Assembly (NCBI RefSeq): GCF_002886045.1
Contig: NZ_CP025791.1
Span: 2,867,001-2,931,000 of the forward strand
DNA: 64,000 bases
Direction of reading: 5' to 3'
DNA from: Flavivirga eckloniae
Lineage (GTDB): Bacteria > Bacteroidota > Bacteroidia > Flavobacteriales > Flavobacteriaceae
Under the pieces are notes generated by a model, which was not told where the DNA came from, did not search any database, and saw only the letters and a program-made list of their open reading frames with translations. The position numbers and the translations under genes were made by a program. Positions 1 through 64,000 of this stretch are shown one piece after another. Within the stretch, counting starts at the first letter, position 1. Each line of letters starts with the position of its first letter.

Positions 1-33
1 CAGTCAAAGTTAAAATTTGCAAACCAACTTTAC

Positions 34-41
34 TATTTTTG
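34..41 (+). promoter_or_regulatory. Candidate -7 promoter element for the PaaE-like gene
   Basis: The sequence TATTTTTG fits the Bacteroidota -7 consensus TAnnTTTG and lies 14 bases before the ATG at 56. A TTTG at 17-20 sits too close for an ideal -33 element, so only the -7 part is convincing. It favours the start at 56 over an upstream in-frame ATG at 17. Confidence 0.4.
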
Positions 42-55
42 TCAAAAATTTATAC

Positions 56-1111
56 ATGTCATCATTCCACAAACTTGCAGTTGCTTCAATAAATAGAGAA
101 ACTAACGAATCGATAAGCATTACTTTTAGTGTTCCTGAAAACTTAAAAGACACCTTTATTTTTAAGGCAGGGCAATACGTAACCCTAAAAACTGTAATTG
201 AAGGACATGATGTAAGAAGAGATTATTCCTTATGTGTTTCACCAAAAAGTGGCGAATTAAAGGTAGCCGTTAAAGCCGTAAAAGACGGTACTTTTTCATC
301 TTATGCCAACAACCAATTACAAGTGGGAGATATTCTGGAAGTTGCACCTCCAAAAGGACGTTTTGTTTTCGAACCAAACGATTCTAAAACAAAAAACATT
401 GCTGCGTTTGCCGCTGGCAGTGGTATTACACCCGTTTTAAGTATAATAAAATGCGCCTTAGAAGAAGAAGTTTATAGCAAAGTTATATTGGTTTACGGAA
501 ACAAAACTACCCAAGACACTATGTTTTTAAACGAGCTATTGGAACTTCAACACGAATATAAAGACCGTTTTTCTATACAATTTGTATTTAGCCAACAAGA
601 CAAAGAAGATGCCATTTTTGGTCGTATTGAAAAAAGCACGGTTAATTATGTTATGAAAAATGAGCATAAACACATAGATGTTGATGCTTTTTACCTTTGC
701 GGACCAGAAGCCATGATCCATACAGTTAAAGACGTTTTAACAGATCATGGTATTGATGAAAACCGTATACATTTCGAACTTTTTAAAGCTGCTAAGCCTG
801 CAGAAATACAAGAAGACATTGTTCCAAATGGAAAAACCAAAGTAACGGTTACTGTTGACGATGAGGAATCTACATTCGAAATGTCTCAAAAGCAAACTGT
901 TCTTGAAGCTGCTTTAGATGAAGATATTGATGCTCCTTATTCTTGTCAAGGTGGTATTTGCAGTAGTTGTTTGGCCCGCATAAAAGAAGGCGAAGCAACT
1001 ATGAGGCAAAATAATATTCTAACCGAAAACGAAGTTGCAGAAGGCTTAATCTTAACGTGCCAGGCACACCCCACTTCACCAACTCTTATTATAGACTTCG
1101 ATGATGTTTAA
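56..1111 (+). CDS. PaaE-like FAD/[2Fe-2S] NAD(P)H oxidoreductase
   Basis: The product is 351 residues. It has three parts: an N-terminal FAD-binding barrel with the RxYS signature (RRDYSL, about residue 55), a central NAD(P)-binding domain (GSGITPVLSII), and a C-terminal plant-type ferredoxin domain with cysteines in CQGGICSSC and a fourth in LTCQAHP. This architecture passes electrons from NAD(P)H through flavin and a [2Fe-2S] cluster to a partner oxygenase or similar enzyme. PaaE of the phenylacetyl-CoA epoxidase is the best-known member. No other paa gene is visible, so the physiological partner is unknown and a general ferredoxin reductase role is equally possible. The ATG at 56 is preferred because the 13 extra residues from the ATG at 17 fall outside the domain and would cover the candidate promoter. 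Confidence 0.85.
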   Translation: MSSFHKLAVASINRETNESISITFSVPENLKDTFIFKAGQYVTLKTVIEGHDVRRDYSLCVSPKSGELKVAVKAVKDGTFSSYANNQLQVGDILEVAPPKGRFVFEPNDSKTKNIAAFAAGSGITPVLSIIKCALEEEVYSKVILVYGNKTTQDTMFLNELLELQHEYKDRFSIQFVFSQQDKEDAIFGRIEKSTVNYVMKNEHKHIDVDAFYLCGPEAMIHTVKDVLTDHGIDENRIHFELFKAAKPAEIQEDIVPNGKTKVTVTVDDEESTFEMSQKQTVLEAALDEDIDAPYSCQGGICSSCLARIKEGEATMRQNNILTENEVAEGLILTCQAHPTSPTLIIDFDDV

Positions 1112-1138
1112 AACATCAACTATCTGTTAATTTTATCC

Positions 1139-1183
1139 CAAACAAAAACGTTTTAAATTCTTACGATTTTGTTTGAATTTTTC
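1139..1183 (+). terminator. Rho-independent terminator after the PaaE-like gene
   Basis: Arms at 1139-1150 (CAAACAAAAACG) and 1164-1175 pair over 12 bases with one mismatch around a 13-base loop. The stem is followed by AATTTTTCTTC. It starts 28 bases after the stop at 1111 and separates this gene from the SusC locus. Confidence 0.6.
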
Positions 1184-1186
1184 TTC

Positions 1187-1218
1187 ATTTATAGCTATAA
1201 ATGATCATTTGATATAGC
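1187..1218. promoter_or_regulatory. Nested palindromes upstream of susC, possible operator
   Basis: This lies in the 297-base gap 1112-1408. A perfect 16-base palindrome, ATTTATAGCTATAAAT (1187-1202), overlaps a perfect 12-base palindrome, AAATGATCATTT (1199-1210). The second is flanked by inverted arms GCTATA (1194-1199) and TATAGC (1213-1218). It could bind a dimeric regulator such as the AraC-type output of the hybrid sensor encoded at 9484. The rest of the gap is T-rich with a short CAG run near 1228; no convincing TAnnTTTG element was found there. In AT-rich DNA part of this symmetry could be chance. Confidence 0.35.
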
Positions 1219-1408
1219 CGACAAACAGCAGCAGCAGCCCGCTAATCGATTATAAACAAAGAGATTAATTTATTTTCTTTTTTATTTGTGTAGGATTTTT
1301 ACTACTATTGTTTTGTTCTCTAGTTATAAGGATTTGTTCATTTGGATCATGGTTCAAATTATTGTTTAGGTAGTTTTCATAACTAATTAAAATTAAACTT
1401 AAACGTGT

Positions 1409-4400
1409 ATGAAATTATTAAAACTACTTAAGCAAAAATGCCAACATCGCATTTTTATGTTAACCATGGTTTGGTTAGCAGGAATATCCGTTGGACACTC
1501 TCAAAACACTATTACTGGTACTGTAAAAGATGAGTCTAACCAGCCATTAGCAGGTGCCAATGTAATAGTTAAGGGGACAAGTATTGGTTCTCAAACAGAT
1601 TTTGATGGACTCTTTTCTATTTCAGCAGCAAACAACGAAACAATAGTTGTTAGCTATTTGGGGTATGTTACCCAAGAAGTTCCTGTGGGAGGAAGAAGTA
1701 AAATTGATGTTATCTTAGTTGAGGACGCTAGTCAATTAGAAGAAATTGTAATTGTTGGTTACGGTTCCCAAAAGAAAAGTGACCTTACTGGAGCTGTTGC
1801 ATCAGTCAGCGGTAAAGACATCGACAACTTTACCTTCACAGATGCTTCTCAAGCCTTGCAAGGTAGAATGGCAGGGGTTAGCGTACAATCTTCAGGTGGT
1901 TCACCGGGAGCTTCTGCTAACATTACTATTAGAGGTACATCTACATTTACAGATATTGGCCCCTTATTTGTAATTGACGGTATGATAACAGGTAATATGA
2001 ATACCGTTAACCCGGGAGATATAGATACCATCTCTGTTTTAAAAGATGCTTCTGCATTAGCCATTTATGGTTCTCGAGCAGCAAATGGTGTTGTTATAAT
2101 CACTACCAAAAAAGGAACTAAAGGAAAAGTTAGTATTAATTTAGACACAAGCTATGGTGTGCAAAAAGTTATTAATACTTTCGATTGGGCTAACGCAAGA
2201 CAATATGCAGATATTGTAAATGAAGCTAATGACAACGATGGTACTGCAAGATTCCCTGCTAACGACACTCAGTTTGACCCAAACTACAGCAGTGATTTAT
2301 ATGGTGAATCCTTAAGAACAGCTTCTGTTCAGAATACTAATCTAAGTATTTCTGGTGGTGGAGAAAACACTCTTTTTGGCTTGTCTCTTAATCACTATTT
2401 TCAGGAAGGAGTCGTGAAATTTTCCGATTTTGAAAGAACTACCGCTAGAGCCAACGGAAGTTTTACCAAAGGAAGATTTAAACTAGAGAGTACTATAGGA
2501 TTAACAAGAACAGTTAATAACCCGAACCCGTTCTTTAACAGGGAAAGAAACCTCATTCCAACCATAAGACTGCGAAATGATGCAGGTGAATGGAGCGCAA
2601 GCGACCTGGAAGCCAGAGGTATTAGCGGCACTCCTGCCGGTTTTTATGGTCCTGGTACTTTGGCTAACGAATTAGCACTAGCTGCACTTGAAGATAGAAC
2701 AGTTACAAGAAATACTGTATTAGGGAATGTAACAGGTTCTTTTGAAATCTTTGATGGCCTAACTTATAAACTAAATGCAGGAATAGAATCATATACAGAT
2801 AACAACTACAGATTCAGTCCAGACGAACAAGTAATTTACGATGGTACTACAAGAGCAAATTCTGAATTAACGGAAAGAAACACAGTTTTCTTATCAACCT
2901 TAATTGAGCACACTCTAAATTACAATAAGACTTTTGGTAAGCATACTGTCGATCTTATAGGAGGTACTACCGAGCAGGTAAATAAAATAAGAACGTTAGG
3001 TGCTACCTCTATAAACTTCCCGAATAATGACGTACGTGTTGTTTCTGCAGGTGAAGTACAAAGTGCCATCTCTCAGGAAGCCACTTCTGTTATTCAATCG
3101 TATTTCGGTAGACTTAATTATACTTTCGATAACAGGTATATCTTAACAGCATCAATACGTAGAGATGGTTCTTCTCTGTTTAAAGATGGTTTAAGATGGG
3201 GTAATTTCCCTTCTGCCGCAATAGGTTGGAATATTAGTAACGAACCGTTTATGGAAGACTTTGATGCTTTAAAAAACATTAAACTTAGAGCAGGTTATGG
3301 TGAAGTAGGTTCAAATAATGTGGCTTTTTATCAAACAGATGCTGTTCTAAATCTATTTAGTGATTATGTAGTAGGTGATGGCCAAGATAGAGTTAATGGA
3401 TATGCCATAACAAATAGTGTGAATCCATTTATAACGTGGGAAACTACAAAAACCACAAATATTGGTCTGGAATTTAGTGCTTTAAGCAATAAGTTAAATG
3501 TTACTATGGACTATTTCATTAAAGAATCTGAAGATATTCTTCTTGCCATTCCGCTTTCATTTATTACAGGAACAGGGAATGATGTTCCAAGAAATGTAGG
3601 AAACATAGAGAATAAAGGGTTTGAATTTTTGGCAACTTATCGTGACCAAATAGGCGATTTATCTTTTAGCGCAACAGGTAATTTCTCTATTTTAAATAAT
3701 GAAGTGACTTCGCTAGGTGGTGGGTCACCAATTAATCAAGGTTCTTTTACCTCTAATACAATATTTAGTACACGAACTGATGTAGGACAGCCTGTAGGTT
3801 CTTTTTATGGCTATGTACTTGATGGTATTTACCAAACAGATGCAGAAGCTACAGCAGCTAACGATCAGCCTGGAAACCCAAGAGCGGGTGATTTAAAATT
3901 TAAAGATATAGGTGGTCCAGACGGAAGTGGTCCTGATGGTATGATTGATGAAAACGACCAAACGTATTTAGGAAATCCTGCTCCAGATTTTGAATATGGA
4001 ATCAACTTGACAGCAGAGTACAAAAACTTCGATTTAAGCTTATTCTTTAACGGTGTTTCAGGTAATACTATTTTAAACGGTACTAAGTACAGAGGTTATT
4101 TCGATACAGACGGTAATTACCTTGCCGATGCATTAAATGCCTGGACACCTTCGAACACCAATACAAGTATTCCTAGAAACACACAATCTGATCCTGGATT
4201 CAACCGTAGAATGTCAACATTTTATTTAGAAAACGGAGCCTATTTCCGTTTAAGAAATGCTCAAATAGGATATTCAATTCCAAGTTCTATTCTGGACAAA
4301 ATAAAATTAGAGAAAATCAGATTCTATTTGTCTGCAATTAATCTATTTACTATTACAGACTATACAGGGTACTACCCAGAGGTAGGAAGAAACAACAGAG

Positions 4401-4519
4401 GGGCTGGTCAAGATCAGGACATTTTAACCAACAGCACGACCTTATTTAATAGAGGTGTAGATGAAGGGTCTTATCCTACACCAAGAACTTTTCAACTTGG
4501 TTTACAAGTTTCTTTTTAA
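1409..4519 (+). CDS. SusC/RagA-family TonB-dependent outer-membrane receptor
   Basis: The product is 1036 residues. A signal peptide ends near GHSQ (about residue 32). A carboxypeptidase-D-regulatory-like domain follows (ITGTVKDESNQPLAGANVIVKG), then the SusC linker with VIVGYGSQKKSDLTGAV, a plug domain (about 115-230), and a long beta barrel ending in the aromatic terminus GLQVSF typical of BAM-inserted proteins. SusC proteins import oligomers across the outer membrane using TonB energy, with the SusD lid encoded immediately downstream. The start ATG gives a good signal peptide. The gap to susD is only 10 bases, so the two are co-transcribed. The substrate cannot be read from the sequence, and no glycanase accompanies the pair. 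Confidence 0.95.
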   Translation: MKLLKLLKQKCQHRIFMLTMVWLAGISVGHSQNTITGTVKDESNQPLAGANVIVKGTSIGSQTDFDGLFSISAANNETIVVSYLGYVTQEVPVGGRSKIDVILVEDASQLEEIVIVGYGSQKKSDLTGAVASVSGKDIDNFTFTDASQALQGRMAGVSVQSSGGSPGASANITIRGTSTFTDIGPLFVIDGMITGNMNTVNPGDIDTISVLKDASALAIYGSRAANGVVIITTKKGTKGKVSINLDTSYGVQKVINTFDWANARQYADIVNEANDNDGTARFPANDTQFDPNYSSDLYGESLRTASVQNTNLSISGGGENTLFGLSLNHYFQEGVVKFSDFERTTARANGSFTKGRFKLESTIGLTRTVNNPNPFFNRERNLIPTIRLRNDAGEWSASDLEARGISGTPAGFYGPGTLANELALAALEDRTVTRNTVLGNVTGSFEIFDGLTYKLNAGIESYTDNNYRFSPDEQVIYDGTTRANSELTERNTVFLSTLIEHTLNYNKTFGKHTVDLIGGTTEQVNKIRTLGATSINFPNNDVRVVSAGEVQSAISQEATSVIQSYFGRLNYTFDNRYILTASIRRDGSSLFKDGLRWGNFPSAAIGWNISNEPFMEDFDALKNIKLRAGYGEVGSNNVAFYQTDAVLNLFSDYVVGDGQDRVNGYAITNSVNPFITWETTKTTNIGLEFSALSNKLNVTMDYFIKESEDILLAIPLSFITGTGNDVPRNVGNIENKGFEFLATYRDQIGDLSFSATGNFSILNNEVTSLGGGSPINQGSFTSNTIFSTRTDVGQPVGSFYGYVLDGIYQTDAEATAANDQPGNPRAGDLKFKDIGGPDGSGPDGMIDENDQTYLGNPAPDFEYGINLTAEYKNFDLSLFFNGVSGNTILNGTKYRGYFDTDGNYLADALNAWTPSNTNTSIPRNTQSDPGFNRRMSTFYLENGAYFRLRNAQIGYSIPSSILDKIKLEKIRFYLSAINLFTITDYTGYYPEVGRNNRGAGQDQDILTNSTTLFNRGVDEGSYPTPRTFQLGLQVSF

Positions 4520-4529
4520 AAAATAAAAT

Positions 4530-6101
4530 ATGAAAAACATGAAAAAATTAAAGAATTCATTTAAAATTGTGTTTGTCTTACTTGCTGTTTGTTTAATGAA
4601 TTTGAACTGTTCGGAAGACAAACTCAACCAGGTAAACCCAAATTCAATAACTCCAACCTCCTTCTGGCAAAATGAAACGGATGCCACTAAGGGTATTTAC
4701 GGAGCTTATGCACCATTTACTCATATTTGGTATTATACCAGATTTGAGGTTTTTACGTCCGACTATAGAGACGATGTTATTAACGGATTTAATACCTCAG
4801 AAAGAACAGCTGTAGGATACTTTAGTGGTACTTCCGATAGTAATGCTACATTCTGGGTATGGCAAGCCATGTTTCAAGGTGTAGCCAGAGCAAATGAAGT
4901 GATCTTCCATGTACCAAACATAGAAGATATGGATACTACATTGAGGGATAATATTATTGGTGAAGCCTATTTTATTAGAGCTTTTAATTACTTCAATCTT
5001 TTAAATAGCTGGAGAAATATACCAATAATTACATTACCAATATCGGAAATAGATGACCCTACAGCAATTCCTCAAGCAGATCCTAATGATGTATGGGCAC
5101 AAATAGAGTCTGACTTACAAAATGCCCAAAACTTATTGCCAGCATCATGGCCGGCAGATCAGAAAGGACGTGTTACATCTGGCTCAGCTACAGGTATATT
5201 AGGTAAAGCATATTTGTACCAACAAAAACATGCAGAGGCTAAAGCAGAGTTTGCTAAAGTAATGGGAGGAGCTTATTCTCTTATGGACGACTATGCCGCT
5301 AATTTTACCGAAGAGTTTGAAAACAATGCAGAATCACTATTCGAAATTCAAATGGTTTCTGATGGTAATACCGGATGGGGAGCAGATAGAGATAATTCAG
5401 GAAAAGGTTCCGGGTACCAACCAGATTTAGCTCCTACAGCCTTTACAGGTCAAAACGGAATGCGAGTAAATCAATGGGCTTTAGATTTGTTTTTAGATGA
5501 GCAAACTATAAATGGAGAAATTGACCCTAGAACTTTTACAACCTTCTTTTGGAACTCAAGTGAAACAACGACTTATGAAGGTAAAGTACTGGCTTCAAGA
5601 TCTTACGAAAATGCAACGTATGAAGAGGCATATTCTGCTGCTGGAACCAATATTTTTGGAAACAAATGGCAAGATTGGGAGTTTAATGGTAGAGAACATT
5701 CTCTTGACGGCGGATGGCACGGTGCAGGTAACAACTTAAGAATTTTAAGATACGCAGATGTATTATTAATGTTTGCAGAAGCAGAATTTATGCTTAACGG
5801 TTCTACTGCAGCAGCGTTAGATGCCATTAATCAAGTACGAGCTAGAGTTGATATGCCTCCTCACGCTTCCATTACAATGCAAGACATAGAAGATGAACGT
5901 ATAAAAGAATTAACATTTGAGCGTACTAGATACTTTGATTTATTAAGATGGGGTAGAGTTAAATCTAGAATTGTAGATAACCCTGATTTCAAATCAGAAA
6001 GTGCTAGAACCGATGCCTATAAACCTGGAAGAGAATACATTGCGATTCCAGAAAATGATATCGTTAGAAACCCAAGTTGGGATCAAAACGAAGGGTATTA
6101 A
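4530..6101 (+). CDS. SusD/RagB-family surface nutrient-binding lipoprotein
   Basis: The product is 523 residues. The N-terminal segment is hydrophobic and ends in MNLNC, with Cys27 the likely lipidated residue. It is followed by SEDK, acidic residues resembling the lipoprotein surface-export signals of Bacteroidota. TPR-like helices typical of SusD occupy the middle. The C-terminal part has the family pattern RYADVLLMFAEAEFM, INQVRARVDMP and ERTRYFDLLRWGR. SusD forms the hinged lid over the SusC barrel and captures ligand at the surface. A second in-frame ATG three codons later is an alternative start. A strong hairpin follows 30 bases after the stop. Confidence 0.93.
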   Translation: MKNMKKLKNSFKIVFVLLAVCLMNLNCSEDKLNQVNPNSITPTSFWQNETDATKGIYGAYAPFTHIWYYTRFEVFTSDYRDDVINGFNTSERTAVGYFSGTSDSNATFWVWQAMFQGVARANEVIFHVPNIEDMDTTLRDNIIGEAYFIRAFNYFNLLNSWRNIPIITLPISEIDDPTAIPQADPNDVWAQIESDLQNAQNLLPASWPADQKGRVTSGSATGILGKAYLYQQKHAEAKAEFAKVMGGAYSLMDDYAANFTEEFENNAESLFEIQMVSDGNTGWGADRDNSGKGSGYQPDLAPTAFTGQNGMRVNQWALDLFLDEQTINGEIDPRTFTTFFWNSSETTTYEGKVLASRSYENATYEEAYSAAGTNIFGNKWQDWEFNGREHSLDGGWHGAGNNLRILRYADVLLMFAEAEFMLNGSTAAALDAINQVRARVDMPPHASITMQDIEDERIKELTFERTRYFDLLRWGRVKSRIVDNPDFKSESARTDAYKPGREYIAIPENDIVRNPSWDQNEGY

Positions 6102-6130
6102 TTGTTAATAGAGTTAGTTGGTTTTTAATA

Positions 6131-6160
6131 AAAGGAATCATTTTAAAAAATGATTCCTTT
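6131..6160 (+). terminator. Hairpin between susD and the FG-GAP lipoprotein gene
   Basis: AAAGGAATCATTTT (6131-6144) is perfectly complementary to 6147-6160, and the 3' arm ends in TTT followed by TATATCTATT. It sits between the susD stop (6101) and the next ATG (6176). It could end most transcripts after susCD, or act as an mRNA-stabilising hairpin that sets the ratio of susCD to the downstream gene. Confidence 0.55.
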
Positions 6161-6175
6161 TATATCTATTTCTTT

Positions 6176-9100
6176 ATGAAAAAAACATTTCTTCTCATAG
6201 TAATTTCTATCAGTATTTATTCTTGTAAAAAAGAATCCACAAATTCTGATCCTACACATTTTAAAGAGTTACTTCCCAAATCTTCAGGAGTTACTTTTTC
6301 CAATAATATTATTGAAAACGATACACTAAATTATTTTGACTTTCCTTTTCTTTATTTAGGAAGTGGTGTGTCATCTGGAGACATCAATAATGATGGCTTA
6401 CCAGACCTATATTTTACCGGTAACCTGGTTCCTAATAAACTCTACTTAAACAAAGGAAACCTCAAATTTGAAGACATTACAGAATCTGCTGGTGTAAGCG
6501 GGGATTCTAGGTGGTATTCCGGAACCACCATGGCAGATGTAAACAATGATGGATTTTTAGACATTTATCTAAGTGTATCTGGAAAATCCGGAAACTTTGC
6601 AAATCAGCTATTTATAAATAATGGGGATAATACATTCTCAGAACAAGCGGAATCTTATGGTATTGCTGACAAAAGCAAATCAATACAATCAACTTTTTTC
6701 GATTATAATAACGACGGATTCTTAGACCTATTTGTTGCAAATTACCCCATAGTATTAGTGAGTATGGGAAATATGTATTACAAAAGAAAAATGGATAACA
6801 ATAGGTTTGAAGACTCTGGGCATTTATATAAAAATAATGGCGATGGTACATTTACAGATGTAACTACTGCTGCGGGAGTACAACGCTTCGGACTTACTTT
6901 AGGCATTGTTGCCTCCGATTTTAATAATGATGGGTTTAAAGACCTTTATCTCTCAAACGATTTTAATGTACCCGATTACTTATATCTTAACAATGGTGAC
7001 GGTACATTTAACGAAGTATCTAATAAAGCTGCCAGGCATACCTCTATGTTTGGAATGGGCATAGATGCTTCCGATTTTAATAATGATGGTCTTATTGATG
7101 TATTACAGGTAGACATGACCGCAGAAGATTACAGCCGATCTAAAACCAATATGGCTAGTATGAACCCAAAAACCTTTTATGAAGCTGTTGATTTAGGTTT
7201 TAATCATCAATACATGCAAAACTCATTGCAACTCAATAATGGCATAAACAATGAAAAACTTCCAATGCTCAGTGATATTTCGAGATTTGCCGGAATGGCA
7301 ACTACAGATTGGAGCTGGGGGGCTTTATTTGCCGATTTCGATAACGATGGTTGGAAAGATGTATTTATTACTAATGGTGTAAAACGCGATGTTAATAACA
7401 ATGATGTTAACGAGGAATATAAAAACCAAAGGCTTTTTGGCCTCAAAAAAGATTTAGATTACACAAAATTACCCAGTACACCTATTGCAAACTATGCGTA
7501 CAAAAACAATGGTGATTTCACCTTTACTAAAGTTACAAAAGATTGGCAATTAAACAAAAAAGGGTTCTCAAATGGGTTTACTTCTGTAGATTTAGATAAT
7601 GACGGGGATCTCGACCTTGTTATAAATAACATGGATGATCATGCATCGATTTACACCAATGAAACTCAAAAATCCAAGAACAATTATTTAAAAATTAAAC
7701 TTAATGGATCTACCAAAAACCCTTTTGGTTTTGGTGCTAAAGTTAAAGTAAAGACCAGTAGTTTTGAACAAACTCAGGAACTCACTACTACAAGAGGTTA
7801 TCAATCCAGTATAGAGCCTATTTTTCATTTTGGTATTGGAGCATCAAAAATTATAGAAGAATTAAAAATCACATGGCCAAACGGAAATGAGCAGGTCTTA
7901 GAAAAGATTAAACCAAATCAATTACTAGAAATCGATTTTAAAGATAGCCATTCAACACAAAAAGAGGCTATTTCAAAAAGCCATTTTAAAGATATAACTG
8001 ATTCATCTGGCATTAATTTTTCCCATAAAGAGAACTTTTATAATGATTTTGAATTCGAACCTTTACTTCCCCACAGATATTCCAACTCAGGTTCTGCTCT
8101 TGCTGTTGGTGATGTAAATGGAGATGGATTAGAGGACTTTTTTATTGGTAATGCTTCTGGTAGTTCTGGCGCATTATATATTCAAAATAACGATAACACA
8201 TTCCAACTAACCGAAGGTCCTTGGAATGAAGATGCACAGTATGAAGACACTGGTGCTTTATTGTTTGATGCAGATAATGATAATGATTTGGATTTGTATG
8301 TTGTAAATGGAGGTAATGACAAGAGTAAACCGCACACCGAGTATCAAGACAGATTATATATCAATACCGCCAATGGTTTTATTAAAACAGAAAGTACATT
8401 ACCCGAGATTACTGCAAGTGGACAAAATGTAATTGCAGGAGATTATGATAAAGACGGCGACTTAGATTTATTTGTAGGCGGTAGAATAACGCCTGGAAAA
8501 TACCCTTATCCTGCACAAAGCTATATTTTAAGAAATGACGGTGGAAAAGATACCGATTTAAAGTTTACAAATGTAACCTTAGATTTGGCTCCAGATTTAA
8601 ATAAAGCCGGTTTAGTTACCAGCGCTATATGGGATGATTATAATAAGGATGGTAAATTAGATTTAATCGTTACCGGAGAATGGATGCCAATAAGGTTCTT
8701 TAAGAATATGGGGGCAAAATTTGTAGAAGAGACGAAAAAACTCGGTTCTGGAAACTATACCGGGTGGTGGTATAGTATTGAAAAGCTTGATGTAGATAAC
8801 GATGGCGACATGGATTACTTAGCAGGAAACCTAGGGTTAAACTACAAGTACAAAGCAAGTAAAAAGGAACCCTTTCAGGTTTATGCTAATGATTTTGATG
8901 AAAATGGATCATCAGACATCGTTTTAAGCTATGAAAAAAATGGAAAAAAACTACCTTTAAGAGGTAGAGAATGTTCATCGCAACAAATACCAGCTATTAA
9001 AAAGAGGTTTGAAACTTTTGAATCTTTTGCCAATGCGGACTTAATTGATATTTACGGAGAAGGCATGCTAAAAGGATCTTTAAGCTATTCTGCGAATACC

Positions 9101-9475
9101 TTTGCACACCATTTAATAAAAAATAATGGGGATGGTACCTTTAATTTTATTAAATTGCCTAATCGCTCCCAATTCTCATCAATAAACAAATTTGTCAGTC
9201 TTGACTATAATGGTGACGAATTCCCAGATTTATTAATTGGAGGTAACTTATACGGAGCAGAAGTTGAGACCCCACGCAATGATGCTAGCTTAACAAGCGT
9301 TTTACAAGGAAGCGCAGATGGCTTCTCTGTATTAAGTTCAGAAAATACCGGGTTGTTCGTTGATGGAGAAATCAAAGAAATTAAACCAATCCATTTAGGA
9401 AAAAACAAGACTCCAGCATTCCTAATAGCCCCTAACAACCATGCCTTAAAATTATTGGTTCTAAATAAAAATTAG
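6176..9475 (+). CDS. Large FG-GAP/VCBS-repeat and ASPIC/UnbV lipoprotein (CRTAC1-like)
   Basis: The product is 1099 residues. It has a short lipoprotein signal with lipobox IYSC (Cys near 17). A first set of at least seven FG-GAP/VCBS units carries calcium-loop motifs such as DINNDGLPD, DFNNDGFKD and DLDNDGDLD (residues about 65-500). An ASPIC/UnbV domain (about 505-590) contains FGFGAKVKVK and TTRGYQSS. A second set follows (DVNGDGLED, DYDKDGDLD, DYNKDGKLD, DVDNDGDMD). This predicts a Ca-binding beta-propeller surface protein. Such proteins often sit beside SusC/D pairs in Flavobacteriia and may bind ligand or assist uptake, but no activity is established from sequence. The ATG at 6176 is chosen because it begins the lipoprotein signal; longer in-frame reading back to 6077 overlaps susD and has no signal. 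The gap to the regulator gene is 8 bases. Confidence 0.85.
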   Translation: MKKTFLLIVISISIYSCKKESTNSDPTHFKELLPKSSGVTFSNNIIENDTLNYFDFPFLYLGSGVSSGDINNDGLPDLYFTGNLVPNKLYLNKGNLKFEDITESAGVSGDSRWYSGTTMADVNNDGFLDIYLSVSGKSGNFANQLFINNGDNTFSEQAESYGIADKSKSIQSTFFDYNNDGFLDLFVANYPIVLVSMGNMYYKRKMDNNRFEDSGHLYKNNGDGTFTDVTTAAGVQRFGLTLGIVASDFNNDGFKDLYLSNDFNVPDYLYLNNGDGTFNEVSNKAARHTSMFGMGIDASDFNNDGLIDVLQVDMTAEDYSRSKTNMASMNPKTFYEAVDLGFNHQYMQNSLQLNNGINNEKLPMLSDISRFAGMATTDWSWGALFADFDNDGWKDVFITNGVKRDVNNNDVNEEYKNQRLFGLKKDLDYTKLPSTPIANYAYKNNGDFTFTKVTKDWQLNKKGFSNGFTSVDLDNDGDLDLVINNMDDHASIYTNETQKSKNNYLKIKLNGSTKNPFGFGAKVKVKTSSFEQTQELTTTRGYQSSIEPIFHFGIGASKIIEELKITWPNGNEQVLEKIKPNQLLEIDFKDSHSTQKEAISKSHFKDITDSSGINFSHKENFYNDFEFEPLLPHRYSNSGSALAVGDVNGDGLEDFFIGNASGSSGALYIQNNDNTFQLTEGPWNEDAQYEDTGALLFDADNDNDLDLYVVNGGNDKSKPHTEYQDRLYINTANGFIKTESTLPEITASGQNVIAGDYDKDGDLDLFVGGRITPGKYPYPAQSYILRNDGGKDTDLKFTNVTLDLAPDLNKAGLVTSAIWDDYNKDGKLDLIVTGEWMPIRFFKNMGAKFVEETKKLGSGNYTGWWYSIEKLDVDNDGDMDYLAGNLGLNYKYKASKKEPFQVYANDFDENGSSDIVLSYEKNGKKLPLRGRECSSQQIPAIKKRFETFESFANADLIDIYGEGMLKGSLSYSANTFAHHLIKNNGDGTFNFIKLPNRSQFSSINKFVSLDYNGDEFPDLLIGGNLYGAEVETPRNDASLTSVLQGSADGFSVLSSENTGLFVDGEIKEIKPIHLGKNKTPAFLIAPNNHALKLLVLNKN

Positions 9476-9483
9476 ATTAACTA

Positions 9484-12400
9484 ATGATTATAAGAAACGT
9501 AAAACTAGTAGTTAGAATTTTCTGGGCGAAAAAATTGCTTGGAATGTTCCTTTTTGTGTTTTGTTTGTTCTTGCCAAGAATAAGCACCTCCCAAAATCTA
9601 GGATATTTTGAACGTATTACAACAGATAACGGCTTATCTCAAAGTGATATTAACCAAATTCATCAAGATAAAGACGGTTTTATGTGGTTTGCTACACACG
9701 ATGGTTTAAATAAATATGACGGGTATTCATTTAAAGTCTTCAATCTGGAGCTTAATAAACCAGGAAGTATTACTAGTAACTTAATATATGATATTGAAGA
9801 AGATAAAGATGGAAACTTTTGGATAGCTACAACCGGCGGTGGTCTCATGTTCTTTGATAGATCTACAGAAAAGTTTACAACATATAAATATGAAAAAGAC
9901 AACACAAAGAGCTTAAATAGCAATTATCTAGCTACAATTTATAGAGATAGAGAAAATAGACTATGGATAGGGACAACCAATGGCGTAAATATGCTCGATC
10001 TAGAAAAAAGCAAAGATTCGGTCGAATTTCAACGTTTTAAAGCTCAAAGAGAGCCTTATATAGTAGGAGGCCCCAATATTCAAGCCGTGAATACCATCTT
10101 CGAAGATAGTAAAGGACAATTATGGACTGGTGGTTTTCGTGGTCTTTATAAACTTTCAAGAGAACCCAATGGAGACATGTATTTTCGCCATGTTAACAAA
10201 GACCTTAATCTACCTAATAACTCCGTCCGCTTTATTGGAGAAGATAATGATGCAAGATTAATTCTAGCTACAGATGAAGGTCTTTATTACCAAACTCAGG
10301 ATAGAGATTCGCTGGTAATAAAAAAGGTTATTGAAGAGGTTGTTAATTCTTTTATAATAGACAATAATAATAACATGTGGGTTGGTAGCGAAAATGGACT
10401 ATTATATCTAAAAAGAAATCCTAATTTAGAATTCCCAAAGCTATCAAAACGATTTACTTACGACCCCAGAAATCCCAATAGTATTAGTAAAAATAATATC
10501 TCTTCTTTATACAAAGACCGCACAGGAATTATTTGGGTAGGAACAAAAGGGGGCGGTGTAAACAAAACCGATCTGGAAAGAAAGCAATTTAAACATATTA
10601 GAAAGGACCTAAACCAAAATAGTTTAAGTCATGATAATGTAAAAGCTTTTTTTGAAGATAGCCATGGAAACACTTGGGTTGGAACCGAAGGCGGAGGTTT
10701 AAATATGATTAAAAAGAACAGTGACTACAAGGAGATTATAAACTTCAACTCTATTCCAAAAGTATTTACTATAACAGAAATAAAAAGAGGCGCTAAAAAA
10801 TTCCTCTTATTTGGAGGAGAAAATGCCGGATTATTCGAATTAGATATTACCAATCCTAATAAAATAGAAGAAAACGACATTGCATTAATTCCAGGTATTA
10901 ACACTAGTGTATTTTCCCTTTTATTTGATAGCAGTGGTGTTTTATGGATAGGGACCTATAATAGTGGTGTTTATAGGTGGTCTCCAAAACAAAAGGAGGG
11001 AACTTATGTGAAGGATAACTTCTCTTTCGATCAAAATAATCCAAAGAGTATTTCAAACGACATTATACGAGATATTTTTGAAGACAGTAAAGGTAATATT
11101 TGGTTTGGCACTGGAGATGGTTTAAGTTGGCTTTCAAAAAAAGAAGTCGCAAAAAAGCATCCTAAGTTTGAAGTCTACAAAAATATTCCTGGAGACACAA
11201 CCTCGTTAAGTCATAATTATATTTTACCAATTTATGAAAGCAATAAGGGGGATATATGGATAGGAACCTTTGGTGGTGGTCTCAATAAAGTTATTCCTCA
11301 ACCTGGAAACAATTCCCTTAAGTTTAAAAGATATTCGCAAAAAGATGGATTACCTAATAAAATTATAAAGAGTATTTTAGAAGATGAAGTCGGAAATCTA
11401 TGGATATCAACAAATAAAGGGCTCTCTAAATTTGATCCTGAATTAAATACTTTTAAAAATCACAATGTTAATGACGGTCTTCAAAATAATGAATTTCAAG
11501 AATTAGCCTCTTTAAAAAGAAAAAATGGAGAAATGCTTTTTGGTGGCATTAATGGTTTCAATGTTTTTTTTCCGAAAAACCTAATTGAAAACACATTTGA
11601 ACCAGAGACCATGATAACTGATTTTCTAATCTCCAATGAATCTGTATCTGTTCGAGAAAAAATTAATAATCGTGTTATATTAAAAAAAACCATAAGCAAA
11701 ACACAAGAGATTAATCTAAAATACTTTGAAAACAATATCTCTTTCGAATTTGCGGCTTTACACTATGCTGCTTCCCAAAAAAATCAATTTGCTTATAAAT
11801 TAGAAGGCTTTGATGAAGATTGGGAACAAACCCCTTCTAATAAACGATTTGCATCCTATACAAATTTGGAACCCGGATCTTATACCTTTTATGTAAAAGC
11901 AACAAATAATGATGGCTTATGGGACAATACACCTTCTCAAGTAAAAATATATATTAGCCCGCCCTTCTGGCTCTCTAATATAGCATATTTTGTCTATTCC
12001 TTAATTCTTATTGGTCTGTTGATCGCCTTTAGAAAATACACAATAATAAATACTACCAAGAAACACCAATTGGAATTAGAGCATTTTGAAAAAGAAAAAA
12101 ATGAAGAATTACAACAACTTAAAATAGAATTCTTCACCAACATATCGCATGAAATCCGTACACCTTTAACACTAATAAAAGGACCTTTAGAATATCTACA
12201 ACAATCGTATGATAGATTAGATAAAAAAAACGTTTTGCAACAATTTAACTTAATGCAAAAAAATACAGATTCATTATTGCGCTTAGTTAATCAATTGCTC
12301 GGTTTTAGAAAAATGGATAAAGGTAAAATGATGCTAACGCTATACAAGAGCAATATCGTTGAATTTATAAACGAACTTATTGAGCCTTTTCAATTTCATT

Positions 12401-13767
12401 GTAAAAAACGTCATATAACTGTTGAAATATTGAATTCTGATGACGACATAACAACCTGGTTCGATCCAAATGCCGTTGAAAAAATATTAAATAATTTATT
12501 ATCTAATGCCATAAAATTTACGCCAGACAATGGGATCATTATCATTGAAATTTCTAAAGTAAAAGAAAACCAAATCAATGATTCTGTATTAAAGGATTAT
12601 TTAGTTATTAAAGTAAAAGATTCAGGTCCTGGTATTAAGCCAGATAAAATCAAACATATTTTTGATCGTTTTTATGTGGATAAAAGACCAACCAAAAAGC
12701 AAGGTTCCGAAGGTGCAGGTATTGGGCTTTCCTATGCTAAAAAATTAGCAGAATTACACCAAGGATTCTTAGATGTTGAAAGTAAGCACAACGAAGGAAG
12801 TACTTTTACATTTAAGCTTCCATTAAACAAAGAGGATTATTTATACATTCCCAATATAAGTTTTGAATCTGAGGATAAAACACTCGGGTTTATGATGCCT
12901 AAGAATACTAGCAGCTATAAAAGAGATGTAAACGACGAAATTATTGATAAAATATTCTCAAAAAGAAGGTCGAAATTACCAATACTTTTAGTTGTAGATG
13001 ACCATAGCGAAATAAGGGATTTTATTTCCCAAACCTTAAGCGAACAATACAATATATATCATGCCGAAAATGGGAAAGAAGGTTTAGAAGCTGCAAAATA
13101 TTTGCAACCTAACATTATACTTACAGATATTTTTATGCCTGTAATGGATGGGTTTGAGTTCTGTAAACAACTTAAAACGAAACAAGAAACCAGTCATATT
13201 CCAGTTGTAATGATTACTGCAAAAGCATCAGAAGAAAATGAGGTAGAAGGCTTTACAAACGGTGCAGACGACTATATTAGAAAACCTTTTAATATCGATT
13301 TATTAAAACTTAAACTCTCTAATATTCTAGAACACCGTGAACAATTAAGAAAACAATTTAACAGAAAAATAATATCGCAACCTAAAGATGTAGCAGTAAC
13401 ATCTGCAGACGAAAAGTTTTTACAACAAGCTATTGAGATTATAGAAAAACACATGATGAATACAGAGTTTAATGTTAAAGTTCTGGTTAAAGAAATGAAT
13501 TTTAGCCGTTCAAACATTTTTATGAAGTTTAAAGAACTAACAGGTTTGTCTTCTGGAGAATTCATTAGAAACATTCGTTTAAAACGCGCTCTACAGCTTT
13601 TAGAAACAAGTGATTTATCTGTAAAAGAGATTATGTATATGACCGGTTTTAACACAGCATCTTACTTCTCAAAATGCTTTAAAAAACAATTCGGGGTTTT
13701 GCCTAGTCAGTACATTAAAAAAATGAAAACTGAAGAGAAAATGGGCGAAACTCAATTTGATAAATAA
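9484..13767 (+). CDS. Hybrid two-component system sensor kinase/AraC regulator
   Basis: The product is 1427 residues. An N-terminal signal/anchor is followed by a periplasmic two-component-propeller region (WFATHDGLNKYDGY, WIGTTNGVN, WVGTKGGGVNK and others; about 45-740). A Y_Y_Y domain (about 760-825) and one transmembrane helix (about 829-850) follow. The cytoplasmic part has HisKA with SHEIRT (His889), an HATPase domain (NNLLSNAIKFTP, GAGIGLS), a receiver with phospho-acceptor Asp1215 in LTDIFMP and Lys in RKPF, and a C-terminal AraC-type HTH (about 1320-1415). All catalytic residues are present. Such one-protein systems sense a ligand outside and switch on the adjacent SusC/D locus. The probable target is the susC promoter region, with positive control inferred. 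The gene begins 8 bases after the FG-GAP gene. Confidence 0.95.
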   Translation: MIIRNVKLVVRIFWAKKLLGMFLFVFCLFLPRISTSQNLGYFERITTDNGLSQSDINQIHQDKDGFMWFATHDGLNKYDGYSFKVFNLELNKPGSITSNLIYDIEEDKDGNFWIATTGGGLMFFDRSTEKFTTYKYEKDNTKSLNSNYLATIYRDRENRLWIGTTNGVNMLDLEKSKDSVEFQRFKAQREPYIVGGPNIQAVNTIFEDSKGQLWTGGFRGLYKLSREPNGDMYFRHVNKDLNLPNNSVRFIGEDNDARLILATDEGLYYQTQDRDSLVIKKVIEEVVNSFIIDNNNNMWVGSENGLLYLKRNPNLEFPKLSKRFTYDPRNPNSISKNNISSLYKDRTGIIWVGTKGGGVNKTDLERKQFKHIRKDLNQNSLSHDNVKAFFEDSHGNTWVGTEGGGLNMIKKNSDYKEIINFNSIPKVFTITEIKRGAKKFLLFGGENAGLFELDITNPNKIEENDIALIPGINTSVFSLLFDSSGVLWIGTYNSGVYRWSPKQKEGTYVKDNFSFDQNNPKSISNDIIRDIFEDSKGNIWFGTGDGLSWLSKKEVAKKHPKFEVYKNIPGDTTSLSHNYILPIYESNKGDIWIGTFGGGLNKVIPQPGNNSLKFKRYSQKDGLPNKIIKSILEDEVGNLWISTNKGLSKFDPELNTFKNHNVNDGLQNNEFQELASLKRKNGEMLFGGINGFNVFFPKNLIENTFEPETMITDFLISNESVSVREKINNRVILKKTISKTQEINLKYFENNISFEFAALHYAASQKNQFAYKLEGFDEDWEQTPSNKRFASYTNLEPGSYTFYVKATNNDGLWDNTPSQVKIYISPPFWLSNIAYFVYSLILIGLLIAFRKYTIINTTKKHQLELEHFEKEKNEELQQLKIEFFTNISHEIRTPLTLIKGPLEYLQQSYDRLDKKNVLQQFNLMQKNTDSLLRLVNQLLGFRKMDKGKMMLTLYKSNIVEFINELIEPFQFHCKKRHITVEILNSDDDITTWFDPNAVEKILNNLLSNAIKFTPDNGIIIIEISKVKENQINDSVLKDYLVIKVKDSGPGIKPDKIKHIFDRFYVDKRPTKKQGSEGAGIGLSYAKKLAELHQGFLDVESKHNEGSTFTFKLPLNKEDYLYIPNISFESEDKTLGFMMPKNTSSYKRDVNDEIIDKIFSKRRSKLPILLVVDDHSEIRDFISQTLSEQYNIYHAENGKEGLEAAKYLQPNIILTDIFMPVMDGFEFCKQLKTKQETSHIPVVMITAKASEENEVEGFTNGADDYIRKPFNIDLLKLKLSNILEHREQLRKQFNRKIISQPKDVAVTSADEKFLQQAIEIIEKHMMNTEFNVKVLVKEMNFSRSNIFMKFKELTGLSSGEFIRNIRLKRALQLLETSDLSVKEIMYMTGFNTASYFSKCFKKQFGVLPSQYIKKMKTEEKMGETQFDK

Positions 13768-13836
13768 CGAAAGTCAGACGCAATTACGCATTGTAAATCA
13801 ATTATCTACATGCACATGCATTTCAAACAGTATTTT

Positions 13837-13928
13837 GTCATTCAGAGCGTAGCGAAGAATCTGGACAAATGTAAAATTGCATCAGTTTCTGCGTTAAAAT
13901 AGAGATTCTTCGCTACGCTCTGAATGAC
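13837..13928. repeat. REP-like perfect inverted repeat between convergent genes
   Basis: Two 26-base arms (13837-13862 and 13903-13928) are exact reverse complements around a 40-base loop. The arms begin GTCATTCAGAGCG and contain TAGCGAAGAATCT. The element fills the 205-base gap between the regulator gene and the leftward glycosyltransferase gene, so a transcript from either side would form a very stable hairpin. It may act as a bidirectional terminator. The remainder of the gap shows nothing recognisable. Related but degenerate elements lie at 15008 and 18955. Confidence 0.8.
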
Positions 13929-13972
13929 AAACACTTAACACTGATTTTTTCTCTGAAAAAATCACATCAACT

Positions 13973-14992
13973 TTATATAATGTCTCTAATTTTTTCAATG
14001 ATTTCTTTCGGAGAAATACTTCCTAATGCCTCTTTATAATCTTCCGGGTACTTATTACCATAAATAGATGTGGGGATTTCCGGATACTGGTCTCTATTTG
14101 ATAGTAAAGCATAATCACTTGGCTGATTAAATGGTGCAAATCCAGAAAAAGGATGGGTAACACCCCAAATAGTAACAACCTTCACCCCTAACATAGCAGC
14201 TATATGCGCATTACCAGAATCCATCGAAACCATGATTTCTAGGTTAGAAATCACATCTAATTCTTCATCAAGTGATAATTTACCTGCAAGACTCTTTACG
14301 CCCTCTAAACCTTCTTCAAAATCGTTTAAAATGGCTACCTCTTTTGTACCGCCCCCAAATAAAACAACCTTATATTCTTTTGAAAGCATTGAAATAACTT
14401 CTTTCATTAAATCTAAAGGATACATTTTACCTTCATGAGCAGCAAAAGGAGCAATACCGATTATTTTTTTAGAATCAGTACCTACAAGCGTTTGAAGCTT
14501 TTTATTTAAAGTTGATTTATTTGGAAAAGTTGGATTAGATAAATCCAACCTAAAGCCTAAAGCTTCCAACACATCAACATACCGCTGGTGCGTGGTTTTT
14601 AATTGCTCAAAGTTTTCCCCAGAGATTAAAGCTTTCTTTTCGGCCCTCCCTTTATCTATTTGAATAAATCGTTTTCCAGTGAAAAAAACCTTCAGAATAT
14701 TACTTCGTAACACATTATGCATATCTGCAACAGCATCAATTTCTAGTCGTTTTAACGCTTTATAAAGCTTATAAAGCCCAAGAACACCTTTATGTTTCCC
14801 TTTAACCTCTGCCGGAAAAACAGTAATGTTTTTTAAGTCTCGAAAAAAAGGTGCAAAAAAGGCACGAGTAAGCACAGTAACCTTTACCTCAGGGTGTTTC
14901 TGACTGAATGCCCTAAGTACAGGAACGGTCATTGCTACATCTCCCATAGCGGAAAGACGTATTACTAAAATATGTTTTAATTGTTTTGGCAT
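13973..14992 (-). CDS. Glycosyltransferase family 9 (heptosyltransferase-like)
   Basis: The product is 339 residues with the GT9 GT-B fold. The N-terminal signature is HILVIRLSAMGDVAMTVPV, and the C-terminal domain has IGIAPFAAHEGKMYP, VLFGGG and VSMDSGNAHIAAMLG ending in TIWGVTHP. GT9 enzymes add heptose or related sugars to the lipopolysaccharide core at the inner membrane. The ATG at 14992 is preferred; an in-frame TTG four codons upstream at 15004 would lie next to a small repeat hairpin. The DUF4254 gene just upstream on the same strand is a common neighbour in Flavobacteriia, so both probably serve LPS core synthesis. The acceptor is not known. Confidence 0.85.
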   Translation of the reverse strand: MPKQLKHILVIRLSAMGDVAMTVPVLRAFSQKHPEVKVTVLTRAFFAPFFRDLKNITVFPAEVKGKHKGVLGLYKLYKALKRLEIDAVADMHNVLRSNILKVFFTGKRFIQIDKGRAEKKALISGENFEQLKTTHQRYVDVLEALGFRLDLSNPTFPNKSTLNKKLQTLVGTDSKKIIGIAPFAAHEGKMYPLDLMKEVISMLSKEYKVVLFGGGTKEVAILNDFEEGLEGVKSLAGKLSLDEELDVISNLEIMVSMDSGNAHIAAMLGVKVVTIWGVTHPFSGFAPFNQPSDYALLSNRDQYPEIPTSIYGNKYPEDYKEALGSISPKEIIEKIRDII

Positions 14993-15007
14993 CTCACTCA
15001 ACAAAAG

Positions 15008-15042
15008 TGATGAGATCCTGAAAAAAGCTCAGGATGACAAAG
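15008..15042. repeat. Short REP-like hairpin between the DUF4254 and GT9 genes
   Basis: ATCCTGA (15015-15021) pairs with TCAGGAT (15029-15035) in a context reading, on the minus strand, TTGTCATCCTGAGC followed by TTTCAGGATCTCATCAC. This resembles the short dispersed repeats found between genes in many Bacteroidota. It lies in the 52-base gap between two co-directional genes and could reduce read-through. Confidence 0.45.
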
Positions 15043-15044
15043 TC

Positions 15045-15650
15045 TTATTTTTGCCCTCTTAATACTGGGTTTAGCTCATCATCATTGTACATTTTCATTT
15101 GCTTGTAAACTTTCATGTACTTATCACCCTTTTCAATATCACTAAGTAATGTATCAATAGCCGTAGACAAGTCTACACGTTGCTCTAACAAAACATCCAA
15201 TTTTTTCTGGCAAGCTGCTCTATGGCCATCAGAAGCATCTGTTCTAGTCGCTTCTTCATTCATGTGGTAAATCTTCAATGCTAAAATAGATAACCTATCT
15301 ACTCCCCAAGCTGGGCTTTCTGTGTTAATTGTAGCGTCTGCTTTAGCCTCAACACCGTTATACTTTTCAAGAAAATAGCTATCAATGTATTCAACCATAT
15401 CTGTTCTGTCCTGATTAGAAGCATCTATTTGACGCTTCAATGTTAAAGCAGCTACAGGATCAATTTGAGGATCTCTAATAATATCTTCATAATGCCACTG
15501 TACAGTATCAATCCAGCATTTCCTGTACAACAAATGCTCTAATAAATTGCTCTTATCATAAGCATTTTCAAAAGGTTGATCTACTGTATTTATTTCATGA
15601 TATTTTTCAATAACATCTTGAAATATTTTGTTAGCTTTTTCTGTAAACAT
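15045..15650 (-). CDS. DUF4254 domain-containing protein
   Basis: The product is 201 residues, mostly helical and soluble, with no signal peptide. It matches my memory of the DUF4254 family by length and by the conserved acidic and aromatic patches WHYEDIIRDP, AWGVDRLSILALKIYHM and QRVDLSTAIDTLLSDI. The biochemical function is not established. The family usually sits beside a GT9 glycosyltransferase gene, as here, which points to LPS core assembly. The gene is divergent from upp and has a good -7 element in its own upstream region. Confidence 0.75.
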   Translation of the reverse strand: MFTEKANKIFQDVIEKYHEINTVDQPFENAYDKSNLLEHLLYRKCWIDTVQWHYEDIIRDPQIDPVAALTLKRQIDASNQDRTDMVEYIDSYFLEKYNGVEAKADATINTESPAWGVDRLSILALKIYHMNEEATRTDASDGHRAACQKKLDVLLEQRVDLSTAIDTLLSDIEKGDKYMKVYKQMKMYNDDELNPVLRGQK

Positions 15651-15670
15651 GTTGTCTTAATTTTAAAGTG

Positions 15671-15678
15671 CAAATATA
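15671..15678 (-). promoter_or_regulatory. Candidate -7 element for the DUF4254-GT9 transcript
   Basis: On the minus strand this reads TATATTTG, a full match to TAnnTTTG, 20 bases before the DUF4254 ATG. The same 73-base divergent gap holds TAACTTTA on the plus strand (15692-15699), one base off consensus, which may serve upp. Confidence 0.5.
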
Positions 15679-15723
15679 CTTTATATTTAGTTAACTTTAC
15701 TACTCAAAAAGACATATAGCCGC

Positions 15724-16383
15724 ATGCATATTCACAATATATCTAAAGAGAATTCCATACTAAACACGTTCATCTCAGAAATTAGAAATGTTACTATTCA
15801 AAAAGATAGTATGCGCTTTCGAAGAAATATTGAACGTATAGGTGAAATCTTGGGTTATGAAATGAGTAAGTCCCTAAATTATGTTGCTTCAACCACAGAA
15901 ACTCCTTTAGGTAATTGTAAGATTGATTTATTAAACAATGATATTGTATTGTGCTCCGTTTTAAGAGCTGGTGTCCCTTTGCACAACGGACTTTTAAACT
16001 ACTTCGACACAGCTGAGAATGCCTTTATTTCGGCTTACAGACATCATAAACACCACCCTGAAAGTTTTGAAATTATTGTTGAATATTTAGCCTGTCCTAA
16101 TTTGGAAAACAAAACACTTATTCTGGCGGATCCAATGCTTGCTACCGGACAATCGATGGTAGCAACTTTTGAAGCTTTAAAACCGTTTGGAACTCCAAAA
16201 GAAGTTCATTTAATAAGTGTTATAGGAGCTCAAGAAGGTGTTGACTTTGTTAAAAACAATTTTGATAGTAGCACACATCTATGGATAGCTGCCATTGACG
16301 ACAAACTAAACGATAAAGGCTATATTATTCCCGGGCTTGGTGATGCAGGCGATTTAGCCTTTGGTGAAAAGTTACAACAATAA
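15724..16383 (+). CDS. upp: Uracil phosphoribosyltransferase
   Basis: The product is 219 residues. It converts uracil and PRPP to UMP in pyrimidine salvage in the cytosol. The PRPP-binding loop is visible as LILADPMLATGQSM (about 135-150), and the C-terminal uracil-binding stretch as YIIPGLGDAGDLAFG. The length is typical. The last 12 bases overlap the 3' end of the convergent DUF6427 gene. Upstream lies a near-consensus -7 element. Confidence 0.93.
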   Translation: MHIHNISKENSILNTFISEIRNVTIQKDSMRFRRNIERIGEILGYEMSKSLNYVASTTETPLGNCKIDLLNNDIVLCSVLRAGVPLHNGLLNYFDTAENAFISAYRHHKHHPESFEIIVEYLACPNLENKTLILADPMLATGQSMVATFEALKPFGTPKEVHLISVIGAQEGVDFVKNNFDSSTHLWIAAIDDKLNDKGYIIPGLGDAGDLAFGEKLQQ

Positions 16384-17295
16384 GGTTATAAATGGCACTA
16401 TAAGAAGCAAGAAGATAAATACCTCTTTAAACCATTTTTCCTGAATAATCTCAATATAGTTTGTTATGATTATTGCTGCGGGTGCGAACATAAATAAAAA
16501 TTCGCTTCCGTTTTTTTGGGGTGCATGAAGCACTATTAAAAAAGCTATTATAGCTGCCACAATAACAATTTTAAAAGATGCTCTAAAATCTTTCTTTTTC
16601 TTTTTAATATTTCTTAAATAAAATATAGATGACCATATGCCAAAAGACATTAACAATGTAATAGCAACCATATACTTTATAGAATTATAGTTACTAAAAT
16701 CATAACTAATCCCTGGTAAGATATCGAGTATTTCAAAAAAACCATCATATAGAACTATAGAGATACTTATGGCAATTACAAAAACAGTAATAACACCTAA
16801 AAAAGGCACAATCCAATGTCTTAACTTATTATCTGAATATAGTACTAGGGTGATTAGTATTAAGGCAAAAAACAGAATAGTCCAAAAATAAAATAACGAT
16901 GCAATCGCTATCCAAAAAGCAGCATCGAATAATTTCTTTTTTACATTTTTTTGAGATCGAATACTCATAATGCGCCTCAACGCTAGCAAAATGAAAAAAT
17001 TAGAAAGGATGATATCTGTACTACTAGTGGTAGGAGCAATCAATAACAAAAACAGACTGAATAGTAAAATTTCATAACTATTGTTCAATGTTAAGCTATT
17101 CTTGCTAGCAATAAAGTTTAAAAGCAGAATAGACATATAACAAACAAAAAGTAAGGCTATTTGCCATAATATGAACACCATTGTTATTGGTTCACCTGTT
17201 AAATTTACTCTGGCAACTATAAAAGCCAAAAGCGCTATTAAAAAAACAATGATGAAATTTATTGATTTAGATTTACTAAAAATGCTTGTAATCAT
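16372..17295 (-). CDS. DUF6427-family polytopic membrane protein
   Basis: The product is 307 residues with about nine to ten hydrophobic helices, for example FIIVFLIALLAFIVARV, ILLFSLFLLLIAP, IVPFLGVITVFVIAISI and VFIFLLLIVPFITLLL. It resembles the flavobacterial DUF6427 family, which commonly neighbours upp and purD. The function is unknown. A short basic loop, IRSQKNVKKK, precedes the middle helices. It is convergent with upp with overlapping 3' ends, and divergent from the small DUF6341 gene. Confidence 0.7.
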   Translation of the reverse strand: MITSIFSKSKSINFIIVFLIALLAFIVARVNLTGEPITMVFILWQIALLFVCYMSILLLNFIASKNSLTLNNSYEILLFSLFLLLIAPTTSSTDIILSNFFILLALRRIMSIRSQKNVKKKLFDAAFWIAIASLFYFWTILFFALILITLVLYSDNKLRHWIVPFLGVITVFVIAISISIVLYDGFFEILDILPGISYDFSNYNSIKYMVAITLLMSFGIWSSIFYLRNIKKKKKDFRASFKIVIVAAIIAFLIVLHAPQKNGSEFLFMFAPAAIIITNYIEIIQEKWFKEVFIFLLLIVPFITLLL

Positions 17296-17367
17296 TAACT
17301 CTTTTTGTATTTTTGCTACGTAAATATACTAACTATAAAATGGTTAGAAAACAATAAATATAACTAC

Positions 17368-17595
17368 ATGAAAGATTTCTTTTACGCTATAGAGGATTTA
17401 TTTGTTAATGTTCTTTTTGCACCATATGATGCCTTAAGAGCTCTTGAACTAGATAACTGGTTCTTAGCGAATATAGTTTCTTGGATTTTTCTTATTATAG
17501 GTTTTGTTGCCACAGCCTATTGGATGAAGCAACTTAAAATATTTAACGACAACAACGAAGAAGACAAAAGCGTTTCTTCTCACTCGTTTTTGTAA
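17368..17595 (+). CDS. DUF6341-like small membrane protein
   Basis: The product is 75 residues. It has an amphipathic N-terminus (MKDFFYAIEDLFVNVLFAPYDALRALE), one strong transmembrane helix (ANIVSWIFLIIGFVATAYW) and a polar acidic tail. The start at 17368 is preferred over the in-frame ATG at 17305 because the extra 21 residues are not hydrophobic in pattern and lie in the likely promoter region. It matches a conserved small protein found beside purD in Flavobacteriaceae. The function is unknown. Confidence 0.7.
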   Translation: MKDFFYAIEDLFVNVLFAPYDALRALELDNWFLANIVSWIFLIIGFVATAYWMKQLKIFNDNNEEDKSVSSHSFL

Positions 17596-17614
17596 AACTA
17601 CTTTTATTATAAAT

Positions 17615-18889
17615 TTAGTTTAAATCAAAACCTATATCCTTACGATAATTCATCTTATCAAAATGTAGTTTTTCTATATTTTGGTAAGATTTTTTTATGG
17701 CCTCTTGGTATGTGTCTCCATATGATGTAATAGCCATAACACGTCCACCAGAGGTGACTACTTTACCATTATTCAAAATAGCTCCAGCATGAAAAGGTAT
17801 AGAATCTTGAATGTTTTCTATTCCTGTAATTTCTTTTCCTTTTTCGTAAGCCTCTGGGTAGCCTCCAGATACCAACATAATAGTAGTAGCTGCACGTTCA
17901 TCTATTTTAATATCAATGCTATCTAATGTACCATTGGCCATAGCTTCCAGTATCTCTACCAAATCATTTTTCAGTCTTGGAAATACCACTTCAGTTTCTG
18001 GATCTCCCATACGTACGTTGTATTCAATAACTTTTGGGTCGTCTCCAACTTTAATAAGTCCAATAAATACAAATCCCACATAAGGTAAATTATCTTTTTT
18101 AAAGCCTTCAATAGTTGGCTTTACAATACGTTCTTCAATTTTACTAAGGAATTCATCCGTTGCAAAAGGCACTGGAGAAATCGCTCCCATACCACCTGTA
18201 TTTAACCCTGTATCCCCTTCGCCAATACGTTTATAATCTTTTGCCGTTGGCAAGATTTTATAGTTTGTGCCATCTGTTAATACAAAACAGCTTAATTCAA
18301 TACCATCTAAAAACTCTTCAATAACTACTTTTGTACTTGCCTGTCCAAATTTGGCATCAACCAACATACTCTTTAATTCGGATTTAGCTTCCTCAAGGTC
18401 ATTAAGAATAACAACACCTTTCCCAGCTGCCAATCCATCTGCTTTTAAAACATACGGGGCTTTTAAAGTTTCTAAAAAGGCATATCCCTTTTCAACTGTT
18501 TCTTTTGTAAAACTTTCGTATGCTGCAGTCGGAATATTATGCCTGTACAAAAACTCCTTGGCAAACTCTTTACTTCCTTCTAATTCTGCAGCTACTTTTT
18601 GAGGTCCAATAACAGACACGTGTTTAATAGCCTCGTCGTTTAAAAAATAGTCATGAACACCATTAACCAACGGGTCTTCTGGTCCTACAACAACCATATC
18701 AACACCTTCCTTTAAAACAAGCTCCTTAATAGCTTCAAAGTCATTCACTCCAATATTTACGTTAGTTGCAATTTCAGCTGTTCCAGAATTTCCCGGAGCA
18801 ACAAATAATTGGCTGCATTTATCACTTTGAGCAATTTTCCAAGCGAATGTATGTTCTCTTCCTCCAGAACCAAGAATTAAGATGTTCAT
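17615..18889 (-). CDS. purD: Phosphoribosylamine--glycine ligase (GAR synthetase)
   Basis: The product is 424 residues. It catalyses the second step of de novo purine synthesis, joining glycine to 5-phosphoribosylamine with ATP. The N-terminal domain starts NILILGSGGREHTFAWKIA. The ATP-grasp part has LKADGLAAGKGVVI, a substrate and metal site (EYNVRMGDPETEV), and the C-terminal domain has AGAILNNGKVVTSGGRVMAI. The length is standard. It is monocistronic here, convergent with the DUF6341 gene, and followed on its 5' side by a 328-base spacer. Confidence 0.95.
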   Translation of the reverse strand: MNILILGSGGREHTFAWKIAQSDKCSQLFVAPGNSGTAEIATNVNIGVNDFEAIKELVLKEGVDMVVVGPEDPLVNGVHDYFLNDEAIKHVSVIGPQKVAAELEGSKEFAKEFLYRHNIPTAAYESFTKETVEKGYAFLETLKAPYVLKADGLAAGKGVVILNDLEEAKSELKSMLVDAKFGQASTKVVIEEFLDGIELSCFVLTDGTNYKILPTAKDYKRIGEGDTGLNTGGMGAISPVPFATDEFLSKIEERIVKPTIEGFKKDNLPYVGFVFIGLIKVGDDPKVIEYNVRMGDPETEVVFPRLKNDLVEILEAMANGTLDSIDIKIDERAATTIMLVSGGYPEAYEKGKEITGIENIQDSIPFHAGAILNNGKVVTSGGRVMAITSYGDTYQEAIKKSYQNIEKLHFDKMNYRKDIGFDLN

Positions 18890-18954
18890 TGTATTTGTTT
18901 TTTTAAAATCCCATTAACGTGAGAATGATCATTTTTTATTGAAGGCTTTTAAAG

Positions 18955-19059
18955 GTTGTCATTGCGAAGGACATTAGGACTGCGGTAATCTGTTTAAATT
19001 ATAAACTAAAATTAAACAGATTCTCTCGTCGCACTTTTAGTGCTCCTCAGAATAACAAC
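18955..19059. repeat. Degenerate REP-like inverted repeat in the purD/CapK spacer
   Basis: The 328-base gap 18890-19217 holds this element. Its outer ends GTTGTCATT (18955-18963) and AATAACAAC (19051-19059) pair with one mismatch. Its inner arms AATCTGTTTAA (18987-18997) and TTAAACAGATT (19012-19022) pair perfectly around a 14-base loop. Between them are GCGAAGGAC-type and GTCGCACTTTTAGTGCTCCT segments typical of this kind of dispersed repeat. The remaining 160 bases to the next gene hold a candidate promoter and nothing else recognisable. Confidence 0.6.
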
Positions 19060-19180
19060 TTGTAAACTTTTTAAAAACCTTTGTCATTTTCTCGAATGCA
19101 AAAATAATGGCTTTTTAGGTTTAGCCATGAATTCATCAATGTTTTTTTCTTATAATCATTCAAAAAATAGGATTTATCTT

Positions 19181-19188
19181 TAGATTTG
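19181..19188 (+). promoter_or_regulatory. Candidate -7 element for the CapK-like gene
   Basis: TAGATTTG is a full match to TAnnTTTG, 29 bases before the TTG start at 19218. No clear -33 TTG is seen at the usual distance. It supports translation starting close to 19218. Confidence 0.4.
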
Positions 19189-19217
19189 TTTTTTAGTCAT
19201 TTACAAATATCATTTTA

Positions 19218-20537
19218 TTGGATTTTTTCAATCTTTCTTTAAAACTTAAAGGCTTTCCTATACGAAAAGCTCAAATCGCTTTGAAGGCCATTCAAAAGAG
19301 AAATGATACCGAGTTTAACACATATATTGAAACTAAAAAGCAAGAGATTGTTACTTATCATTTAAAGCATAATTCATTTTACAAATCGTTTGCAAAACAT
19401 GCAGATCCATTAAATTGGAGTTCTGTTCCAATTATGACGAAAAAAGATTTGCAACAACCTTTAGAAACGCTTTTATCTGATGGGTTTTCTACAAACGATA
19501 TTTATATTGATAAAACATCTGGAGCCTCAGGTCATCCCTTTATTTTTTCCAAAGACAAATTTACACATGCGTTAACCTGGAGTGTTATCATGGATCGGTT
19601 CTCTTGGTTTAACCTAAATTTTAATACCACCAAACAAGCACGTTTTTACGGCATACCTCTTGACAAGAAAGGTTATTACACCGAAAAACTTAAAGATCTT
19701 ATTAGTAACAGATACCGGTTTAATGTGTTTGATTTAAATGATAAAGCCCTTGAAAATTGGTTAATGGATTTTAAAAAGAAACCTTTTGCTTATATGAATG
19801 GCTACACAAGCCCTATCGTTCAATTTGCAAAATATCTTCAGAATAAAAACATCATACTTAAAACCGTTTGTCCTACTTTAAAAGCTTGTGTCGTAACATC
19901 TGAAATGCTTTTTAAAGATGACAAACAGCTTATGGAAAAACAATTTGGAGTACCCATAATTAATGAATATGGCGCCTCGGAATTAGATTTAATTGCTTTT
20001 GAAAACACGAAAGGTGAATGGGTTGTGAATAGTGAAACACTTTTTGTAGAAATTTTAGATGAACACAACAATGTTTTACCTAATGGAGAAGCAGGGCGTT
20101 TAGTCATCACATCATTATATAACAGCTCACAACCATTTATACGATACGATATTGGAGATGTAGGTGTTCTTTCAAAAAAAAGCACACTCAAAAAGCCAAT
20201 TCTAGAAAAATTAATAGGTAGAACAAATGATATTGCCATTTTACCTAGCGGGAAAAAAGCAGCCGGATTAACGTTTTATTACGTTACAAAAAGTATTATT
20301 GAAAACGATGGTAACGTTAAAGAGTTTGTTATTGAACAACTCGAACTCGATACTTTTAAAATTCACTATGTTAGCGACAATATTATTTCTCCAAACAAAA
20401 TAAAGATGATAAAAGACGAAATGGAGCATTATCTTGAAAACGGACTTACTATTCTGTTTGAAAGACAAATGTATTTAAAACGTTCGAAAAGTGGTAAATT
20501 GAAGCAGTTTTCGTCATTAATACAGTCAAGAGAATGA
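19218..20537 (+). CDS. CapK/PaaK-like adenylate-forming enzyme
   Basis: The product is 439 residues, related to phenylacetate-CoA ligase and the CapK proteins of capsule clusters. The adenylation P-loop is DKTSGASGHPFIFSK (about residue 95). Further core motifs are NEYGASELDLIAFE, QPFIRYDIGDVG and a C-terminal hinge (KLIGRTNDIAILPSGKK). These enzymes activate a carboxylic acid as an acyl adenylate or CoA ester; in polysaccharide clusters they are suspected to supply an acyl decoration. The start is TTG at 19218, because no in-frame ATG occurs before the conserved region. Its stop overlaps the start of an epimerase remnant by the ATGA arrangement. The substrate is unknown. Confidence 0.8.
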   Translation: MDFFNLSLKLKGFPIRKAQIALKAIQKRNDTEFNTYIETKKQEIVTYHLKHNSFYKSFAKHADPLNWSSVPIMTKKDLQQPLETLLSDGFSTNDIYIDKTSGASGHPFIFSKDKFTHALTWSVIMDRFSWFNLNFNTTKQARFYGIPLDKKGYYTEKLKDLISNRYRFNVFDLNDKALENWLMDFKKKPFAYMNGYTSPIVQFAKYLQNKNIILKTVCPTLKACVVTSEMLFKDDKQLMEKQFGVPIINEYGASELDLIAFENTKGEWVVNSETLFVEILDEHNNVLPNGEAGRLVITSLYNSSQPFIRYDIGDVGVLSKKSTLKKPILEKLIGRTNDIAILPSGKKAAGLTFYYVTKSIIENDGNVKEFVIEQLELDTFKIHYVSDNIISPNKIKMIKDEMEHYLENGLTILFERQMYLKRSKSGKLKQFSSLIQSRE

Positions 20538-20641
20538 ACATTACTATAATTGCCGGAGCCAGACCTAACTTTATGAAAATTGCTCCTATTATTGAAGCTA
20601 TTAAAAGGAAAGAATCTTTATCATTTAATGATGAGTTATAA
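20534..20641 (+). pseudogene. Truncated UDP-GlcNAc 2-epimerase remnant, 35 codons
   Basis: Reading from the ATG at 20534 gives MNITIIAGARPNFMKIAP followed by IIEAIKRKESLSFNDEL and TAA. The first 23 residues are the conserved N-terminus of non-hydrolysing UDP-GlcNAc 2-epimerases (the GARPNFMKIAP UDP-binding segment). A full gene needs about 370 codons, so over 90 percent is missing. The remnant is joined to its neighbours by overlaps: its ATG shares bases with the CapK-like stop, and its TAA shares a base with the GT4 ATG at 20641. It is distinct from the intact epimerase at 45993, which begins VFGTRPEAIKMAP, so it derives from a paralogue. It may still be translated and couple translation of the flanking genes. 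Confidence 0.8.
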
Positions 20642-21804
20642 TGAGGGATATTCTAATCATAACCAATTATTTTCCTCCTGAGACCGGGGCCGCTTCCAAT
20701 CGGATTTTTCATTTGGCAGATGGGCTCCAAAAACATAATTTTAAAGTATCTATTTTAACACCTTTACCTAATTATCCAACTGGAAAAATATTCAAAACTT
20801 ATAAAGGAAACTTCAAACACTCTTCTACAGAAAATAATATTAACGTTCATCGCCTATGGATTTATGCCAGTAATTCTAAGAACAAGCTTTTGCGTTTAAT
20901 AGCTATGTTGTCTTATAGCTTTAGTTTATTCTGGTTCTTTATGTGGAGTAAAATTCCGAAAACCGTTATTGTACAATCTCCTCCGTTGTTAGTTGCTTTT
21001 ACATCTGTATTCTTTTTACGATCTAAAAAACGTAAGCTCATATTAAATGTAAGCGACTTATGGCCTATTGCTGGATTGGAATTAGGGGCTTTCAAAAAGA
21101 ATTTCAGCTATAAGCTGTTAGAAAAAATCGAAAGATTCAATTATAAACATGCCAATTCCGTTCTAGGACAAAGCAATGAAATTTTAAGTCATGTAACATC
21201 TTTGTTTCCTGATAAGGATACTTTTTTATATCGTAATTATCCAGATTTTGTCACTCCTAAAATTTCTGAAAGAACAATTTCAAAAGGAAAATTACGAATT
21301 GTGTATGCTGGCTTACTAGGTATAGCACAGGGAATCTATAAACTATGTAACGAACTTGATTATACTAATGTACAATTCCATATTTACGGGAATGGTGCGG
21401 AAAGGTCTAAGATTGAAACGCTTATTTCCAACAATTCAGAATTAGATATCATATATCACGGCGAGGTATCAAGAGACAAGTTACATGAAGCCCTCATAGG
21501 ATATGATTTAGCCATTATTCCGCTACTAAATAGAATTTACGGGTCCGTGCCTTCAAAAATATTTGAATACGCCAGATTAGGCTTACCTATGGTCTATTTT
21601 GGAGGCGGAGAAGGAGAAGAACTAATTGAACAATATAACTTAGGTTGGATAACTGAGGCAAGTAACTATTCGAAATTAAATGAGGTGATTTCTAAAATTA
21701 ACCCAAATGAATTAAACATAGAATTCAAAGAAAAAATTAAAGCATCAGCTATAAAACATTTTGATTTCCAAACCCAACTTCAATCATTTATTCATGAAAT
21801 TTAA
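20641..21804 (+). CDS. Glycosyltransferase family 4 (WbuB-like)
   Basis: The product is 387 residues with a GT-B fold. The N-terminal acceptor domain begins ILIITNYFPPETGAASNRIFHLA. Two hydrophobic stretches near 85-125 (LIAMLSYSFSLFWFFMW, LLVAFTSVFFL) suggest membrane association, as in WbuB. The nucleotide-sugar domain holds IYGNGAERSKIETL and IPLLNRIYGSVPSKIFEYARLGLPMVY with the usual EX7E-like acidic residues. It probably adds one sugar of the surface polysaccharide. It follows the epimerase remnant and converges with the WcaJ-type gene, overlapping it by 4 bases. Confidence 0.85.
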   Translation: MRDILIITNYFPPETGAASNRIFHLADGLQKHNFKVSILTPLPNYPTGKIFKTYKGNFKHSSTENNINVHRLWIYASNSKNKLLRLIAMLSYSFSLFWFFMWSKIPKTVIVQSPPLLVAFTSVFFLRSKKRKLILNVSDLWPIAGLELGAFKKNFSYKLLEKIERFNYKHANSVLGQSNEILSHVTSLFPDKDTFLYRNYPDFVTPKISERTISKGKLRIVYAGLLGIAQGIYKLCNELDYTNVQFHIYGNGAERSKIETLISNNSELDIIYHGEVSRDKLHEALIGYDLAIIPLLNRIYGSVPSKIFEYARLGLPMVYFGGGEGEELIEQYNLGWITEASNYSKLNEVISKINPNELNIEFKEKIKASAIKHFDFQTQLQSFIHEI

Positions 21805-23153
21805 TACGCTTTTTCTTCCCCTTTTAGCGCATTTAAAAATGTTTGTATAATAATTTTTAAGTCTAATAACAGAGACCAGTTTTCAATATAAAAAATATCA
21901 TATTTTACTCGGTTAATAATATCTTTTTCCATTTCTATTTCTCCTCTAAACCCACTAACCTGAGCCAATCCGGTTATACCAGGTTTCACAAAATGACGTA
22001 CCATAAACTTATCAACTCTCTGTGCATACATATTTGTATGACTCACCATATGTGGACGAGGACCTACCACAGACATATTTCCAAACAATACATTAAAAAA
22101 TTGAGGTAATTCATCTATACTCGTTTTGCGAATAAATGACCCTACTTTGGTAACTCGTTGATCACCTTTAGTTGCCTGATGTAAATGTGCCTTTTCATTC
22201 GGTCTCATAGATCTAAATTTATAACAATCAAACTCCTCATAATTAAATCCATTCCTTGATTGTTTAAAAAATACAGGACCTTTAGATTCCAACTTTATTA
22301 ATATCGCCAATAACGGAGTTAACCATGATAAAACAAAAATTATAATAAATGATGAAAATAAAATATCAAATAGACGTTTCAAATATTTATTCAAAGAGTC
22401 TTGAAGAGGAATAGCCCTTAATGATAAGATAGGAATATAATCATAATATTCATACTTCATTTTTCTAGTGAAGATATCCTTATTGTCTGGAATAAACTTT
22501 AATTCTCTTAAATTATTATCTGCAAAATCTATAAGCCTATTAATTTGCTTATTTGACAACTCTGCTATAGAAAAATATATTTCATCAATATCATTATCTA
22601 TAATGTATTTAAAGCACTTTTCTAAAGAAAAATCATTTTCGTTAACACTAAATTGTGCTTTAAATTTATATCCAAAATCAAGCCGGGAATTGAACGTGTT
22701 GATCAATTGTCTGGTTTTTTCATTTTTTCCAATAACAATTACATCTCTTATATTACCACTTAAAACAGATCTATATTTCTTGAGTAAGAAAAATGTTAAT
22801 ATCTTAAATACAGATATAAATAGTAATGTTGTTAATAAGTAATTTCCTAAAGCTAGTCTACTTATTCCTGGTTGTTTAAAAAACCCAATAAAAGCATAGA
22901 GAGCAATTGAATAAAAAACAAGCTGCCTAAATAAAAGCGGTATAATTTGGATTACTCTAGTATGCCGCTGAACTTCATAAAAATGATTAATAAGGGAAAT
23001 AATAATCCACAAAAGAGATAGATAGGCACAAAATATGTATGCATTTAATAAGTTTATTTTAAACAAAAAAACAGTACCGTTTATTATACATAAATCAATG
23101 ATACCAAATAATGGCTTCATTAAATTCGAATATCTACCTTGCTTATACCCCAC
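21801..23153 (-). CDS. WcaJ-type polyprenyl-phosphate sugar phosphotransferase
   Basis: The product is 450 residues. Four to five N-terminal transmembrane helices (about 1-115) and a CoA-binding-like middle domain with a degenerate Rossmann pattern (DVIVIGKNEKTRQLI) precede the C-terminal bacterial sugar transferase domain (about 255-450). That domain shows KRLFDILFSS, a membrane hairpin, the GPVFFKQSRNG motif, YKFRSM, DELPQFFNVLFGNMSVVGPRP and GITGLAQVSG. It transfers a hexose-1-phosphate to undecaprenyl phosphate and so initiates repeat-unit synthesis. The start appears to be GTG at 23153, which retains the RYS segment; an ATG 11 codons later is an alternative. It is the last gene of the leftward cluster. 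Confidence 0.92.
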   Translation of the reverse strand: MGYKQGRYSNLMKPLFGIIDLCIINGTVFLFKINLLNAYIFCAYLSLLWIIISLINHFYEVQRHTRVIQIIPLLFRQLVFYSIALYAFIGFFKQPGISRLALGNYLLTTLLFISVFKILTFFLLKKYRSVLSGNIRDVIVIGKNEKTRQLINTFNSRLDFGYKFKAQFSVNENDFSLEKCFKYIIDNDIDEIYFSIAELSNKQINRLIDFADNNLRELKFIPDNKDIFTRKMKYEYYDYIPILSLRAIPLQDSLNKYLKRLFDILFSSFIIIFVLSWLTPLLAILIKLESKGPVFFKQSRNGFNYEEFDCYKFRSMRPNEKAHLHQATKGDQRVTKVGSFIRKTSIDELPQFFNVLFGNMSVVGPRPHMVSHTNMYAQRVDKFMVRHFVKPGITGLAQVSGFRGEIEMEKDIINRVKYDIFYIENWSLLLDLKIIIQTFLNALKGEEKAY

Positions 23154-23154
23154 T

Positions 23155-24141
23155 TTACTTTTTTATATGATTTTTAAAGTCTTTATGTTCACTTTTGAAT
23201 AATTCTTCTTTTGATAATGTCTTAAAGTATTCATAAGTTCTTGCCATGCCTTCTTCCCTGTTAATTTTTGGCTCCCAGTTTAATTGTTTTTTAGCTAAAG
23301 ATATATCTGGCTGCCTTTGTAATGGATCATCTTGCGGTAATTCTTTATATACTATATTTTGAGTAGTTCCTGTAAGCTTAATAACCTCTTCTGCAAATTC
23401 TTTAATAGTAATCTCATGGGGGTTACCAATATTTACCGGTAAACCGTAACTGCTTAATAGTAATTTATATATTCCTTCAACCTGATCATCAACATAACAA
23501 AAGGATCTTGTTTGAGAACCATCCCCAAATATAGTTAAATCTTCACCACGCAATGCCTGCCCTATAAATGCAGGGATAACCCTACCATCATTAAGACGCA
23601 TTCTAGGACCATAAGTGTTAAATATGCGAGCAATACGTGTTTCTAACCCATGAAATCTATGATATGCCATAGTTATAGATTCTTGAAATCGTTTAGCTTC
23701 GTCATAAACTCCCCTTGGACCAATGGTATTGACATTGCCATAATAGTTTTCTGTTTGTGGATGAACTAAAGGGTCTCCATACACTTCAGATGTTGAAGCA
23801 ATGAGAATTCTTGCCTTTTTGGCTTTAGCTAAACCTAAAAGATTATGAGTACCTAAAGAACCTACTTTTAACGTCTGAATTGGAATCTTTAAATAATCTA
23901 TAGGGCTCGCCGGTGAAGCAAAATGCAAAATATAATCTAAATCCCCTTCGATATTAATAAATTCTGTCACATCATGTTCTATAAATTCAAAACACAAATT
24001 TTCTTCTAAATGAAACAGGTTCTTTTTATCTCCAGTAATAAAATTATCCATTCCAATAACATAATAACCTTCGTTTATAAATCGATCGCATAAATGTGAT
24101 CCTAAAAAACCTGCTGCTCCTGTAATTAGGATTTTTTTCAT
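23155..24141 (-). CDS. uxs: UDP-glucuronate decarboxylase (UDP-xylose synthase)
   Basis: The product is 328 residues, an extended SDR enzyme. The NAD-binding motif is [13 protein letters not shown] at the N-terminus, and the catalytic YxxxK is in [11 protein letters not shown]. Family hallmarks include [22 protein letters not shown] and [10 protein letters not shown]. It converts UDP-glucuronate to UDP-xylose through a 4-keto intermediate. The UDP-glucose dehydrogenase gene lies 6 bases upstream, giving a complete UDP-glucose to UDP-xylose route. The sequence resembles eukaryotic UXS1 as well as bacterial forms. Confidence 0.88.
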
Positions 24142-24147
24142 AATGAT

Positions 24148-25548
24148 TTAATTCCCTGTTCCTATATTATAATAAATAAACCCTATTATTTCCAATTCCT
24201 CTTTGTTTAAAAGACCTCTTCCATCAAAAACAAAAGCAGGCTTTTCCATATTTTTATAGATGTTTTTCCAATCATAATTTTTAAATTCATCCCATTCAGT
24301 TAAAATAGCAATAGCATGAGAATTTTTACAAGCTCTATACGGATCTTTATTTATAGTCAATAATCTTTTATTCTCAATTGAAGAACGCGTGCCCAAGTAA
24401 TTTAAATCTTCATATATTCTTTCTTCAGTAACTTTAGGGTCATAAACAGATATTTCAGCTCTTTCATTTAATAAATCATCAGCAACCCTAATGGCTGCAG
24501 ATTCTCGAGTATCATTCGTATTTTTTTTGAAGGCCCATCCTAAAAATGTTATTTTTTTTCCAGAAACCGTATTATATAAAGTACTTACTATATTATCTGA
24601 AAAACGTTTTTTTTGATGTTCATTCATAATAACAACTTGCTCCCAATAATCTGCAACTTCATTTAATCCATAACTCTTAGCTATATAAACTAAATTTAAT
24701 ATGTCTTTTTGAAAACAAGACCCTCCAAAACCAACTGAAGCATTTAAAAACTTAGAACCTATTCTAGAATCCATTCCAATAGCTTTCGAAACCTCCCGTA
24801 TATCAGCTCCAGTTTTTTCACATATTTCAGACATAGCATTTATAGAAGATACACGTTGGGCTAAAAAGGCATTTGCTGTAAGTTTAGAGAGTTCTGAGGA
24901 CCAAACATTGGTAGTTAATATTTGTTCTTTAGGAACCCAATTTAAATATACGTCTATTAAAGCTTGAATGGCAACCTCTCCCTCTTTGGTCGAAGCATCT
25001 CCTCCAATTAATACTCTGTCTGGTTTTAATAAATCTTGAATAGCAGTTCCTTCAGCTAAAAACTCTGGGTTTGATAATATTTGAAAATGAACACCGTTAC
25101 CAGTGTTATCTAAAATACTTTTTATAGCCGAAGCTGTCCGAACTGGTAGTGTAGATTTCTCTACTACTATTTTATTTTGCCTAGAAACTTTAGCTATTTG
25201 ACGTGCACATAATTCTATATACTTTAAATCTGAAGCCATTCCTTTACCTTTTCCGTAATTTTTTGTAGGTGTATTCACAGATATAAAAATCATGTCTGCT
25301 TCATTAATAGCTTCATCAATGTCTGTAGAGAAAAAAAGATTTCTTCCTCTAACTTCTTCTACAATTTTATCTAATCCTGGTTCAAATATAGGCAGCTTAT
25401 TTAGATCTTTAGAATTCCAAGCAGCTATTCTAGACTCATTAATATCAACTACTGTTAATTTTATATGTGGGCATTTTTGAGCAATGACAGTCATTGTTGG
25501 TCCCCCTACATAGCCTGCACCAATACAACAAATTCTTTTTATATTCAT
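24148..25548 (-). CDS. ugd: UDP-glucose 6-dehydrogenase, eukaryote-like type
   Basis: The product is 466 residues. It oxidises UDP-glucose twice to UDP-glucuronate with NAD. The Rossmann motif is [11 protein letters not shown]; the central domain holds [31 protein letters not shown] and [13 protein letters not shown]; the catalytic cysteine lies in [16 protein letters not shown]. The SCFQKD form and overall length match the animal/plant-type enzymes from memory, whereas typical bacterial UGDs have GGxCFPKD and about 390-440 residues. It supplies the UDP-xylose synthase encoded just downstream, and UDP-glucuronate may also be used directly. Confidence 0.92.
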
Positions 25549-25590
25549 AAATAAGATTTTTTAAGTAAAAATAGGAAGGTATATTTACAA

Positions 25591-26340
25591 TTACACCTTT
25601 GATCCTTTTAAAAATCTCTCCTTAAAAACTAATAAAATAAACTTCGCATTTCCTACTAAATAACGCTTCCACATACGCTTCGGTTCTTGAATAAACCTAT
25701 AGAACCATTCTAATCCATATTTTTGCATCCACAATGGCGCTCGTTTAACGAGTCCTGCAACGACATCAAAACTCCCACCAACACCCATTACAAAGTTTAC
25801 TTTTTTTAAAACCTCCCTGTTTTCATATAAAAAATTCTCCTTAGTTGGAGAGCTAATTGCTACGAATAAAATGTTTGCTCCACTATTAACTATTTGATTG
25901 GCTATTTCTTTTTCTTCTTCTTTTTTAAAATATCCATTTCTATAACCTGCAATAATATCAGGGGAATATTGATTCGAATAATCATTAACAACTTCTTTCA
26001 CAATGCTTTCTTTGGCTCCAAAAAAGAAAATTTTGTAATTCTTTTTATTAGCTAGTTCTACTAAATTAATCATTAGATCAATTCCTGCAACACGTTCTTG
26101 TAATGGTTTCTTCAAAATCTTTGACGCCCATACTACAGCCTGTCCATCAGCATTAATTAAGTCACATTCGTTCACACTCTGTCTTAGTCGAAGATCAGAT
26201 TGCATTGCTACAATTTTACCAGCGTTTACAACTACGTGATGTAACTGTCGATTATTTTCAATTGCAAATTCGATAGATTGAAGTGTTTCTTCCATCGAAA
26301 GGTTATGAATTGAAGTATTTAAGATATTAATCTTTTTCAT
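25591..26340 (-). CDS. WecG/TagA/CpsF-family glycosyltransferase (GT26)
   Basis: The product is 249 residues. Family motifs visible are VVVNAGKIV, NADGQAVVWASKIL (with the conserved Asp), ERVAGIDLM, IFFFGAKESIV, and a C-terminal stretch (GLVKRAPLWMQKYGLEWFYRFIQEPKRMWKRY). GT26 enzymes add ManNAcA or ManNAc to a lipid-linked acceptor at the inner membrane. UDP-ManNAcA should be available from wecB and wecC at 44772-47120, so a ManNAcA transferase is plausible. Its start overlaps the preceding gene by 14 bases, which suggests translational coupling. Confidence 0.88.
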   Translation of the reverse strand: MKKINILNTSIHNLSMEETLQSIEFAIENNRQLHHVVVNAGKIVAMQSDLRLRQSVNECDLINADGQAVVWASKILKKPLQERVAGIDLMINLVELANKKNYKIFFFGAKESIVKEVVNDYSNQYSPDIIAGYRNGYFKKEEEKEIANQIVNSGANILFVAISSPTKENFLYENREVLKKVNFVMGVGGSFDVVAGLVKRAPLWMQKYGLEWFYRFIQEPKRMWKRYLVGNAKFILLVFKERFLKGSKV

Positions 26341-27499
26341 TTTCTTTTTTAAACTCTAAAAAATAATAACTAAATGCATAAAACATCCATGATTGAGCCC
26401 AACGAATATATGGAATTTTTGATGTTGCAGTTTTTCTTTTTTGATAATAAAAATACCCTTTAGAAGATTGCATGTTTTCTACTGTCCAATCCAAGACCTT
26501 ATCAGCCATAGTCTTTTCCTTAGATAAAATATTTAGTTTCTTCAATGTCACAATGAATTGAGCTGGGGCATGTATATCTATAGGATAAGTTTTATCATTA
26601 TAATATTTTGAAACACCATCACTAGTGAAAAACGTTTCTAAATAATACTTTAACCCTTTATCAATATAATTCTTAAATGAATAATCTTTGGAGGTTTGCT
26701 GATAAGTATTTATGCATTCTAAATTATAACCTGTATGAAAATTATCTATCCAAGCATGAAAAGGTAATGTTCCATAGGACCACGCTCCATTTTCTTGTTG
26801 CCTTTTACATACGTATGAAACAATTTTTTTTGCCTCATTTAATAATAATTTATTCCCATTATATTTATAAACAAAACACAAGAGCTTTGCTCCTAATAAA
26901 CCCGCATTATATACTTGAGTATTATCTAATGGAGAATAAGACAATGTATAATCTTTATCTGCATCAAATGATTTATTTAAGTCATTTAGTATGAACTCTG
27001 TACTGCTTATGGCCGTATCTAATAATACTTTTTCTTTGGTTATTTGGTATGCTTCTAATAATGCTTCAACAATAAAAGAAGTTGCAACCACAGTTGGCGT
27101 ATACTTTGGTTGAAAAAAAGCACGTGCTTGCCAATCAAAATTATAACCCCAACATGCACCCGAGTATCCCTTAGTTTTTAGTTCTAGAATTTTACTCGTA
27201 AGAAAATTAATCTTTTCTAAATATTCTGGACTCTTTTTAATTTTGTAAAGATTGCAATAACCAATTAAAAAAAGCCCTAAGCCTTTAGGATTGTAAGCTT
27301 TTTCTATTCCTAATAATTTTCTAAAGTTTAAAGGGCTTCGTTTGAAAAATTGAATCCAAGCTAGCCTAAAAAATCTTGATTTACCAAAAAAAGTTTTTTG
27401 AATTAACCAACTATTAAGCCCGTCATATGGATCCCAACCTTTAAAATTACTTTCTTCACAATAAATTTTTAATTTAAGAAAGCTTTTATCAATATTCAT
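26327..27499 (-). CDS. Uncharacterised (alpha/alpha)-toroid-like protein of the cluster
   Basis: The product is 390 residues with no signal peptide or membrane helix. I do not recognise a named enzyme. Repeating helical hairpins with small/aromatic patterns (GLGLFLIGYCNLYKI, GACWGYNFDWQARAFF, TVVATSFIVEALLEAY, NAGLLGAKLLCFVYKY, ENGAWSYGTLPFHAWIDNFH, PIDIHAPAQFIVTL) suggest an alpha/alpha toroid like those of glycoside hydrolases, polysaccharide lyases or uronyl C5-epimerases. Conserved-looking Trp, His and Asp residues cluster in the loops. Between a dehydrogenase/MocA fusion and a GT26 it probably acts on a cytoplasmic sugar intermediate, but this is inference. It has its own candidate promoter upstream. 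Confidence 0.6.
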   Translation of the reverse strand: MNIDKSFLKLKIYCEESNFKGWDPYDGLNSWLIQKTFFGKSRFFRLAWIQFFKRSPLNFRKLLGIEKAYNPKGLGLFLIGYCNLYKIKKSPEYLEKINFLTSKILELKTKGYSGACWGYNFDWQARAFFQPKYTPTVVATSFIVEALLEAYQITKEKVLLDTAISSTEFILNDLNKSFDADKDYTLSYSPLDNTQVYNAGLLGAKLLCFVYKYNGNKLLLNEAKKIVSYVCKRQQENGAWSYGTLPFHAWIDNFHTGYNLECINTYQQTSKDYSFKNYIDKGLKYYLETFFTSDGVSKYYNDKTYPIDIHAPAQFIVTLKKLNILSKEKTMADKVLDWTVENMQSSKGYFYYQKRKTATSKIPYIRWAQSWMFYAFSYYFLEFKKENEKD

Positions 27500-27533
27500 T
27501 AAAATATGCCAGCAAAGTGTTAATATTCGAAAA

Positions 27534-27567
27534 CAAAAATAAGGGAAAAATACGAATGAAAAATCAA
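27534..27567 (-). promoter_or_regulatory. Candidate internal promoter of the polysaccharide cluster
   Basis: On the minus strand a TTG (27567-27565) is followed after 23 bases by TATTTTTG (27541-27534), a full match to TAnnTTTG. It lies in the 87-base gap 27500-27586, one of the wider gaps in the leftward run, 35 bases before the ATG at 27499. It could drive the last five genes (toroid protein, GT26, ugd, uxs, WcaJ-type) independently. Confidence 0.5.
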
Positions 27568-27586
27568 AAAATTAATATAATTAACC

Positions 27587-29731
27587 CTAAATTTCTTGAG
27601 GCAGACCCGTAGCAATACTATCCAAAATCTTAAATGTGGTTAATGTTGTCAAATAAATCGATTCAAAAGGAATAGGAGAATCTTTATTTGACTTTAAGGA
27701 ATCTATAAAGGCTTCTACCTCTTGTTTGTGACCCTTTCCATCGATTTTTAACTTTGATATTTTATTAGATTCATGTATTTCACCACTCCTAAAATCATGG
27801 ATTCTTCCAATTTTACCACCAGAGAATACCTCCACTAATTCTTTTGGCAAAGATTTATCTCCATTTCCTAAGTACAATAAGTTTCCAATTGAGCCATCTT
27901 CAAAAGAAACAGTTATTGAGATATTATCTTCGGGAGTCAATTTAGTATTTTCTGTTTTAATACATGCAGCATATACTTTAATTGGCTTTGATGAAGTAAA
28001 AAATTGCATTAAATCAATAAAATGGCACATTTCCCCTATTACTCGACCTCCTCCAATGTTTGGATTCTGTGTCCAATGCTCTTTGGGTAAAAAACCAGCA
28101 TTTATTCTAATATTAATAACCTTAGCCTCACTATTTTTAGAGAAAGTTTCATTGATTTTTTCTGCAATTAAAGAAAACCTTCTATTAAAACCTACCATTA
28201 ATTTCGATTCACTGTTTAAGTAAACCTCCTTAACTTTTTCTAATTCATCTAAATTCATGGCTAAAGGTTTTTCTACAAAGACGTGCTTCCCTGCCTTTAA
28301 AGCTTCTATAACATAAGAACTATGTGAATTGTGTGGTGTTGCAATAAAAACAGTATTTATTTTTGAATTATCTAAAACATCTTTAGCATCAGAGGATGCT
28401 TTGTCAAATTCAAATTTCGAACCTACATTTTTTGCTGAAATCCCTTTAGTTGTGACTACTGTGTCTAAAGAAGCCCCTTGTTTTTTTACATGAGGAATTA
28501 AATAACTTTGCGCAAAACTCCCTGCTCCTATAAATCCAACATTAATATCGCTAATACTTGAACTTGAATTTAAAGAAACTAAACTACTTTCTTTGTCTTC
28601 ATTATCACTATACTTTAATAAAATCCCAATGTGAGGTTCTTCAGTTTTACCTAGCACAATGTCATATGCTTTCTCAGCTTCATCTATATTGAAAACATGT
28701 GTAATAAGATTCTCTAGTTTAATAGCTCCTTGAGAAATTAAACTTAAAAAAGTCTCCATATTTCTTTGTTCAGTATATCGAACATAAGCATAAGGATAAT
28801 CTTCACCATCTTCTTCGTATTTTGTATCATAACGGCCAGGCCCATAAGAACATGACATTTTCAATTCTAACTCTTTGCGATAAAAATCAGGATCTCTTGG
28901 TATATCCATTTTTACAGCTCCTACAACAACAACTTTTCCCTTTTTTCTACTAATAATAGCAGAAAGTTCAATAGGATCATTAGAAGGTGCAGCTGCGGTA
29001 ATAATAACACTATCAAAACCATGTCCTTCAGTAAAACTATCTATTGACGTAAGCAAGTTAGGATCATTTCTTAAAAGAGCCTCTTCCGCACCACTTCCTA
29101 TTGCTAGGTCAACCAAATTTTTAGATAAGTCTATTCCATAAACCTGACATCCGTTTGCTCGTAACAATTGGACAGTAAGCTGTCCAAGCAATCCTAAACC
29201 TATAACACATACCTTGTCTCCCAGCCTTGGTTCTGCTTGTCGTACTCCTTGTAAAGCAATTGCGCCTAATGTTGTAAAACTAGCTTCCTTAAAGGATACG
29301 TTATCTGGTATTTTTGCCACAAGGTTTTGGGGCACCCCAACAATCTCAGAATGAGATGCATAATCTTGACCAGCGCATGCAACTCGATCCCCAGGTCTAA
29401 ACTTACTTTCACTATCCAATGAGGTTAGAACTACCCCAGAAGTACTATACCCTAGTGCTTTTAAGGAATCCAACTTAGTCTTAACTTTATCAATAGTAGC
29501 TTTTAGTCCCTCTTTTTTAATATTTTGAAGTACTTGAGCCACTAAGTCTGGTCGTTGTTTAGCTTTTCCTATAAGACTCGCTTTTCCAACTTTTACAGTT
29601 CCCCTTTCTGTTCCTGCACTAATTAAGGAAAATTTATTCTCTACCAACACCATATTATTAGAAATTGAAGGTTTTGGAACCTGATCGACATAAAGTTCTC
29701 CTGTTTTAAAATTTTGTATAACTTGTTTCAT
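27587..29731 (-). CDS. Fused zinc-type alcohol dehydrogenase / Gfo-Idh-MocA oxidoreductase
   Basis: The product is 714 residues with two dehydrogenase domains. The N-terminal MDR part (about 1-365) shows LISAGTERG, PGDRVACAGQDYASH and the Rossmann loop VIGLGLLGQLTVQLLRANG. The C-terminal Gfo/Idh/MocA part (about 395-714) shows VGFIGAGSFAQSYLIPH, ATPHNSH and the VEKPLAMN catalytic-lysine motif. Such bi-domain oxidoreductases recur in polysaccharide clusters of Bacteroidota, leptospires and proteobacteria and may carry out coupled redox on a nucleotide or carrier-linked sugar; no reaction is assigned. The gap to the upstream membrane gene is 4 bases. Confidence 0.85.
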   Translation of the reverse strand: MKQVIQNFKTGELYVDQVPKPSISNNMVLVENKFSLISAGTERGTVKVGKASLIGKAKQRPDLVAQVLQNIKKEGLKATIDKVKTKLDSLKALGYSTSGVVLTSLDSESKFRPGDRVACAGQDYASHSEIVGVPQNLVAKIPDNVSFKEASFTTLGAIALQGVRQAEPRLGDKVCVIGLGLLGQLTVQLLRANGCQVYGIDLSKNLVDLAIGSGAEEALLRNDPNLLTSIDSFTEGHGFDSVIITAAAPSNDPIELSAIISRKKGKVVVVGAVKMDIPRDPDFYRKELELKMSCSYGPGRYDTKYEEDGEDYPYAYVRYTEQRNMETFLSLISQGAIKLENLITHVFNIDEAEKAYDIVLGKTEEPHIGILLKYSDNEDKESSLVSLNSSSSISDINVGFIGAGSFAQSYLIPHVKKQGASLDTVVTTKGISAKNVGSKFEFDKASSDAKDVLDNSKINTVFIATPHNSHSSYVIEALKAGKHVFVEKPLAMNLDELEKVKEVYLNSESKLMVGFNRRFSLIAEKINETFSKNSEAKVINIRINAGFLPKEHWTQNPNIGGGRVIGEMCHFIDLMQFFTSSKPIKVYAACIKTENTKLTPEDNISITVSFEDGSIGNLLYLGNGDKSLPKELVEVFSGGKIGRIHDFRSGEIHESNKISKLKIDGKGHKQEVEAFIDSLKSNKDSPIPFESIYLTTLTTFKILDSIATGLPQEI

Positions 29732-29735
29732 TTCT

Positions 29736-31781
29736 TTATAATTTTATTCTTTCTATCGAAAGCTTTTTTAATAATTTCTTTCCTTTCTTTATGTCTACTA
29801 AACCAAATCTAAAAGACTCATATTTTTCTAATTTTGGCATAAATATTTTCTTAATTACGGGTTTTCCAAATTCTTTACTAATATTAAACTCTGACAAATC
29901 AAAATTTTCAAAACCATGTTCAATTCTATCAGAAGGTAAAAATTTCACATCTTCCTTATAACTGTAAGCATGGAAATATATATATTTATTTTTTAATAAT
30001 TCTAAATTCGAAAACTCTTCAAGTATTATTGATAACTCGTAACCTTTACTATTTAATCTCTTTATTTTTATCTGTTCTAAAACCAATTGATTGGCCAACA
30101 CAACTTTTTCCTTATATAATGTTTGTGAATTGTCAACTTTTAGGTTTTTATTATAAAAAACAAAATAATCTCCATATTGTTCGTTAGTGTCATAATATGT
30201 TGGTAAAATAAAATTACTAAACTGATAATAATTATCACACCGCCTATCCACCAAAATGACATCGTTATATGATAATCTTTCTGTAAAAGTCATTATCTTC
30301 TCTTTATAATTAGCTTTTACAAAATAGATATCAGAAGATATATTTGTTTGTAAATTAGAATAATTATCCAAGATCGATTTATTTATATTAATATAGCCCA
30401 TATTTCTTTTTTCTAAATCGGGCACCCTATGAATTGCCTTATGAATATTGGATATCTTATTAGGGAACAAATAATTCTTTTGCCCATAAATCTCTGGAGT
30501 ATATAGGACCAAAATTATCACTACACCTATATAATAAGATGCTTTTAAATATTTAAAGTCCTTTTTCTTTTGAAATGCATGAAAAACAATAGATAATAAA
30601 GAACCTACCAAAAACAAAAATGGGATATAAAAAGGAACAAGGTTTCTTTCTAAAAATTCTACCTGTTTCATTAAACCAAATAAAGATAATAGTAATACAA
30701 ATAAAATAATCCCATACTTTACTCTCTGTTCTTTTGAAGCATATTTAAAACCAAAGTATACTATAAGTGGAACTAAATAAATAGCGTAACCCATTAACGC
30801 TCTTAAATTAGTAACTGTTCGATAGAAATTATATAACAGCCCTGTTGTACTCTTATTACCTGCCTCTAAACGTTGTCCATTACTATAATTCCAAAAATTA
30901 GAAACAAAATCATGTAACATTTCATTAAAAGAACCAAAAAAACCATACCAATTTATCAATATAAAAAAAACAATAAAAGAAACTGTTATAGTAAGAATCT
31001 TTTTTAAAAGAACTTCAAAAGAAAACTTATCCTCTTTATTAAGAAATGGTACAGCACAAAGTAACAATACGAAAAACAAAGAAGAAAACTTTACTGAAAT
31101 GATAAAAGCGCTAACAAAGCCTATAAATATCATCATAAAAGAAGAAATTTTTCTTTTTTGAAACAAATACAAAAATAGGGAAATGACTATGCTTATAAAA
31201 CCAAGTAGGAGAGGTTCTATATAAGCATACCCCTGTTCATTACTTAGTTGTGAATTCAGACTTGGAAAAACTATTAAAAAAACCAAAGCGAAGTAATACT
31301 TATGTTTATAACAATAAAAAAGCAAAGGTATCATGCATACAAATACGAATAATATACTTTGTAGTCGCAAATAGTAAAAAAAATCCCTAAGATTAGGATC
31401 TTTCTCAAGCCTTTGTTTAACCTCGTGAGCACTTATATCTTTATTTAAATAATTTTCTAAGATATATTTATGTCCAACTCTAGACCAACCAGAAATAGCT
31501 GTATTTCCTCCCATTTTTTGAGACATCTTTATTAGGGCTCCAGGGTAAAAAAGACGATACATCCAACGCCCGCCTTCCAAAGCTCTAAAATTATCCACAT
31601 GTCCCGTCTTTATAGATTTAATTGCTAACAAAACCGTATGATATTCATCATCATGATAACGAGTCAAATTATTATCCAAATAATTCTTTCTTACTCCTAC
31701 CAATAAAAACAAAGCAACAAGTAATATAATCGAAAACCTTATATTATTATTCTTAGTTAAATTCAATAATATATTTTTCAT
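29736..31781 (-). CDS. GT-C-type integral membrane glycosyltransferase
   Basis: The product is 681 residues. An N-terminal helix is followed by a periplasmic loop with the acidic motif RYHDDEYHTV (about 41-50), the expected catalytic position in GT-C enzymes. About ten further helices follow to residue 440, then a roughly 240-residue soluble periplasmic tail. GT-C proteins use polyprenyl-phosphate sugars on the outer face of the inner membrane. With the GT2 and GtrA proteins encoded at 34.5-35.6 kb, a side-branch transfer is plausible. The acceptor and donor cannot be read. Remote homology to PMT/ArnT-type enzymes is by pattern only. Confidence 0.7.
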   Translation of the reverse strand: MKNILLNLTKNNNIRFSIILLVALFLLVGVRKNYLDNNLTRYHDDEYHTVLLAIKSIKTGHVDNFRALEGGRWMYRLFYPGALIKMSQKMGGNTAISGWSRVGHKYILENYLNKDISAHEVKQRLEKDPNLRDFFYYLRLQSILFVFVCMIPLLFYCYKHKYYFALVFLIVFPSLNSQLSNEQGYAYIEPLLLGFISIVISLFLYLFQKRKISSFMMIFIGFVSAFIISVKFSSLFFVLLLCAVPFLNKEDKFSFEVLLKKILTITVSFIVFFILINWYGFFGSFNEMLHDFVSNFWNYSNGQRLEAGNKSTTGLLYNFYRTVTNLRALMGYAIYLVPLIVYFGFKYASKEQRVKYGIILFVLLLSLFGLMKQVEFLERNLVPFYIPFLFLVGSLLSIVFHAFQKKKDFKYLKASYYIGVVIILVLYTPEIYGQKNYLFPNKISNIHKAIHRVPDLEKRNMGYININKSILDNYSNLQTNISSDIYFVKANYKEKIMTFTERLSYNDVILVDRRCDNYYQFSNFILPTYYDTNEQYGDYFVFYNKNLKVDNSQTLYKEKVVLANQLVLEQIKIKRLNSKGYELSIILEEFSNLELLKNKYIYFHAYSYKEDVKFLPSDRIEHGFENFDLSEFNISKEFGKPVIKKIFMPKLEKYESFRFGLVDIKKGKKLLKKLSIERIKL

Positions 31782-31798
31782 ATTTCAAAAACCTTTTA

Positions 31799-33901
31799 TC
31801 AATTAGAAATTTTCTTTTTTATATAGTATAACAAAAAGGTTTGTAAAAAGCCTTTATAATTATCTTCCCATATTGGATCTTCAATAAAATCTTCTGCATT
31901 ATCTACTATAACATAAGCTGTTTTTTCTACCTCTGATAAGGTAATCTTACCCTCCACTTCTAAACGCTGAGAATCAGTATCATAAAAATGTTTTACCTGA
32001 ATGGCATTAATACTATTGAATTTTTCACAAAAAAAGTTTAAATCAATACTTGTGTCACAACTTATCATGAGTCCAATATCTACTTCCTCACCATTACCAA
32101 CCTCGAAATTATTATTAACTGGATAATACGATATCTTAATATCTGCGTGTTGTGATTGTGATTGTATATATTTTACAGAATCTTCTCTTCTAAATTCTAA
32201 TTGACTTATTACTTCTTCTTTTGAATACCCTCTTTTCTTCATATCCCTATTTATCTTCCAATGAAGCCTTAAATCTTCAGTAGGGCTTACAAAAATTTTA
32301 ATGTCAAATAATTCTCGTTTAGCCAAAATATAAAAAGGGTGTAAGCCTTCAAATAAGATAACTTTGTTTGGATATATAGTGAGAGGCTTGGTAAATGTCC
32401 CAGTATTATGGTCGTAATGCCTCCTTAATATTTTCTTTCCTTCTTTTAAGGCTTTTAATTGATTGATTTCTTCATGAAGGTTATTGGCTTTTGGAGACAA
32501 ATGTGTATGAGTTTCCCACATGGCGTGACCTCTTTCCCATTTATGCATGTCATCTCCTCTTAAAATAGTCATATTATCTTTTGCAAATAGATTTTGTATG
32601 GACGCGGTTAAAGTACTTTTTCCAACTCCAGAATCTCCACCAATACCTATCAAGCAAGGAGCATTTTTAATTTTTGCTTTTACATTTTTAGTAATTCCTA
32701 TTCTATATATCCAAAATATATTAATAAACAGTAATACTTGTAATCCTGTAAAAACGATATTAATAAGCATATCTGCATTGAGATCATAATACTCTAAAAC
32801 AGTATATAAGGAAGTATTATCTTTGCTTAAAATATAAAGGTTTGCGAAATCTGAATCGGGTATAATTGCAAAATAAATAAGATAAAAGATCTGAAGAGCC
32901 AAAAGAGGAAAAATACTTAATTTACTTTCTTTAATATAGAAATAAATTAAGAAAGGAATTATCCAAAAATACCACCCAGGCTTAGGCGGAATAAAGAGGA
33001 GTAAAGAGCAAAAAGCGAATCCAATAAACATCATAAAAAGATCTTTACTTAATTGCTTATATCTAATAACTTTTGCTAATAATAGCACATAAATTGCTGG
33101 AACTACGTAGAAAAACAGTTTACCGAAACCGATCTTAAAATCTAATAATTTAATCTGTTCTTTATTTTTAAACACAAGTGTAATAAATTCCTCATCAAAT
33201 AAATAATTAATATTTAAGAGAAAAAAAGCACCAAAAACCAAAAAGAAAGCAATGGATACACTCTGTATTTTTCTGTTAGGATTATTAAACTTCCATAAGT
33301 AAATAAAAAAGAAAGGCAATGCTATTAATAAATTAGTCTTAGTTGCTAAACCCAATCCCAATAGCACACTTGCCATAATAAACTTTTTCTTAAATAAAAA
33401 GAAAAAGGAAACAAATAAAAACATTATAGGAAGAACATCGAACTGCCCATGCAAATAATTAATATAAAATAATACTGGTGAACACCAATATAGTAACAAA
33501 AGTTTATTGTCTGCTTTTTTTAAAAACCTACTTAAAACAACTAAAACAGTTATATCTGCAAGCAATAGGGGCACTCTGAATAAAAAAGACTGTAGCACTA
33601 TGGAATCTTGAAAAAAGAAGCTATATGTACTTTGTATATATAGCATTAATGCAGGGTAGGGGAAAAAATCGAATTTTTCTAAATTGAAAAAATGCTCATA
33701 AGGATTACTAAACCCTGTACTGGAAAAATAATTTACAAAAGGTATAAACTTGTTTTTTAACAAATCACCTATAAAGAAAAAAGGTGCTACTAATTTAATA
33801 ATCAACCCGATTACAAATAATCTGTGTTTTAAAATAGTAAGTTTATATTTTCCTAATTGATCATAAAGAACTTTTTTTTTATAACCTATTATACTTCCCA
33901 T
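31799..33901 (-). CDS. Fusion of GT-C-like membrane domain and uridine-kinase-like kinase
   Basis: The product is 700 residues. The N-terminal 400 or so form about ten transmembrane helices with a GT-C-like first loop (NPYEHFFNLEKF) and HGQFDVLPIMFLFVS. A cytosolic P-loop kinase of the uridine kinase/phosphoribulokinase type follows: Walker A GIGGDSGVGKST (about 418-429), LRGDDMHKWERGH, and an acidic VILFEGLHPF. The reading frame is unbroken across the junction. The kinase should phosphorylate a small hydroxylated substrate such as a nucleoside or pentulose-like sugar; the membrane part should transfer a lipid-linked sugar. The ATG at 33901 is preferred because the in-frame start at 33928 overlaps the upstream gene by 40 bases. 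The overlap from 33901 is 13 bases. Confidence 0.75.
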   Translation of the reverse strand: MGSIIGYKKKVLYDQLGKYKLTILKHRLFVIGLIIKLVAPFFFIGDLLKNKFIPFVNYFSSTGFSNPYEHFFNLEKFDFFPYPALMLYIQSTYSFFFQDSIVLQSFLFRVPLLLADITVLVVLSRFLKKADNKLLLLYWCSPVLFYINYLHGQFDVLPIMFLFVSFFFLFKKKFIMASVLLGLGLATKTNLLIALPFFFIYLWKFNNPNRKIQSVSIAFFLVFGAFFLLNINYLFDEEFITLVFKNKEQIKLLDFKIGFGKLFFYVVPAIYVLLLAKVIRYKQLSKDLFMMFIGFAFCSLLLFIPPKPGWYFWIIPFLIYFYIKESKLSIFPLLALQIFYLIYFAIIPDSDFANLYILSKDNTSLYTVLEYYDLNADMLINIVFTGLQVLLFINIFWIYRIGITKNVKAKIKNAPCLIGIGGDSGVGKSTLTASIQNLFAKDNMTILRGDDMHKWERGHAMWETHTHLSPKANNLHEEINQLKALKEGKKILRRHYDHNTGTFTKPLTIYPNKVILFEGLHPFYILAKRELFDIKIFVSPTEDLRLHWKINRDMKKRGYSKEEVISQLEFRREDSVKYIQSQSQHADIKISYYPVNNNFEVGNGEEVDIGLMISCDTSIDLNFFCEKFNSINAIQVKHFYDTDSQRLEVEGKITLSEVEKTAYVIVDNAEDFIEDPIWEDNYKGFLQTFLLYYIKKKISN

Positions 33902-34485
33902 TTTACAACATTTTTGTATTTGGTGCAAATTGCATCGAAGGTTATTCTTTCTCGTTTTAAATAGTCTTTATAAGTTAAGATATCACTTTCTCTACCTTGC
34001 AATTCTGGCGATACTAAACACAACTTATAACCCATAGATTTAAGCTCTTTAAAAATCTTAAAATTGAGTGGTAATTTAGTAAAGCAATCTACCCAAATCC
34101 ATTTTACTTTTCCTTGCATGGCTCTTACAGTATCGAGTCCTTCAAATTCAGAAAACCTGATAGCTATATTCTCTTCTCCTTTTTTTGATAATAAATAAAT
34201 CATTGGAAAAGAGCTATCTAAAAAAAAATATTTCTGAATATTATATTTTTTAAGTAAACATAATATTTCTCCTTCTATACGTTCACTTTTAACGTTTAGA
34301 ATCATTGTTCCGTGTTTATAAGCCTTTAAGTATCGTTCAAATAACTCTCCAGAGACAAAAGGATCATGGCTTATATATATATTGCCATTTAAATCATCTC
34401 TTAAGTCAATTTCTACACCAAAACTTTCTGGTAACTCATTTAGCTCTTTGATGGTATTAATTCTATGAGCAATATATTCTATCAT
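33889..34485 (-). CDS. GDPD-like TIM-barrel phosphodiesterase
   Basis: The product is 198 residues. Glycerophosphodiester phosphodiesterase hallmarks are visible: IAHRINT (catalytic His), VEIDLR (metal-binding Glu-x-Asp), ISHDP (His-Asp) and LNVKSE in place of the usual LEIK. It is shorter than typical GDPDs (about 240-300), and the last barrel strands are abbreviated. The expected chemistry is cleavage of a glycerol- or polyol-phosphodiester, or a lyase-type reaction; the substrate is unknown. It lies between the GT2 gene (4-base overlap) and the GT-C/kinase gene, so it is translationally coupled to both and probably belongs to the same sub-pathway. Confidence 0.72.
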   Translation of the reverse strand: MIEYIAHRINTIKELNELPESFGVEIDLRDDLNGNIYISHDPFVSGELFERYLKAYKHGTMILNVKSERIEGEILCLLKKYNIQKYFFLDSSFPMIYLLSKKGEENIAIRFSEFEGLDTVRAMQGKVKWIWVDCFTKLPLNFKIFKELKSMGYKLCLVSPELQGRESDILTYKDYLKRERITFDAICTKYKNVVKWEV

Positions 34486-35180
34486 TTTAAGCTTTTTTTC
34501 AATTTAAAACTAAAATCAAATGTTCTTTTAATAAATTTCCACTTAGATTTTATACCCGTGTTCCAAGAGGATGATCCGTGGATTCTCTCTGGAAATAAAA
34601 CATCAAACCTTATGATTTTAATTTTTAGTTTTTTGGCGTAATATAGCGCATAGAGGTCTAAGGAAAAATCATTTGGCGCATTTTCCCATTGTTTAAAAAA
34701 TGTTCTGTGAAAAATGTTAGGTTGTGCATTAATATCCCAGAGTTTTTTTCCCATATATATGGTTTCGAAAAAGCTCATTCCTGAAGTAAAAAACTGATCC
34801 AAAAACGGTCTCCCTTTTCGGTTTCCTTTTATGTATACCTGTTTTTTGTCCTGATTTTCAATAATCTCTATAGCTTTAATAACGTCCTTAGGGTCAGTTT
34901 GCATATCGGCATGTGTCCATCCTATATATTCTCCCTTCGCCTCATGTAAGCCAGATATAACCCCAAAACCATATCCAATATTTTTTTCAACTTTTACAAG
35001 TTTAGCAAAAGAATAATTTGGTAATAATCTTTCAAAAACATTTGTACTATCATCGGTCGACCCATTATTTACTAAAATAACTTCAATATCACTTCTATCA
35101 ATGACATCATTAAACCTAGAAAGTATTAATTGGATATTTTTTGATTCATTGTAACAAGGTACCACTATTGATAATTTCAT
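34482..35180 (-). CDS. Glycosyltransferase family 2, polyprenyl-phosphate sugar synthase type
   Basis: The product is 232 residues. The GT-A fold begins LSIVVPCYNESKNIQLIL, with NNGSTDDS, and the metal-binding motif THADMQTDP (DxD-like). The short length and lack of C-terminal helices match DPM1/GtrB-like synthases that place a sugar on polyprenyl phosphate at the cytoplasmic face. GtrA is encoded 2 bases upstream, the usual partner for flipping the product. It probably feeds the GT-C proteins encoded downstream. Confidence 0.85.
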   Translation of the reverse strand: MKLSIVVPCYNESKNIQLILSRFNDVIDRSDIEVILVNNGSTDDSTNVFERLLPNYSFAKLVKVEKNIGYGFGVISGLHEAKGEYIGWTHADMQTDPKDVIKAIEIIENQDKKQVYIKGNRKGRPFLDQFFTSGMSFFETIYMGKKLWDINAQPNIFHRTFFKQWENAPNDFSLDLYALYYAKKLKIKIIRFDVLFPERIHGSSSWNTGIKSKWKFIKRTFDFSFKLKKSLK

Positions 35181-35182
35181 AA

Positions 35183-35581
35183 CTAATTTTCTTTAAAAAC
35201 CCAATATTTTTGACCCATAAAATTTAAAATAGTACTCGTTCCCGTAGCACATAAAAAGGCTAACAAGGTGTTTTTTAAAATACTTAAAACCATAGTATTT
35301 ACCGTAACATTAACGCCCAAAGTAATTATGTATAATATCATAAACATCCAAAACTGCTTCGGTGATCTCTGTTTTTGTTCAAAAGTCCATAATTTATTAA
35401 TTAGATAAGAAACTATTGTTCCAGAAAAAAATGAAATAAATTTTGCAACAGCATATTTTATATCTGTAAGTTCGACAAACATAAAATAAACTATAAAATC
35501 TACAAAAACAGCCAAAACACCTACGCATACGAATCTTAGCAATTGTTTTTTTATTTTTGGATCAAACTTTATTATTCCCAT
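35183..35581 (-). CDS. GtrA-family membrane protein
   Basis: The product is 132 residues with four transmembrane helices (LLRFVCVGVLAVFVDFIVYFMF, AKFISFFSGTIVSYLINKLWTF, FWMFMILYIITLGVNVTVN, LAFLCATGTSTILNFMGQKYWVF). The C-terminal NFMGQKYWVFK is the family signature. GtrA proteins are thought to flip polyprenyl-phosphate-linked sugars to the periplasm. The gene overlaps the tandem nucleotidyltransferase gene by 10 bases and is followed immediately by the GT2 gene. Confidence 0.9.
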   Translation of the reverse strand: MGIIKFDPKIKKQLLRFVCVGVLAVFVDFIVYFMFVELTDIKYAVAKFISFFSGTIVSYLINKLWTFEQKQRSPKQFWMFMILYIITLGVNVTVNTMVLSILKNTLLAFLCATGTSTILNFMGQKYWVFKEN

Positions 35582-37215
35582 TCTTGGTCAAAACTAGAAT
35601 ACTCTTTTTCAATTACCGAAATTGCTTTTTTATTCATAGTAATATCTTTTTCCAATCTATACGAATGCCAATCCACTTTATGAAAAAAGCTCTGCCAATA
35701 CTTATACGTTTTATAATCGTTTGGTGTTCCCCAGCAAATATAATTGTCTATTTCAAATACTTTTACATTAAGTCCCATATTTACTAATTCTTCTATACAG
35801 CTATCTACATAAAACTCTCCGTTTACTCTAGTGTTTTTTTCATACATCTTATTTAGTGCATTCTGAAAATGCAAACCTTTTCTAAAATAGAATGTGCCTA
35901 CAATTGCATGATCTTTTCGAGGGGTTTCGCTAATAGCTTTTTTAACGCTAACACCAGTAACTTTATCACCTTCGGTTTTTATCCAACCGTACATTTCAGG
36001 GTTTCTCTCGCTTGATGGGTGATCTCTAAATGACCATATGATAGCATCCACAGATTTATTCTTAAGTAATGTTTCATACTTTTTTTCATTCCATAACATA
36101 CCATTATCGCAAGCGGCTATTAATAAAGGTTTTTCTAGATCTTCACCCTTTAACCCCAATTCGCAAGTACAAGCCTGCCCTTCAGTAACTTCATTTAAAG
36201 AGATTATTTTTGACTCAGGAAATTCTTTTTTTATTTCTTGAGTTAAAGGGTAGTCCTTTAAGTGGTCTTCTAAGCAAATAAAAATATGGTTATTTGCGAT
36301 AGGTAGATAATTGGATGCCTGAATAATCATAGGCTTCCCAGAAACATCAATTAAAGGCTTTGGGTTTTTGTATCCCTCATTAACAAATCTACTTCCTTTT
36401 CCTGCTAAAGGAATCATATTAATTGAACCGTTTTCAGATTTAGGTTTTGTACGTTCTTCAATAATTTCTTCAAAATAATCAGAAAAACCTTTGTATTCTT
36501 TCACATCTTGTGGAGTTCCCCATTGAAGCATGTGTTGAATTTCATAAATTGATACAGACAGTTTGTCGTTAACTAAAAGATTATAAATTAAACTAACATA
36601 ATATTCTCCATTAAGATTAATATCTTCATCTATAAGTTGTTTGAAATACTTTTTTACATAAGCTCCTTTCTTAAAATAATAAGTACCCATAGATGCGTAT
36701 TCTTCCATACGATTATCTGTAAAAGGTTCCTTTTCCTTAATTTCTAACATCCATTGTTTATCATCTCGCATAAAAGCATAATTTGTGGTGCCTAACATAT
36801 GTGGATGAAATCCCTTATAGGCAGGAACTGCACCATCTGCACTTCTATTTCGGGTATGCGACAAGAAATCTTGAAAGTCCCAATAACATGCAAAATCACA
36901 ATAATTCACAATAATTTCTTCCTCATCATTTATCAATTCTTGTACTTGTTGCACAGCATATACCGGGCCTTTTTTATGAGGAGATATCTCAACCACAACA
37001 CCTTTTGGTGCTATTTTATTCAAGACAGTTCGCATGTTTGTTTCCTGCAAATGTTTACTATTACATATAAATATGAAATCTTCCTCTCCAGGAAACATAT
37101 TAACCACATGCTCTATAATAGGTGATCCATTAATTTTAATCAAAGGTTTAACATCTTTGTAACCAGCATTCACAAATCGTTGCCCCATTCCCGACATTGG
37201 CACTATTATCTTCAT
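35572..37215 (-). CDS. Tandem-domain sugar nucleotidyltransferase
   Basis: The product is 547 residues made of two nucleotidyltransferase domains in series. Domain 1 begins KIIVPMSGMGQRFVNAGYK (residues 1 to about 245). Domain 2 begins INMIPLAGKGSRFVNEGYK (from about 265). Both carry the G-x-G-x-R-F nucleotide-binding loop followed by KPLI, and both keep an acidic metal-site region (NYCDFACYW in the first, AACDNGMLW in the second). Both also end in a GEFYV or GEYYV segment and a WGTP motif. The repeat therefore spans the whole domain. It probably activates a phosphorylated sugar or polyol with an NTP; two domains could serve two substrates. It lies 3 bases downstream of the aldolase gene. Confidence 0.78.
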   Translation of the reverse strand: MKIIVPMSGMGQRFVNAGYKDVKPLIKINGSPIIEHVVNMFPGEEDFIFICNSKHLQETNMRTVLNKIAPKGVVVEISPHKKGPVYAVQQVQELINDEEEIIVNYCDFACYWDFQDFLSHTRNRSADGAVPAYKGFHPHMLGTTNYAFMRDDKQWMLEIKEKEPFTDNRMEEYASMGTYYFKKGAYVKKYFKQLIDEDINLNGEYYVSLIYNLLVNDKLSVSIYEIQHMLQWGTPQDVKEYKGFSDYFEEIIEERTKPKSENGSINMIPLAGKGSRFVNEGYKNPKPLIDVSGKPMIIQASNYLPIANNHIFICLEDHLKDYPLTQEIKKEFPESKIISLNEVTEGQACTCELGLKGEDLEKPLLIAACDNGMLWNEKKYETLLKNKSVDAIIWSFRDHPSSERNPEMYGWIKTEGDKVTGVSVKKAISETPRKDHAIVGTFYFRKGLHFQNALNKMYEKNTRVNGEFYVDSCIEELVNMGLNVKVFEIDNYICWGTPNDYKTYKYWQSFFHKVDWHSYRLEKDITMNKKAISVIEKEYSSFDQEWE

Positions 37216-37218
37216 TTC

Positions 37219-38286
37219 TTATAAGTTTTGTCTGTATTTTTCTGCCTCCCAATTCCCTAAATATGAAATCTCACTATTATCTAAAAAGACAATGTCTTCT
37301 TTGGTTTCCTGAAGTATCATAAGATTGTTTTTACACACATCTTCAATCATTTTTGCTTTTTTCAAATCCTTAGATACAATATAAAGGAACGAGTTAAAAA
37401 CAATAAGTTTTGGCAATTGCTTATATTCATTTATATACTCCAAAATACTATTACTTCCTTTGTATTCTAAAGCTTTATACCCACAAAACACATAGCCATC
37501 AGGACAAAATGGCTTCTTAAAAAACAGTTCTTTGGCAGTTTTTAAAACGTTGTTGATATATTCATCTTCTGATAAATATGTCGTCAAAACTTCTTTAGAG
37601 TATTTATTGATCTCTTTTGATAAGAAGTTTGTTATCTTGTAACGTGAAAAATCGATCTTTAGAAAAATCTCTACTTTACTTATAAAGTTTTCTGTCAATT
37701 CTTGAATACTTTCAAAATCATCTGATGTGATTATTAAACCATGATTTTGAAGGCAAATTATAGATGGTTTGCAATTACACCTGTTTTCATAAAGAGTTAT
37801 TTCCTTTTTCATTTCGATCGCTAAATCGATTCCCGGAGTCTCATAATTCACAAATAAAATATCTGGAGCTATATTTTCTAATAATAATTTCCAATTCTTA
37901 ACCGAAGTTAACATATTCACAGCAATGGCATGGACATGCAATGTATACTTGCACAGTATTGCATGTAAATATGTTTCTATGGACGGCCTAGGTCCTTTTA
38001 CTGTTTTAGCATTATTTACAGCTTCCGCCCCTTTTTGATCTCTTAAACGTTTATTCGTAATATTAATAATCTTTGGATCTTCAATAATATTCAAAATTTT
38101 TGCGTTATCGACCAAAGCATATCCCGTATTCTCATCTACTTCTGACAATAAAAAACCAGAAGCCTTAATAATCATTTCACCATTATCTAATTTTACCGAT
38201 GTATTACCTCCCCCTGCTTGAATAAGATCGTATCTTTCTCCTGCGTAATTGGACATTGCTATAAATTTTTCTAATTCTTCTTTCAT
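37219..38286 (-). CDS. Class II aldolase/adducin-family protein
   Basis: The product is 355 residues. The N-terminal aldolase domain (about 1-225) shows GGGNTSVKLDNGEMIIKASGF, GPRPSIETYLHAIL, the zinc pair in LHVHAIAVN and a third His in LQNHGLI, so the metal site is intact. It resembles the aldolase half of bifunctional rhamnulose-phosphate aldolase/dehydrogenases. About 110 residues at the C-terminus have no recognised domain. Retro-aldol cleavage or condensation of a phosphorylated keto-sugar is expected; epimerases of this fold also exist. The gene overlaps the HAD gene by one base (stop/start) and precedes the nucleotidyltransferase, suggesting a connected pathway. Confidence 0.75.
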   Translation of the reverse strand: MKEELEKFIAMSNYAGERYDLIQAGGGNTSVKLDNGEMIIKASGFLLSEVDENTGYALVDNAKILNIIEDPKIINITNKRLRDQKGAEAVNNAKTVKGPRPSIETYLHAILCKYTLHVHAIAVNMLTSVKNWKLLLENIAPDILFVNYETPGIDLAIEMKKEITLYENRCNCKPSIICLQNHGLIITSDDFESIQELTENFISKVEIFLKIDFSRYKITNFLSKEINKYSKEVLTTYLSEDEYINNVLKTAKELFFKKPFCPDGYVFCGYKALEYKGSNSILEYINEYKQLPKLIVFNSFLYIVSKDLKKAKMIEDVCKNNLMILQETKEDIVFLDNSEISYLGNWEAEKYRQNL

Positions 38287-38981
38287 TATAAAATATTTAT
38301 TATCTCCTTAAAATTAGAAACAGCAATTGCCCCTAAAGGGAGCTCTTTATTCTCATTTTTATGATTTATCCATATACCTTCAATTCCAAAGTTATAAGCA
38401 CCCAAAATATCTTTATCCCAATTGTCTCCTATCATTACCGATTCCTCTTTTGTGCATTTTAGTTTATCAAGAGCCTTGTAAAACATTATTGGATGAGGCT
38501 TTTCTTTTCCAGCCTCCTCACTGGACACTATAAAGTCAATGTGATTTTCTAATCCCAATTTATTGATTTTACGAAATTGGATGTGAGCCGTCAAATCGGT
38601 CAAAATACATATCTTTCTATTTTGAGACTTTAATTTGTCAAATAACTCTGAAACCCCCTCAAAAAGCGTCATGTTATCCAAAAAAGTCCCCCAGTACAAC
38701 TCATAACATGGTAATGTGTTATCTATCGAATTCATTTCTAAACTTTCAAAGGTTTTTTGAAAATACAGCAATCGATTATGAGATGAAGCCGTATTCAACA
38801 AGTCTAAATGTGTGCGTTTTCTAGAAGTATTGAAAGCCTTTAAAACTATTTCTTTAGATAAATTACTTTTCTCTTTTAAAAAAGAGATTACTTGTTCCAT
38901 AGCTAAATTATGAGCAATATCATAGTTATAAAGCGTATGATCCAAATCTAAAATTATATGATTTTTGTTTTTGTGGGACAT
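38286..38981 (-). CDS. HAD-superfamily hydrolase (sugar-phosphate phosphatase type)
   Basis: The product is 231 residues. The nucleophile motif is ILDLDHTLYNYD (DxDxT), motif II is ILTDLT, the conserved Lys is in GKEKPHPIMF, and the metal-binding acid motif is MIGDNWDKDI. A helical cap lies between motif I and II, as in HAD subfamily IA. All catalytic residues are present. It probably removes phosphate from a small metabolite made by the neighbouring aldolase or kinase, but the substrate is unknown. It is the first gene after a 44-base gap, and the aldolase gene follows with a one-base overlap. Confidence 0.82.
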   Translation of the reverse strand: MSHKNKNHIILDLDHTLYNYDIAHNLAMEQVISFLKEKSNLSKEIVLKAFNTSRKRTHLDLLNTASSHNRLLYFQKTFESLEMNSIDNTLPCYELYWGTFLDNMTLFEGVSELFDKLKSQNRKICILTDLTAHIQFRKINKLGLENHIDFIVSSEEAGKEKPHPIMFYKALDKLKCTKEESVMIGDNWDKDILGAYNFGIEGIWINHKNENKELPLGAIAVSNFKEIINIL

Positions 38982-39025
38982 CTAAAACGTGATTTTTTTT
39001 ATTCGAATGTATACAACAGGTTCAA

Positions 39026-40060
39026 TTAAGGTGATAGAATTAAATTAAAATAATTCTCATAAAACGCTGAATCATTACCATTTAAGTTATTGATATTATT
39101 TCTTTTAACTTCTTTAGATTCCAAAATATTCTTTATTTTCCTATACAAATCTTTGCTATCTCTATTTTTAAACAAAATTGTCGCCTCTGGACGTTTACAT
39201 ATATCTGAAGCAATTATTTTTCTGTTTAAATATAAAGCTTCTCTCACTGTCAAAGCATCTCCATCTGTATTAGTTGCTCTTACAACTAAATCACTCTCAG
39301 TCATCAACTTAACAAAAGATATTGAATATGTTATCAATGTAATATAGTTTTCCAGGTTTTCATTTTTAATTATCTCAGAATAAGCCCCAATTAAATTTAA
39401 TTTCTCATTTTTAGATGCAATAACAAAAATAATTTTATAATCCTTATTTTCTTCTTTTATTAACCTAGCAACATCTATCATTAAATCTAATCCGTACAAA
39501 TCTTCATTGTTATGAAGAACTAACTTAAAGGCATTACTACAAATTATTTTTTTTTGCTTATTGTTTTCAATAAGACTTATGACTTCTTGAGGTAAATCAG
39601 GCTCTTCTTCAAGAATTGGAGGTAAAAAAGCATGCACAACATACCTAGTATCAGCATTAACCTTTTTAGCTACTTCGTCACTCACAGTAATTGTTTTTTC
39701 CACCAAATATAAAAACAACTTAGTAATTAACACAGAAAAACTGTTATTAAGATTACTCAAAGAATGAATAGTAACTATCACTTTCTTTCGAAAGAAAAAA
39801 CCAACAATTATATGACAGCATCTAAGCCACCATATGCCTGTATGGATATGAATAATTTCAGCATTTCTAATCAACCGCAAATATTCTAAGATATTTTTGC
39901 TTCTTATATTAAAAACTTTTTCTTGCTGATTCACTCGAGGAGACTCATCTATAAAGGAAAACTCACAACAGTCTTTCAATAAATTTGATAACCTTTTAAT
40001 ATGAATACTTACACCTCCAATTGCTGTATAAGGACCTATTTGTAAACATTTCTTCTTCAC
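39026..40060 (-). CDS. Glycosyltransferase family 4
   Basis: The product is 344 residues with a GT-B fold. The N-terminal loop LQIGPYTAIGGVSIHIKRLSNLL is the acceptor-side glycine-rich motif, and IIHIHTGIWWLRCC follows. In the C-terminal domain ATNTDGDALTVREALYLNRKIIASD corresponds to the donor-binding E-x7-E region. It probably adds one residue of the repeat unit in the cytoplasm. The start is GTG at 40060, overlapping the ligase-like gene stop as GTGA, so the two are translationally coupled. No ATG occurs before the conserved domain. Confidence 0.85.
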   Translation of the reverse strand: MKKKCLQIGPYTAIGGVSIHIKRLSNLLKDCCEFSFIDESPRVNQQEKVFNIRSKNILEYLRLIRNAEIIHIHTGIWWLRCCHIIVGFFFRKKVIVTIHSLSNLNNSFSVLITKLFLYLVEKTITVSDEVAKKVNADTRYVVHAFLPPILEEEPDLPQEVISLIENNKQKKIICSNAFKLVLHNNEDLYGLDLMIDVARLIKEENKDYKIIFVIASKNEKLNLIGAYSEIIKNENLENYITLITYSISFVKLMTESDLVVRATNTDGDALTVREALYLNRKIIASDICKRPEATILFKNRDSKDLYRKIKNILESKEVKRNNINNLNGNDSAFYENYFNLILSP

Positions 40061-41259
40061 TTAAATACTCTTTTAATTATCTTATTGTTTTTTACAGCGA
40101 TCATCGATATTAAAAATGAAAAAAGTACTATCCCACTATGACGCTCTAAAATCGATTCAGTTATCATAAATATCATAAAAACACAAATAACAGAAAAGCT
40201 TACATAATCTCTTTTTTTAATACACTTTCTTAAAATTACATACAAAATAAACAGAAATAAAAGTAATCCTATAAATCCAAAAAATAAGATGACTTCTAAA
40301 TATTGATTATGTGCATTATACTTATATGAATATCCTGTTTTAAAATCTAGTTTCAAATATTCTTCATAAAGACCATCATGGCCATCTCCAGTACCAGAAC
40401 CAAAAACCACATTTTCGTTTCCAATTCGATTCACAACACCTTTCCAATGAGTTACTCTTGATCCCATATCTGAAATATCAATCCCATCCGGGGATTTAGA
40501 ATTAAATCTTTTTTGAAAATTTGGCGTTAAGTATACAAATAAAAGTGATAAACAAGTTAACATAAGAATTATGGATCTTATGGGTGATTTTTTGTTTGTT
40601 TGAAATTGAAATGAATAAATTAAAAGCACAGCTATTAATCCTAGAACACTAATTCTTGTACTTAACATATATAACACTAATAGAGAAAAAGCAAGTAACA
40701 ATAAAATTAGCATCTTCTTTTTCCAAGATAATTTTGTTGCCTCGTACAAAAAGTATATAATAGTAACTATTACAAAAAGCGCAAAATACGTTGTATGCTT
40801 GTCCAGAATTATAGCTAACTGATCAAAAAAGAAATAATTTCCAATATTATTTATTTTAAAAAATAAAGCTTTGGAAAGCGCAAAAAAAGCAGCGATTAAA
40901 ACTGAAAAGCTGAAATATTTTAATATGATTGAACTATTCTTTTCTTCAAGTTTTATTGATGAGAATACAAGAGGGAATATTAAAAAAGGTAGGTTCTGCT
41001 TAACGTTTTTTAATCCTTCTTCCATATTACTCGTATACAATAAACCTATTAGTGATAACCAAAAGAAAGAACTTAGTAAGAAAAAAAGATACCTTCGTTT
41101 TTTTAAATAATATATTTTTTCATTAAAGGGTACACAAAACAACCACGAAGTAAAACATAGAATTATAGCTATAGAGTTTAGGCTATATTTTGGAAACGGC
41201 AATGTAATGAGTACCAAAGTTAAACTCCAATAAAAAAAGTGTTCTTTTAATGCTTTCAT
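40057..41259 (-). CDS. O-antigen ligase/polymerase-like membrane protein (Wzy_C)
   Basis: The product is 400 residues with about eleven transmembrane helices. The large periplasmic loop after TM9 carries DMGSRVTHWKGVVNRIG, VVFGSGTGDGHDGLYEEYL and YNAHNQYLEVILFFGFIGLLLF, which is the pattern of the O-antigen ligase family (conserved Arg, and His in AHNQ). It could be the WaaL-type ligase that moves finished polymer to lipid A-core, or a second polymerase. The neighbouring protein at 42179 is the more likely Wzy. Overlaps of one and four bases link it to the flanking genes. Confidence 0.8.
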   Translation of the reverse strand: MKALKEHFFYWSLTLVLITLPFPKYSLNSIAIILCFTSWLFCVPFNEKIYYLKKRRYLFFLLSSFFWLSLIGLLYTSNMEEGLKNVKQNLPFLIFPLVFSSIKLEEKNSSIILKYFSFSVLIAAFFALSKALFFKINNIGNYFFFDQLAIILDKHTTYFALFVIVTIIYFLYEATKLSWKKKMLILLLLAFSLLVLYMLSTRISVLGLIAVLLIYSFQFQTNKKSPIRSIILMLTCLSLLFVYLTPNFQKRFNSKSPDGIDISDMGSRVTHWKGVVNRIGNENVVFGSGTGDGHDGLYEEYLKLDFKTGYSYKYNAHNQYLEVILFFGFIGLLLFLFILYVILRKCIKKRDYVSFSVICVFMIFMITESILERHSGIVLFSFLISMIAVKNNKIIKRVFK

Positions 41260-42182
41260 TATAATGTTTCTAAGATAAGTTTAGAAAGTAACTTATGTCC
41301 ATATTCATTGAGATGTACACCATCTTCTTGTAAATATCCTTGCTTATCTAACAAATATTCATACAAATCAATAATAAAAACAGATTCATAATGATGAGAG
41401 CATTTTTTTAGAATACTATTAAAAGACTTGTTGTAAGCCTCTAAAGTATCGTTTGAAGATGGAGGTAGTGTAATTACTATTATCTTTTGAGTGGATTTTC
41501 GAGAGGAGAGTATTTCGTATATCTGACAGATTCCTTGATTTAGAGTTACTTTGTCATTTTTCCTATCATGAGCTCCAATAAATAAAATATAATTTTGCGT
41601 ATCTTCAATATTATATACACTCTTAATTACTTTTTTAATTGTATTGAACGTTTTTGCTTCTGATGCATAACCATAAACATCCCTTTCTTTACCCTTAAAA
41701 ACAATATCCTTACTTTTTAACGAAAGGTTTTTTCTAAATTCTCTTCCAGCTCTCCAAAGCATTTGAGAATCTCCAATTGTTGTTACAGTAACACTTCCGG
41801 TTTGTTTTATCGGTAAATCTACAATTTGAAATATTGTTCTTTTAACTGATTCAGGATGTCCATTCAGCCACTTTATACCTGAAAAAATAATTATTGAATC
41901 TTTCTTTTTTATGCTTGTCGCTCTAAAATAATGTGGCTCATTGTCATTTAACGCAAATGTATGATTTACATTTATCCCTTCACTTGAGAGCTTTATTTTT
42001 AAATAATCTGTTGATATTGAGTCGATTTCAATATTCTCATAGGTTTCAATTAAAATCATATCTTCCCACAAATAATTGAGAGAAAGAAATGTTTTATCTG
42101 CCTTCAAAATAAAGTCTCCCAACAAGAAAATTAATATAATTAACCATGTTATTCTAAAAACTTTTTTTCCAGGCATCATCAT
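41259..42182 (-). CDS. Membrane-anchored SGNH/GDSL-type hydrolase or acetyltransferase
   Basis: The product is 307 residues. An N-terminal transmembrane anchor (TWLIILIFLLGDFIL) is followed by about 90 residues of beta-rich sequence and then an SGNH domain. Block I is TTIGDSQMLWRAG with Ser139, and block V is QEDGVHLNEYGH with Asp287 and His290. Block III reads FIGAHDRKND, with His where Asn is usual in GxND. The anchor places the domain in the periplasm. Placed between the ligase-like and polymerase-like genes, it may add or remove O-acyl groups on the polymer; direction is not decided by sequence. Confidence 0.75.
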   Translation of the reverse strand: MMMPGKKVFRITWLIILIFLLGDFILKADKTFLSLNYLWEDMILIETYENIEIDSISTDYLKIKLSSEGINVNHTFALNDNEPHYFRATSIKKKDSIIIFSGIKWLNGHPESVKRTIFQIVDLPIKQTGSVTVTTIGDSQMLWRAGREFRKNLSLKSKDIVFKGKERDVYGYASEAKTFNTIKKVIKSVYNIEDTQNYILFIGAHDRKNDKVTLNQGICQIYEILSSRKSTQKIIVITLPPSSNDTLEAYNKSFNSILKKCSHHYESVFIIDLYEYLLDKQGYLQEDGVHLNEYGHKLLSKLILETL

Positions 42183-43438
42183 AATACAACCTCTTTATTG
42201 AACAAATTAACTACTTTATTATCATCATTCATATAATAAATAGGATAAATAAAAGTCAATGATACAGCTAAAAATGCGATGTTGTTTAAAGAATATGAAA
42301 ATAAAGAATCAATAAACAATGCAAAATATATTATAAAGACAATTTTAAATTTATCTGTTTTCCATTTTAGTAACATAGGAGATAACAAAATAAAAATATA
42401 TAAAAGCCCTCCAATTATACCTGTCTCTACAAATAAATGTGGATAATATGTGTCGGTAGTAGCCAAATTAGTAGTAACATACCAATTAAAATTAACCTCT
42501 TGATATACCGGAGAGTTATAAGAAACTGATGATGGTCCTCCAAAAGACCCTACACCTCTACCAAATAGATTGAAATCTGAAAAATCTGAAAACATAACTC
42601 TATACGATTCTGCTCTTGCAGAATTGCCTTCTGTAACGTATTCTTTAATTCTATAAGAAAAACTCTCTCCCATACTAACTATTGTATTTGGAATGGCAAT
42701 AATAGCAACTATAAATCCAGTCAAAATAGTCAAAATTAGTTTTAACTTATTCTTGTATTCTAAAAATAATAGGACAAAAAATGTACCGAGAGTCTTATAA
42801 GAAAAACTTAGAAACATAAAAAGAATGAATAAAAAAAGAAGTGTTGATTTTCTTTTTCCCTCATAAAATTTCCTAGTTATGAAAAAAGCCATTAAATTAA
42901 TAAATCCAAATAACCCAAAAAAAGCAACAATCCCTGTAGCTCTTATTATTCCAGAAGATGCATTATATCTTCTTTCGCCATTAGGTAGGTATAAATAAAA
43001 CCATTGGTCCACTCCTTTTATCCAATTAATGTAATTAATAATCTGATATAAGTCGTTTATAATCACAAAAACAATAAAAACTTTTATTAAAAGGTTAAAA
43101 TGAGATCGTATTGAAAAACTGTAAAATAATACGGCTATAGGAAACAGATATCTTACAGCTTCGGTTAGTGCTGCTTCAATACTAAAAGAAAGAATAATAG
43201 CATAGACAAAAAAGGGAATAAAAAATAAAAGTAAAAATAAAAAATTATTATGATATTTTTTGTACAATACTGCATATGTAAACATATAAATTACAGCACA
43301 AATTTTAACAATACTAGAAGTTCCTTTTTCAGAAATTTGTAGTATTTCCGAAATAAAAATTAGAAAAAAGGGAAGTAATATAATCCAATTCTTAAAAATC
43401 TTTGTTGGTGATATTATTCTCTTCAATACTCCTCCCAT
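42179..43438 (-). CDS. O-antigen polymerase-like membrane protein (Wzy)
   Basis: The product is 419 residues with about eleven transmembrane helices (for example IILLPFFLIFISEILQI, LTILTGFIVAIIAIP, FKIVFIIYFALFIDSLF). The periplasmic loop has SARAESYRVMFSDF, NLFGRGVGSFGGPSSVSYN and YPHLFVETGIIGGLLYIFILL, the Wzy/Wzy_C pattern. It probably joins lipid-linked repeat units at the outer face of the inner membrane. It is encoded 12 bases after the flippase gene and overlaps the SGNH gene by 4 bases. Wzy proteins are too divergent for a linkage prediction. Confidence 0.8.
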   Translation of the reverse strand: MGGVLKRIISPTKIFKNWIILLPFFLIFISEILQISEKGTSSIVKICAVIYMFTYAVLYKKYHNNFLFLLLFFIPFFVYAIILSFSIEAALTEAVRYLFPIAVLFYSFSIRSHFNLLIKVFIVFVIINDLYQIINYINWIKGVDQWFYLYLPNGERRYNASSGIIRATGIVAFFGLFGFINLMAFFITRKFYEGKRKSTLLFLFILFMFLSFSYKTLGTFFVLLFLEYKNKLKLILTILTGFIVAIIAIPNTIVSMGESFSYRIKEYVTEGNSARAESYRVMFSDFSDFNLFGRGVGSFGGPSSVSYNSPVYQEVNFNWYVTTNLATTDTYYPHLFVETGIIGGLLYIFILLSPMLLKWKTDKFKIVFIIYFALFIDSLFSYSLNNIAFLAVSLTFIYPIYYMNDDNKVVNLFNKEVVL

Positions 43439-43450
43439 AATTATTTCCCA

Positions 43451-44731
43451 TTAATCTATAGTATGTCTTCTATAAGTTTTATAAAGATTCTTAACAAAAA
43501 AACTTAAAACCAGATAGCTTATAACATTCTGTAAAACATATGCAAAAGCAGCTCCTTTTGCCTCAAATCTAACGTTTAACCAATACATTAAAGGTACAGA
43601 AATTAAAAAAATTAAAAAAGACGCATACGACACATATTTCATTTTTCCCAAACTAAGAAAGTAAATCCCTTTTAGGGCATAAAAACTCTGAATATACCAT
43701 CCTATCAACATTATTCTTAATAAAAGAATGGACTCATTATACTTGCTTCCAAATACCATTCCTATACAAATTGGAAATACTAATTGTGTCACTGCAAAAA
43801 TCAAGGTTGAAATTAATATAAATTTTAGTTCAAATTTACTCAACTTATCAAAGAACAAGGGAATATCACTTGATACTTCTGACATTTTAGGAATTATAAA
43901 TTGTTGAACACTTGTTGATACAATATTTAACCCTTGAATAATTATAAGTGCAAATGCATAATGACCAAACATTATGCGATCAAATAACACATAGTTTGCT
44001 ATAAAGAAGCCTGAATGAAGTTTAAACTGATCAATTATTTGTGCAAAAAAAGCTGTCTTAGATAAGGCAATTATTCTTTTCTTTATTTCAATGTAATCCT
44101 TTGAAATGTGTGAAATAAATATTGTTTTTCTTATATCATATATCAAGCTTAACATAACTATAATTGTAGTAATTACCATTGATAGGACATACCCCCTGAT
44201 AAAGAAAAAATATGTTAGTGTTAGTACAAATAATGCAGAACTAAATTTTAAAACTAAAATCACGCCGCTTATTCTTTTAAACAAATCGATTGCTTGATAA
44301 TACCTAATTAAAAGCATGACAACAACCGAAGGAACAATAATAAATGAATATTGGTAAAACCAAAAAACCAATTCCCTGTTTTTAGAAATTACCTCAAAGT
44401 ATGCCAACAGGTTGAAAGCAATGAATATTGTAATTGAAAAAACTACAACATATTTAATCGCAAAACGTAATGAATAGTTTCTTAATTCTTTATCTTTATT
44501 CTCGGGTATAATTTTTAAAAGAGCAAAAATAGCTCCCCCTCCCCCTAAAACAATTGCCATATTAATAAATGTCTCTATCGTTTTAATGATTCCGACATCC
44601 GACGGCGTCATTATTTTAGCAACCAATAAATGAGAGCCAAAAACAATAAATTGTACAGAATAATTAGAAATTATAAGATGAAAAAAACCTTTTTTTTTAA
44701 GCTTTAAAAACAAAAGTAAAAGTCTATTCAA
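43451..44731 (-). CDS. Polysaccharide flippase (Wzx-like, MOP superfamily)
   Basis: The product is 426 residues with about twelve transmembrane helices. The N-terminus FIVFGSHLLVAKIMTPSDVGIIKTIETFINMAIVLG is the usual Wzx first helix pair. Later pairs include SFIIVPSVVVMLLIRYYQAIDLF and ISVPLMYWLNVRFEAKGAAFAYVLQNVISYLVLSFFV. It flips undecaprenyl-linked repeat units across the inner membrane. The start codon appears to be TTG at 44731, because no ATG lies before the first conserved helix. It is followed directly by the polymerase gene. Confidence 0.85.
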   Translation of the reverse strand: MNRLLLLFLKLKKKGFFHLIISNYSVQFIVFGSHLLVAKIMTPSDVGIIKTIETFINMAIVLGGGGAIFALLKIIPENKDKELRNYSLRFAIKYVVVFSITIFIAFNLLAYFEVISKNRELVFWFYQYSFIIVPSVVVMLLIRYYQAIDLFKRISGVILVLKFSSALFVLTLTYFFFIRGYVLSMVITTIIVMLSLIYDIRKTIFISHISKDYIEIKKRIIALSKTAFFAQIIDQFKLHSGFFIANYVLFDRIMFGHYAFALIIIQGLNIVSTSVQQFIIPKMSEVSSDIPLFFDKLSKFELKFILISTLIFAVTQLVFPICIGMVFGSKYNESILLLRIMLIGWYIQSFYALKGIYFLSLGKMKYVSYASFLIFLISVPLMYWLNVRFEAKGAAFAYVLQNVISYLVLSFFVKNLYKTYRRHTID

Positions 44732-44771
44732 TTATATTTATTTTAAATTCATAAATCAACTTTTTTATTTT

Positions 44772-45989
44772 TCAACTTAAAACACCGCAAAAATCTAACA
44801 CTACTTTATCTTTGGATACCTCCTTCAATTCTTTAAACTGCTTGTGAGCGACTAAAAAAACTATAATATCAGCTTTTTCATAGGCTTTAAGGTAATTTGT
44901 TAATTTAAAAACCTTGTGAGCTTCAATATTCGGTTCTACAATATAGTATTCTTCGTTGTTAGCATTTTGAAGTACTTTTTGAGCTATATATTTTGCAGGC
45001 GATTCACGTAAATCATCAATATTAGGCTTAAATGCAAGTCCCATAATAGCTATACCTGGTTTTCTACCATGTTTTAATTCAAATTCCAATTTAGCCGTTT
45101 GTACTTTTTCAGCACACCAAAAAGATTTGTAATTATTAATCTCACGAGCCTTACCAATAATTTTAGACTCCATCGGATAATCGGCAACAATGAAATATGG
45201 ATCAACGGCAATGCAATGTCCCCCAACACCACAACCCGGTTGTAAAATATTTACTCTAGGATGCCTATTTGCCAACTGAATAAGTTCCCAAACATTTATA
45301 TCTGCCTTATCGCAAATAAGCGATAATTCATTAGCAAATGCAATCTGTACATCACGCGATGAATTTTCAACTAATTTGCACATTTCTGCCGTTCTTGCAT
45401 TTGTTTTGTGCAACGCTCCTTCAATAAATTTGCTATAAAATTCAACAGCTTTATCAGTAGATTTTTCATCTATTCCTCCAATCACTCTATCATTATGAAC
45501 CAATTCATACATGACATTTCCCGGAAGAACACGCTCAGGACAATAGGCTATACTAAGCTTTCCTTGCAATTCGGGTCTTTCCGAATATATTAAACTCATC
45601 ATCTTTTCCGTAGTTCCAATAGGTGACGTCGACTCAATTATATATAAATCGTCTTCTTTTAAGAACGGAATAACAGCTTTTGTTGCTGCTTCTACAAATG
45701 ATATATCTGGTTCGTTTTTCCCTTTAAAAGGTGTAGGGACAACTATAAGATATGCATTTACTTCGACAGGCATGATTGAAGCTCTTAGATAGCCTTCTTT
45801 TACTGCATTAGCAACTGCTATATCTAATTCAGGCTCTACAATGTGTATTTCCCCCTTATTGATAGTTTCTACAACTTTAGGGTTAATATCGACTCCGTGA
45901 ACAACGGTCTTATTTTTCGCTATTAATGCTGCCGTTGGAAGACCTATATACCCCAACCCTACCATCACAACTTCTGGTGTTCTGCTCAT
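44772..45989 (-). CDS. wecC: UDP-N-acetyl-D-mannosamine dehydrogenase
   Basis: The product is 405 residues. The Rossmann motif is VMVGLGYIGLPTAALIA, the central part has IVVPTPFKGKNEPDIS and STSPIGTTEKM, and the catalytic cysteine lies in QPGCGVGGHCIAVDPYFI. The HCIAVDPYF form is characteristic of the ManNAc dehydrogenase branch of the UDP-sugar dehydrogenases, distinct from the glucose enzyme at 24148. It oxidises UDP-ManNAc to UDP-ManNAcA. The substrate comes from the epimerase encoded 3 bases upstream. The product probably feeds the GT26 at 25591. Confidence 0.93.
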   Translation of the reverse strand: MSRTPEVVMVGLGYIGLPTAALIAKNKTVVHGVDINPKVVETINKGEIHIVEPELDIAVANAVKEGYLRASIMPVEVNAYLIVVPTPFKGKNEPDISFVEAATKAVIPFLKEDDLYIIESTSPIGTTEKMMSLIYSERPELQGKLSIAYCPERVLPGNVMYELVHNDRVIGGIDEKSTDKAVEFYSKFIEGALHKTNARTAEMCKLVENSSRDVQIAFANELSLICDKADINVWELIQLANRHPRVNILQPGCGVGGHCIAVDPYFIVADYPMESKIIGKAREINNYKSFWCAEKVQTAKLEFELKHGRKPGIAIMGLAFKPNIDDLRESPAKYIAQKVLQNANNEEYYIVEPNIEAHKVFKLTNYLKAYEKADIIVFLVAHKQFKELKEVSKDKVVLDFCGVLS

Positions 45990-45992
45990 TAT

Positions 45993-47120
45993 TTATAAAT
46001 TTGAAATAAAATTAACTATCTTTTCACAAGCCAATCCGTTTCCATAAGGGTTATGTAACTTGCCCATTTGGGCATAGGCATCATCATCGTTCAATAATCT
46101 TTCTGTTTCTAATACAATTTTTTTAATATCTATACCCACTAACAGAACTGTTCCTGCATCAACAGCTTCAGGCCTTTCCGTAGTATCACGCATGACTAAT
46201 ACTGGTTTTCCTAAACTAGGTGCTTCTTCCTGTACACCTCCACTATCGGTTATAATAATATATGACTGATTCATTAACCATACAAATGCAGGATAAGACA
46301 AGGGGCTTATAAGTTTTACATTATCAATATCTCCTAGTAATTCATACACAGGTTTCTGAACGTTTGGATTTAAATGTACAGGATAAATAATTTGAGTGCC
46401 AGAGTTTTCAATCGCTATCTGTTTCAGTGCACTACAAATATTTATAAATCCTTGTCCATGATTTTCTCTACGGTGACCTGTTACTAAAACCAACCTTTTA
46501 CCTTCTTTGATTAATGGTTTTAATTTTTCAATCTCTTGATCTACAAAATTTTCAGATTGTACTTTAGCAGTGCTAAAATGAAGTGCATCTATTACTGTAT
46601 TTCCTGTAACTATAATGTCTTTATCATTGACATTTTCTTTCTGTAAATTCTTTCGAGATGTTTCTGTAGGAGAAAAATGAAAATCTGAAATTCTTCCCGT
46701 AATACTTCTATTAATTTCTTCTGGAAAAGGAGACCATTTATTAAAGGTTCTCAACCCAGCCTCGATATGGCACACTTTAGCTCCAGAATAAAAGGCTGCT
46801 ATACTAGCTGCCATAGTCGTTGTAGTGTCTCCATGCACATATACATAGTCTGGCTTAAAACCTTCTAAAACTGGCTTTAGATTTGTTATTATCTCAGCTG
46901 TCAGAGAATATAAATTCTGATCTGGTTTCATTAAATCCAAATCATAATCAGGTGTGATTTCAAAAAACTCCAGAACCTGATCCAACATTTCTCTATGTTG
47001 TGCAGTTATGCAAACTTTCGTTTCAAAATGATGTTCATGTTTTAAAAATTCTTTTACTAAGGGAGCCATTTTTATAGCCTCTGGTCTAGTTCCAAAAACA
47101 ATTAAGTTTTTCTTTTTCAT
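45993..47120 (-). CDS. wecB: UDP-N-acetylglucosamine 2-epimerase (non-hydrolysing)
   Basis: The product is 375 residues. It interconverts UDP-GlcNAc and UDP-ManNAc. The N-terminus is LIVFGTRPEAIKMAPLVKEF; other hallmarks are VYVHGDTTTTMAASIAAFYSG, VCHIEAGLRTFNKWSPFPEEINR, TGHRRENHGQG, and DSGGVQEEAPSLGKPVLVMRDTTERPEA. All expected catalytic and UDP-binding residues are visible and the length is normal. It starts immediately after the rfbD stop and lies 3 bases before wecC. Confidence 0.95.
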   Translation of the reverse strand: MKKKNLIVFGTRPEAIKMAPLVKEFLKHEHHFETKVCITAQHREMLDQVLEFFEITPDYDLDLMKPDQNLYSLTAEIITNLKPVLEGFKPDYVYVHGDTTTTMAASIAAFYSGAKVCHIEAGLRTFNKWSPFPEEINRSITGRISDFHFSPTETSRKNLQKENVNDKDIIVTGNTVIDALHFSTAKVQSENFVDQEIEKLKPLIKEGKRLVLVTGHRRENHGQGFINICSALKQIAIENSGTQIIYPVHLNPNVQKPVYELLGDIDNVKLISPLSYPAFVWLMNQSYIIITDSGGVQEEAPSLGKPVLVMRDTTERPEAVDAGTVLLVGIDIKKIVLETERLLNDDDAYAQMGKLHNPYGNGLACEKIVNFISNL

Positions 47121-47912
47121 TTATATAGATTTGGCTAAAACACTATTTTTTGGTCGTGCTGCAAAAGTACGACAATTCTTTATCCTAACAAGATTTACTT
47201 TGTCAGAAATATTATTCTCCCGTAAAATTTGTTCTGCAAAACTATACCACGTCATTGACTCATCATCAGAAAAATGATGAGTTCCAAAATTGCTGTTTTT
47301 ACTATCAATAATATCAACAATAAATTTGGACAATGTTATTGTTTCTGTCGGGCAACCTACTTGTTCATCAGTAACAAAAAGCTCTCTTTCTGTTTTAGCT
47401 TTATTTAAAATAATTCGATAAAAATTATGACCATACTTTTTACTGTACAACCATGATGTTCTAATTATAAAATGTTTTTTTAAAATGTTATTAATATATT
47501 TTTCTCCTTGCAATTTCGATTTACCATATTCGTTTATAGGATTAGGAGTATCTTGAATAGTATAAGGCCCCGCTTTTTCACCGTCAAACACATAATCAGT
47601 TGAAATATGAATTAAAATGATATCTTTTTTTTTGCATATTTCAGCCATATTTTTAACGCCTTCCGCATTTACTTCATAAGCGATTTTCGATATTTTTTCT
47701 GCCTGTTCAACATTTGTATAAGCCGCACAATTTAAACAATAATCAAAATTCTTATTATTAAAAAATGAGCTTAATTCTTTCGCTTTAGTAATATCCAATT
47801 CAGTTTTTGACACAAAAACAAAATCAAGACCTTTCTCATTATCAGAATATAATTCTTTAATTGTCTTGCCTAATTGTCCATTAGCACCTGTAACTAAAAC
47901 TTTAACACCCAT
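47121..47912 (-). CDS. rfbD: dTDP-4-dehydrorhamnose reductase, short C-terminus
   Basis: The product is 263 residues. It reduces dTDP-4-dehydro-L-rhamnose to dTDP-L-rhamnose. It has VLVTGANGQLGKTI (cofactor loop), LNCAAYTNVEQAE, ISTDYVFDG and the catalytic NEYGKSKLQGE. Typical RfbD proteins have about 280-300 residues and continue after the RPKNSVL motif with a last helix containing a W-x-x-S/A-L pattern. Here the protein stops at RPKNSVLAKSI, directly before the wecB ATG, so the last 20 or so residues appear lost. The ATG at 47912 is chosen over a TTG two codons earlier. It overlaps rfbC by 11 bases. Confidence 0.9.
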   Translation of the reverse strand: MGVKVLVTGANGQLGKTIKELYSDNEKGLDFVFVSKTELDITKAKELSSFFNNKNFDYCLNCAAYTNVEQAEKISKIAYEVNAEGVKNMAEICKKKDIILIHISTDYVFDGEKAGPYTIQDTPNPINEYGKSKLQGEKYINNILKKHFIIRTSWLYSKKYGHNFYRIILNKAKTERELFVTDEQVGCPTETITLSKFIVDIIDSKNSNFGTHHFSDDESMTWYSFAEQILRENNISDKVNLVRIKNCRTFAARPKNSVLAKSI

Positions 47913-48453
47913 CTTCAAAATCTTTAAATGAAGATAATTGCTTATCTTTTTCTGATATTATAAGTTTTTCTAAGGGGTAGTTCCATTCTATACCTAAATC
48001 TTTATCATTATATAAAATACCTGATTCTGATTCTTTGTTATAGAAATTATCACATTTATAAGAAAAAATAGTATCGTCTTCCAGTGTTAAAAAACCATGG
48101 GCAAACCCCTTCGGAATATATACTTGTTTATGCTCTATATCATCCAAAACGATAGAAAAATGTTTACCAAAAGTTGAAGACTCTTTTCTAATATCTACGC
48201 AAATGTCAAGTACTTTTCCTCTTATAACATGTATTAACTTGGCTTGAGCATATTCACTGGTTTGAAAATGTAATCCCCTTAAAACTCCTTTTGAAGATTT
48301 TGATTGATTATCCTGTACAAAATTAGTAGTAACCCCTGTTTCTTTCTCAAATTTTTTTTTATTAAAACTTTCAAGAAAAAAGCCTCTTTTGTCTTCAAAA
48401 ACTTTAGGCTTTAAAACAAAACACCCTTTTAAATATGTTTCTTCAACGATCAT
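47902..48453 (-). CDS. rfbC: dTDP-4-dehydrorhamnose 3,5-epimerase
   Basis: The product is 183 residues with the cupin fold of RmlC. Visible motifs are DKRGFFLESFNKKKFE, FVQDNQSKSSKGVLRGLHFQ (catalytic His), KVLDICVDIRKES, and QVYIPKGFAHGFLTLEDDTIFSYKCD with the conserved Tyr and His. It epimerises C3 and C5 of dTDP-4-keto-6-deoxyglucose. Gene order rfbB-rfbA-rfbC-rfbD on the minus strand is tight, with 2-base spacing to rfbA. Confidence 0.95.
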   Translation of the reverse strand: MIVEETYLKGCFVLKPKVFEDKRGFFLESFNKKKFEKETGVTTNFVQDNQSKSSKGVLRGLHFQTSEYAQAKLIHVIRGKVLDICVDIRKESSTFGKHFSIVLDDIEHKQVYIPKGFAHGFLTLEDDTIFSYKCDNFYNKESESGILYNDKDLGIEWNYPLEKLIISEKDKQLSSFKDFEDGC

Positions 48454-48455
48454 CT

Positions 48456-49313
48456 CTATACTAAATGTTGTAAGTATTCACCATAACCACTTTTAAGTAA
48501 TGGTTTTGCTAGTCTATTAAGTTGAGATTTATCTATATATCCCATTTTATAGGCTATTTCTTCAATACAACCTATTTTTAGTCCTTGTCTTTCTTCAATT
48601 ACCTGTACAAATTGAGAGGCTTGCATTAGTGAATTAAAAGTCCCTGTATCTAGCCAGGCGATACCTTTATCCAGGATTTCCACACTAAGTTCTCCTTTTT
48701 CCAAATAAGCTTTATTAATATCTGTTATTTCTAATTCCCCTCTTTTACTTGGCTTAATATTTTTTGCAACATCAATCACTTTATTATCATAAAAATAAAT
48801 TCCTGGAACTGCAAAATTAGACTTAGGTTGTTTAGGTTTCTCTTCAATAGAAATCGCTTTGTTACTTTGGTCAAATTCTACTACTCCATAACGTTTAGGG
48901 TCTAAAACATGATATGCAAAAATGACTCCTCCTTCAGGATTCGTATTGGCTTTTAAAATTTGCTCTAATCCTGAACCATAAAAAATATTATCTCCTAAAA
49001 TTAATGCAGCACTATCTTTTCCGATAAAATCTTCTCCAATTAAGAATGCTTCTGCTAAGCCATTTGGAGCTTCCTGTACAGCATAATGAAAACTGCAACC
49101 ATAATCATCACCATCTCCTAATAAATCTTTAAACCTAGGAGTATCTTTTGCTGTCGAAATAATTAAAATCTCATTTATTCCAGCCGACATCAATGTCGTT
49201 AAAGGATAGTAAATCATTGGTTTATCATAAACAGGCATAAGCTGTTTACTCACCACTTTAGTAAGTGGATGCAAACGTGTACCAGATCCTCCTGCTAAAA
49301 TAATTCCTTTCAT
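48456..49313 (-). CDS. rfbA: Glucose-1-phosphate thymidylyltransferase
   Basis: The product is 285 residues. It forms dTDP-glucose from glucose-1-phosphate and dTTP. It shows [37 protein letters not shown] (nucleotide loop and catalytic Lys), [14 protein letters not shown] (metal Asp), [26 protein letters not shown] and [14 protein letters not shown]. Length and motifs match RmlA. It begins one base after rfbB ends. Confidence 0.96.
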
Positions 49314-50321
49314 TTATCTTTTATATTTTTTAATATACCAATCAATCGTCTTTCTTATTCCTGTTTCAAAATTTTCTTCTGCCTTCCAACCTAATTCTTT
49401 TTTAATTTTAGTGGCATCTATGGCATATCTAAAATCATGTCCAGGTCTATCTTTAACAAATACAACCTGGTCTTTATACGACTTATCTTTCGGAAATTTT
49501 TCATCTAAAATATCACAAATTGTATTGGCAATATATAAATTATCTCGTTCATTTTCACCTCCTATATTATATGTTTCACCCGAAACTCCTTTACTAAAAG
49601 CTAAATCTATTCCTTTACAATGGTCTAATACATATAACCAATCTCTAATATTTTTTCCGTCTCCATAAATAGGAACCCTTTCGCCTTTCAATGCTTTTCT
49701 TATAATAGTAGGAATTAATTTTTCATCATGCTGTTTCGGTCCATAATTATTAGAGCAATTTGTTGTAACAACATTCATTCCATAAGTATGAAAATAACTT
49801 CTAACAATAAAATCTGAAGACGCTTTTGACGCACTATAAGGACTGTTGGGAGCATAAGGTGTTTGTTCCGTAAATAAACCTATATTTCCTAAAGAACCAT
49901 ACACCTCATCTGTAGAAATATGGTGAAATCTAGATGATTCATAGCCTCTTCTAATTACGTTTGGAGCTTGCATCCAATGGTTTTTAGCAACATCGATTAA
50001 ATTAAACGTGCCTAAAACATTAGTATTTATAAACTCATTTGGGGCTTTTATAGAATTATCTACATGTGATTCGGCTGCAAAATGAATAACATTATTGAAG
50101 TTATATTTTTTAAATAAATCTTCTATTAAGGGCCTATCGCAAATATCTCCTTTGATAAACTTACAACTATCATTATTTTCTATTTCACTCAAATTAGACA
50201 ATTCTCCTGCATAAGTAAGCTTATCTATATTTATTATTTTAACAAGAGGATATTTTTTGAGAAAGTATGCAATGAAATTAGATCCTATAAATCCTGCCCC
50301 TCCAGTTATTAAAATCGTCAT
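49314..50321 (-). CDS. rfbB: dTDP-glucose 4,6-dehydratase
   Basis: The product is 335 residues. An extended SDR enzyme converting dTDP-glucose to dTDP-4-keto-6-deoxyglucose. It has ILITGGAGFIGSNFIAYFL, AAESHVDNSI, STDEVYGSLG (active-site Asp-Glu) and the catalytic YSASKASSDFIV. The C-terminal substrate domain shows YGPKQHDEKLIPTIIRKAL and GDGKNIRDWLYV. It is the first of the four rhamnose genes, 5 bases downstream of the Wzz-like gene. Confidence 0.96.
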   Translation of the reverse strand: MTILITGGAGFIGSNFIAYFLKKYPLVKIINIDKLTYAGELSNLSEIENNDSCKFIKGDICDRPLIEDLFKKYNFNNVIHFAAESHVDNSIKAPNEFINTNVLGTFNLIDVAKNHWMQAPNVIRRGYESSRFHHISTDEVYGSLGNIGLFTEQTPYAPNSPYSASKASSDFIVRSYFHTYGMNVVTTNCSNNYGPKQHDEKLIPTIIRKALKGERVPIYGDGKNIRDWLYVLDHCKGIDLAFSKGVSGETYNIGGENERDNLYIANTICDILDEKFPKDKSYKDQVVFVKDRPGHDFRYAIDATKIKKELGWKAEENFETGIRKTIDWYIKKYKR

Positions 50322-50326
50322 TTTAC

Positions 50327-51400
50327 CTATATTTTATCTTTATAGCGCTCTAGAAAATTAACAATTCGTAAACATAGTAATGTTATAAAAGTAAGTCCCA
50401 CTAAAATAATCGCATAGTATAACTTTGGACTTATCATATTACCAAAAAGCTCTTTTTTATCATCTATTGTTCCACTATCTTGTTTACTAGATGTGATTTC
50501 AATGATATGTTCCTTATTAGCTATTTCTCTTTCAATTTCAACTAATTCTTGCCTTAGTTCTAAATCTTTATTATAAAGCTCGAACTCTTTGGTAGAGCTT
50601 TGATTTCCTTTATTAGCTATGGTAATTTGGGCTTGAGAATCATTATTGTTCTCTGCCGACTTTACTATTGCTTTTTGGTAAACAGCTAATAATGTATCTG
50701 ACTTAACTAATGCTTTAGAAATTGCTGAAGCCTGTTCTTTTAATTCTCTTAAATCTTTTTCTTGTTCTCGTTTAAAATATGTATTGGAATCAATACTTGC
50801 AATAATTTTACGAAATACCGTTTTGAAATTATTCCTCTCTTTTGCTTTAATAGTAATTTGTTGGTATTGGTGATTGTGTTCTTTCGAGTTTTTCAAAAAG
50901 GTCTTATAATCTACTGTTTTCGTTAATGAAGTATCAAGTGTTTTAAGATATGTATCGAATTCTTGAAGCTTTTCATTTTCACTAATAAGAGGTTCTATTT
51001 CAAAATTTAAAATGGATGCTGCCTCTTCTTCTTTAACACCCAAAACACTTTTCAAAGTGCTTATATCTTCTTGCTTTATTAAATCTTTATAATAGCTAAT
51101 TGTATTATATAAATTTTCCCCCGTCTCGTAGTTCTGCTTTACAGTAATAGAAGACTTATAGACTGGTTCAGAGGTTTTTTCCAATACGATTCCCAAAACA
51201 ATTCCAACTACTCCTGCAATTGCAAGTTTTACAGCATGCTTCTTTACAAAAAACACTAACCAAACAAATGCTAAAAAAAGCTTGTTGAAAATACTCCCTA
51301 TAAAACGAAATAGGTTACTAAAAGCATTCCCTATTAACTTAAAAAGTTGTCCTAAATCTACTTCTTCAGATTGCTGTGGTTGTGGCAAATCTTTACTCAT
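50327..51400 (-). CDS. Wzz-like chain-length determinant protein
   Basis: The product is 357 residues. An N-terminal amphipathic segment precedes the first transmembrane helix (KLAIAGVVGIVLGIVL, about 75-92). A periplasmic coiled-coil region extends to about 325 (KEQASAISKALVKSDTLLAVY, ELRQELVEIEREIANKEH), and a second helix (LYYAIILVGLTFITLLCLRIV) ends near 345. Two helices flanking a helical periplasmic domain is the Wzz layout; the usual Pro-rich motif near TM2 is not obvious. No Wzc-type kinase domain is attached and no Wza is encoded in the window. It probably sets polymer length with the Wzy protein. Confidence 0.75.
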   Translation of the reverse strand: MSKDLPQPQQSEEVDLGQLFKLIGNAFSNLFRFIGSIFNKLFLAFVWLVFFVKKHAVKLAIAGVVGIVLGIVLEKTSEPVYKSSITVKQNYETGENLYNTISYYKDLIKQEDISTLKSVLGVKEEEAASILNFEIEPLISENEKLQEFDTYLKTLDTSLTKTVDYKTFLKNSKEHNHQYQQITIKAKERNNFKTVFRKIIASIDSNTYFKREQEKDLRELKEQASAISKALVKSDTLLAVYQKAIVKSAENNNDSQAQITIANKGNQSSTKEFELYNKDLELRQELVEIEREIANKEHIIEITSSKQDSGTIDDKKELFGNMISPKLYYAIILVGLTFITLLCLRIVNFLERYKDKI

Positions 51401-51411
51401 AACTATATGTA

Positions 51412-53100
51412 TTAATTAAGTATTTGTTTTAATATGGTTCTTGTTATTAAATATGTTGGTCTTACTCCAGAAGTCCCTAGGCCTCCAGACGCAAGCGTTG
51501 CTCCTGTTTCTAAAGGGTTATCGCTAGCATAATAAGCATACCTTACTTTTACACCAGAGCTGATACTTCCTCTAACTTTCGAAGCTGCCTGAATCGCTTT
51601 TTGATAGTGAGCACCCTCCATTTCTAATCCTATTACTTGCCATGTTGAATTGTAAAAGAACTTTAAAATATCCTTGTTTTGCAACGATGTTCCTAAAACA
51701 GTAATCATAGATCCTTCATAAATATCGACTCCTTGTCCTTCTAAATCTTCCTTCTTAAGTTCATTTGTAAAAGGGTAATTATCAGCTGTGCCTTCAAAAA
51801 TATGTGCCGAAGGTATCATAATATCACCTTTACCTCCTTCTAAAATGCCCGCTTTACCCATAATCGATACCGATTCCACATTTAAATAAGTCTTCTTGTC
51901 GTTATTATTATATGGTTTCAATAGCTCGTCAATGGTTTCATACGCTTGTTCTCCAAAAGCATAATCCATGACTAATATAACAGGTTTGGTTTGTTTTAAT
52001 AGGGCTTCGTTAACGCTTATATCTATTTTAGAGATATCTATTTTACTAGTATCAAAAATTTGCACATCAATATTGGTTCCAGATGTATCTTTAATATAAA
52101 ACATCCCCCGTTGTAACGCTTCTTTATTTACTTTATTTCGAAGTCCTTCATTTTCATTTTTGCTTAAAGACTCGTATACTTCAAAAATATCCTTTTTAGA
52201 TGTCACCGATTTTAATGCATTTGATGCAAAAAGTGTATTCATAACACTATGCATATTGGCACTTATTATATGTATAGGCCTTTCTAATAATTCGTTTTTA
52301 AATAATACTTCTTTTATTGAATCCGCCCAAATTTCTCCATGTATGTGATGACCAATACGTTCTCTTAATACAGGACTAAATGTTACTGTTCTTTTATTAT
52401 TATGTACCTGTTCCTCTATGGCTAATTTTCCTAGCCAATACACAATATGAAGCAACCTTTCTGGTTGTAGCGGTGTAGCAAACTCGCCGTAAACCGTTCT
52501 TAACTCATTAAAAGTTCTTCCTAAAATATTAGCGACATGAGTTATAGCAACTTCGCGCTCTTCCTGAGTTAGCTTCTTTTTTGATAAAACCGCTTTTTCC
52601 AACTTTATCCAATCTCTTGTCGTTGCTCCTTCCTCATCAATTAAAACGCGATTACTTATTTTATGAGATTCTATAAAAAGAAATGTAAGGTGTGTTAAAA
52701 TATCATAGATTTCCGATCGTCCTCGGGTAATCTCAATATTCATTTGTTCGGCATCTATTCTATAGCAATTACGGCGTCTTTTTTCTGGAATTATAGGCTT
52801 GAAATGAGAGTTTCCATAGCCTTCATCACTTGTTAAATTAATAAATGTACATTCTTCAATTCCAATAGGAAGCCTATCTATGACATAAAGTAACCCCTCT
52901 AATTCGGCTTTTTCTTCTCCTATAGAACCATATATTTCGGGACGTAACTGCAACAAAGACTGCCGTAAAGTTTCACCAGAAACACCCATAGGCTTGTAAA
53001 AGCCTCTGTTAAATAAATGGCGCATAGTAATATACATCCTCTCAATGGCATTCGAACTCTCTTGAGCTCTCGTTCTAGCATGATGTTTTATATTACTCAT
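51412..53100 (-). CDS. DUF6909-family protein with nucleoside-phosphorylase-like C-terminus
   Basis: The product is 562 residues, with no signal peptide or membrane helix. The N-terminal half is helical (ARTRAQESSNAIERMYITMRHLFNRGFY). The C-terminal half (from about 370) is alpha/beta with VILVMDYAFGEQAYETI, SIMGKAGILEGGKGDIMIPSA, and IGLEMEGAHYQKAIQAA near residue 490. The MEG motif and the preceding GDIMIPSAH segment resemble purine/uridine phosphorylase active sites, which is pattern-based inference. I recall this family as DUF6909, of unknown function. The ATG at 53100 is preferred; an in-frame TTG at 53163 overlaps the GH3-like gene. Confidence 0.65.
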   Translation of the reverse strand: MSNIKHHARTRAQESSNAIERMYITMRHLFNRGFYKPMGVSGETLRQSLLQLRPEIYGSIGEEKAELEGLLYVIDRLPIGIEECTFINLTSDEGYGNSHFKPIIPEKRRRNCYRIDAEQMNIEITRGRSEIYDILTHLTFLFIESHKISNRVLIDEEGATTRDWIKLEKAVLSKKKLTQEEREVAITHVANILGRTFNELRTVYGEFATPLQPERLLHIVYWLGKLAIEEQVHNNKRTVTFSPVLRERIGHHIHGEIWADSIKEVLFKNELLERPIHIISANMHSVMNTLFASNALKSVTSKKDIFEVYESLSKNENEGLRNKVNKEALQRGMFYIKDTSGTNIDVQIFDTSKIDISKIDISVNEALLKQTKPVILVMDYAFGEQAYETIDELLKPYNNNDKKTYLNVESVSIMGKAGILEGGKGDIMIPSAHIFEGTADNYPFTNELKKEDLEGQGVDIYEGSMITVLGTSLQNKDILKFFYNSTWQVIGLEMEGAHYQKAIQAASKVRGSISSGVKVRYAYYASDNPLETGATLASGGLGTSGVRPTYLITRTILKQILN

Positions 53101-53137
53101 TTGTCTTTTTAATTCCCCAAATATAGTACTATTTGGC

Positions 53138-54631
53138 TTAATCTTTATAAAGGATTTTATCAACTATTTCCCTATCGTTCGATAACCTTGGTAATTTATT
53201 TTGTCCACCCAGTTTCCCAATAGACTTCATATAATCTTGAAACCCTCCTTTTTTAACTTTAGTTATTTTAAGTGACCTTAATACTTTGCCCTCTATTAAA
53301 TCAAAATAATAGGAGTTTTGCTTTTGAAGTGATTCATCAATTTTTTTAGCCAAATCTAAAATATCCTCAGGTTCGTTTTCAAACTCTACAAGCCATTCGT
53401 GGTATGGTAAACCTTCTTCTGGGTTTATCTGAGGTGCTACTGTAAACTCAGATACACTGGTATTTGAATTTAAAAGGGCTTCTTGCATCGCTTGTTCTAC
53501 CTCTTTACCTATAACATGTTCGCCAAAAGCCGAAATAAAATGTTTTATACGTCCGGAAACAATAACTCTATAGGGCTTGGTTGATGTAAACTGAACAGTA
53601 TCGCCAATATTATAAGCCCAAAGCCCTGCATTGGTAGAAATAATAATCACATAATTTATACCAATTTCAACATCTTTTATAGTGATTCTTTTAGGATTGT
53701 CTTCAAAGAATTCGTCTGCCTTTACAAATTCATAAAAGATTCCAGATTTTAACTGAAGTAACATCCCCTTCTCTTTTTGTTTATCCTGAAATGCAAAAAA
53801 GCCTTCACTTGCAGGGTACAATTCAATACTGTCTACAGGTCTTCCAATCAGGTTTTCAAATTTTGCTCTGTAAGGCTCATAATTAACACCTCCAAAGATG
53901 AATAAATTGAAATTTTTGAAAATCTCACCAACTTTTTTGCCTGTTCTTTGCTGTAGCTTTTCAAAATACATCTGTACCCATGAAGGAATTCCAGAAATAA
54001 TAGTCATGTTTTCAGGCAATGTTTCTTCAACAATAGCATCTACTTTTGTTTCCCAATCTTCAATACAATTTGTCTCCCAAGAAGGCAATCTGTTTTTTTG
54101 AAGGTATTTGGGAACATAATGTGCCACAATGCCAGAAAGTCGGCCTAACTGAATCCCATTTTGTTCGTTTAGAATTGGACTTCCTTGTAGAAAAATCATT
54201 TTTCCATCAACAAACTTGCTATTCCCCGTTTCATGAATATACATTAAAATAGCATTTCGAGCAGCCTCAACGTGAGTAGGCATACTCTCTTTTGTAATAG
54301 GAATGTATTTTGACCCCGAAGTGGTTCCCGATGTTTTAGCAAAATAAATAGGTTTTCCTTTCCAAAGAATATTTTCTTCTCCTGCTACTACTTTCTCTAC
54401 GTATGGCCTAAGTGCTTCATAATCTCTAATCGGAACTCTTTCTATAAAGTCTTTATGCGATTTTATATTTGTAAAATCATGATCTTTTCCAAACTCGGTA
54501 CCAGCGGCTTTAGAGATTAAATTTTGAAACACTTTTTCCTGAGTTTCAACAGGCTTATTAGCCCATTTTTGAATGCTTTTATAAATACGCTTTGCAAATG
54601 GTTTTGCGAGAGCTGATTTTAATGATATCAT
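53138..54631 (-). CDS. GH3-family (auxin-conjugase-like) acyl-adenylating protein
   Basis: The product is 497 residues with the GH3 fold of the ANL adenylating superfamily. The ATP-binding P-loop is FAKTSGTTSGSKYIPIT (about residue 98). Other motifs are FIFGGVNYEPYRAKFENL, ELYPASEGFFAFQD (adenylate motif) and VSGRIKHFISAFGEHV (hinge). Plant members join amino acids to jasmonate or auxin; the bacterial role is unknown. It is encoded 3 bases after the M23 peptidase gene. The full adenylation core is present. Confidence 0.87.
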   Translation of the reverse strand: MISLKSALAKPFAKRIYKSIQKWANKPVETQEKVFQNLISKAAGTEFGKDHDFTNIKSHKDFIERVPIRDYEALRPYVEKVVAGEENILWKGKPIYFAKTSGTTSGSKYIPITKESMPTHVEAARNAILMYIHETGNSKFVDGKMIFLQGSPILNEQNGIQLGRLSGIVAHYVPKYLQKNRLPSWETNCIEDWETKVDAIVEETLPENMTIISGIPSWVQMYFEKLQQRTGKKVGEIFKNFNLFIFGGVNYEPYRAKFENLIGRPVDSIELYPASEGFFAFQDKQKEKGMLLQLKSGIFYEFVKADEFFEDNPKRITIKDVEIGINYVIIISTNAGLWAYNIGDTVQFTSTKPYRVIVSGRIKHFISAFGEHVIGKEVEQAMQEALLNSNTSVSEFTVAPQINPEEGLPYHEWLVEFENEPEDILDLAKKIDESLQKQNSYYFDLIEGKVLRSLKITKVKKGGFQDYMKSIGKLGGQNKLPRLSNDREIVDKILYKD

Positions 54632-54634
54632 CTA

Positions 54635-55501
54635 TTATTTAAAATCTATAAAGTTTGTTGGATTAATTGGATAACCATCATTCCATAGCTCAAAATGTAA
54701 ATGAGGTCCCGTAGATAACTCTCCTGTATTTCCCGCAGTAGCAATAACCTCACCTGCTTTAACCAAATCACCCTGTCTTTTTGTTAATGCAGCATTGTGT
54801 TTATAAACAGAGATTAACCCATAGCTATGTTCTATAATGATAACATACCCCGTGCTAACTGTCCATTCTGCAAAAATTACTATACCATCTGCAGTTGCCT
54901 TTATTGGAGTATCTTTAGCTACTACTATATCTACGGCATAATGTTTTTCTTTTAAATTGTATGGTTCACTTATGGTTCCATTAACTGGCGGGAATAACAC
55001 AAAATTAGTCGAAGAAGTTGCAGATTCGAACAAATTATATTTGTCTTCTTTATCTACTTTTTCTCTTAAAATGGAATCTTCTACTATAGGTGCCAAATCA
55101 ACTTCACTAGCTTCAGTTCTAACGGCTTCTATTATAGAATCTTTGTTAAAACTACTAGCGCTTACATCTCCTTTTAAAACTTTCTTTATTGAAGAATAAT
55201 ACAATTCATTCATTGCTATAACACGTTGCAAGGAATCTGTTTTGTAATTTAATTCTGTAGCTTGTTTTTTTAATGCAGTTGATGAATACCCCGGAATGTA
55301 TTCCCTTAATGGCGTAAAGGCTATTAATATGTATGTAAAGGCTATCAATAAAGCAGCAATCAAAGAGCCTAAAACAAAAACATTTAATCGTGTTAATTTA
55401 AACGACAATCGCTCTTCGAAGGTGTTTTCATTAAGTATTACTAATCGGTACTTATCTAGTAATTTCCGCTTTATTTTTTTAGGTTTCTTATTTTCTTCCA
55501 T
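54635..55501 (-). CDS. M23-family peptidoglycan endopeptidase, membrane anchored
   Basis: The product is 288 residues. A basic N-terminal cytosolic segment and one transmembrane helix (LNVFVLGSLIAALLIAFTYILIAF, about 35-58) are followed by a coiled linker and a C-terminal LytM domain. Zinc and catalytic residues are visible in HYAVDIVVAKDTPIKA (His and Asp) and GPHLHFELW (HxH). It should cut peptide cross-links or act in cell-wall remodelling in the periplasm. It opens the leftward run and is divergent from tatA, with a full -7 match just upstream. Confidence 0.9.
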   Translation of the reverse strand: MEENKKPKKIKRKLLDKYRLVILNENTFEERLSFKLTRLNVFVLGSLIAALLIAFTYILIAFTPLREYIPGYSSTALKKQATELNYKTDSLQRVIAMNELYYSSIKKVLKGDVSASSFNKDSIIEAVRTEASEVDLAPIVEDSILREKVDKEDKYNLFESATSSTNFVLFPPVNGTISEPYNLKEKHYAVDIVVAKDTPIKATADGIVIFAEWTVSTGYVIIIEHSYGLISVYKHNAALTKRQGDLVKAGEVIATAGNTGELSTGPHLHFELWNDGYPINPTNFIDFK

Positions 55502-55508
55502 TTAAAGG

Positions 55509-55516
55509 CAAAATTA
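55509..55516 (-). promoter_or_regulatory. Candidate -7 element for the M23 peptidase transcript
   Basis: The minus strand reads TAATTTTG, a full TAnnTTTG match, only 7 bases before the ATG at 55501. If used, the transcript would be leaderless or nearly so. A second near-match, TAACTTTA, lies further upstream near 55553. Confidence 0.35.
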
Positions 55517-55591
55517 AATAAAATTATAACAAGACACCTTTGTCTTTATGCTAAAGTTATGTTTAAAACGCTATTATTAAACATTAATTAT

Positions 55592-55599
55592 TAACTTTG
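55592..55599 (+). promoter_or_regulatory. Candidate -7 element for tatA
   Basis: TAACTTTG is a full match to TAnnTTTG and lies 18 bases before the ATG at 55618. It supports that start rather than the in-frame ATG at 55597, which would overlap the element. No clear -33 TTG is present. Confidence 0.5.
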
Positions 55600-55617
55600 C
55601 ATTATAAATTTAATATT

Positions 55618-55803
55618 ATGAGCTTATATATGTTACCGTTAGCAATTGGACCTTGGCAAATAGCACTAATTGTAGTTGCTGTAGTATTATTATTTGGTGG
55701 AAAAAAAATACCAGAATTAATGCGTGGATTAGGTAGTGGTATTAAAGAGTTTAAGGATGCTAGTAAAGAAGAAGAGCAACCTGCCGAAGATAAAAAAGAA
55801 TAA
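55618..55803 (+). CDS. tatA: Twin-arginine translocase subunit TatA/TatE
   Basis: The product is 61 residues. A single N-terminal transmembrane helix ([23 protein letters not shown]) is followed directly by the amphipathic helix [14 protein letters not shown], the TatA hallmark with FGGKKIPE at the hinge, and an acidic/basic tail. It forms the protein-conducting oligomer of the Tat pathway in the inner membrane. The ATG at 55618 is chosen over 55597, whose extra residues are polar and absent from the family. No tatC is in the window. A strong terminator follows. Confidence 0.92.
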
Positions 55804-55821
55804 TCATTTTACTTGAAATAA

Positions 55822-55854
55822 AAAAAATCCGAAGTTAATAGCTTCGGATTTTTT
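55822..55854. terminator. Bidirectional terminator between tatA and the DUF4837 gene
   Basis: AAAAAATCCGAAG (55822-55834) pairs perfectly with CTTCGGATTTTTT (55842-55854) around a 7-base loop. The flanking A and T runs make it a rho-independent terminator on both strands, as expected between convergent genes. Confidence 0.9.
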
Positions 55855-55882
55855 TATATGAATATATCTGTTCTATATGTAA

Positions 55883-56857
55883 TTAATCAATTTTAACAGA
55901 TTTAATAATAGCTTCTAGCTCCAACATGTAATTACGTTTCTCTACCGATGGCGCAAAAGCAAAACCTTCTATAACCACCCATCTGTTATTTGTTTTATCT
56001 TCAATAGCATAATTAATAAATGGACCTCCCATAAACGCATTTTTTATATCCCAAATACCTTTAGTTTCTAAAGTTGGTTTGTTATTTAAAATTGTTTCTC
56101 CATGAAAAGGGGTGTAGGCATTTTCGGTAACCAAATAGGAACCTTCTACAGGGCCTTCAATATGAACTTTTCCAATAGAATCTCTAATTCTTATTATTTG
56201 ATTTACAACACTATCATTTCTTTTAATAGCATTATAAGGCAGTTCATAAATTATTAAATTGGTTGTTCCTGTTGTAATGTCTTTACGAATCCAAAAAAAA
56301 TTGTCTGTTTCCTTTGCAATTCTGTATATCGACTGAAACTTAATACTCAAACCTAGTTTTTCTTGAATAGATTTAAATTTATGAGGCGACTTTGCCATTT
56401 GACGTTGTCTTTCGGCAATCTCTGTATTCCTAAAGGTTTCAATTATTTTTGCTTCGTTTTCGGTAATTAAATCTATAATATCTTGTTTTGTTTTACCCGA
56501 AACGACTATAACTTTCTGAGGCTTGGCATAAACATCTTCTAAAATCTTAATGCCTGCTTCTTTATTAGGTTCAACCTTTAAAATTGTTCTATTTTTTGTT
56601 ACAAAACCAGAAAAAACAGGTGGTGGTATTTGACTAATTGTAAATGTAGGTTCATCTTGCGGCAACCCATAAATTGGCTTGGCAAGCACCTTTCTCATGG
56701 CTTCTCCAACGCTTCCCTTCCACAATTGATTATCAACAACAACAGAAACGTTGTTTATGTTTCCAGAAGAATCTAAAAGAAATTTCCCTTCTGAAGGTTT
56801 TTTATCTCCACAAGAAATAACAAATAATATGGATACTAAAAAAAGAATATGTCTCAT
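55883..56857 (-). CDS. DUF4837-family lipoprotein
   Basis: The product is 324 residues. A lipoprotein signal ends in VISCGDKK (Cys near 16). The mature part is a compact alpha/beta domain with AEIAERQRQMAKSPHKFKSIQEKLGLSI and a C-terminal MGGPFINYAIEDKTNNRWVVIEGFAFAP segment conserved in the family as I recall it. The function is unknown. The Asp/Lys residues after Cys resemble surface-retention signals, so outer-leaflet placement is possible. It is encoded 22 bases after the MltD-like gene, likely in one transcript. Confidence 0.8.
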   Translation of the reverse strand: MRHILFLVSILFVISCGDKKPSEGKFLLDSSGNINNVSVVVDNQLWKGSVGEAMRKVLAKPIYGLPQDEPTFTISQIPPPVFSGFVTKNRTILKVEPNKEAGIKILEDVYAKPQKVIVVSGKTKQDIIDLITENEAKIIETFRNTEIAERQRQMAKSPHKFKSIQEKLGLSIKFQSIYRIAKETDNFFWIRKDITTGTTNLIIYELPYNAIKRNDSVVNQIIRIRDSIGKVHIEGPVEGSYLVTENAYTPFHGETILNNKPTLETKGIWDIKNAFMGGPFINYAIEDKTNNRWVVIEGFAFAPSVEKRNYMLELEAIIKSVKID

Positions 56858-56879
56858 AATAGTTTTTTTGGTTTTAGGA

Positions 56880-58439
56880 CTAACCCTTAGATATTTTAAG
56901 TTTCATTCCTGGTTTTAATTTGTTACCACTAATACCGTTCCAATCTTTAATATTTTGAACGGAAACTCCAGGAAATTTTTGTGAGATACTCCATAAGGAG
57001 TCTCCATTTTCAACAACATAAGTAATTACCTCGCCGGTAATCGGTTTTGGTTTAGTAGCTGTTGGCTTTTTTGTAGAAGTTGGTGGGGCTACGTATGGTT
57101 TTCTTGGATAAATAGTTAAACGCTGCCCTATACTTAGATTATTGCTTCGTAAACCATTCCATTTTTTTATATCGCTTACCCTAACTCCATACCTTCTGGA
57201 AATTTTACCTAAATAATCACCAGACCTTACTCTATATCGTATCCTATCGTTTGCATTAAAAAATTTAGGTAATGGTTTTTCCCGTTTATCAAATTCGGCT
57301 TTTGCAAATGCATAAATTTTTTCTTCATTATTTACAAAATCTCCTATAACGTCGATAGGGAGTCTCAAAACATAATTTTCTCCTTTAATAATTGGAATGA
57401 TGTCCAGTTTATAAGATGGGTTTAAAAATTGAAGCTCTTCAATAGGAGTGCCTGTAACTTCCGAAACCTGATCGAGAGTAATCATATGCTTTACCCTAAC
57501 GGTATCTGTTTCAAAATAGGCTTTTTCTGGTTTATAATGTTTAAAGCCATGCTCCTTTGCGTATTCAAAAATATACATATTGGCTAAAAATGCCGGAAGA
57601 TATCCTGCTGTTTCCCGTGGTAAGTTATGCCTGATATTCCAATAATTTTGGTAACCACCGGAACGCCTAATTGCTTTTGTAACATTTCCGGGGCCTGAAT
57701 TATATGCTGCCAAAGCCAAATCCCAATCTCCGAAGATTTCATAAAGCTTAGCCAGATATTTTGAGGCTGCTTCTGTAGATTTAAGAGGATCGCTACGTTC
57801 ATCTACATAACTACTTACATCTAACCCGTACATTTTACCAGTACTAAACATGAACTGCCATAAACCTGTAGCACCAACTCTTGATTTTGCTCTGGGTTTT
57901 AGTGCCGATTCTACAATAGCCAAATATTTTATTTCTAATGGAATATTGTGGTTATCAAGCTCACGCTCGAACATAGGAAAATAAAAGGCACTTAAGGTAA
58001 TTAGTTTTTGAATGGATTTTCTCCTGTGCTTTAAATAGGACTTTATAACATTTTCCAACGCAGGGTTATATTCTACATTAAAAGGAGTTCTGGCATCTAA
58101 TTCTTTTAAACGAGCTTTTAACGTATCGGTGGGAAGTTCGGGATAATCAACTTCTTCGAAAGTTAATTCTGTAACAGATTTATATATGGTATCGTACAAA
58201 GCATTATTGTACAGTTCTTCAAACCATTTCTCGTCTAACTTCGCAGCAAGAGCATTATCTTCTAGGTTTTTTATTGAAGTGCTATCTGTTACTGCCGCTA
58301 TAGATTTAACTGTACGGGATTTACCGTCAATCAGAGAATCTTTAGTCTGTTTTTTTTGTGAAGAAACAGCATCTTGAGCCTGAGATAAACAAGTCCCTAT
58401 ACATAGAAAAAAAATAGTTGTAATAAAACGAAAAGCCAT
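56880..58439 (-). CDS. mltD: Lytic transglycosylase with two LysM domains (MltD-like)
   Basis: The product is 519 residues. A signal peptide (FITTIFFLCIGTCLSQAQ) leads to a linker of about 120 residues and an SLT domain. The catalytic Glu is in LAIVESALKPRAKSRVGATGLWQFM, and AAYNSGPGNV follows. Two LysM peptidoglycan-binding repeats lie at the C-terminus (RYRVRSGDYLGKISRRYGV and TYVVENGDSLWSISQKFPG). It cleaves glycan strands to 1,6-anhydro products in the periplasm. Unlike E. coli MltD it lacks an obvious lipobox, so it is probably soluble. Confidence 0.92.
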   Translation of the reverse strand: MAFRFITTIFFLCIGTCLSQAQDAVSSQKKQTKDSLIDGKSRTVKSIAAVTDSTSIKNLEDNALAAKLDEKWFEELYNNALYDTIYKSVTELTFEEVDYPELPTDTLKARLKELDARTPFNVEYNPALENVIKSYLKHRRKSIQKLITLSAFYFPMFERELDNHNIPLEIKYLAIVESALKPRAKSRVGATGLWQFMFSTGKMYGLDVSSYVDERSDPLKSTEAASKYLAKLYEIFGDWDLALAAYNSGPGNVTKAIRRSGGYQNYWNIRHNLPRETAGYLPAFLANMYIFEYAKEHGFKHYKPEKAYFETDTVRVKHMITLDQVSEVTGTPIEELQFLNPSYKLDIIPIIKGENYVLRLPIDVIGDFVNNEEKIYAFAKAEFDKREKPLPKFFNANDRIRYRVRSGDYLGKISRRYGVRVSDIKKWNGLRSNNLSIGQRLTIYPRKPYVAPPTSTKKPTATKPKPITGEVITYVVENGDSLWSISQKFPGVSVQNIKDWNGISGNKLKPGMKLKISKG

Positions 58440-58530
58440 AAAATCTATTCAGTTAAACATTGAACGATACTATGGCTAAATTCGTATTTTTTAAGCTAAT
58501 TTGAAAGCTTATGTCAATTTAACTTAGAAA

Positions 58531-59718
58531 TTATTCTAAGATGGCAGCTATTCCAGGTAACGTTTTACCTTCTAAGCTTTCAAGCATAGCTCCACCACCT
58601 GTACTTACATAACTTACTTTATCTTCGAATCCGAATTGTTTTACTGCTGCTACAGAATCTCCACCTCCAACTAATGAAAATGTTCCATTTTTAGTAGCTT
58701 CTGCAATAGAGTTTCCTAATTCTATAGTACCTCCAGCAAAATTTTCCATTTCGAAAACGCCTAGCGGACCATTCCAAAGTATTGTTTTGGACTGCATCAC
58801 AACCTCATGAAATTGTGTTCTCGATTTTGGTCCTGCATCTACACCTTCCCAACCTTCAGGAATTTCGTTTATATCTAAAGTTTGAGTATTGGCGTCATTA
58901 CTAAAATCGTCTGCAGCAATTACGTCTACAGGAATATGTACTTTTACATTTTTTTCTTCTGCTTGCTTTAAGATATCTAAAGCTAATGGCATCTTATCAT
59001 CTTCGCAAATAGAATTACCGATCTTTCCGCCTAAAGCTTTAACAAAAGTAAACGACATACCTCCACCAATGATTAGGTGATCTACTTTGTCTAAGATGTT
59101 TTCTATAATTGTAATTTTAGATGATACTTTAGCACCTCCAAGTATGGCCAAAACTGGTTTGTCTCCAGATGTCATCACTTTTTCAATACTCTCTATTTCT
59201 TTAGCTAATAAGCTTCCAAAACATTTGTTTTCTGGGAAGAATTCTGCAACTATGGTTGTAGAAGCATGTGCTCTATGTGCTGTACCAAAAGCATCGTTTA
59301 CATAAATATCTCCTAATTTAGATAGTTTTTCAGCAAAACCTTTATCTCCAGCTGTTTCTTCTTTATAATAACGTAAGTTCTCTAATAACAAAATCTGTCC
59401 TGGCTCTAAGCTTGCTGCCGCAGCTTCAACTTCTGGACCTACACAATCTTTAACAAATTTTACCTCAACACCTAAAACGTCCTCAACTTTTTCTACAATA
59501 TGTCCTAAAGAAAACTCATCTTGAAAACCTTTAGGTCGTCCTAAATGCGACATTAGAATGCAGCTTCCCCCATCTTCTAAAATTTTAACTATAGTTGGTT
59601 TCGCAGATACAATTCTTGTAGCATCTGTCACTTCAAAATTTTCATTTAAAGGCACATTAAAATCTACGCGAATTAATGCTTTTTTATTTTCAAAATTAAA
59701 ATCGTTAAGCGTCTTCAT
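58531..59718 (-). CDS. pgk: Phosphoglycerate kinase
   Basis: The product is 395 residues. It transfers phosphate between 1,3-bisphosphoglycerate and ADP in glycolysis. It has [46 protein letters not shown] (substrate basic patch), [20 protein letters not shown] and the C-terminal [14 protein letters not shown] nucleotide loop. Length and motifs are typical. It stands alone: 91 bases from mltD and 232 bases from the DUF2652 gene. Confidence 0.97.
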
Positions 59719-59875
59719 TTTGTTCTTTTTAATTGTTTTTTATATTGTTATAATTCTATCGAGCTCAGTACCGCATATAATATTCGTTAATCGTTTCCTA
59801 TATGATATAATTACTGACTGCGAATGATTTATCGATATGTATTTTTAATTAATTGACACACAAAAGTAACTAATT

Positions 59876-59900
59876 AAAAACAGCTATAAAACCTGTTTTT
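59876..59900 (-). terminator. Probable terminator downstream of the DUF2652 gene
   Basis: AAAAACAG (59876-59883) pairs with CTGTTTTT (59893-59900) around a 9-base loop, 50 bases past the DUF2652 stop. On the minus strand the second arm ends in TTTTT. It lies in the 232-base gap 59719-59950, whose remaining part up to pgk is AT-rich with no clear promoter consensus seen. Confidence 0.5.
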
Positions 59901-59950
59901 TAACGAAAACGATATAGCTTATAAAGATTTTTATCAAATTGATTATTTCC

Positions 59951-61006
59951 TCACTTTTTTGTAGAAAAACCTGAGTTAATTAGAAGAATAAGCTCGTTTA
60001 TATTTTCTGAAATAATCTTTTTTATGTTCTTTTTCATCAAAGGTTTCATAACTATCCCTAAAGGTTTAAAATCTGCAAAAACTTCAATACGTAACTTTGT
60101 ATATCCATTTTCCATTTCTTCAAGAACGAAATAATTATTCATGCGTTTTGTAAATGGTACTTTGGTTGTAGATTCCCCATAAACCAATTGGTTTGTGTTT
60201 ACGGTTTTTGTAACTGTGGTTTGTTCTACTTCCTCATTTTTATTTACTAAACACTTATGTTTTTGTCCTACACGGTTAACTTTATTTTTGTCGTATTCTA
60301 ATTTATCGATTCCTTTTGTCCAGAGTAACCTATAATCAAAATTACTTATCACTTCATAAAGCTCTAATGCAGGAATCTTTACTAATTCGGTTTGGTCAAA
60401 TAATTTATGTTTAGGAACATCTTTCGGAATTGGTTCTACTTCCGGAAGCTTCTCTTTTATATGCGATAACGGGTTATACGTATAAGCAATATTGCCAAAA
60501 TCGTATTCTGCAATTAACTTATTTTCCCCATTTAAAGGTTGAACATGTTCCGTAAAAATGGCATACTCATCTATAGGTACATCATTTTTGAGCAAGCGAT
60601 GGACTTGTATTACAGTACTTCCATAGGGTTTCTTTGAATCTTTAACTTTTATAAATTCAATTTCTCCATAATGTACAACAAACTTAATTTTTAAATTATA
60701 CGCAGAAGAACAAGCGCCACAATGACAAATACGTTGGTATTCATATTGTTTAAGATGTGTATGAAACGCTAAATACATCGCTTCAATCTGCTTTTCGAGA
60801 GTTGAAACATCAACCTTATTATCGACCTTATACATAAAAAGAGCATCTCCTTCAATCTCTGCTAATTCCAGACCCATTGTATTCGTATCGATTAACAACT
60901 CCAGTAACTCCGAAACGATGTGTCTGCTATGGCTTATATCTGTGTGATGCACAAACTCTGTAAAGCCTGAAATATCTGGAATAAAAAGAATAGCGTTTTG
61001 AGTCAT
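59951..61006 (-). CDS. DUF2652 protein: cyclase-like domain plus SRPBCC-like domain
   Basis: The product is 351 residues, soluble. The N-terminal half resembles a class III nucleotide cyclase: AILFIPDISGFTEFVHH (metal-binding Asp position), SELLELLIDTNTMGLELAEIEGDALFMYKV, and IKFVVHYGEIEFIKV. A CHCGACSS segment might bind metal. The C-terminal half (about 195-340) looks like an SRPBCC/START lipid-binding fold, with VISNFDYRLLWTKGIDKLEYD. Substrate and activity are unknown. The ATG at 61006 is preferred over an in-frame TTG at 61030, because the family begins just before the AILFIPDISGF segment. Confidence 0.75.
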   Translation of the reverse strand: MTQNAILFIPDISGFTEFVHHTDISHSRHIVSELLELLIDTNTMGLELAEIEGDALFMYKVDNKVDVSTLEKQIEAMYLAFHTHLKQYEYQRICHCGACSSAYNLKIKFVVHYGEIEFIKVKDSKKPYGSTVIQVHRLLKNDVPIDEYAIFTEHVQPLNGENKLIAEYDFGNIAYTYNPLSHIKEKLPEVEPIPKDVPKHKLFDQTELVKIPALELYEVISNFDYRLLWTKGIDKLEYDKNKVNRVGQKHKCLVNKNEEVEQTTVTKTVNTNQLVYGESTTKVPFTKRMNNYFVLEEMENGYTKLRIEVFADFKPLGIVMKPLMKKNIKKIISENINELILLINSGFSTKK

Positions 61007-61172
61007 TATTAGTTGATTACGATCGTTCAATGTATAAAAATAAGTTGATTTATTTTGTGTTTGTTACAACTTAATGTTAAAACATTACCCATAGTTAAAT
61101 TCGTTTTTAGAGGTGACAAAATTATCGATCGTTCTTATGGTTTTTGAGCTTTAACATGTAATAAAAAATGTG

Positions 61173-61180
61173 TAGGTTTG
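61173..61180 (+). promoter_or_regulatory. Candidate -7 element for holB
   Basis: TAGGTTTG, a full TAnnTTTG match, ends 4 bases before the ATG at 61185. Transcription from it would start at or very near the start codon, giving a leaderless mRNA. The rest of the 178-base divergent gap shows no other clear element. Confidence 0.35.
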
Positions 61181-61184
61181 TTTC

Positions 61185-62336
61185 ATGCTTTTCGAAGATG
61201 TTTTAGGTCAGGATCATATTAAAAATCATTTAACACAAAGTGTTGATAATGGTAGAATTCCGCATGCACAACTATTTGTTGGTAACGAGGGTTCTGGTAC
61301 GTTACCTATGGCTATAGCATACGCTCGATACATCTTATGCTCGAATACCGGCGGAGAAAATACAACCGGAAATGAAGCTTGTAACTTAAAGTTTAAAAAT
61401 ATATCGCATCCCGATTTGCATTTTGCTTTTCCGGTAACTACTAGCGATAAGGCAAAAAGCCATCCGGTTTCTAGTAATTATCTTGAAGAGTGGCGTCAAT
61501 TATTAAAAGAACAGCCCTACGGAAATCTTTTTGACTGGTACAAATTACTTGGTGTTGATAATAAGCAAGGGCAAATAGGTGTTGATGAAGCACACGACAT
61601 TGTAAAATCCCTAACTTTAAAATCTTACGAAGGAGGCTATAAGGTGATGCTTATATGGATGGCAGAAAAGATGAATATTGCCTGTGCAAATAAGCTTTTA
61701 AAACTTATAGAAGAACCTCCAAATAAAACTGTTTTTATTCTTATTGCTGAAGATGAAGAACAAATAATTAATACTATTAGATCGCGTTGCCAGATATTGC
61801 ATTTTCCGCCTTTGGCAGAAGATGTTATAAAGGATGCCTTAGTTAAAAGCTATAGTCTGGATATTGCTGTTGCCACTAAAATTGCACATCAATCTAACGG
61901 AAATTATAATAAGGCTTGCGATTTAGTTTATCAGGATTCTGAAGATCTACAATTTGAAGAATGGTTTGTTTTCTGGATTCGAAGTGCTTTTAAAGCCAAG
62001 GGCAATAAAACAGCTATACACGATCTTATTTCCTGGAGCGAAGATATAGCCAAAACCGGGCGGGAAACACAAAAGCAATTTTTACATTTTTGTTTAGATT
62101 TTTTTAGGCAGGCATTGTTATTAAACTATAACGCCACAGATTTAGTTTATTTAGAGCCTAAAACACCAAAATTTAAGTTGGAAAACTTTGCGCCTTTTAT
62201 ACATGGCAACAATATTTTAGAAATTAGCGACGAACTTCAAGATGCTATTTATCATATTGAACGTAATGGGAATTCTAAAATTATTTTAACCGATTTATCG
62301 ATCAAACTTACGAGATTACTCCACAAGAAGCCCTAG
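61185..62336 (+). CDS. holB: DNA polymerase III subunit delta' (clamp loader)
   Basis: The product is 383 residues. The AAA+ fold starts FEDVLGQDHIKNHL. The P-loop is degenerate (FVGNEGSGTLPM, lacking the Lys), as expected for the non-hydrolysing delta' subunit. KLIEEPPNKTVFILIAEDE and the SRC motif in TIRSRCQILHFPPL are intact. A cysteine pair near 48 and 60 (ILCSN, NEACN) may form part of a zinc module that is less complete than in E. coli. The protein loads the sliding clamp with tau and delta. It is convergent with the receptor gene downstream, with a 19-base gap. Confidence 0.9.
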   Translation: MLFEDVLGQDHIKNHLTQSVDNGRIPHAQLFVGNEGSGTLPMAIAYARYILCSNTGGENTTGNEACNLKFKNISHPDLHFAFPVTTSDKAKSHPVSSNYLEEWRQLLKEQPYGNLFDWYKLLGVDNKQGQIGVDEAHDIVKSLTLKSYEGGYKVMLIWMAEKMNIACANKLLKLIEEPPNKTVFILIAEDEEQIINTIRSRCQILHFPPLAEDVIKDALVKSYSLDIAVATKIAHQSNGNYNKACDLVYQDSEDLQFEEWFVFWIRSAFKAKGNKTAIHDLISWSEDIAKTGRETQKQFLHFCLDFFRQALLLNYNATDLVYLEPKTPKFKLENFAPFIHGNNILEISDELQDAIYHIERNGNSKIILTDLSIKLTRLLHKKP

Positions 62337-62355
62337 TGATACAATTCTTAGATTT

Positions 62356-64000
62356 TTAAAATTCTAATCTAAACGAAAGGTTTGGAATAATACCTAATGA
62401 GGATTTATTAATTTCTTGAAATACACTAAATTTTTCTCCATTAGCTGTGAAGTTAATTGTTTTATAAGATTTACCTAAGAAGTTTTTTCTACCTGTAATG
62501 TTTAATACAGACAGTCCTAATTTAGCTCGCCATTTTTCATTTTTGGAAAAGTTGAATTTATATGTGGTTGAGAAATCCAATCTGCTATAATTAGGTAAAC
62601 GATACGCATTTGTTTTAGAATAATCGATTTCTATATTGTTGTTCTCCTCAAGAAAACTTATAGCTTTTGTATATGGTGTTCCGGTTCTTAAATTCCAGCC
62701 TAAAGAAAAGTTAAAATTATTCCATAAATACGAATGCGTCCATGTAAAATTGTGTCTTATATCAAAATTTCCCGGAAATGGTGCTCCTCCATTAATTCCT
62801 TCAAAAGTAAATTGATTATCTGTAATGGAATAGCTTAAACAAGTTCTATAATTGTCTATCTTCTTTTTTACTAATACATCCAAACCCAGAACATCACTTT
62901 TACCTTTAAAAAAATGTTTATTTTCCTCATTTTCAAACCCTTTCGTTAACGATGTTAAACCATCTACTCTTTTTGCATAACCATCTACATCAACATTCCA
63001 CCCCTTTTTACTAAACGAAAACCCACTTGTTATTTGAAAACTTTTTAATACTGGAATGTCTTTTCTATTTGATAAGACCCAAACTTGATTTTCCAATCCA
63101 AAATCTTTTGTCTGAAATTCCACTATTTGGCTTACCTCCTGATGTAACTTTTCCAATGAAGATTTAAATCTTAAATGCGGTGCTATTTTAAAATCCAAAT
63201 GTAACCTTGGCTCAAAATAAAGCCTCTTGAAAGCAGACATGTAATTGGTTCTTAGCCCCGTATTAATAATTAGTTTATCATCATTTTTATATTGGTAATC
63301 TGCATAAAAAGCATGATTGTTATTTAAGTTTGTATTTCCTATCGATTCTATTTCAAACTCACCAGTTGGTGTTAAATCTCTATAACCTAATTCATAACCT
63401 ATTTCATTTGATGTAAATTGATAACCAATCCCCAACTCATTTTTCTTGTTGATTTCCCAATTGGTGTCGAAAGACATTCCAATATCACGAACTGCATTCT
63501 TTTTTGTTGTATCATAACTTATCACCCCTACTTGTCCTTCATAAGTTGAACCATTATATTCTAAATCAAAATTCGAATAATACGACCGAAAGGCATGCGA
63601 AAACGTCTTGCTGTATTTATGATTCCACGAAAAACTGGTTCCTCTATTATTTATATCTATATTATCACTTATAAATACGTTTAATAGGCTTGAAAATTCA
63701 TTATCCAATTCGTTTCTCGTATATAGGTTACTAACTACAATCTCATTATTATCATTTGGCTTTATAATGCCTTTTATGGTATAGTCTGAAAAATAAAAGC
63801 GTTCAATAAGGTGATTGACCTGATACCCTTGAGTAGATCTCTTACCATCAGTAATTTTTGTGTTTTGAAAAACCCTCTTAGATATATTCTTAAATGTAAT
63901 TGATTCAAAAAAGTCTGTAAACGATCGTCTTGCAGAAGCAATCAATGCTATTTTTTTGGCTACAGGAATTTTTATATACAAGTCTGAATGCATCATATTA
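62356..64000 (-). CDS. TonB-dependent receptor, C-terminal part only
   Basis: At least 547 residues are visible and the frame continues past the window end, so the signal peptide and most of the plug lie outside. What remains is beta-barrel: alternating amphipathic strands, many aromatic residues, FSWNHKYSKTFSHAFRSYYSN, and the closing strand NLSFRLEF with terminal Phe as required for outer-membrane insertion. Features such as YSITDNQF, GAPFPGNFDIRHNFTW and RLPNYSRLDFSTTYKF are usual for non-SusC TonB-dependent receptors of Bacteroidota. The ligand is unknown. Confidence 0.85.
   Translation of the reverse strand, partial: NMMHSDLYIKIPVAKKIALIASARRSFTDFFESITFKNISKRVFQNTKITDGKRSTQGYQVNHLIERFYFSDYTIKGIIKPNDNNEIVVSNLYTRNELDNEFSSLLNVFISDNIDINNRGTSFSWNHKYSKTFSHAFRSYYSNFDLEYNGSTYEGQVGVISYDTTKKNAVRDIGMSFDTNWEINKKNELGIGYQFTSNEIGYELGYRDLTPTGEFEIESIGNTNLNNNHAFYADYQYKNDDKLIINTGLRTNYMSAFKRLYFEPRLHLDFKIAPHLRFKSSLEKLHQEVSQIVEFQTKDFGLENQVWVLSNRKDIPVLKSFQITSGFSFSKKGWNVDVDGYAKRVDGLTSLTKGFENEENKHFFKGKSDVLGLDVLVKKKIDNYRTCLSYSITDNQFTFEGINGGAPFPGNFDIRHNFTWTHSYLWNNFNFSLGWNLRTGTPYTKAISFLEENNNIEIDYSKTNAYRLPNYSRLDFSTTYKFNFSKNEKWRAKLGLSVLNITGRKNFLGKSYKTINFTANGEKFSVFQEINKSSLGIIPNLSFRLEF

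Follow-up and report, generated by a model that had tools for sequence, protein, structure and literature searches.

A phosphoribulokinase-type kinase fused to a GT-C membrane domain, encoded within a putative sugar-activation cassette of Flavivirga eckloniae

Introduction

What might a cytosolic small-molecule kinase do in one polypeptide with a membrane domain of the glycosyltransferase type? The question is raised by a gene of Flavivirga eckloniae located in a stretch of 64,000 nucleotides (NZ_CP025791.1, positions 2,867,001 to 2,931,000; hereafter the window). A first-pass annotation had described its product as a GT-C-like membrane domain joined to a uridine-kinase-like domain. Among the open-licence PMC papers listed by literature searches, none names the fusion or the surrounding gene cassette in its title or at the start of its abstract. 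Here, we describe the fused protein, its relatives and its gene neighbourhood, and propose a pathway in which it may act.

Results

The fused gene, encoding a GT-C-type membrane domain and a phosphoribulokinase (PRK)-type kinase, occupies positions 31799-33901 on the minus strand and reads as 700 residues followed by a stop. Coordinates and unbroken frame had been annotated correctly, the strand had not been stated; the plus-strand reading of the same positions is full of stops. An alternative TTG start at 33928 would lengthen the protein by 9 residues. The GT-C-fold domain comprises residues 22-407 (32681-33838, minus strand) and the PRK-type kinase, together with a PRK C-terminal domain, residues 413-700 (31802-32665, minus strand). 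In the full-length AlphaFold2 model, the two domains are predicted well for the most part (mean pLDDT 86.0, pTM 0.77), but pLDDT falls below 50 in the substrate loop of the kinase (residues 453-458).

With six search peptides, three of them from the kinase domain, 27 homologous loci were found, a number that is a lower bound since such a search reaches close relatives only. The gene is a single unbroken frame of 674-722 codons in 26 of them, and carriers are Bacteroidota, Patescibacteria, Aenigmatarchaeota, Alphaproteobacteria and a spirochete. Two genes joined by an assembly or sequencing artefact, for which one might cite the only locus with two separate frames (L047), are practically out of the question: the 26 fused loci belong to different species and rule out an artefact, and L047 is nested inside the fused clade of the kinase tree. 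The fusion of a GT-C membrane domain to a complete PRK-type kinase is real. Both domains diverge to a like degree (mean distances 0.541 and 0.524), and their divergence is correlated (r 0.918; reached in 0 of 2000 permutations). Standalone kinases of the fusion subfamily were not seen among the 27 loci of this close-relative search. In a set of 60 relatives that includes 11 congeners, the full-length fused protein was found in the source genome only; the other matches were to the kinase part alone (24-34% identity) or to part of the membrane domain. Elsewhere the fusion is rare: 395 genomes of the phylum were searched and it was found at full length in 3, the source genome included, and in the phylum of genome G453 it was found in 3 of 286 (loci L025, L028 and L029). 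Apart from these fusions, the 395 genomes gave one strong kinase match, a standalone PRK (G095, L053) whose neighbours resemble RuBisCO subunits by eye.

Residues 417-596 match PF00485, the PRK/uridine kinase family (E 8.9e-45, 153.4 bits, cut-off 22). This common family would also accommodate a kinase of uridine or other nucleosides that salvages what the transfer reaction releases, as had been considered in the first-pass annotation, but model scores, residues and phylogeny speak against it. The NCBIfam model PRK07429 scores 213.1 bits versus 88.8 bits for udk; both values stay below the curated cut-offs (236 and 220.3 bits, respectively), so that the kinase is not filed under the PRK07429 subfamily. 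The PRK07429 match spans residues 412-668 and thus includes the PRK C-terminal domain. This domain is also covered in the structure comparison with the PRK 9qkp_B (Z 26.9, 278 aligned residues across 413-700), and the first 19 Foldseek matches of the kinase domain are all PRKs. The full-length sequence also gives a weak match to ABC_tran (22.4 bits, below the cut-off of 25), which sits on the kinase P-loop and was set aside.

For the comparison of residues, 28 fusion kinases (from the window and the 27 loci), 5 PRKs and 20 uridine kinases were used. The Walker A motif GGDSGVGKST is intact as annotated before (residues 422-430, GDSGVGKST, at 32612-32638, minus strand), and S424, G427 and K428 are invariant among the fusion kinases. 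All 28 fusion kinases and all 5 PRKs have the PRK-specific residues H453, R457, H498, K549, R571, D574 and Q582; the 20 uridine kinases have none of them, except for an arginine at position 457 in one. At the positions of D451, H453, H498 and D574, uridine kinases have S/A, Y, F/Y and M; the fusion kinases do not share these residues, and at the Tyr, Phe/Tyr and Met positions all 28 have those of PRKs. In the tree, the fusion kinases form one clade (100/99) that joins the PRKs and is separated from the uridine kinases (100/100). Judged by its sequence, the kinase half is PRK-type within PF00485 and not uridine-kinase-type. Moreover, the source genome has an ordinary udk of its own elsewhere (G000:C1:1510609). 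Recycling of nucleosides is, therefore, highly improbable and was dismissed.

Is the substrate ribulose-5-phosphate (Ru5P)? The catalytic Asp/His dyad of PRK and the Arg, Tyr, His and Lys that contact the phosphate of Ru5P are described in excerpts of PMC9978339 and PMC5241800. Mapped by motif position, D450, H453, R457, Y496, H498, K549 and R552, which correspond to these catalytic and Ru5P-phosphate residues, are kept in 28/28 fusion kinases; the exception without a matched counterpart is Arg62 of MhPRK, which is called not conserved in its own paper (excerpts of the same two sources). The active-site motif D450-G458 reads DDMHKWERG (32528-32554, minus strand). Its D450-R457 part is present in 28/28 fusion kinases, whereas the PRKs compared have DDYHxxDR or DDYHxxNR. 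M452 (in place of Y), W455, E456 and R493 are invariant in the fusion kinases and different from all 5 PRKs. With these changes in the substrate loop and a score that falls short of the PRK07429 cut-off, a substrate other than Ru5P is conceivable: the domain could take another phosphorylated sugar or sugar alcohol, such as another pentulose 5-phosphate or a pentitol phosphate, in which case no ribulose-1,5-bisphosphate (RuBP) would be made and the HAD enzyme of the cassette would remove a different phosphate. We regard this as rather unlikely, as the counterparts of the published Ru5P-phosphate and catalytic residues never vary.

Ten hydrophobic stretches, three of which overlap, were picked out by a hydropathy scan within residues 21-401; the membrane helices may number about ten, as annotated before. 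According to the model, the N-terminal half has the GT-C superfamily fold, as had been suggested. Structure comparison gave GPI mannosyltransferase I (9wno; Z 29.6, 351 aligned residues, 3.6 Å) and, further, ALG3 (Z 27.8), ALG6 (Z 25.9) and PIG-U (Z 25.0); the other close folds are mostly transferases. At E 0.01, Pfam matched GT87 in 8, Alg6_Alg8 in 1 and ALG3 in 1 of the 28 N-terminal domains and no transporter family in any of them, and a plain transporter was dismissed on that ground. The window protein misses the GT87 cut-off (PF09594; 18.3, cut-off 25) and is thus not filed as GT87; the fusion protein of L023 exceeds it with 30.6.

With D39 of Gpi14 and D69 of ALG6 as references for the outer-loop catalytic acid, the best column of the first outer loop has an acid in 18 of the 28 proteins, and the window protein has N there. 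Since this acid is not conserved, we do not claim transferase activity of the GT-C half as established, and the domain may be a non-catalytic, donor-binding one. One could go further and see in it a membrane anchor, or a sensor of polyprenyl-phosphate sugars that tunes the kinase, like the non-transferase PIG-U; besides the unconserved acid of the first outer loop, the close fold of PIG-U, whose catalytic DxD is replaced according to excerpts of PMC12653191, is in favour of this. We consider it unlikely, because D155 (acidic in 28/28), K188 (28/28) and W313 (28/28) are kept at what may be the donor site, the GT-C domain is conserved as much as the kinase, and most other close folds are transferases. 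The donor-site mapping to Glu140, Lys173 and Trp322 of Gpi14 comes from a weak alignment (E 0.023), in which Gln318 lies opposite Gly and no residue clearly corresponds to His239 or Arg242.

The cassette comprises seven genes in the window and four in L042. Upstream of the fused gene and on the same minus strand, the window encodes a GDPD-fold protein of 198 aa (33889-34485; its gene shares 13 nt with the beginning of the fused gene), a GT2 whose best solved relative is the dolichol-P-mannose synthase 5mlz (34482-35180), a GtrA/DPMS transmembrane-domain protein (35183-35581), a protein with two nucleotidyltransferase domains (35572-37215; A and B are separate genes in most loci), a class II aldolase-like enzyme (37219-38286) and a HAD phosphatase (38286-38981). 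By tblastn, partners near the fusion are the aldolase-like gene (25/27), a nucleotidyltransferase (25/27), GDPD (23/27), HAD (22/27) and GT2 (21/27); GtrA-type genes were found beside it in only 2/27 related loci, to which looser clustering adds L044. In 21/27 loci the aldolase-like gene lies directly downstream of the fusion, at a distance of 200 bp or less. It is the only partner found by tblastn beside the fusion in L041 and was not found there in L039 and L043; in L042, neither GT2 nor GDPD was found by the same search. Some partners are on the opposite strand in L040 and L044. With scoring confined to a few top candidates of a first look at each genome, a full-length aldolase-like gene was found in just 3 of the 395 phylum genomes, the same three in which the full fusion was found.

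All 23 HAD members match NF053830, RuBP 5-phosphatase (best E 3.7e-59 versus 2.6e-38 for the next family). The window protein scores 175.1 bits, and in the search of the source genome it scores 174.4 and the next match 58.7; NF053830 is still its best family, although its score is far below the curated cut-off of 330. The model seems to be named after the haloarchaeal RuBP phosphatase, which converts RuBP to ribulose-1-phosphate (excerpts of PMC9700705). That RuBP phosphatase is the nearest HAD model argues against another kinase substrate, in favour of which are the scores of the window HAD and aldolase-like proteins below their equivalog cut-offs.

In the aldolase-like enzyme, E104, H117, H119 and H182 are invariant in 26 proteins; we take them, after the FucA pattern, to be the zinc His triad and the catalytic Glu. 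The ribulose-1-phosphate aldolase model matches 10 of the 26 (best E 4.8e-6), and within the class II family there are some members that match models for aldolases, some for epimerases and some for dehydratases. Invariant zinc ligands and glutamate would suit a catabolic shunt from Ru5P via RuBP and ribulose-1-phosphate to DHAP and glycolaldehyde, with glycan genes merely co-located, and the last two steps are described in haloarchaea (excerpts of PMC9700705). Such a shunt is very unlikely: the ribulose-1-phosphate aldolase model is matched weakly, a GT-C fusion is hard to explain for catabolism, and two distinct nucleotidyltransferase clades accompany the fusion, even in L042, which is not in an evident glycan locus. 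The best solved relative of the nucleotidyltransferases is 4evw, named only as a nucleoside-diphosphate-sugar pyrophosphorylase, and the second one has a weak match (E 0.0035) to proteins of the 6-deoxy-heptose pathway. The GDPD-fold protein has invariant R8, E25, D27, H40 and K66 and a nearly invariant H7, judged against His/Arg/Glu/Asp/His, which we take to be the catalytic set of GDPD. Its Foldseek matches 1-13 are all GDPD-type (best E 7.6e-8); to Pfam PF03009 (GDPD), the window protein has no match and 3/22 members do.

A search of the source genome for RuBisCO gave no match, and a Calvin-cycle role of the fused kinase was dismissed on that ground. RuBisCO was also not found in 26 of the 27 genomes of related loci, many of which are incomplete MAGs; one (G465, L037) has a RuBisCO-type match of 68.5 bits.

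Discussion

The conserved fusion and its neighbours, seen in scattered bacteria and archaea in most of which RuBisCO was not found, point to a route, so far undescribed, by which a central sugar phosphate is turned into a surface sugar. We propose that a membrane-tethered PRK-type kinase, acting outside the Calvin cycle, supplies a polyprenyl-phosphate-borne sugar, and that its own GT-C domain uses or binds the carrier; we give this proposal somewhat less than an even chance. More tentatively, RuBP formation by the fused PRK may be the committing reaction of an undescribed pathway that leads via ribulose-1-phosphate to a nucleotide-activated and polyprenyl-linked, pentulose-derived sugar and that has spread among DPANN archaea and phyla of bacteria. 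A role of the kinase product in supplying lipid-linked donors had been suggested before, and the association with nucleotidyltransferases, a DPM-synthase-like GT2 and GtrA would agree with it.

What is directly established are the domains and how they are conserved, the residues, and the association of the genes; each reaction of the route is one that we infer. At the cytosolic face, the kinase would phosphorylate C1 of Ru5P, or of a ketose phosphate much like it, to RuBP, as its conserved residues suggest, and the HAD enzyme, going by its nearest family, would yield ribulose-1-phosphate by taking off the phosphate at C5. The class II aldolase-like enzyme could then act on the ketose-1-phosphate by cleavage, epimerisation or dehydration, and the product might be activated by one or both nucleotidyltransferases. 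Ribulose-1-phosphate is not an anomeric phosphate, and this activation would be unusual for the nucleotidyltransferase family. Finally, GT2, with GtrA in the source genome, would load the sugar onto undecaprenyl phosphate and the GT-C domain would transfer it outside the membrane. The pentulose surface glycan met in the literature is xylulofuranose in chlorovirus N-glycans, without a biosynthetic link.

Several known systems come close. The synthesis of nucleotide-activated heptose uses a kinase, a GmhB-type phosphatase and the nucleotidyltransferase HddC; there too, a phosphate is added at C1 and the terminal one removed before the nucleotidyltransferase acts, but kinase and sugar differ and the class II aldolase-like enzyme and the GT-C fusion are additional. 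The window operon, with GtrA, a polyprenyl-P-type GT2 and a GT-C, also recalls GtrA/GtrB/GtrC and split DPM synthase systems, in which, however, the GT-C does not bear a kinase; furthermore, GtrA is rare beside the fusion. With GPI mannosyltransferase I (PIG-M/Gpi14), ALG3, ALG6 and PimE/GT87 the N-terminal half shares the fold (Z 20-30) and, by the weak alignment, perhaps the donor-site acid, Lys and Trp; unlike them, it lacks the conserved outer-loop acid and is joined to a cytosolic sugar kinase. Class II, cyanobacteria-specific PRKs (6gve, 6hzk, 9qko, 9qkn) are like the kinase in fold, in catalytic and Ru5P residues and in the tree, and unlike it in the fusion, the DDMHKWERG motif, the glycan-type cassette, RuBisCO, which was not found here, and the score below the PRK07429 cut-off. 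The haloarchaeal pentose bisphosphate pathway has the related phosphatase and a class II aldolase-family partner in common with the cassette, but here RuBP would derive from Ru5P by PRK and not from ribose-1,5-bisphosphate, and the cassette continues with nucleotidyltransferases and lipid-linked-sugar genes. Two enzymes, PRK and RuBisCO, are regarded as exclusive to the Calvin cycle, and methanogens are a precedent for PRK outside photosynthesis; there, PRK is reported together with RuBisCO, which takes its product (all from excerpts of PMC5241800), whereas in the present case no RuBisCO was found and the kinase is joined to GT-C.

With its small size, the cassette lends itself to direct tests of each enzyme. 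If the proposal is true, a conserved PRK-type kinase resides in a sugar-activation cassette where RuBisCO was not found, and PRK would be unreliable as a marker of CO2 fixation. RuBP would gain a biosynthetic role, and the pentose phosphate pathway would be a source of undescribed glycan building blocks.

Kinase half of the fused protein

At the coordinates given in the first-pass annotation lies a single open frame, read on the minus strand from the ATG at 33901 to the stop at 31799, that encodes 700 amino acids. Of the roughly ten membrane helices proposed there, a hydropathy scan recovered ten hydrophobic stretches (residues 21-401), but three of these overlap; the P-loop kinase lies C-terminal to them. 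An AlphaFold2 model, for which the window protein was aligned with 26 homologues, had a mean pLDDT of 86.0 and a pTM of 0.77, with a poorly predicted substrate loop in the kinase (453-458).

Judged by its sequence, the C-terminal half is of the phosphoribulokinase (PRK) type rather than uridine-kinase-like, the first assignment. It scored 213.1 bits over residues 412-668 against the NCBIfam phosphoribulokinase model PRK07429 (cut-off 236) and 88.8 bits against the uridine kinase model udk. PRK07429 was matched by 27/27 members (best E 6.5e-64), as were uridine kinase models (27/27, best E 5.1e-28). The first ten of 21 PDB chains found by sequence are PRKs, including 9qkn, which is deposited as 'Uridine kinase' and titled cyanobacteria-specific PRK, and so are the first 19 Foldseek hits; 9qkp_B aligned over 278 residues, reaching the C-terminus (Z 26.9). 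Residues were compared in 28 fusion kinases, 5 PRKs and, as control, 20 uridine kinases: H453, H498, K549, R571, D574 and Q582 are present in 28/28, 5/5 and 0/20, respectively, and R457 in 28/28, 5/5 and 1/20. By motif position, D450 and H498 match the PRK catalytic dyad described in PMC9978339, and H453, R457, Y496, H498, K549 and R552 match substrate or ATP residues described in PMC5241800. M452, W455, E456 and R493 are invariant in, and peculiar to, the fusion family. In a tree of 40 rows, including PRKs, uridine kinases and the 28 fusion kinases, the latter formed one clade (support 100/99) that joined the PRKs against the uridine kinases (100/100), and no single PRK lineage was recovered as their sister. 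The residues set against the control, the NCBIfam scores and the tree make a uridine-kinase identity unlikely.

The kinase is PRK-type, but its own genome, unlike that expected for a Calvin-cycle PRK, has no RuBisCO match. RuBisCO was likewise not matched in 26 of the 27 genomes of related loci, many of which are incomplete MAGs. The exception, G465 (genome of locus L037), has a partial RuBisCO_large match at C43:34070-34576 (68.5 bits, positions 1-171 of 299) that could be a RuBisCO-like protein. A standalone PRK of the cyanobacteria-specific type was seen at 1561-2538 of locus L053 (genome G095, same class), adjoining ORFs that by eye resemble RuBisCO large and small subunits; a Calvin cycle is possible in that lineage.

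Membrane half of the fused protein

The GT-C-like fold claimed for the membrane half was confirmed in the model: structural alignment with GPI mannosyltransferase I carrying Dol-P-Man gave a Z of 29.6 (351 residues, 3.6 Å), followed by ALG3 (27.8), ALG6 (25.9), PIG-U (25.0) and PimE (20.3). At the sequence level the match to GT87 is weak (18.3 bits in the window protein and 30.6 in that of locus L023, cut-off 25), and 8/28 members match at E 0.01. A PDB search with the 28-member profile returned two sequences, each a GPI mannosyltransferase 1 (better E 0.023). In this weak alignment Glu140, Lys173 and Trp322 of Gpi14, which are among the residues that hold the donor sugar according to PMC12653191, align to D155, K188 and W313, conserved in 28/28 members (D155 as D or E). 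Gpi14 Gln318 aligns to a glycine, and the same alignment gave no clear counterparts of His239 and Arg242, which bind the phosphate. Gpi14 has its catalytic acid, D39, in the first outer loop, and no conserved counterpart of it was seen among the 28 members; the best column of that loop is acidic in 18/28 and holds Asn50 in the window protein. PMC12653191 describes the DxD as replaced in PIG-U and suggests that the mechanism differs there. The structural matches support a predicted GT-C fold, and the conservation of D155, K188 and W313, as placed by the weak alignment, a donor-like pocket; the domain may act as a transferase.

Age and distribution of the fusion

Searching one genome per species gave 27 homologous loci, 26 of which carry a single frame of 674-722 aa. 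Separate genes, looked for in close homologues as the sign of a local artefact, occur only in L047 (Rickettsiaceae MAG, 8001-10168), as adjacent frames of 379 and 330 aa, the final membrane helix staying with the kinase frame. Because the L047 kinase nests inside the fused clade, either the gene was split secondarily or the break stems from a sequencing error. The fusion is genuine and ancient. Over 27 rows, the pairwise distances of one domain track those of the other (r 0.918; 0/2000 permutations as high).

Carriers are scattered over Bacteroidota, Patescibacteria, Aenigmatarchaeota, Alphaproteobacteria and one spirochete symbiont. The full protein was found in 3/395 genomes of its own phylum, its own genome included, and in 3/286 of the phylum of genome G453, and was absent from the other 59 of 60 relatives searched; it was likely spread by horizontal transfer. 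Within the same order, two genomes have weak kinase-domain matches (G039:C3:96251-96784, E 5.5e-6; G055:C1:983836-984498, E 7.6e-9) that sit in open frames of about 632 aa; these frames probably represent separate fusions of a uridine-kinase-like domain, unrelated to this one.

The neighbouring cassette

The window gene sits in a capsule- or O-antigen-type locus with an initiating sugar transferase, two UDP-sugar dehydrogenases, a UDP-GlcNAc 2-epimerase, a WecG-type transferase and two Wzy_C proteins, one over and one under the cut-off. Directly downstream, a 681-aa protein (29736-31781) matches nothing in Pfam or NCBIfam at E 0.01 and has a counterpart only in L023 among the 27 loci (31% identity). 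The operon also encodes a further fusion, of a zinc-dehydrogenase domain to a Gfo/Idh/MocA oxidoreductase (27587-29731). Farther off, a protein of the GH3 family, that of the plant auxin-amido synthetases, is encoded at 53138-54631, adjoining a DUF6909 protein (51412-53163).

Flanks of the 27 loci were surveyed by tblastn (E 1e-4), which found an aldolase-like gene in 25, a nucleotidyltransferase in 25, a GDPD-fold protein in 23, a HAD phosphatase in 22 and a GT2 in 21; with window proteins alone as queries the counts were 25, 24, 19, 22 and 21. In 21/27 loci the start of the aldolase-like gene is no more than 200 bp downstream of the fusion, and in 13/27 the HAD lies within 200 bp. Some partners are on the opposite strand in L040 and L044. 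Several absences fall at contig ends (e.g. L027, L038, L043). Contig ends do not account for L041, where the aldolase-like gene was the sole partner found, L042 (GT2 and GDPD not found), L024 (HAD, GDPD and GT2 not found) or, where the aldolase-like gene was not found, L039 and L043. A small protein of 123-137 aa, GxxExxY-type by eye, is inserted between HAD and fusion in L026, L032, L039 and L043.

Nucleotidyltransferases A and B fall into separate, ancient clades of 24 and 23 rows; 23/24 sources examined carry one of each, L024 having A only, and the two are fused in the window, L023 and L042. Since L042 (7300-12634) carries just the HAD, the fusion, the aldolase-like gene and the double nucleotidyltransferase, and its other genes do not resemble glycan genes by eye, these four seem to be the core of the cassette. 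Scoring of the best few initial candidates in each genome found the aldolase-like gene at full length (E <1e-79) in just the 3/395 genomes with the full fusion, all other matches having E >1e-32.

The HAD matches a ribulose-1,5-bisphosphate (RuBP) 5-phosphatase model in 23/23 members (best E 3.7e-59; next family 2.6e-38). In its own genome the cassette HAD scores 174.4 bits and the next match 58.7; the window protein falls below the curated cut-off of 330, and its best solved relative by profile search is N-acylneuraminate-9-phosphatase. In haloarchaea, according to PMC9700705, RuBP phosphatase yields ribulose-1-phosphate, which a FucA-type enzyme cleaves to DHAP. The aldolase-like proteins match models of bifunctional aldolase/short-chain dehydrogenase (26/26), rhamnulose-1-phosphate aldolase fusion (24/26), methylthioribulose-1-phosphate dehydratase (18/26), ribulose-5-phosphate 4-epimerase (10/26) and, weakly, haloarchaeal ribulose-1-phosphate aldolase (10/26); the Glu and the zinc ligands of class II enzymes do not vary among them. 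The nucleotidyltransferases have 4evw as best solved relative, and the second half weakly matches 6-deoxy-heptose pathway proteins. GT2, which adjoins a GtrA in the window, is closest among solved proteins to dolichol-P-mannose synthase 5mlz (E 9.5e-13), then to chondroitin synthase and sll0501, with ArnC-type transferases lower. Pfam GDPD is matched by 3/22 members, the window protein not among them; its model (pLDDT 95.6, best Foldseek E 7.6e-8) supports a predicted GDPD fold.

Proposed role

We class the fused protein as a PF00485 PRK-type kinase on a GT-C fold, and as neither a Calvin-cycle PRK nor, by cut-offs, PRK07429 or GT87. Each half is of a known kind; our searches of the open-licence full-text literature found no description of their combination, of the motif or of the cassette. 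On the most economical reading, in which we infer every reaction, the cassette would prepare a sugar: the kinase half would act at C1, the phosphatase would remove the C5 phosphate and the ketose-1-phosphate enzyme would then act. The prepared sugar would be activated with a nucleotide and loaded on undecaprenyl phosphate, and the fused GT-C domain would use the undecaprenyl-linked sugar.
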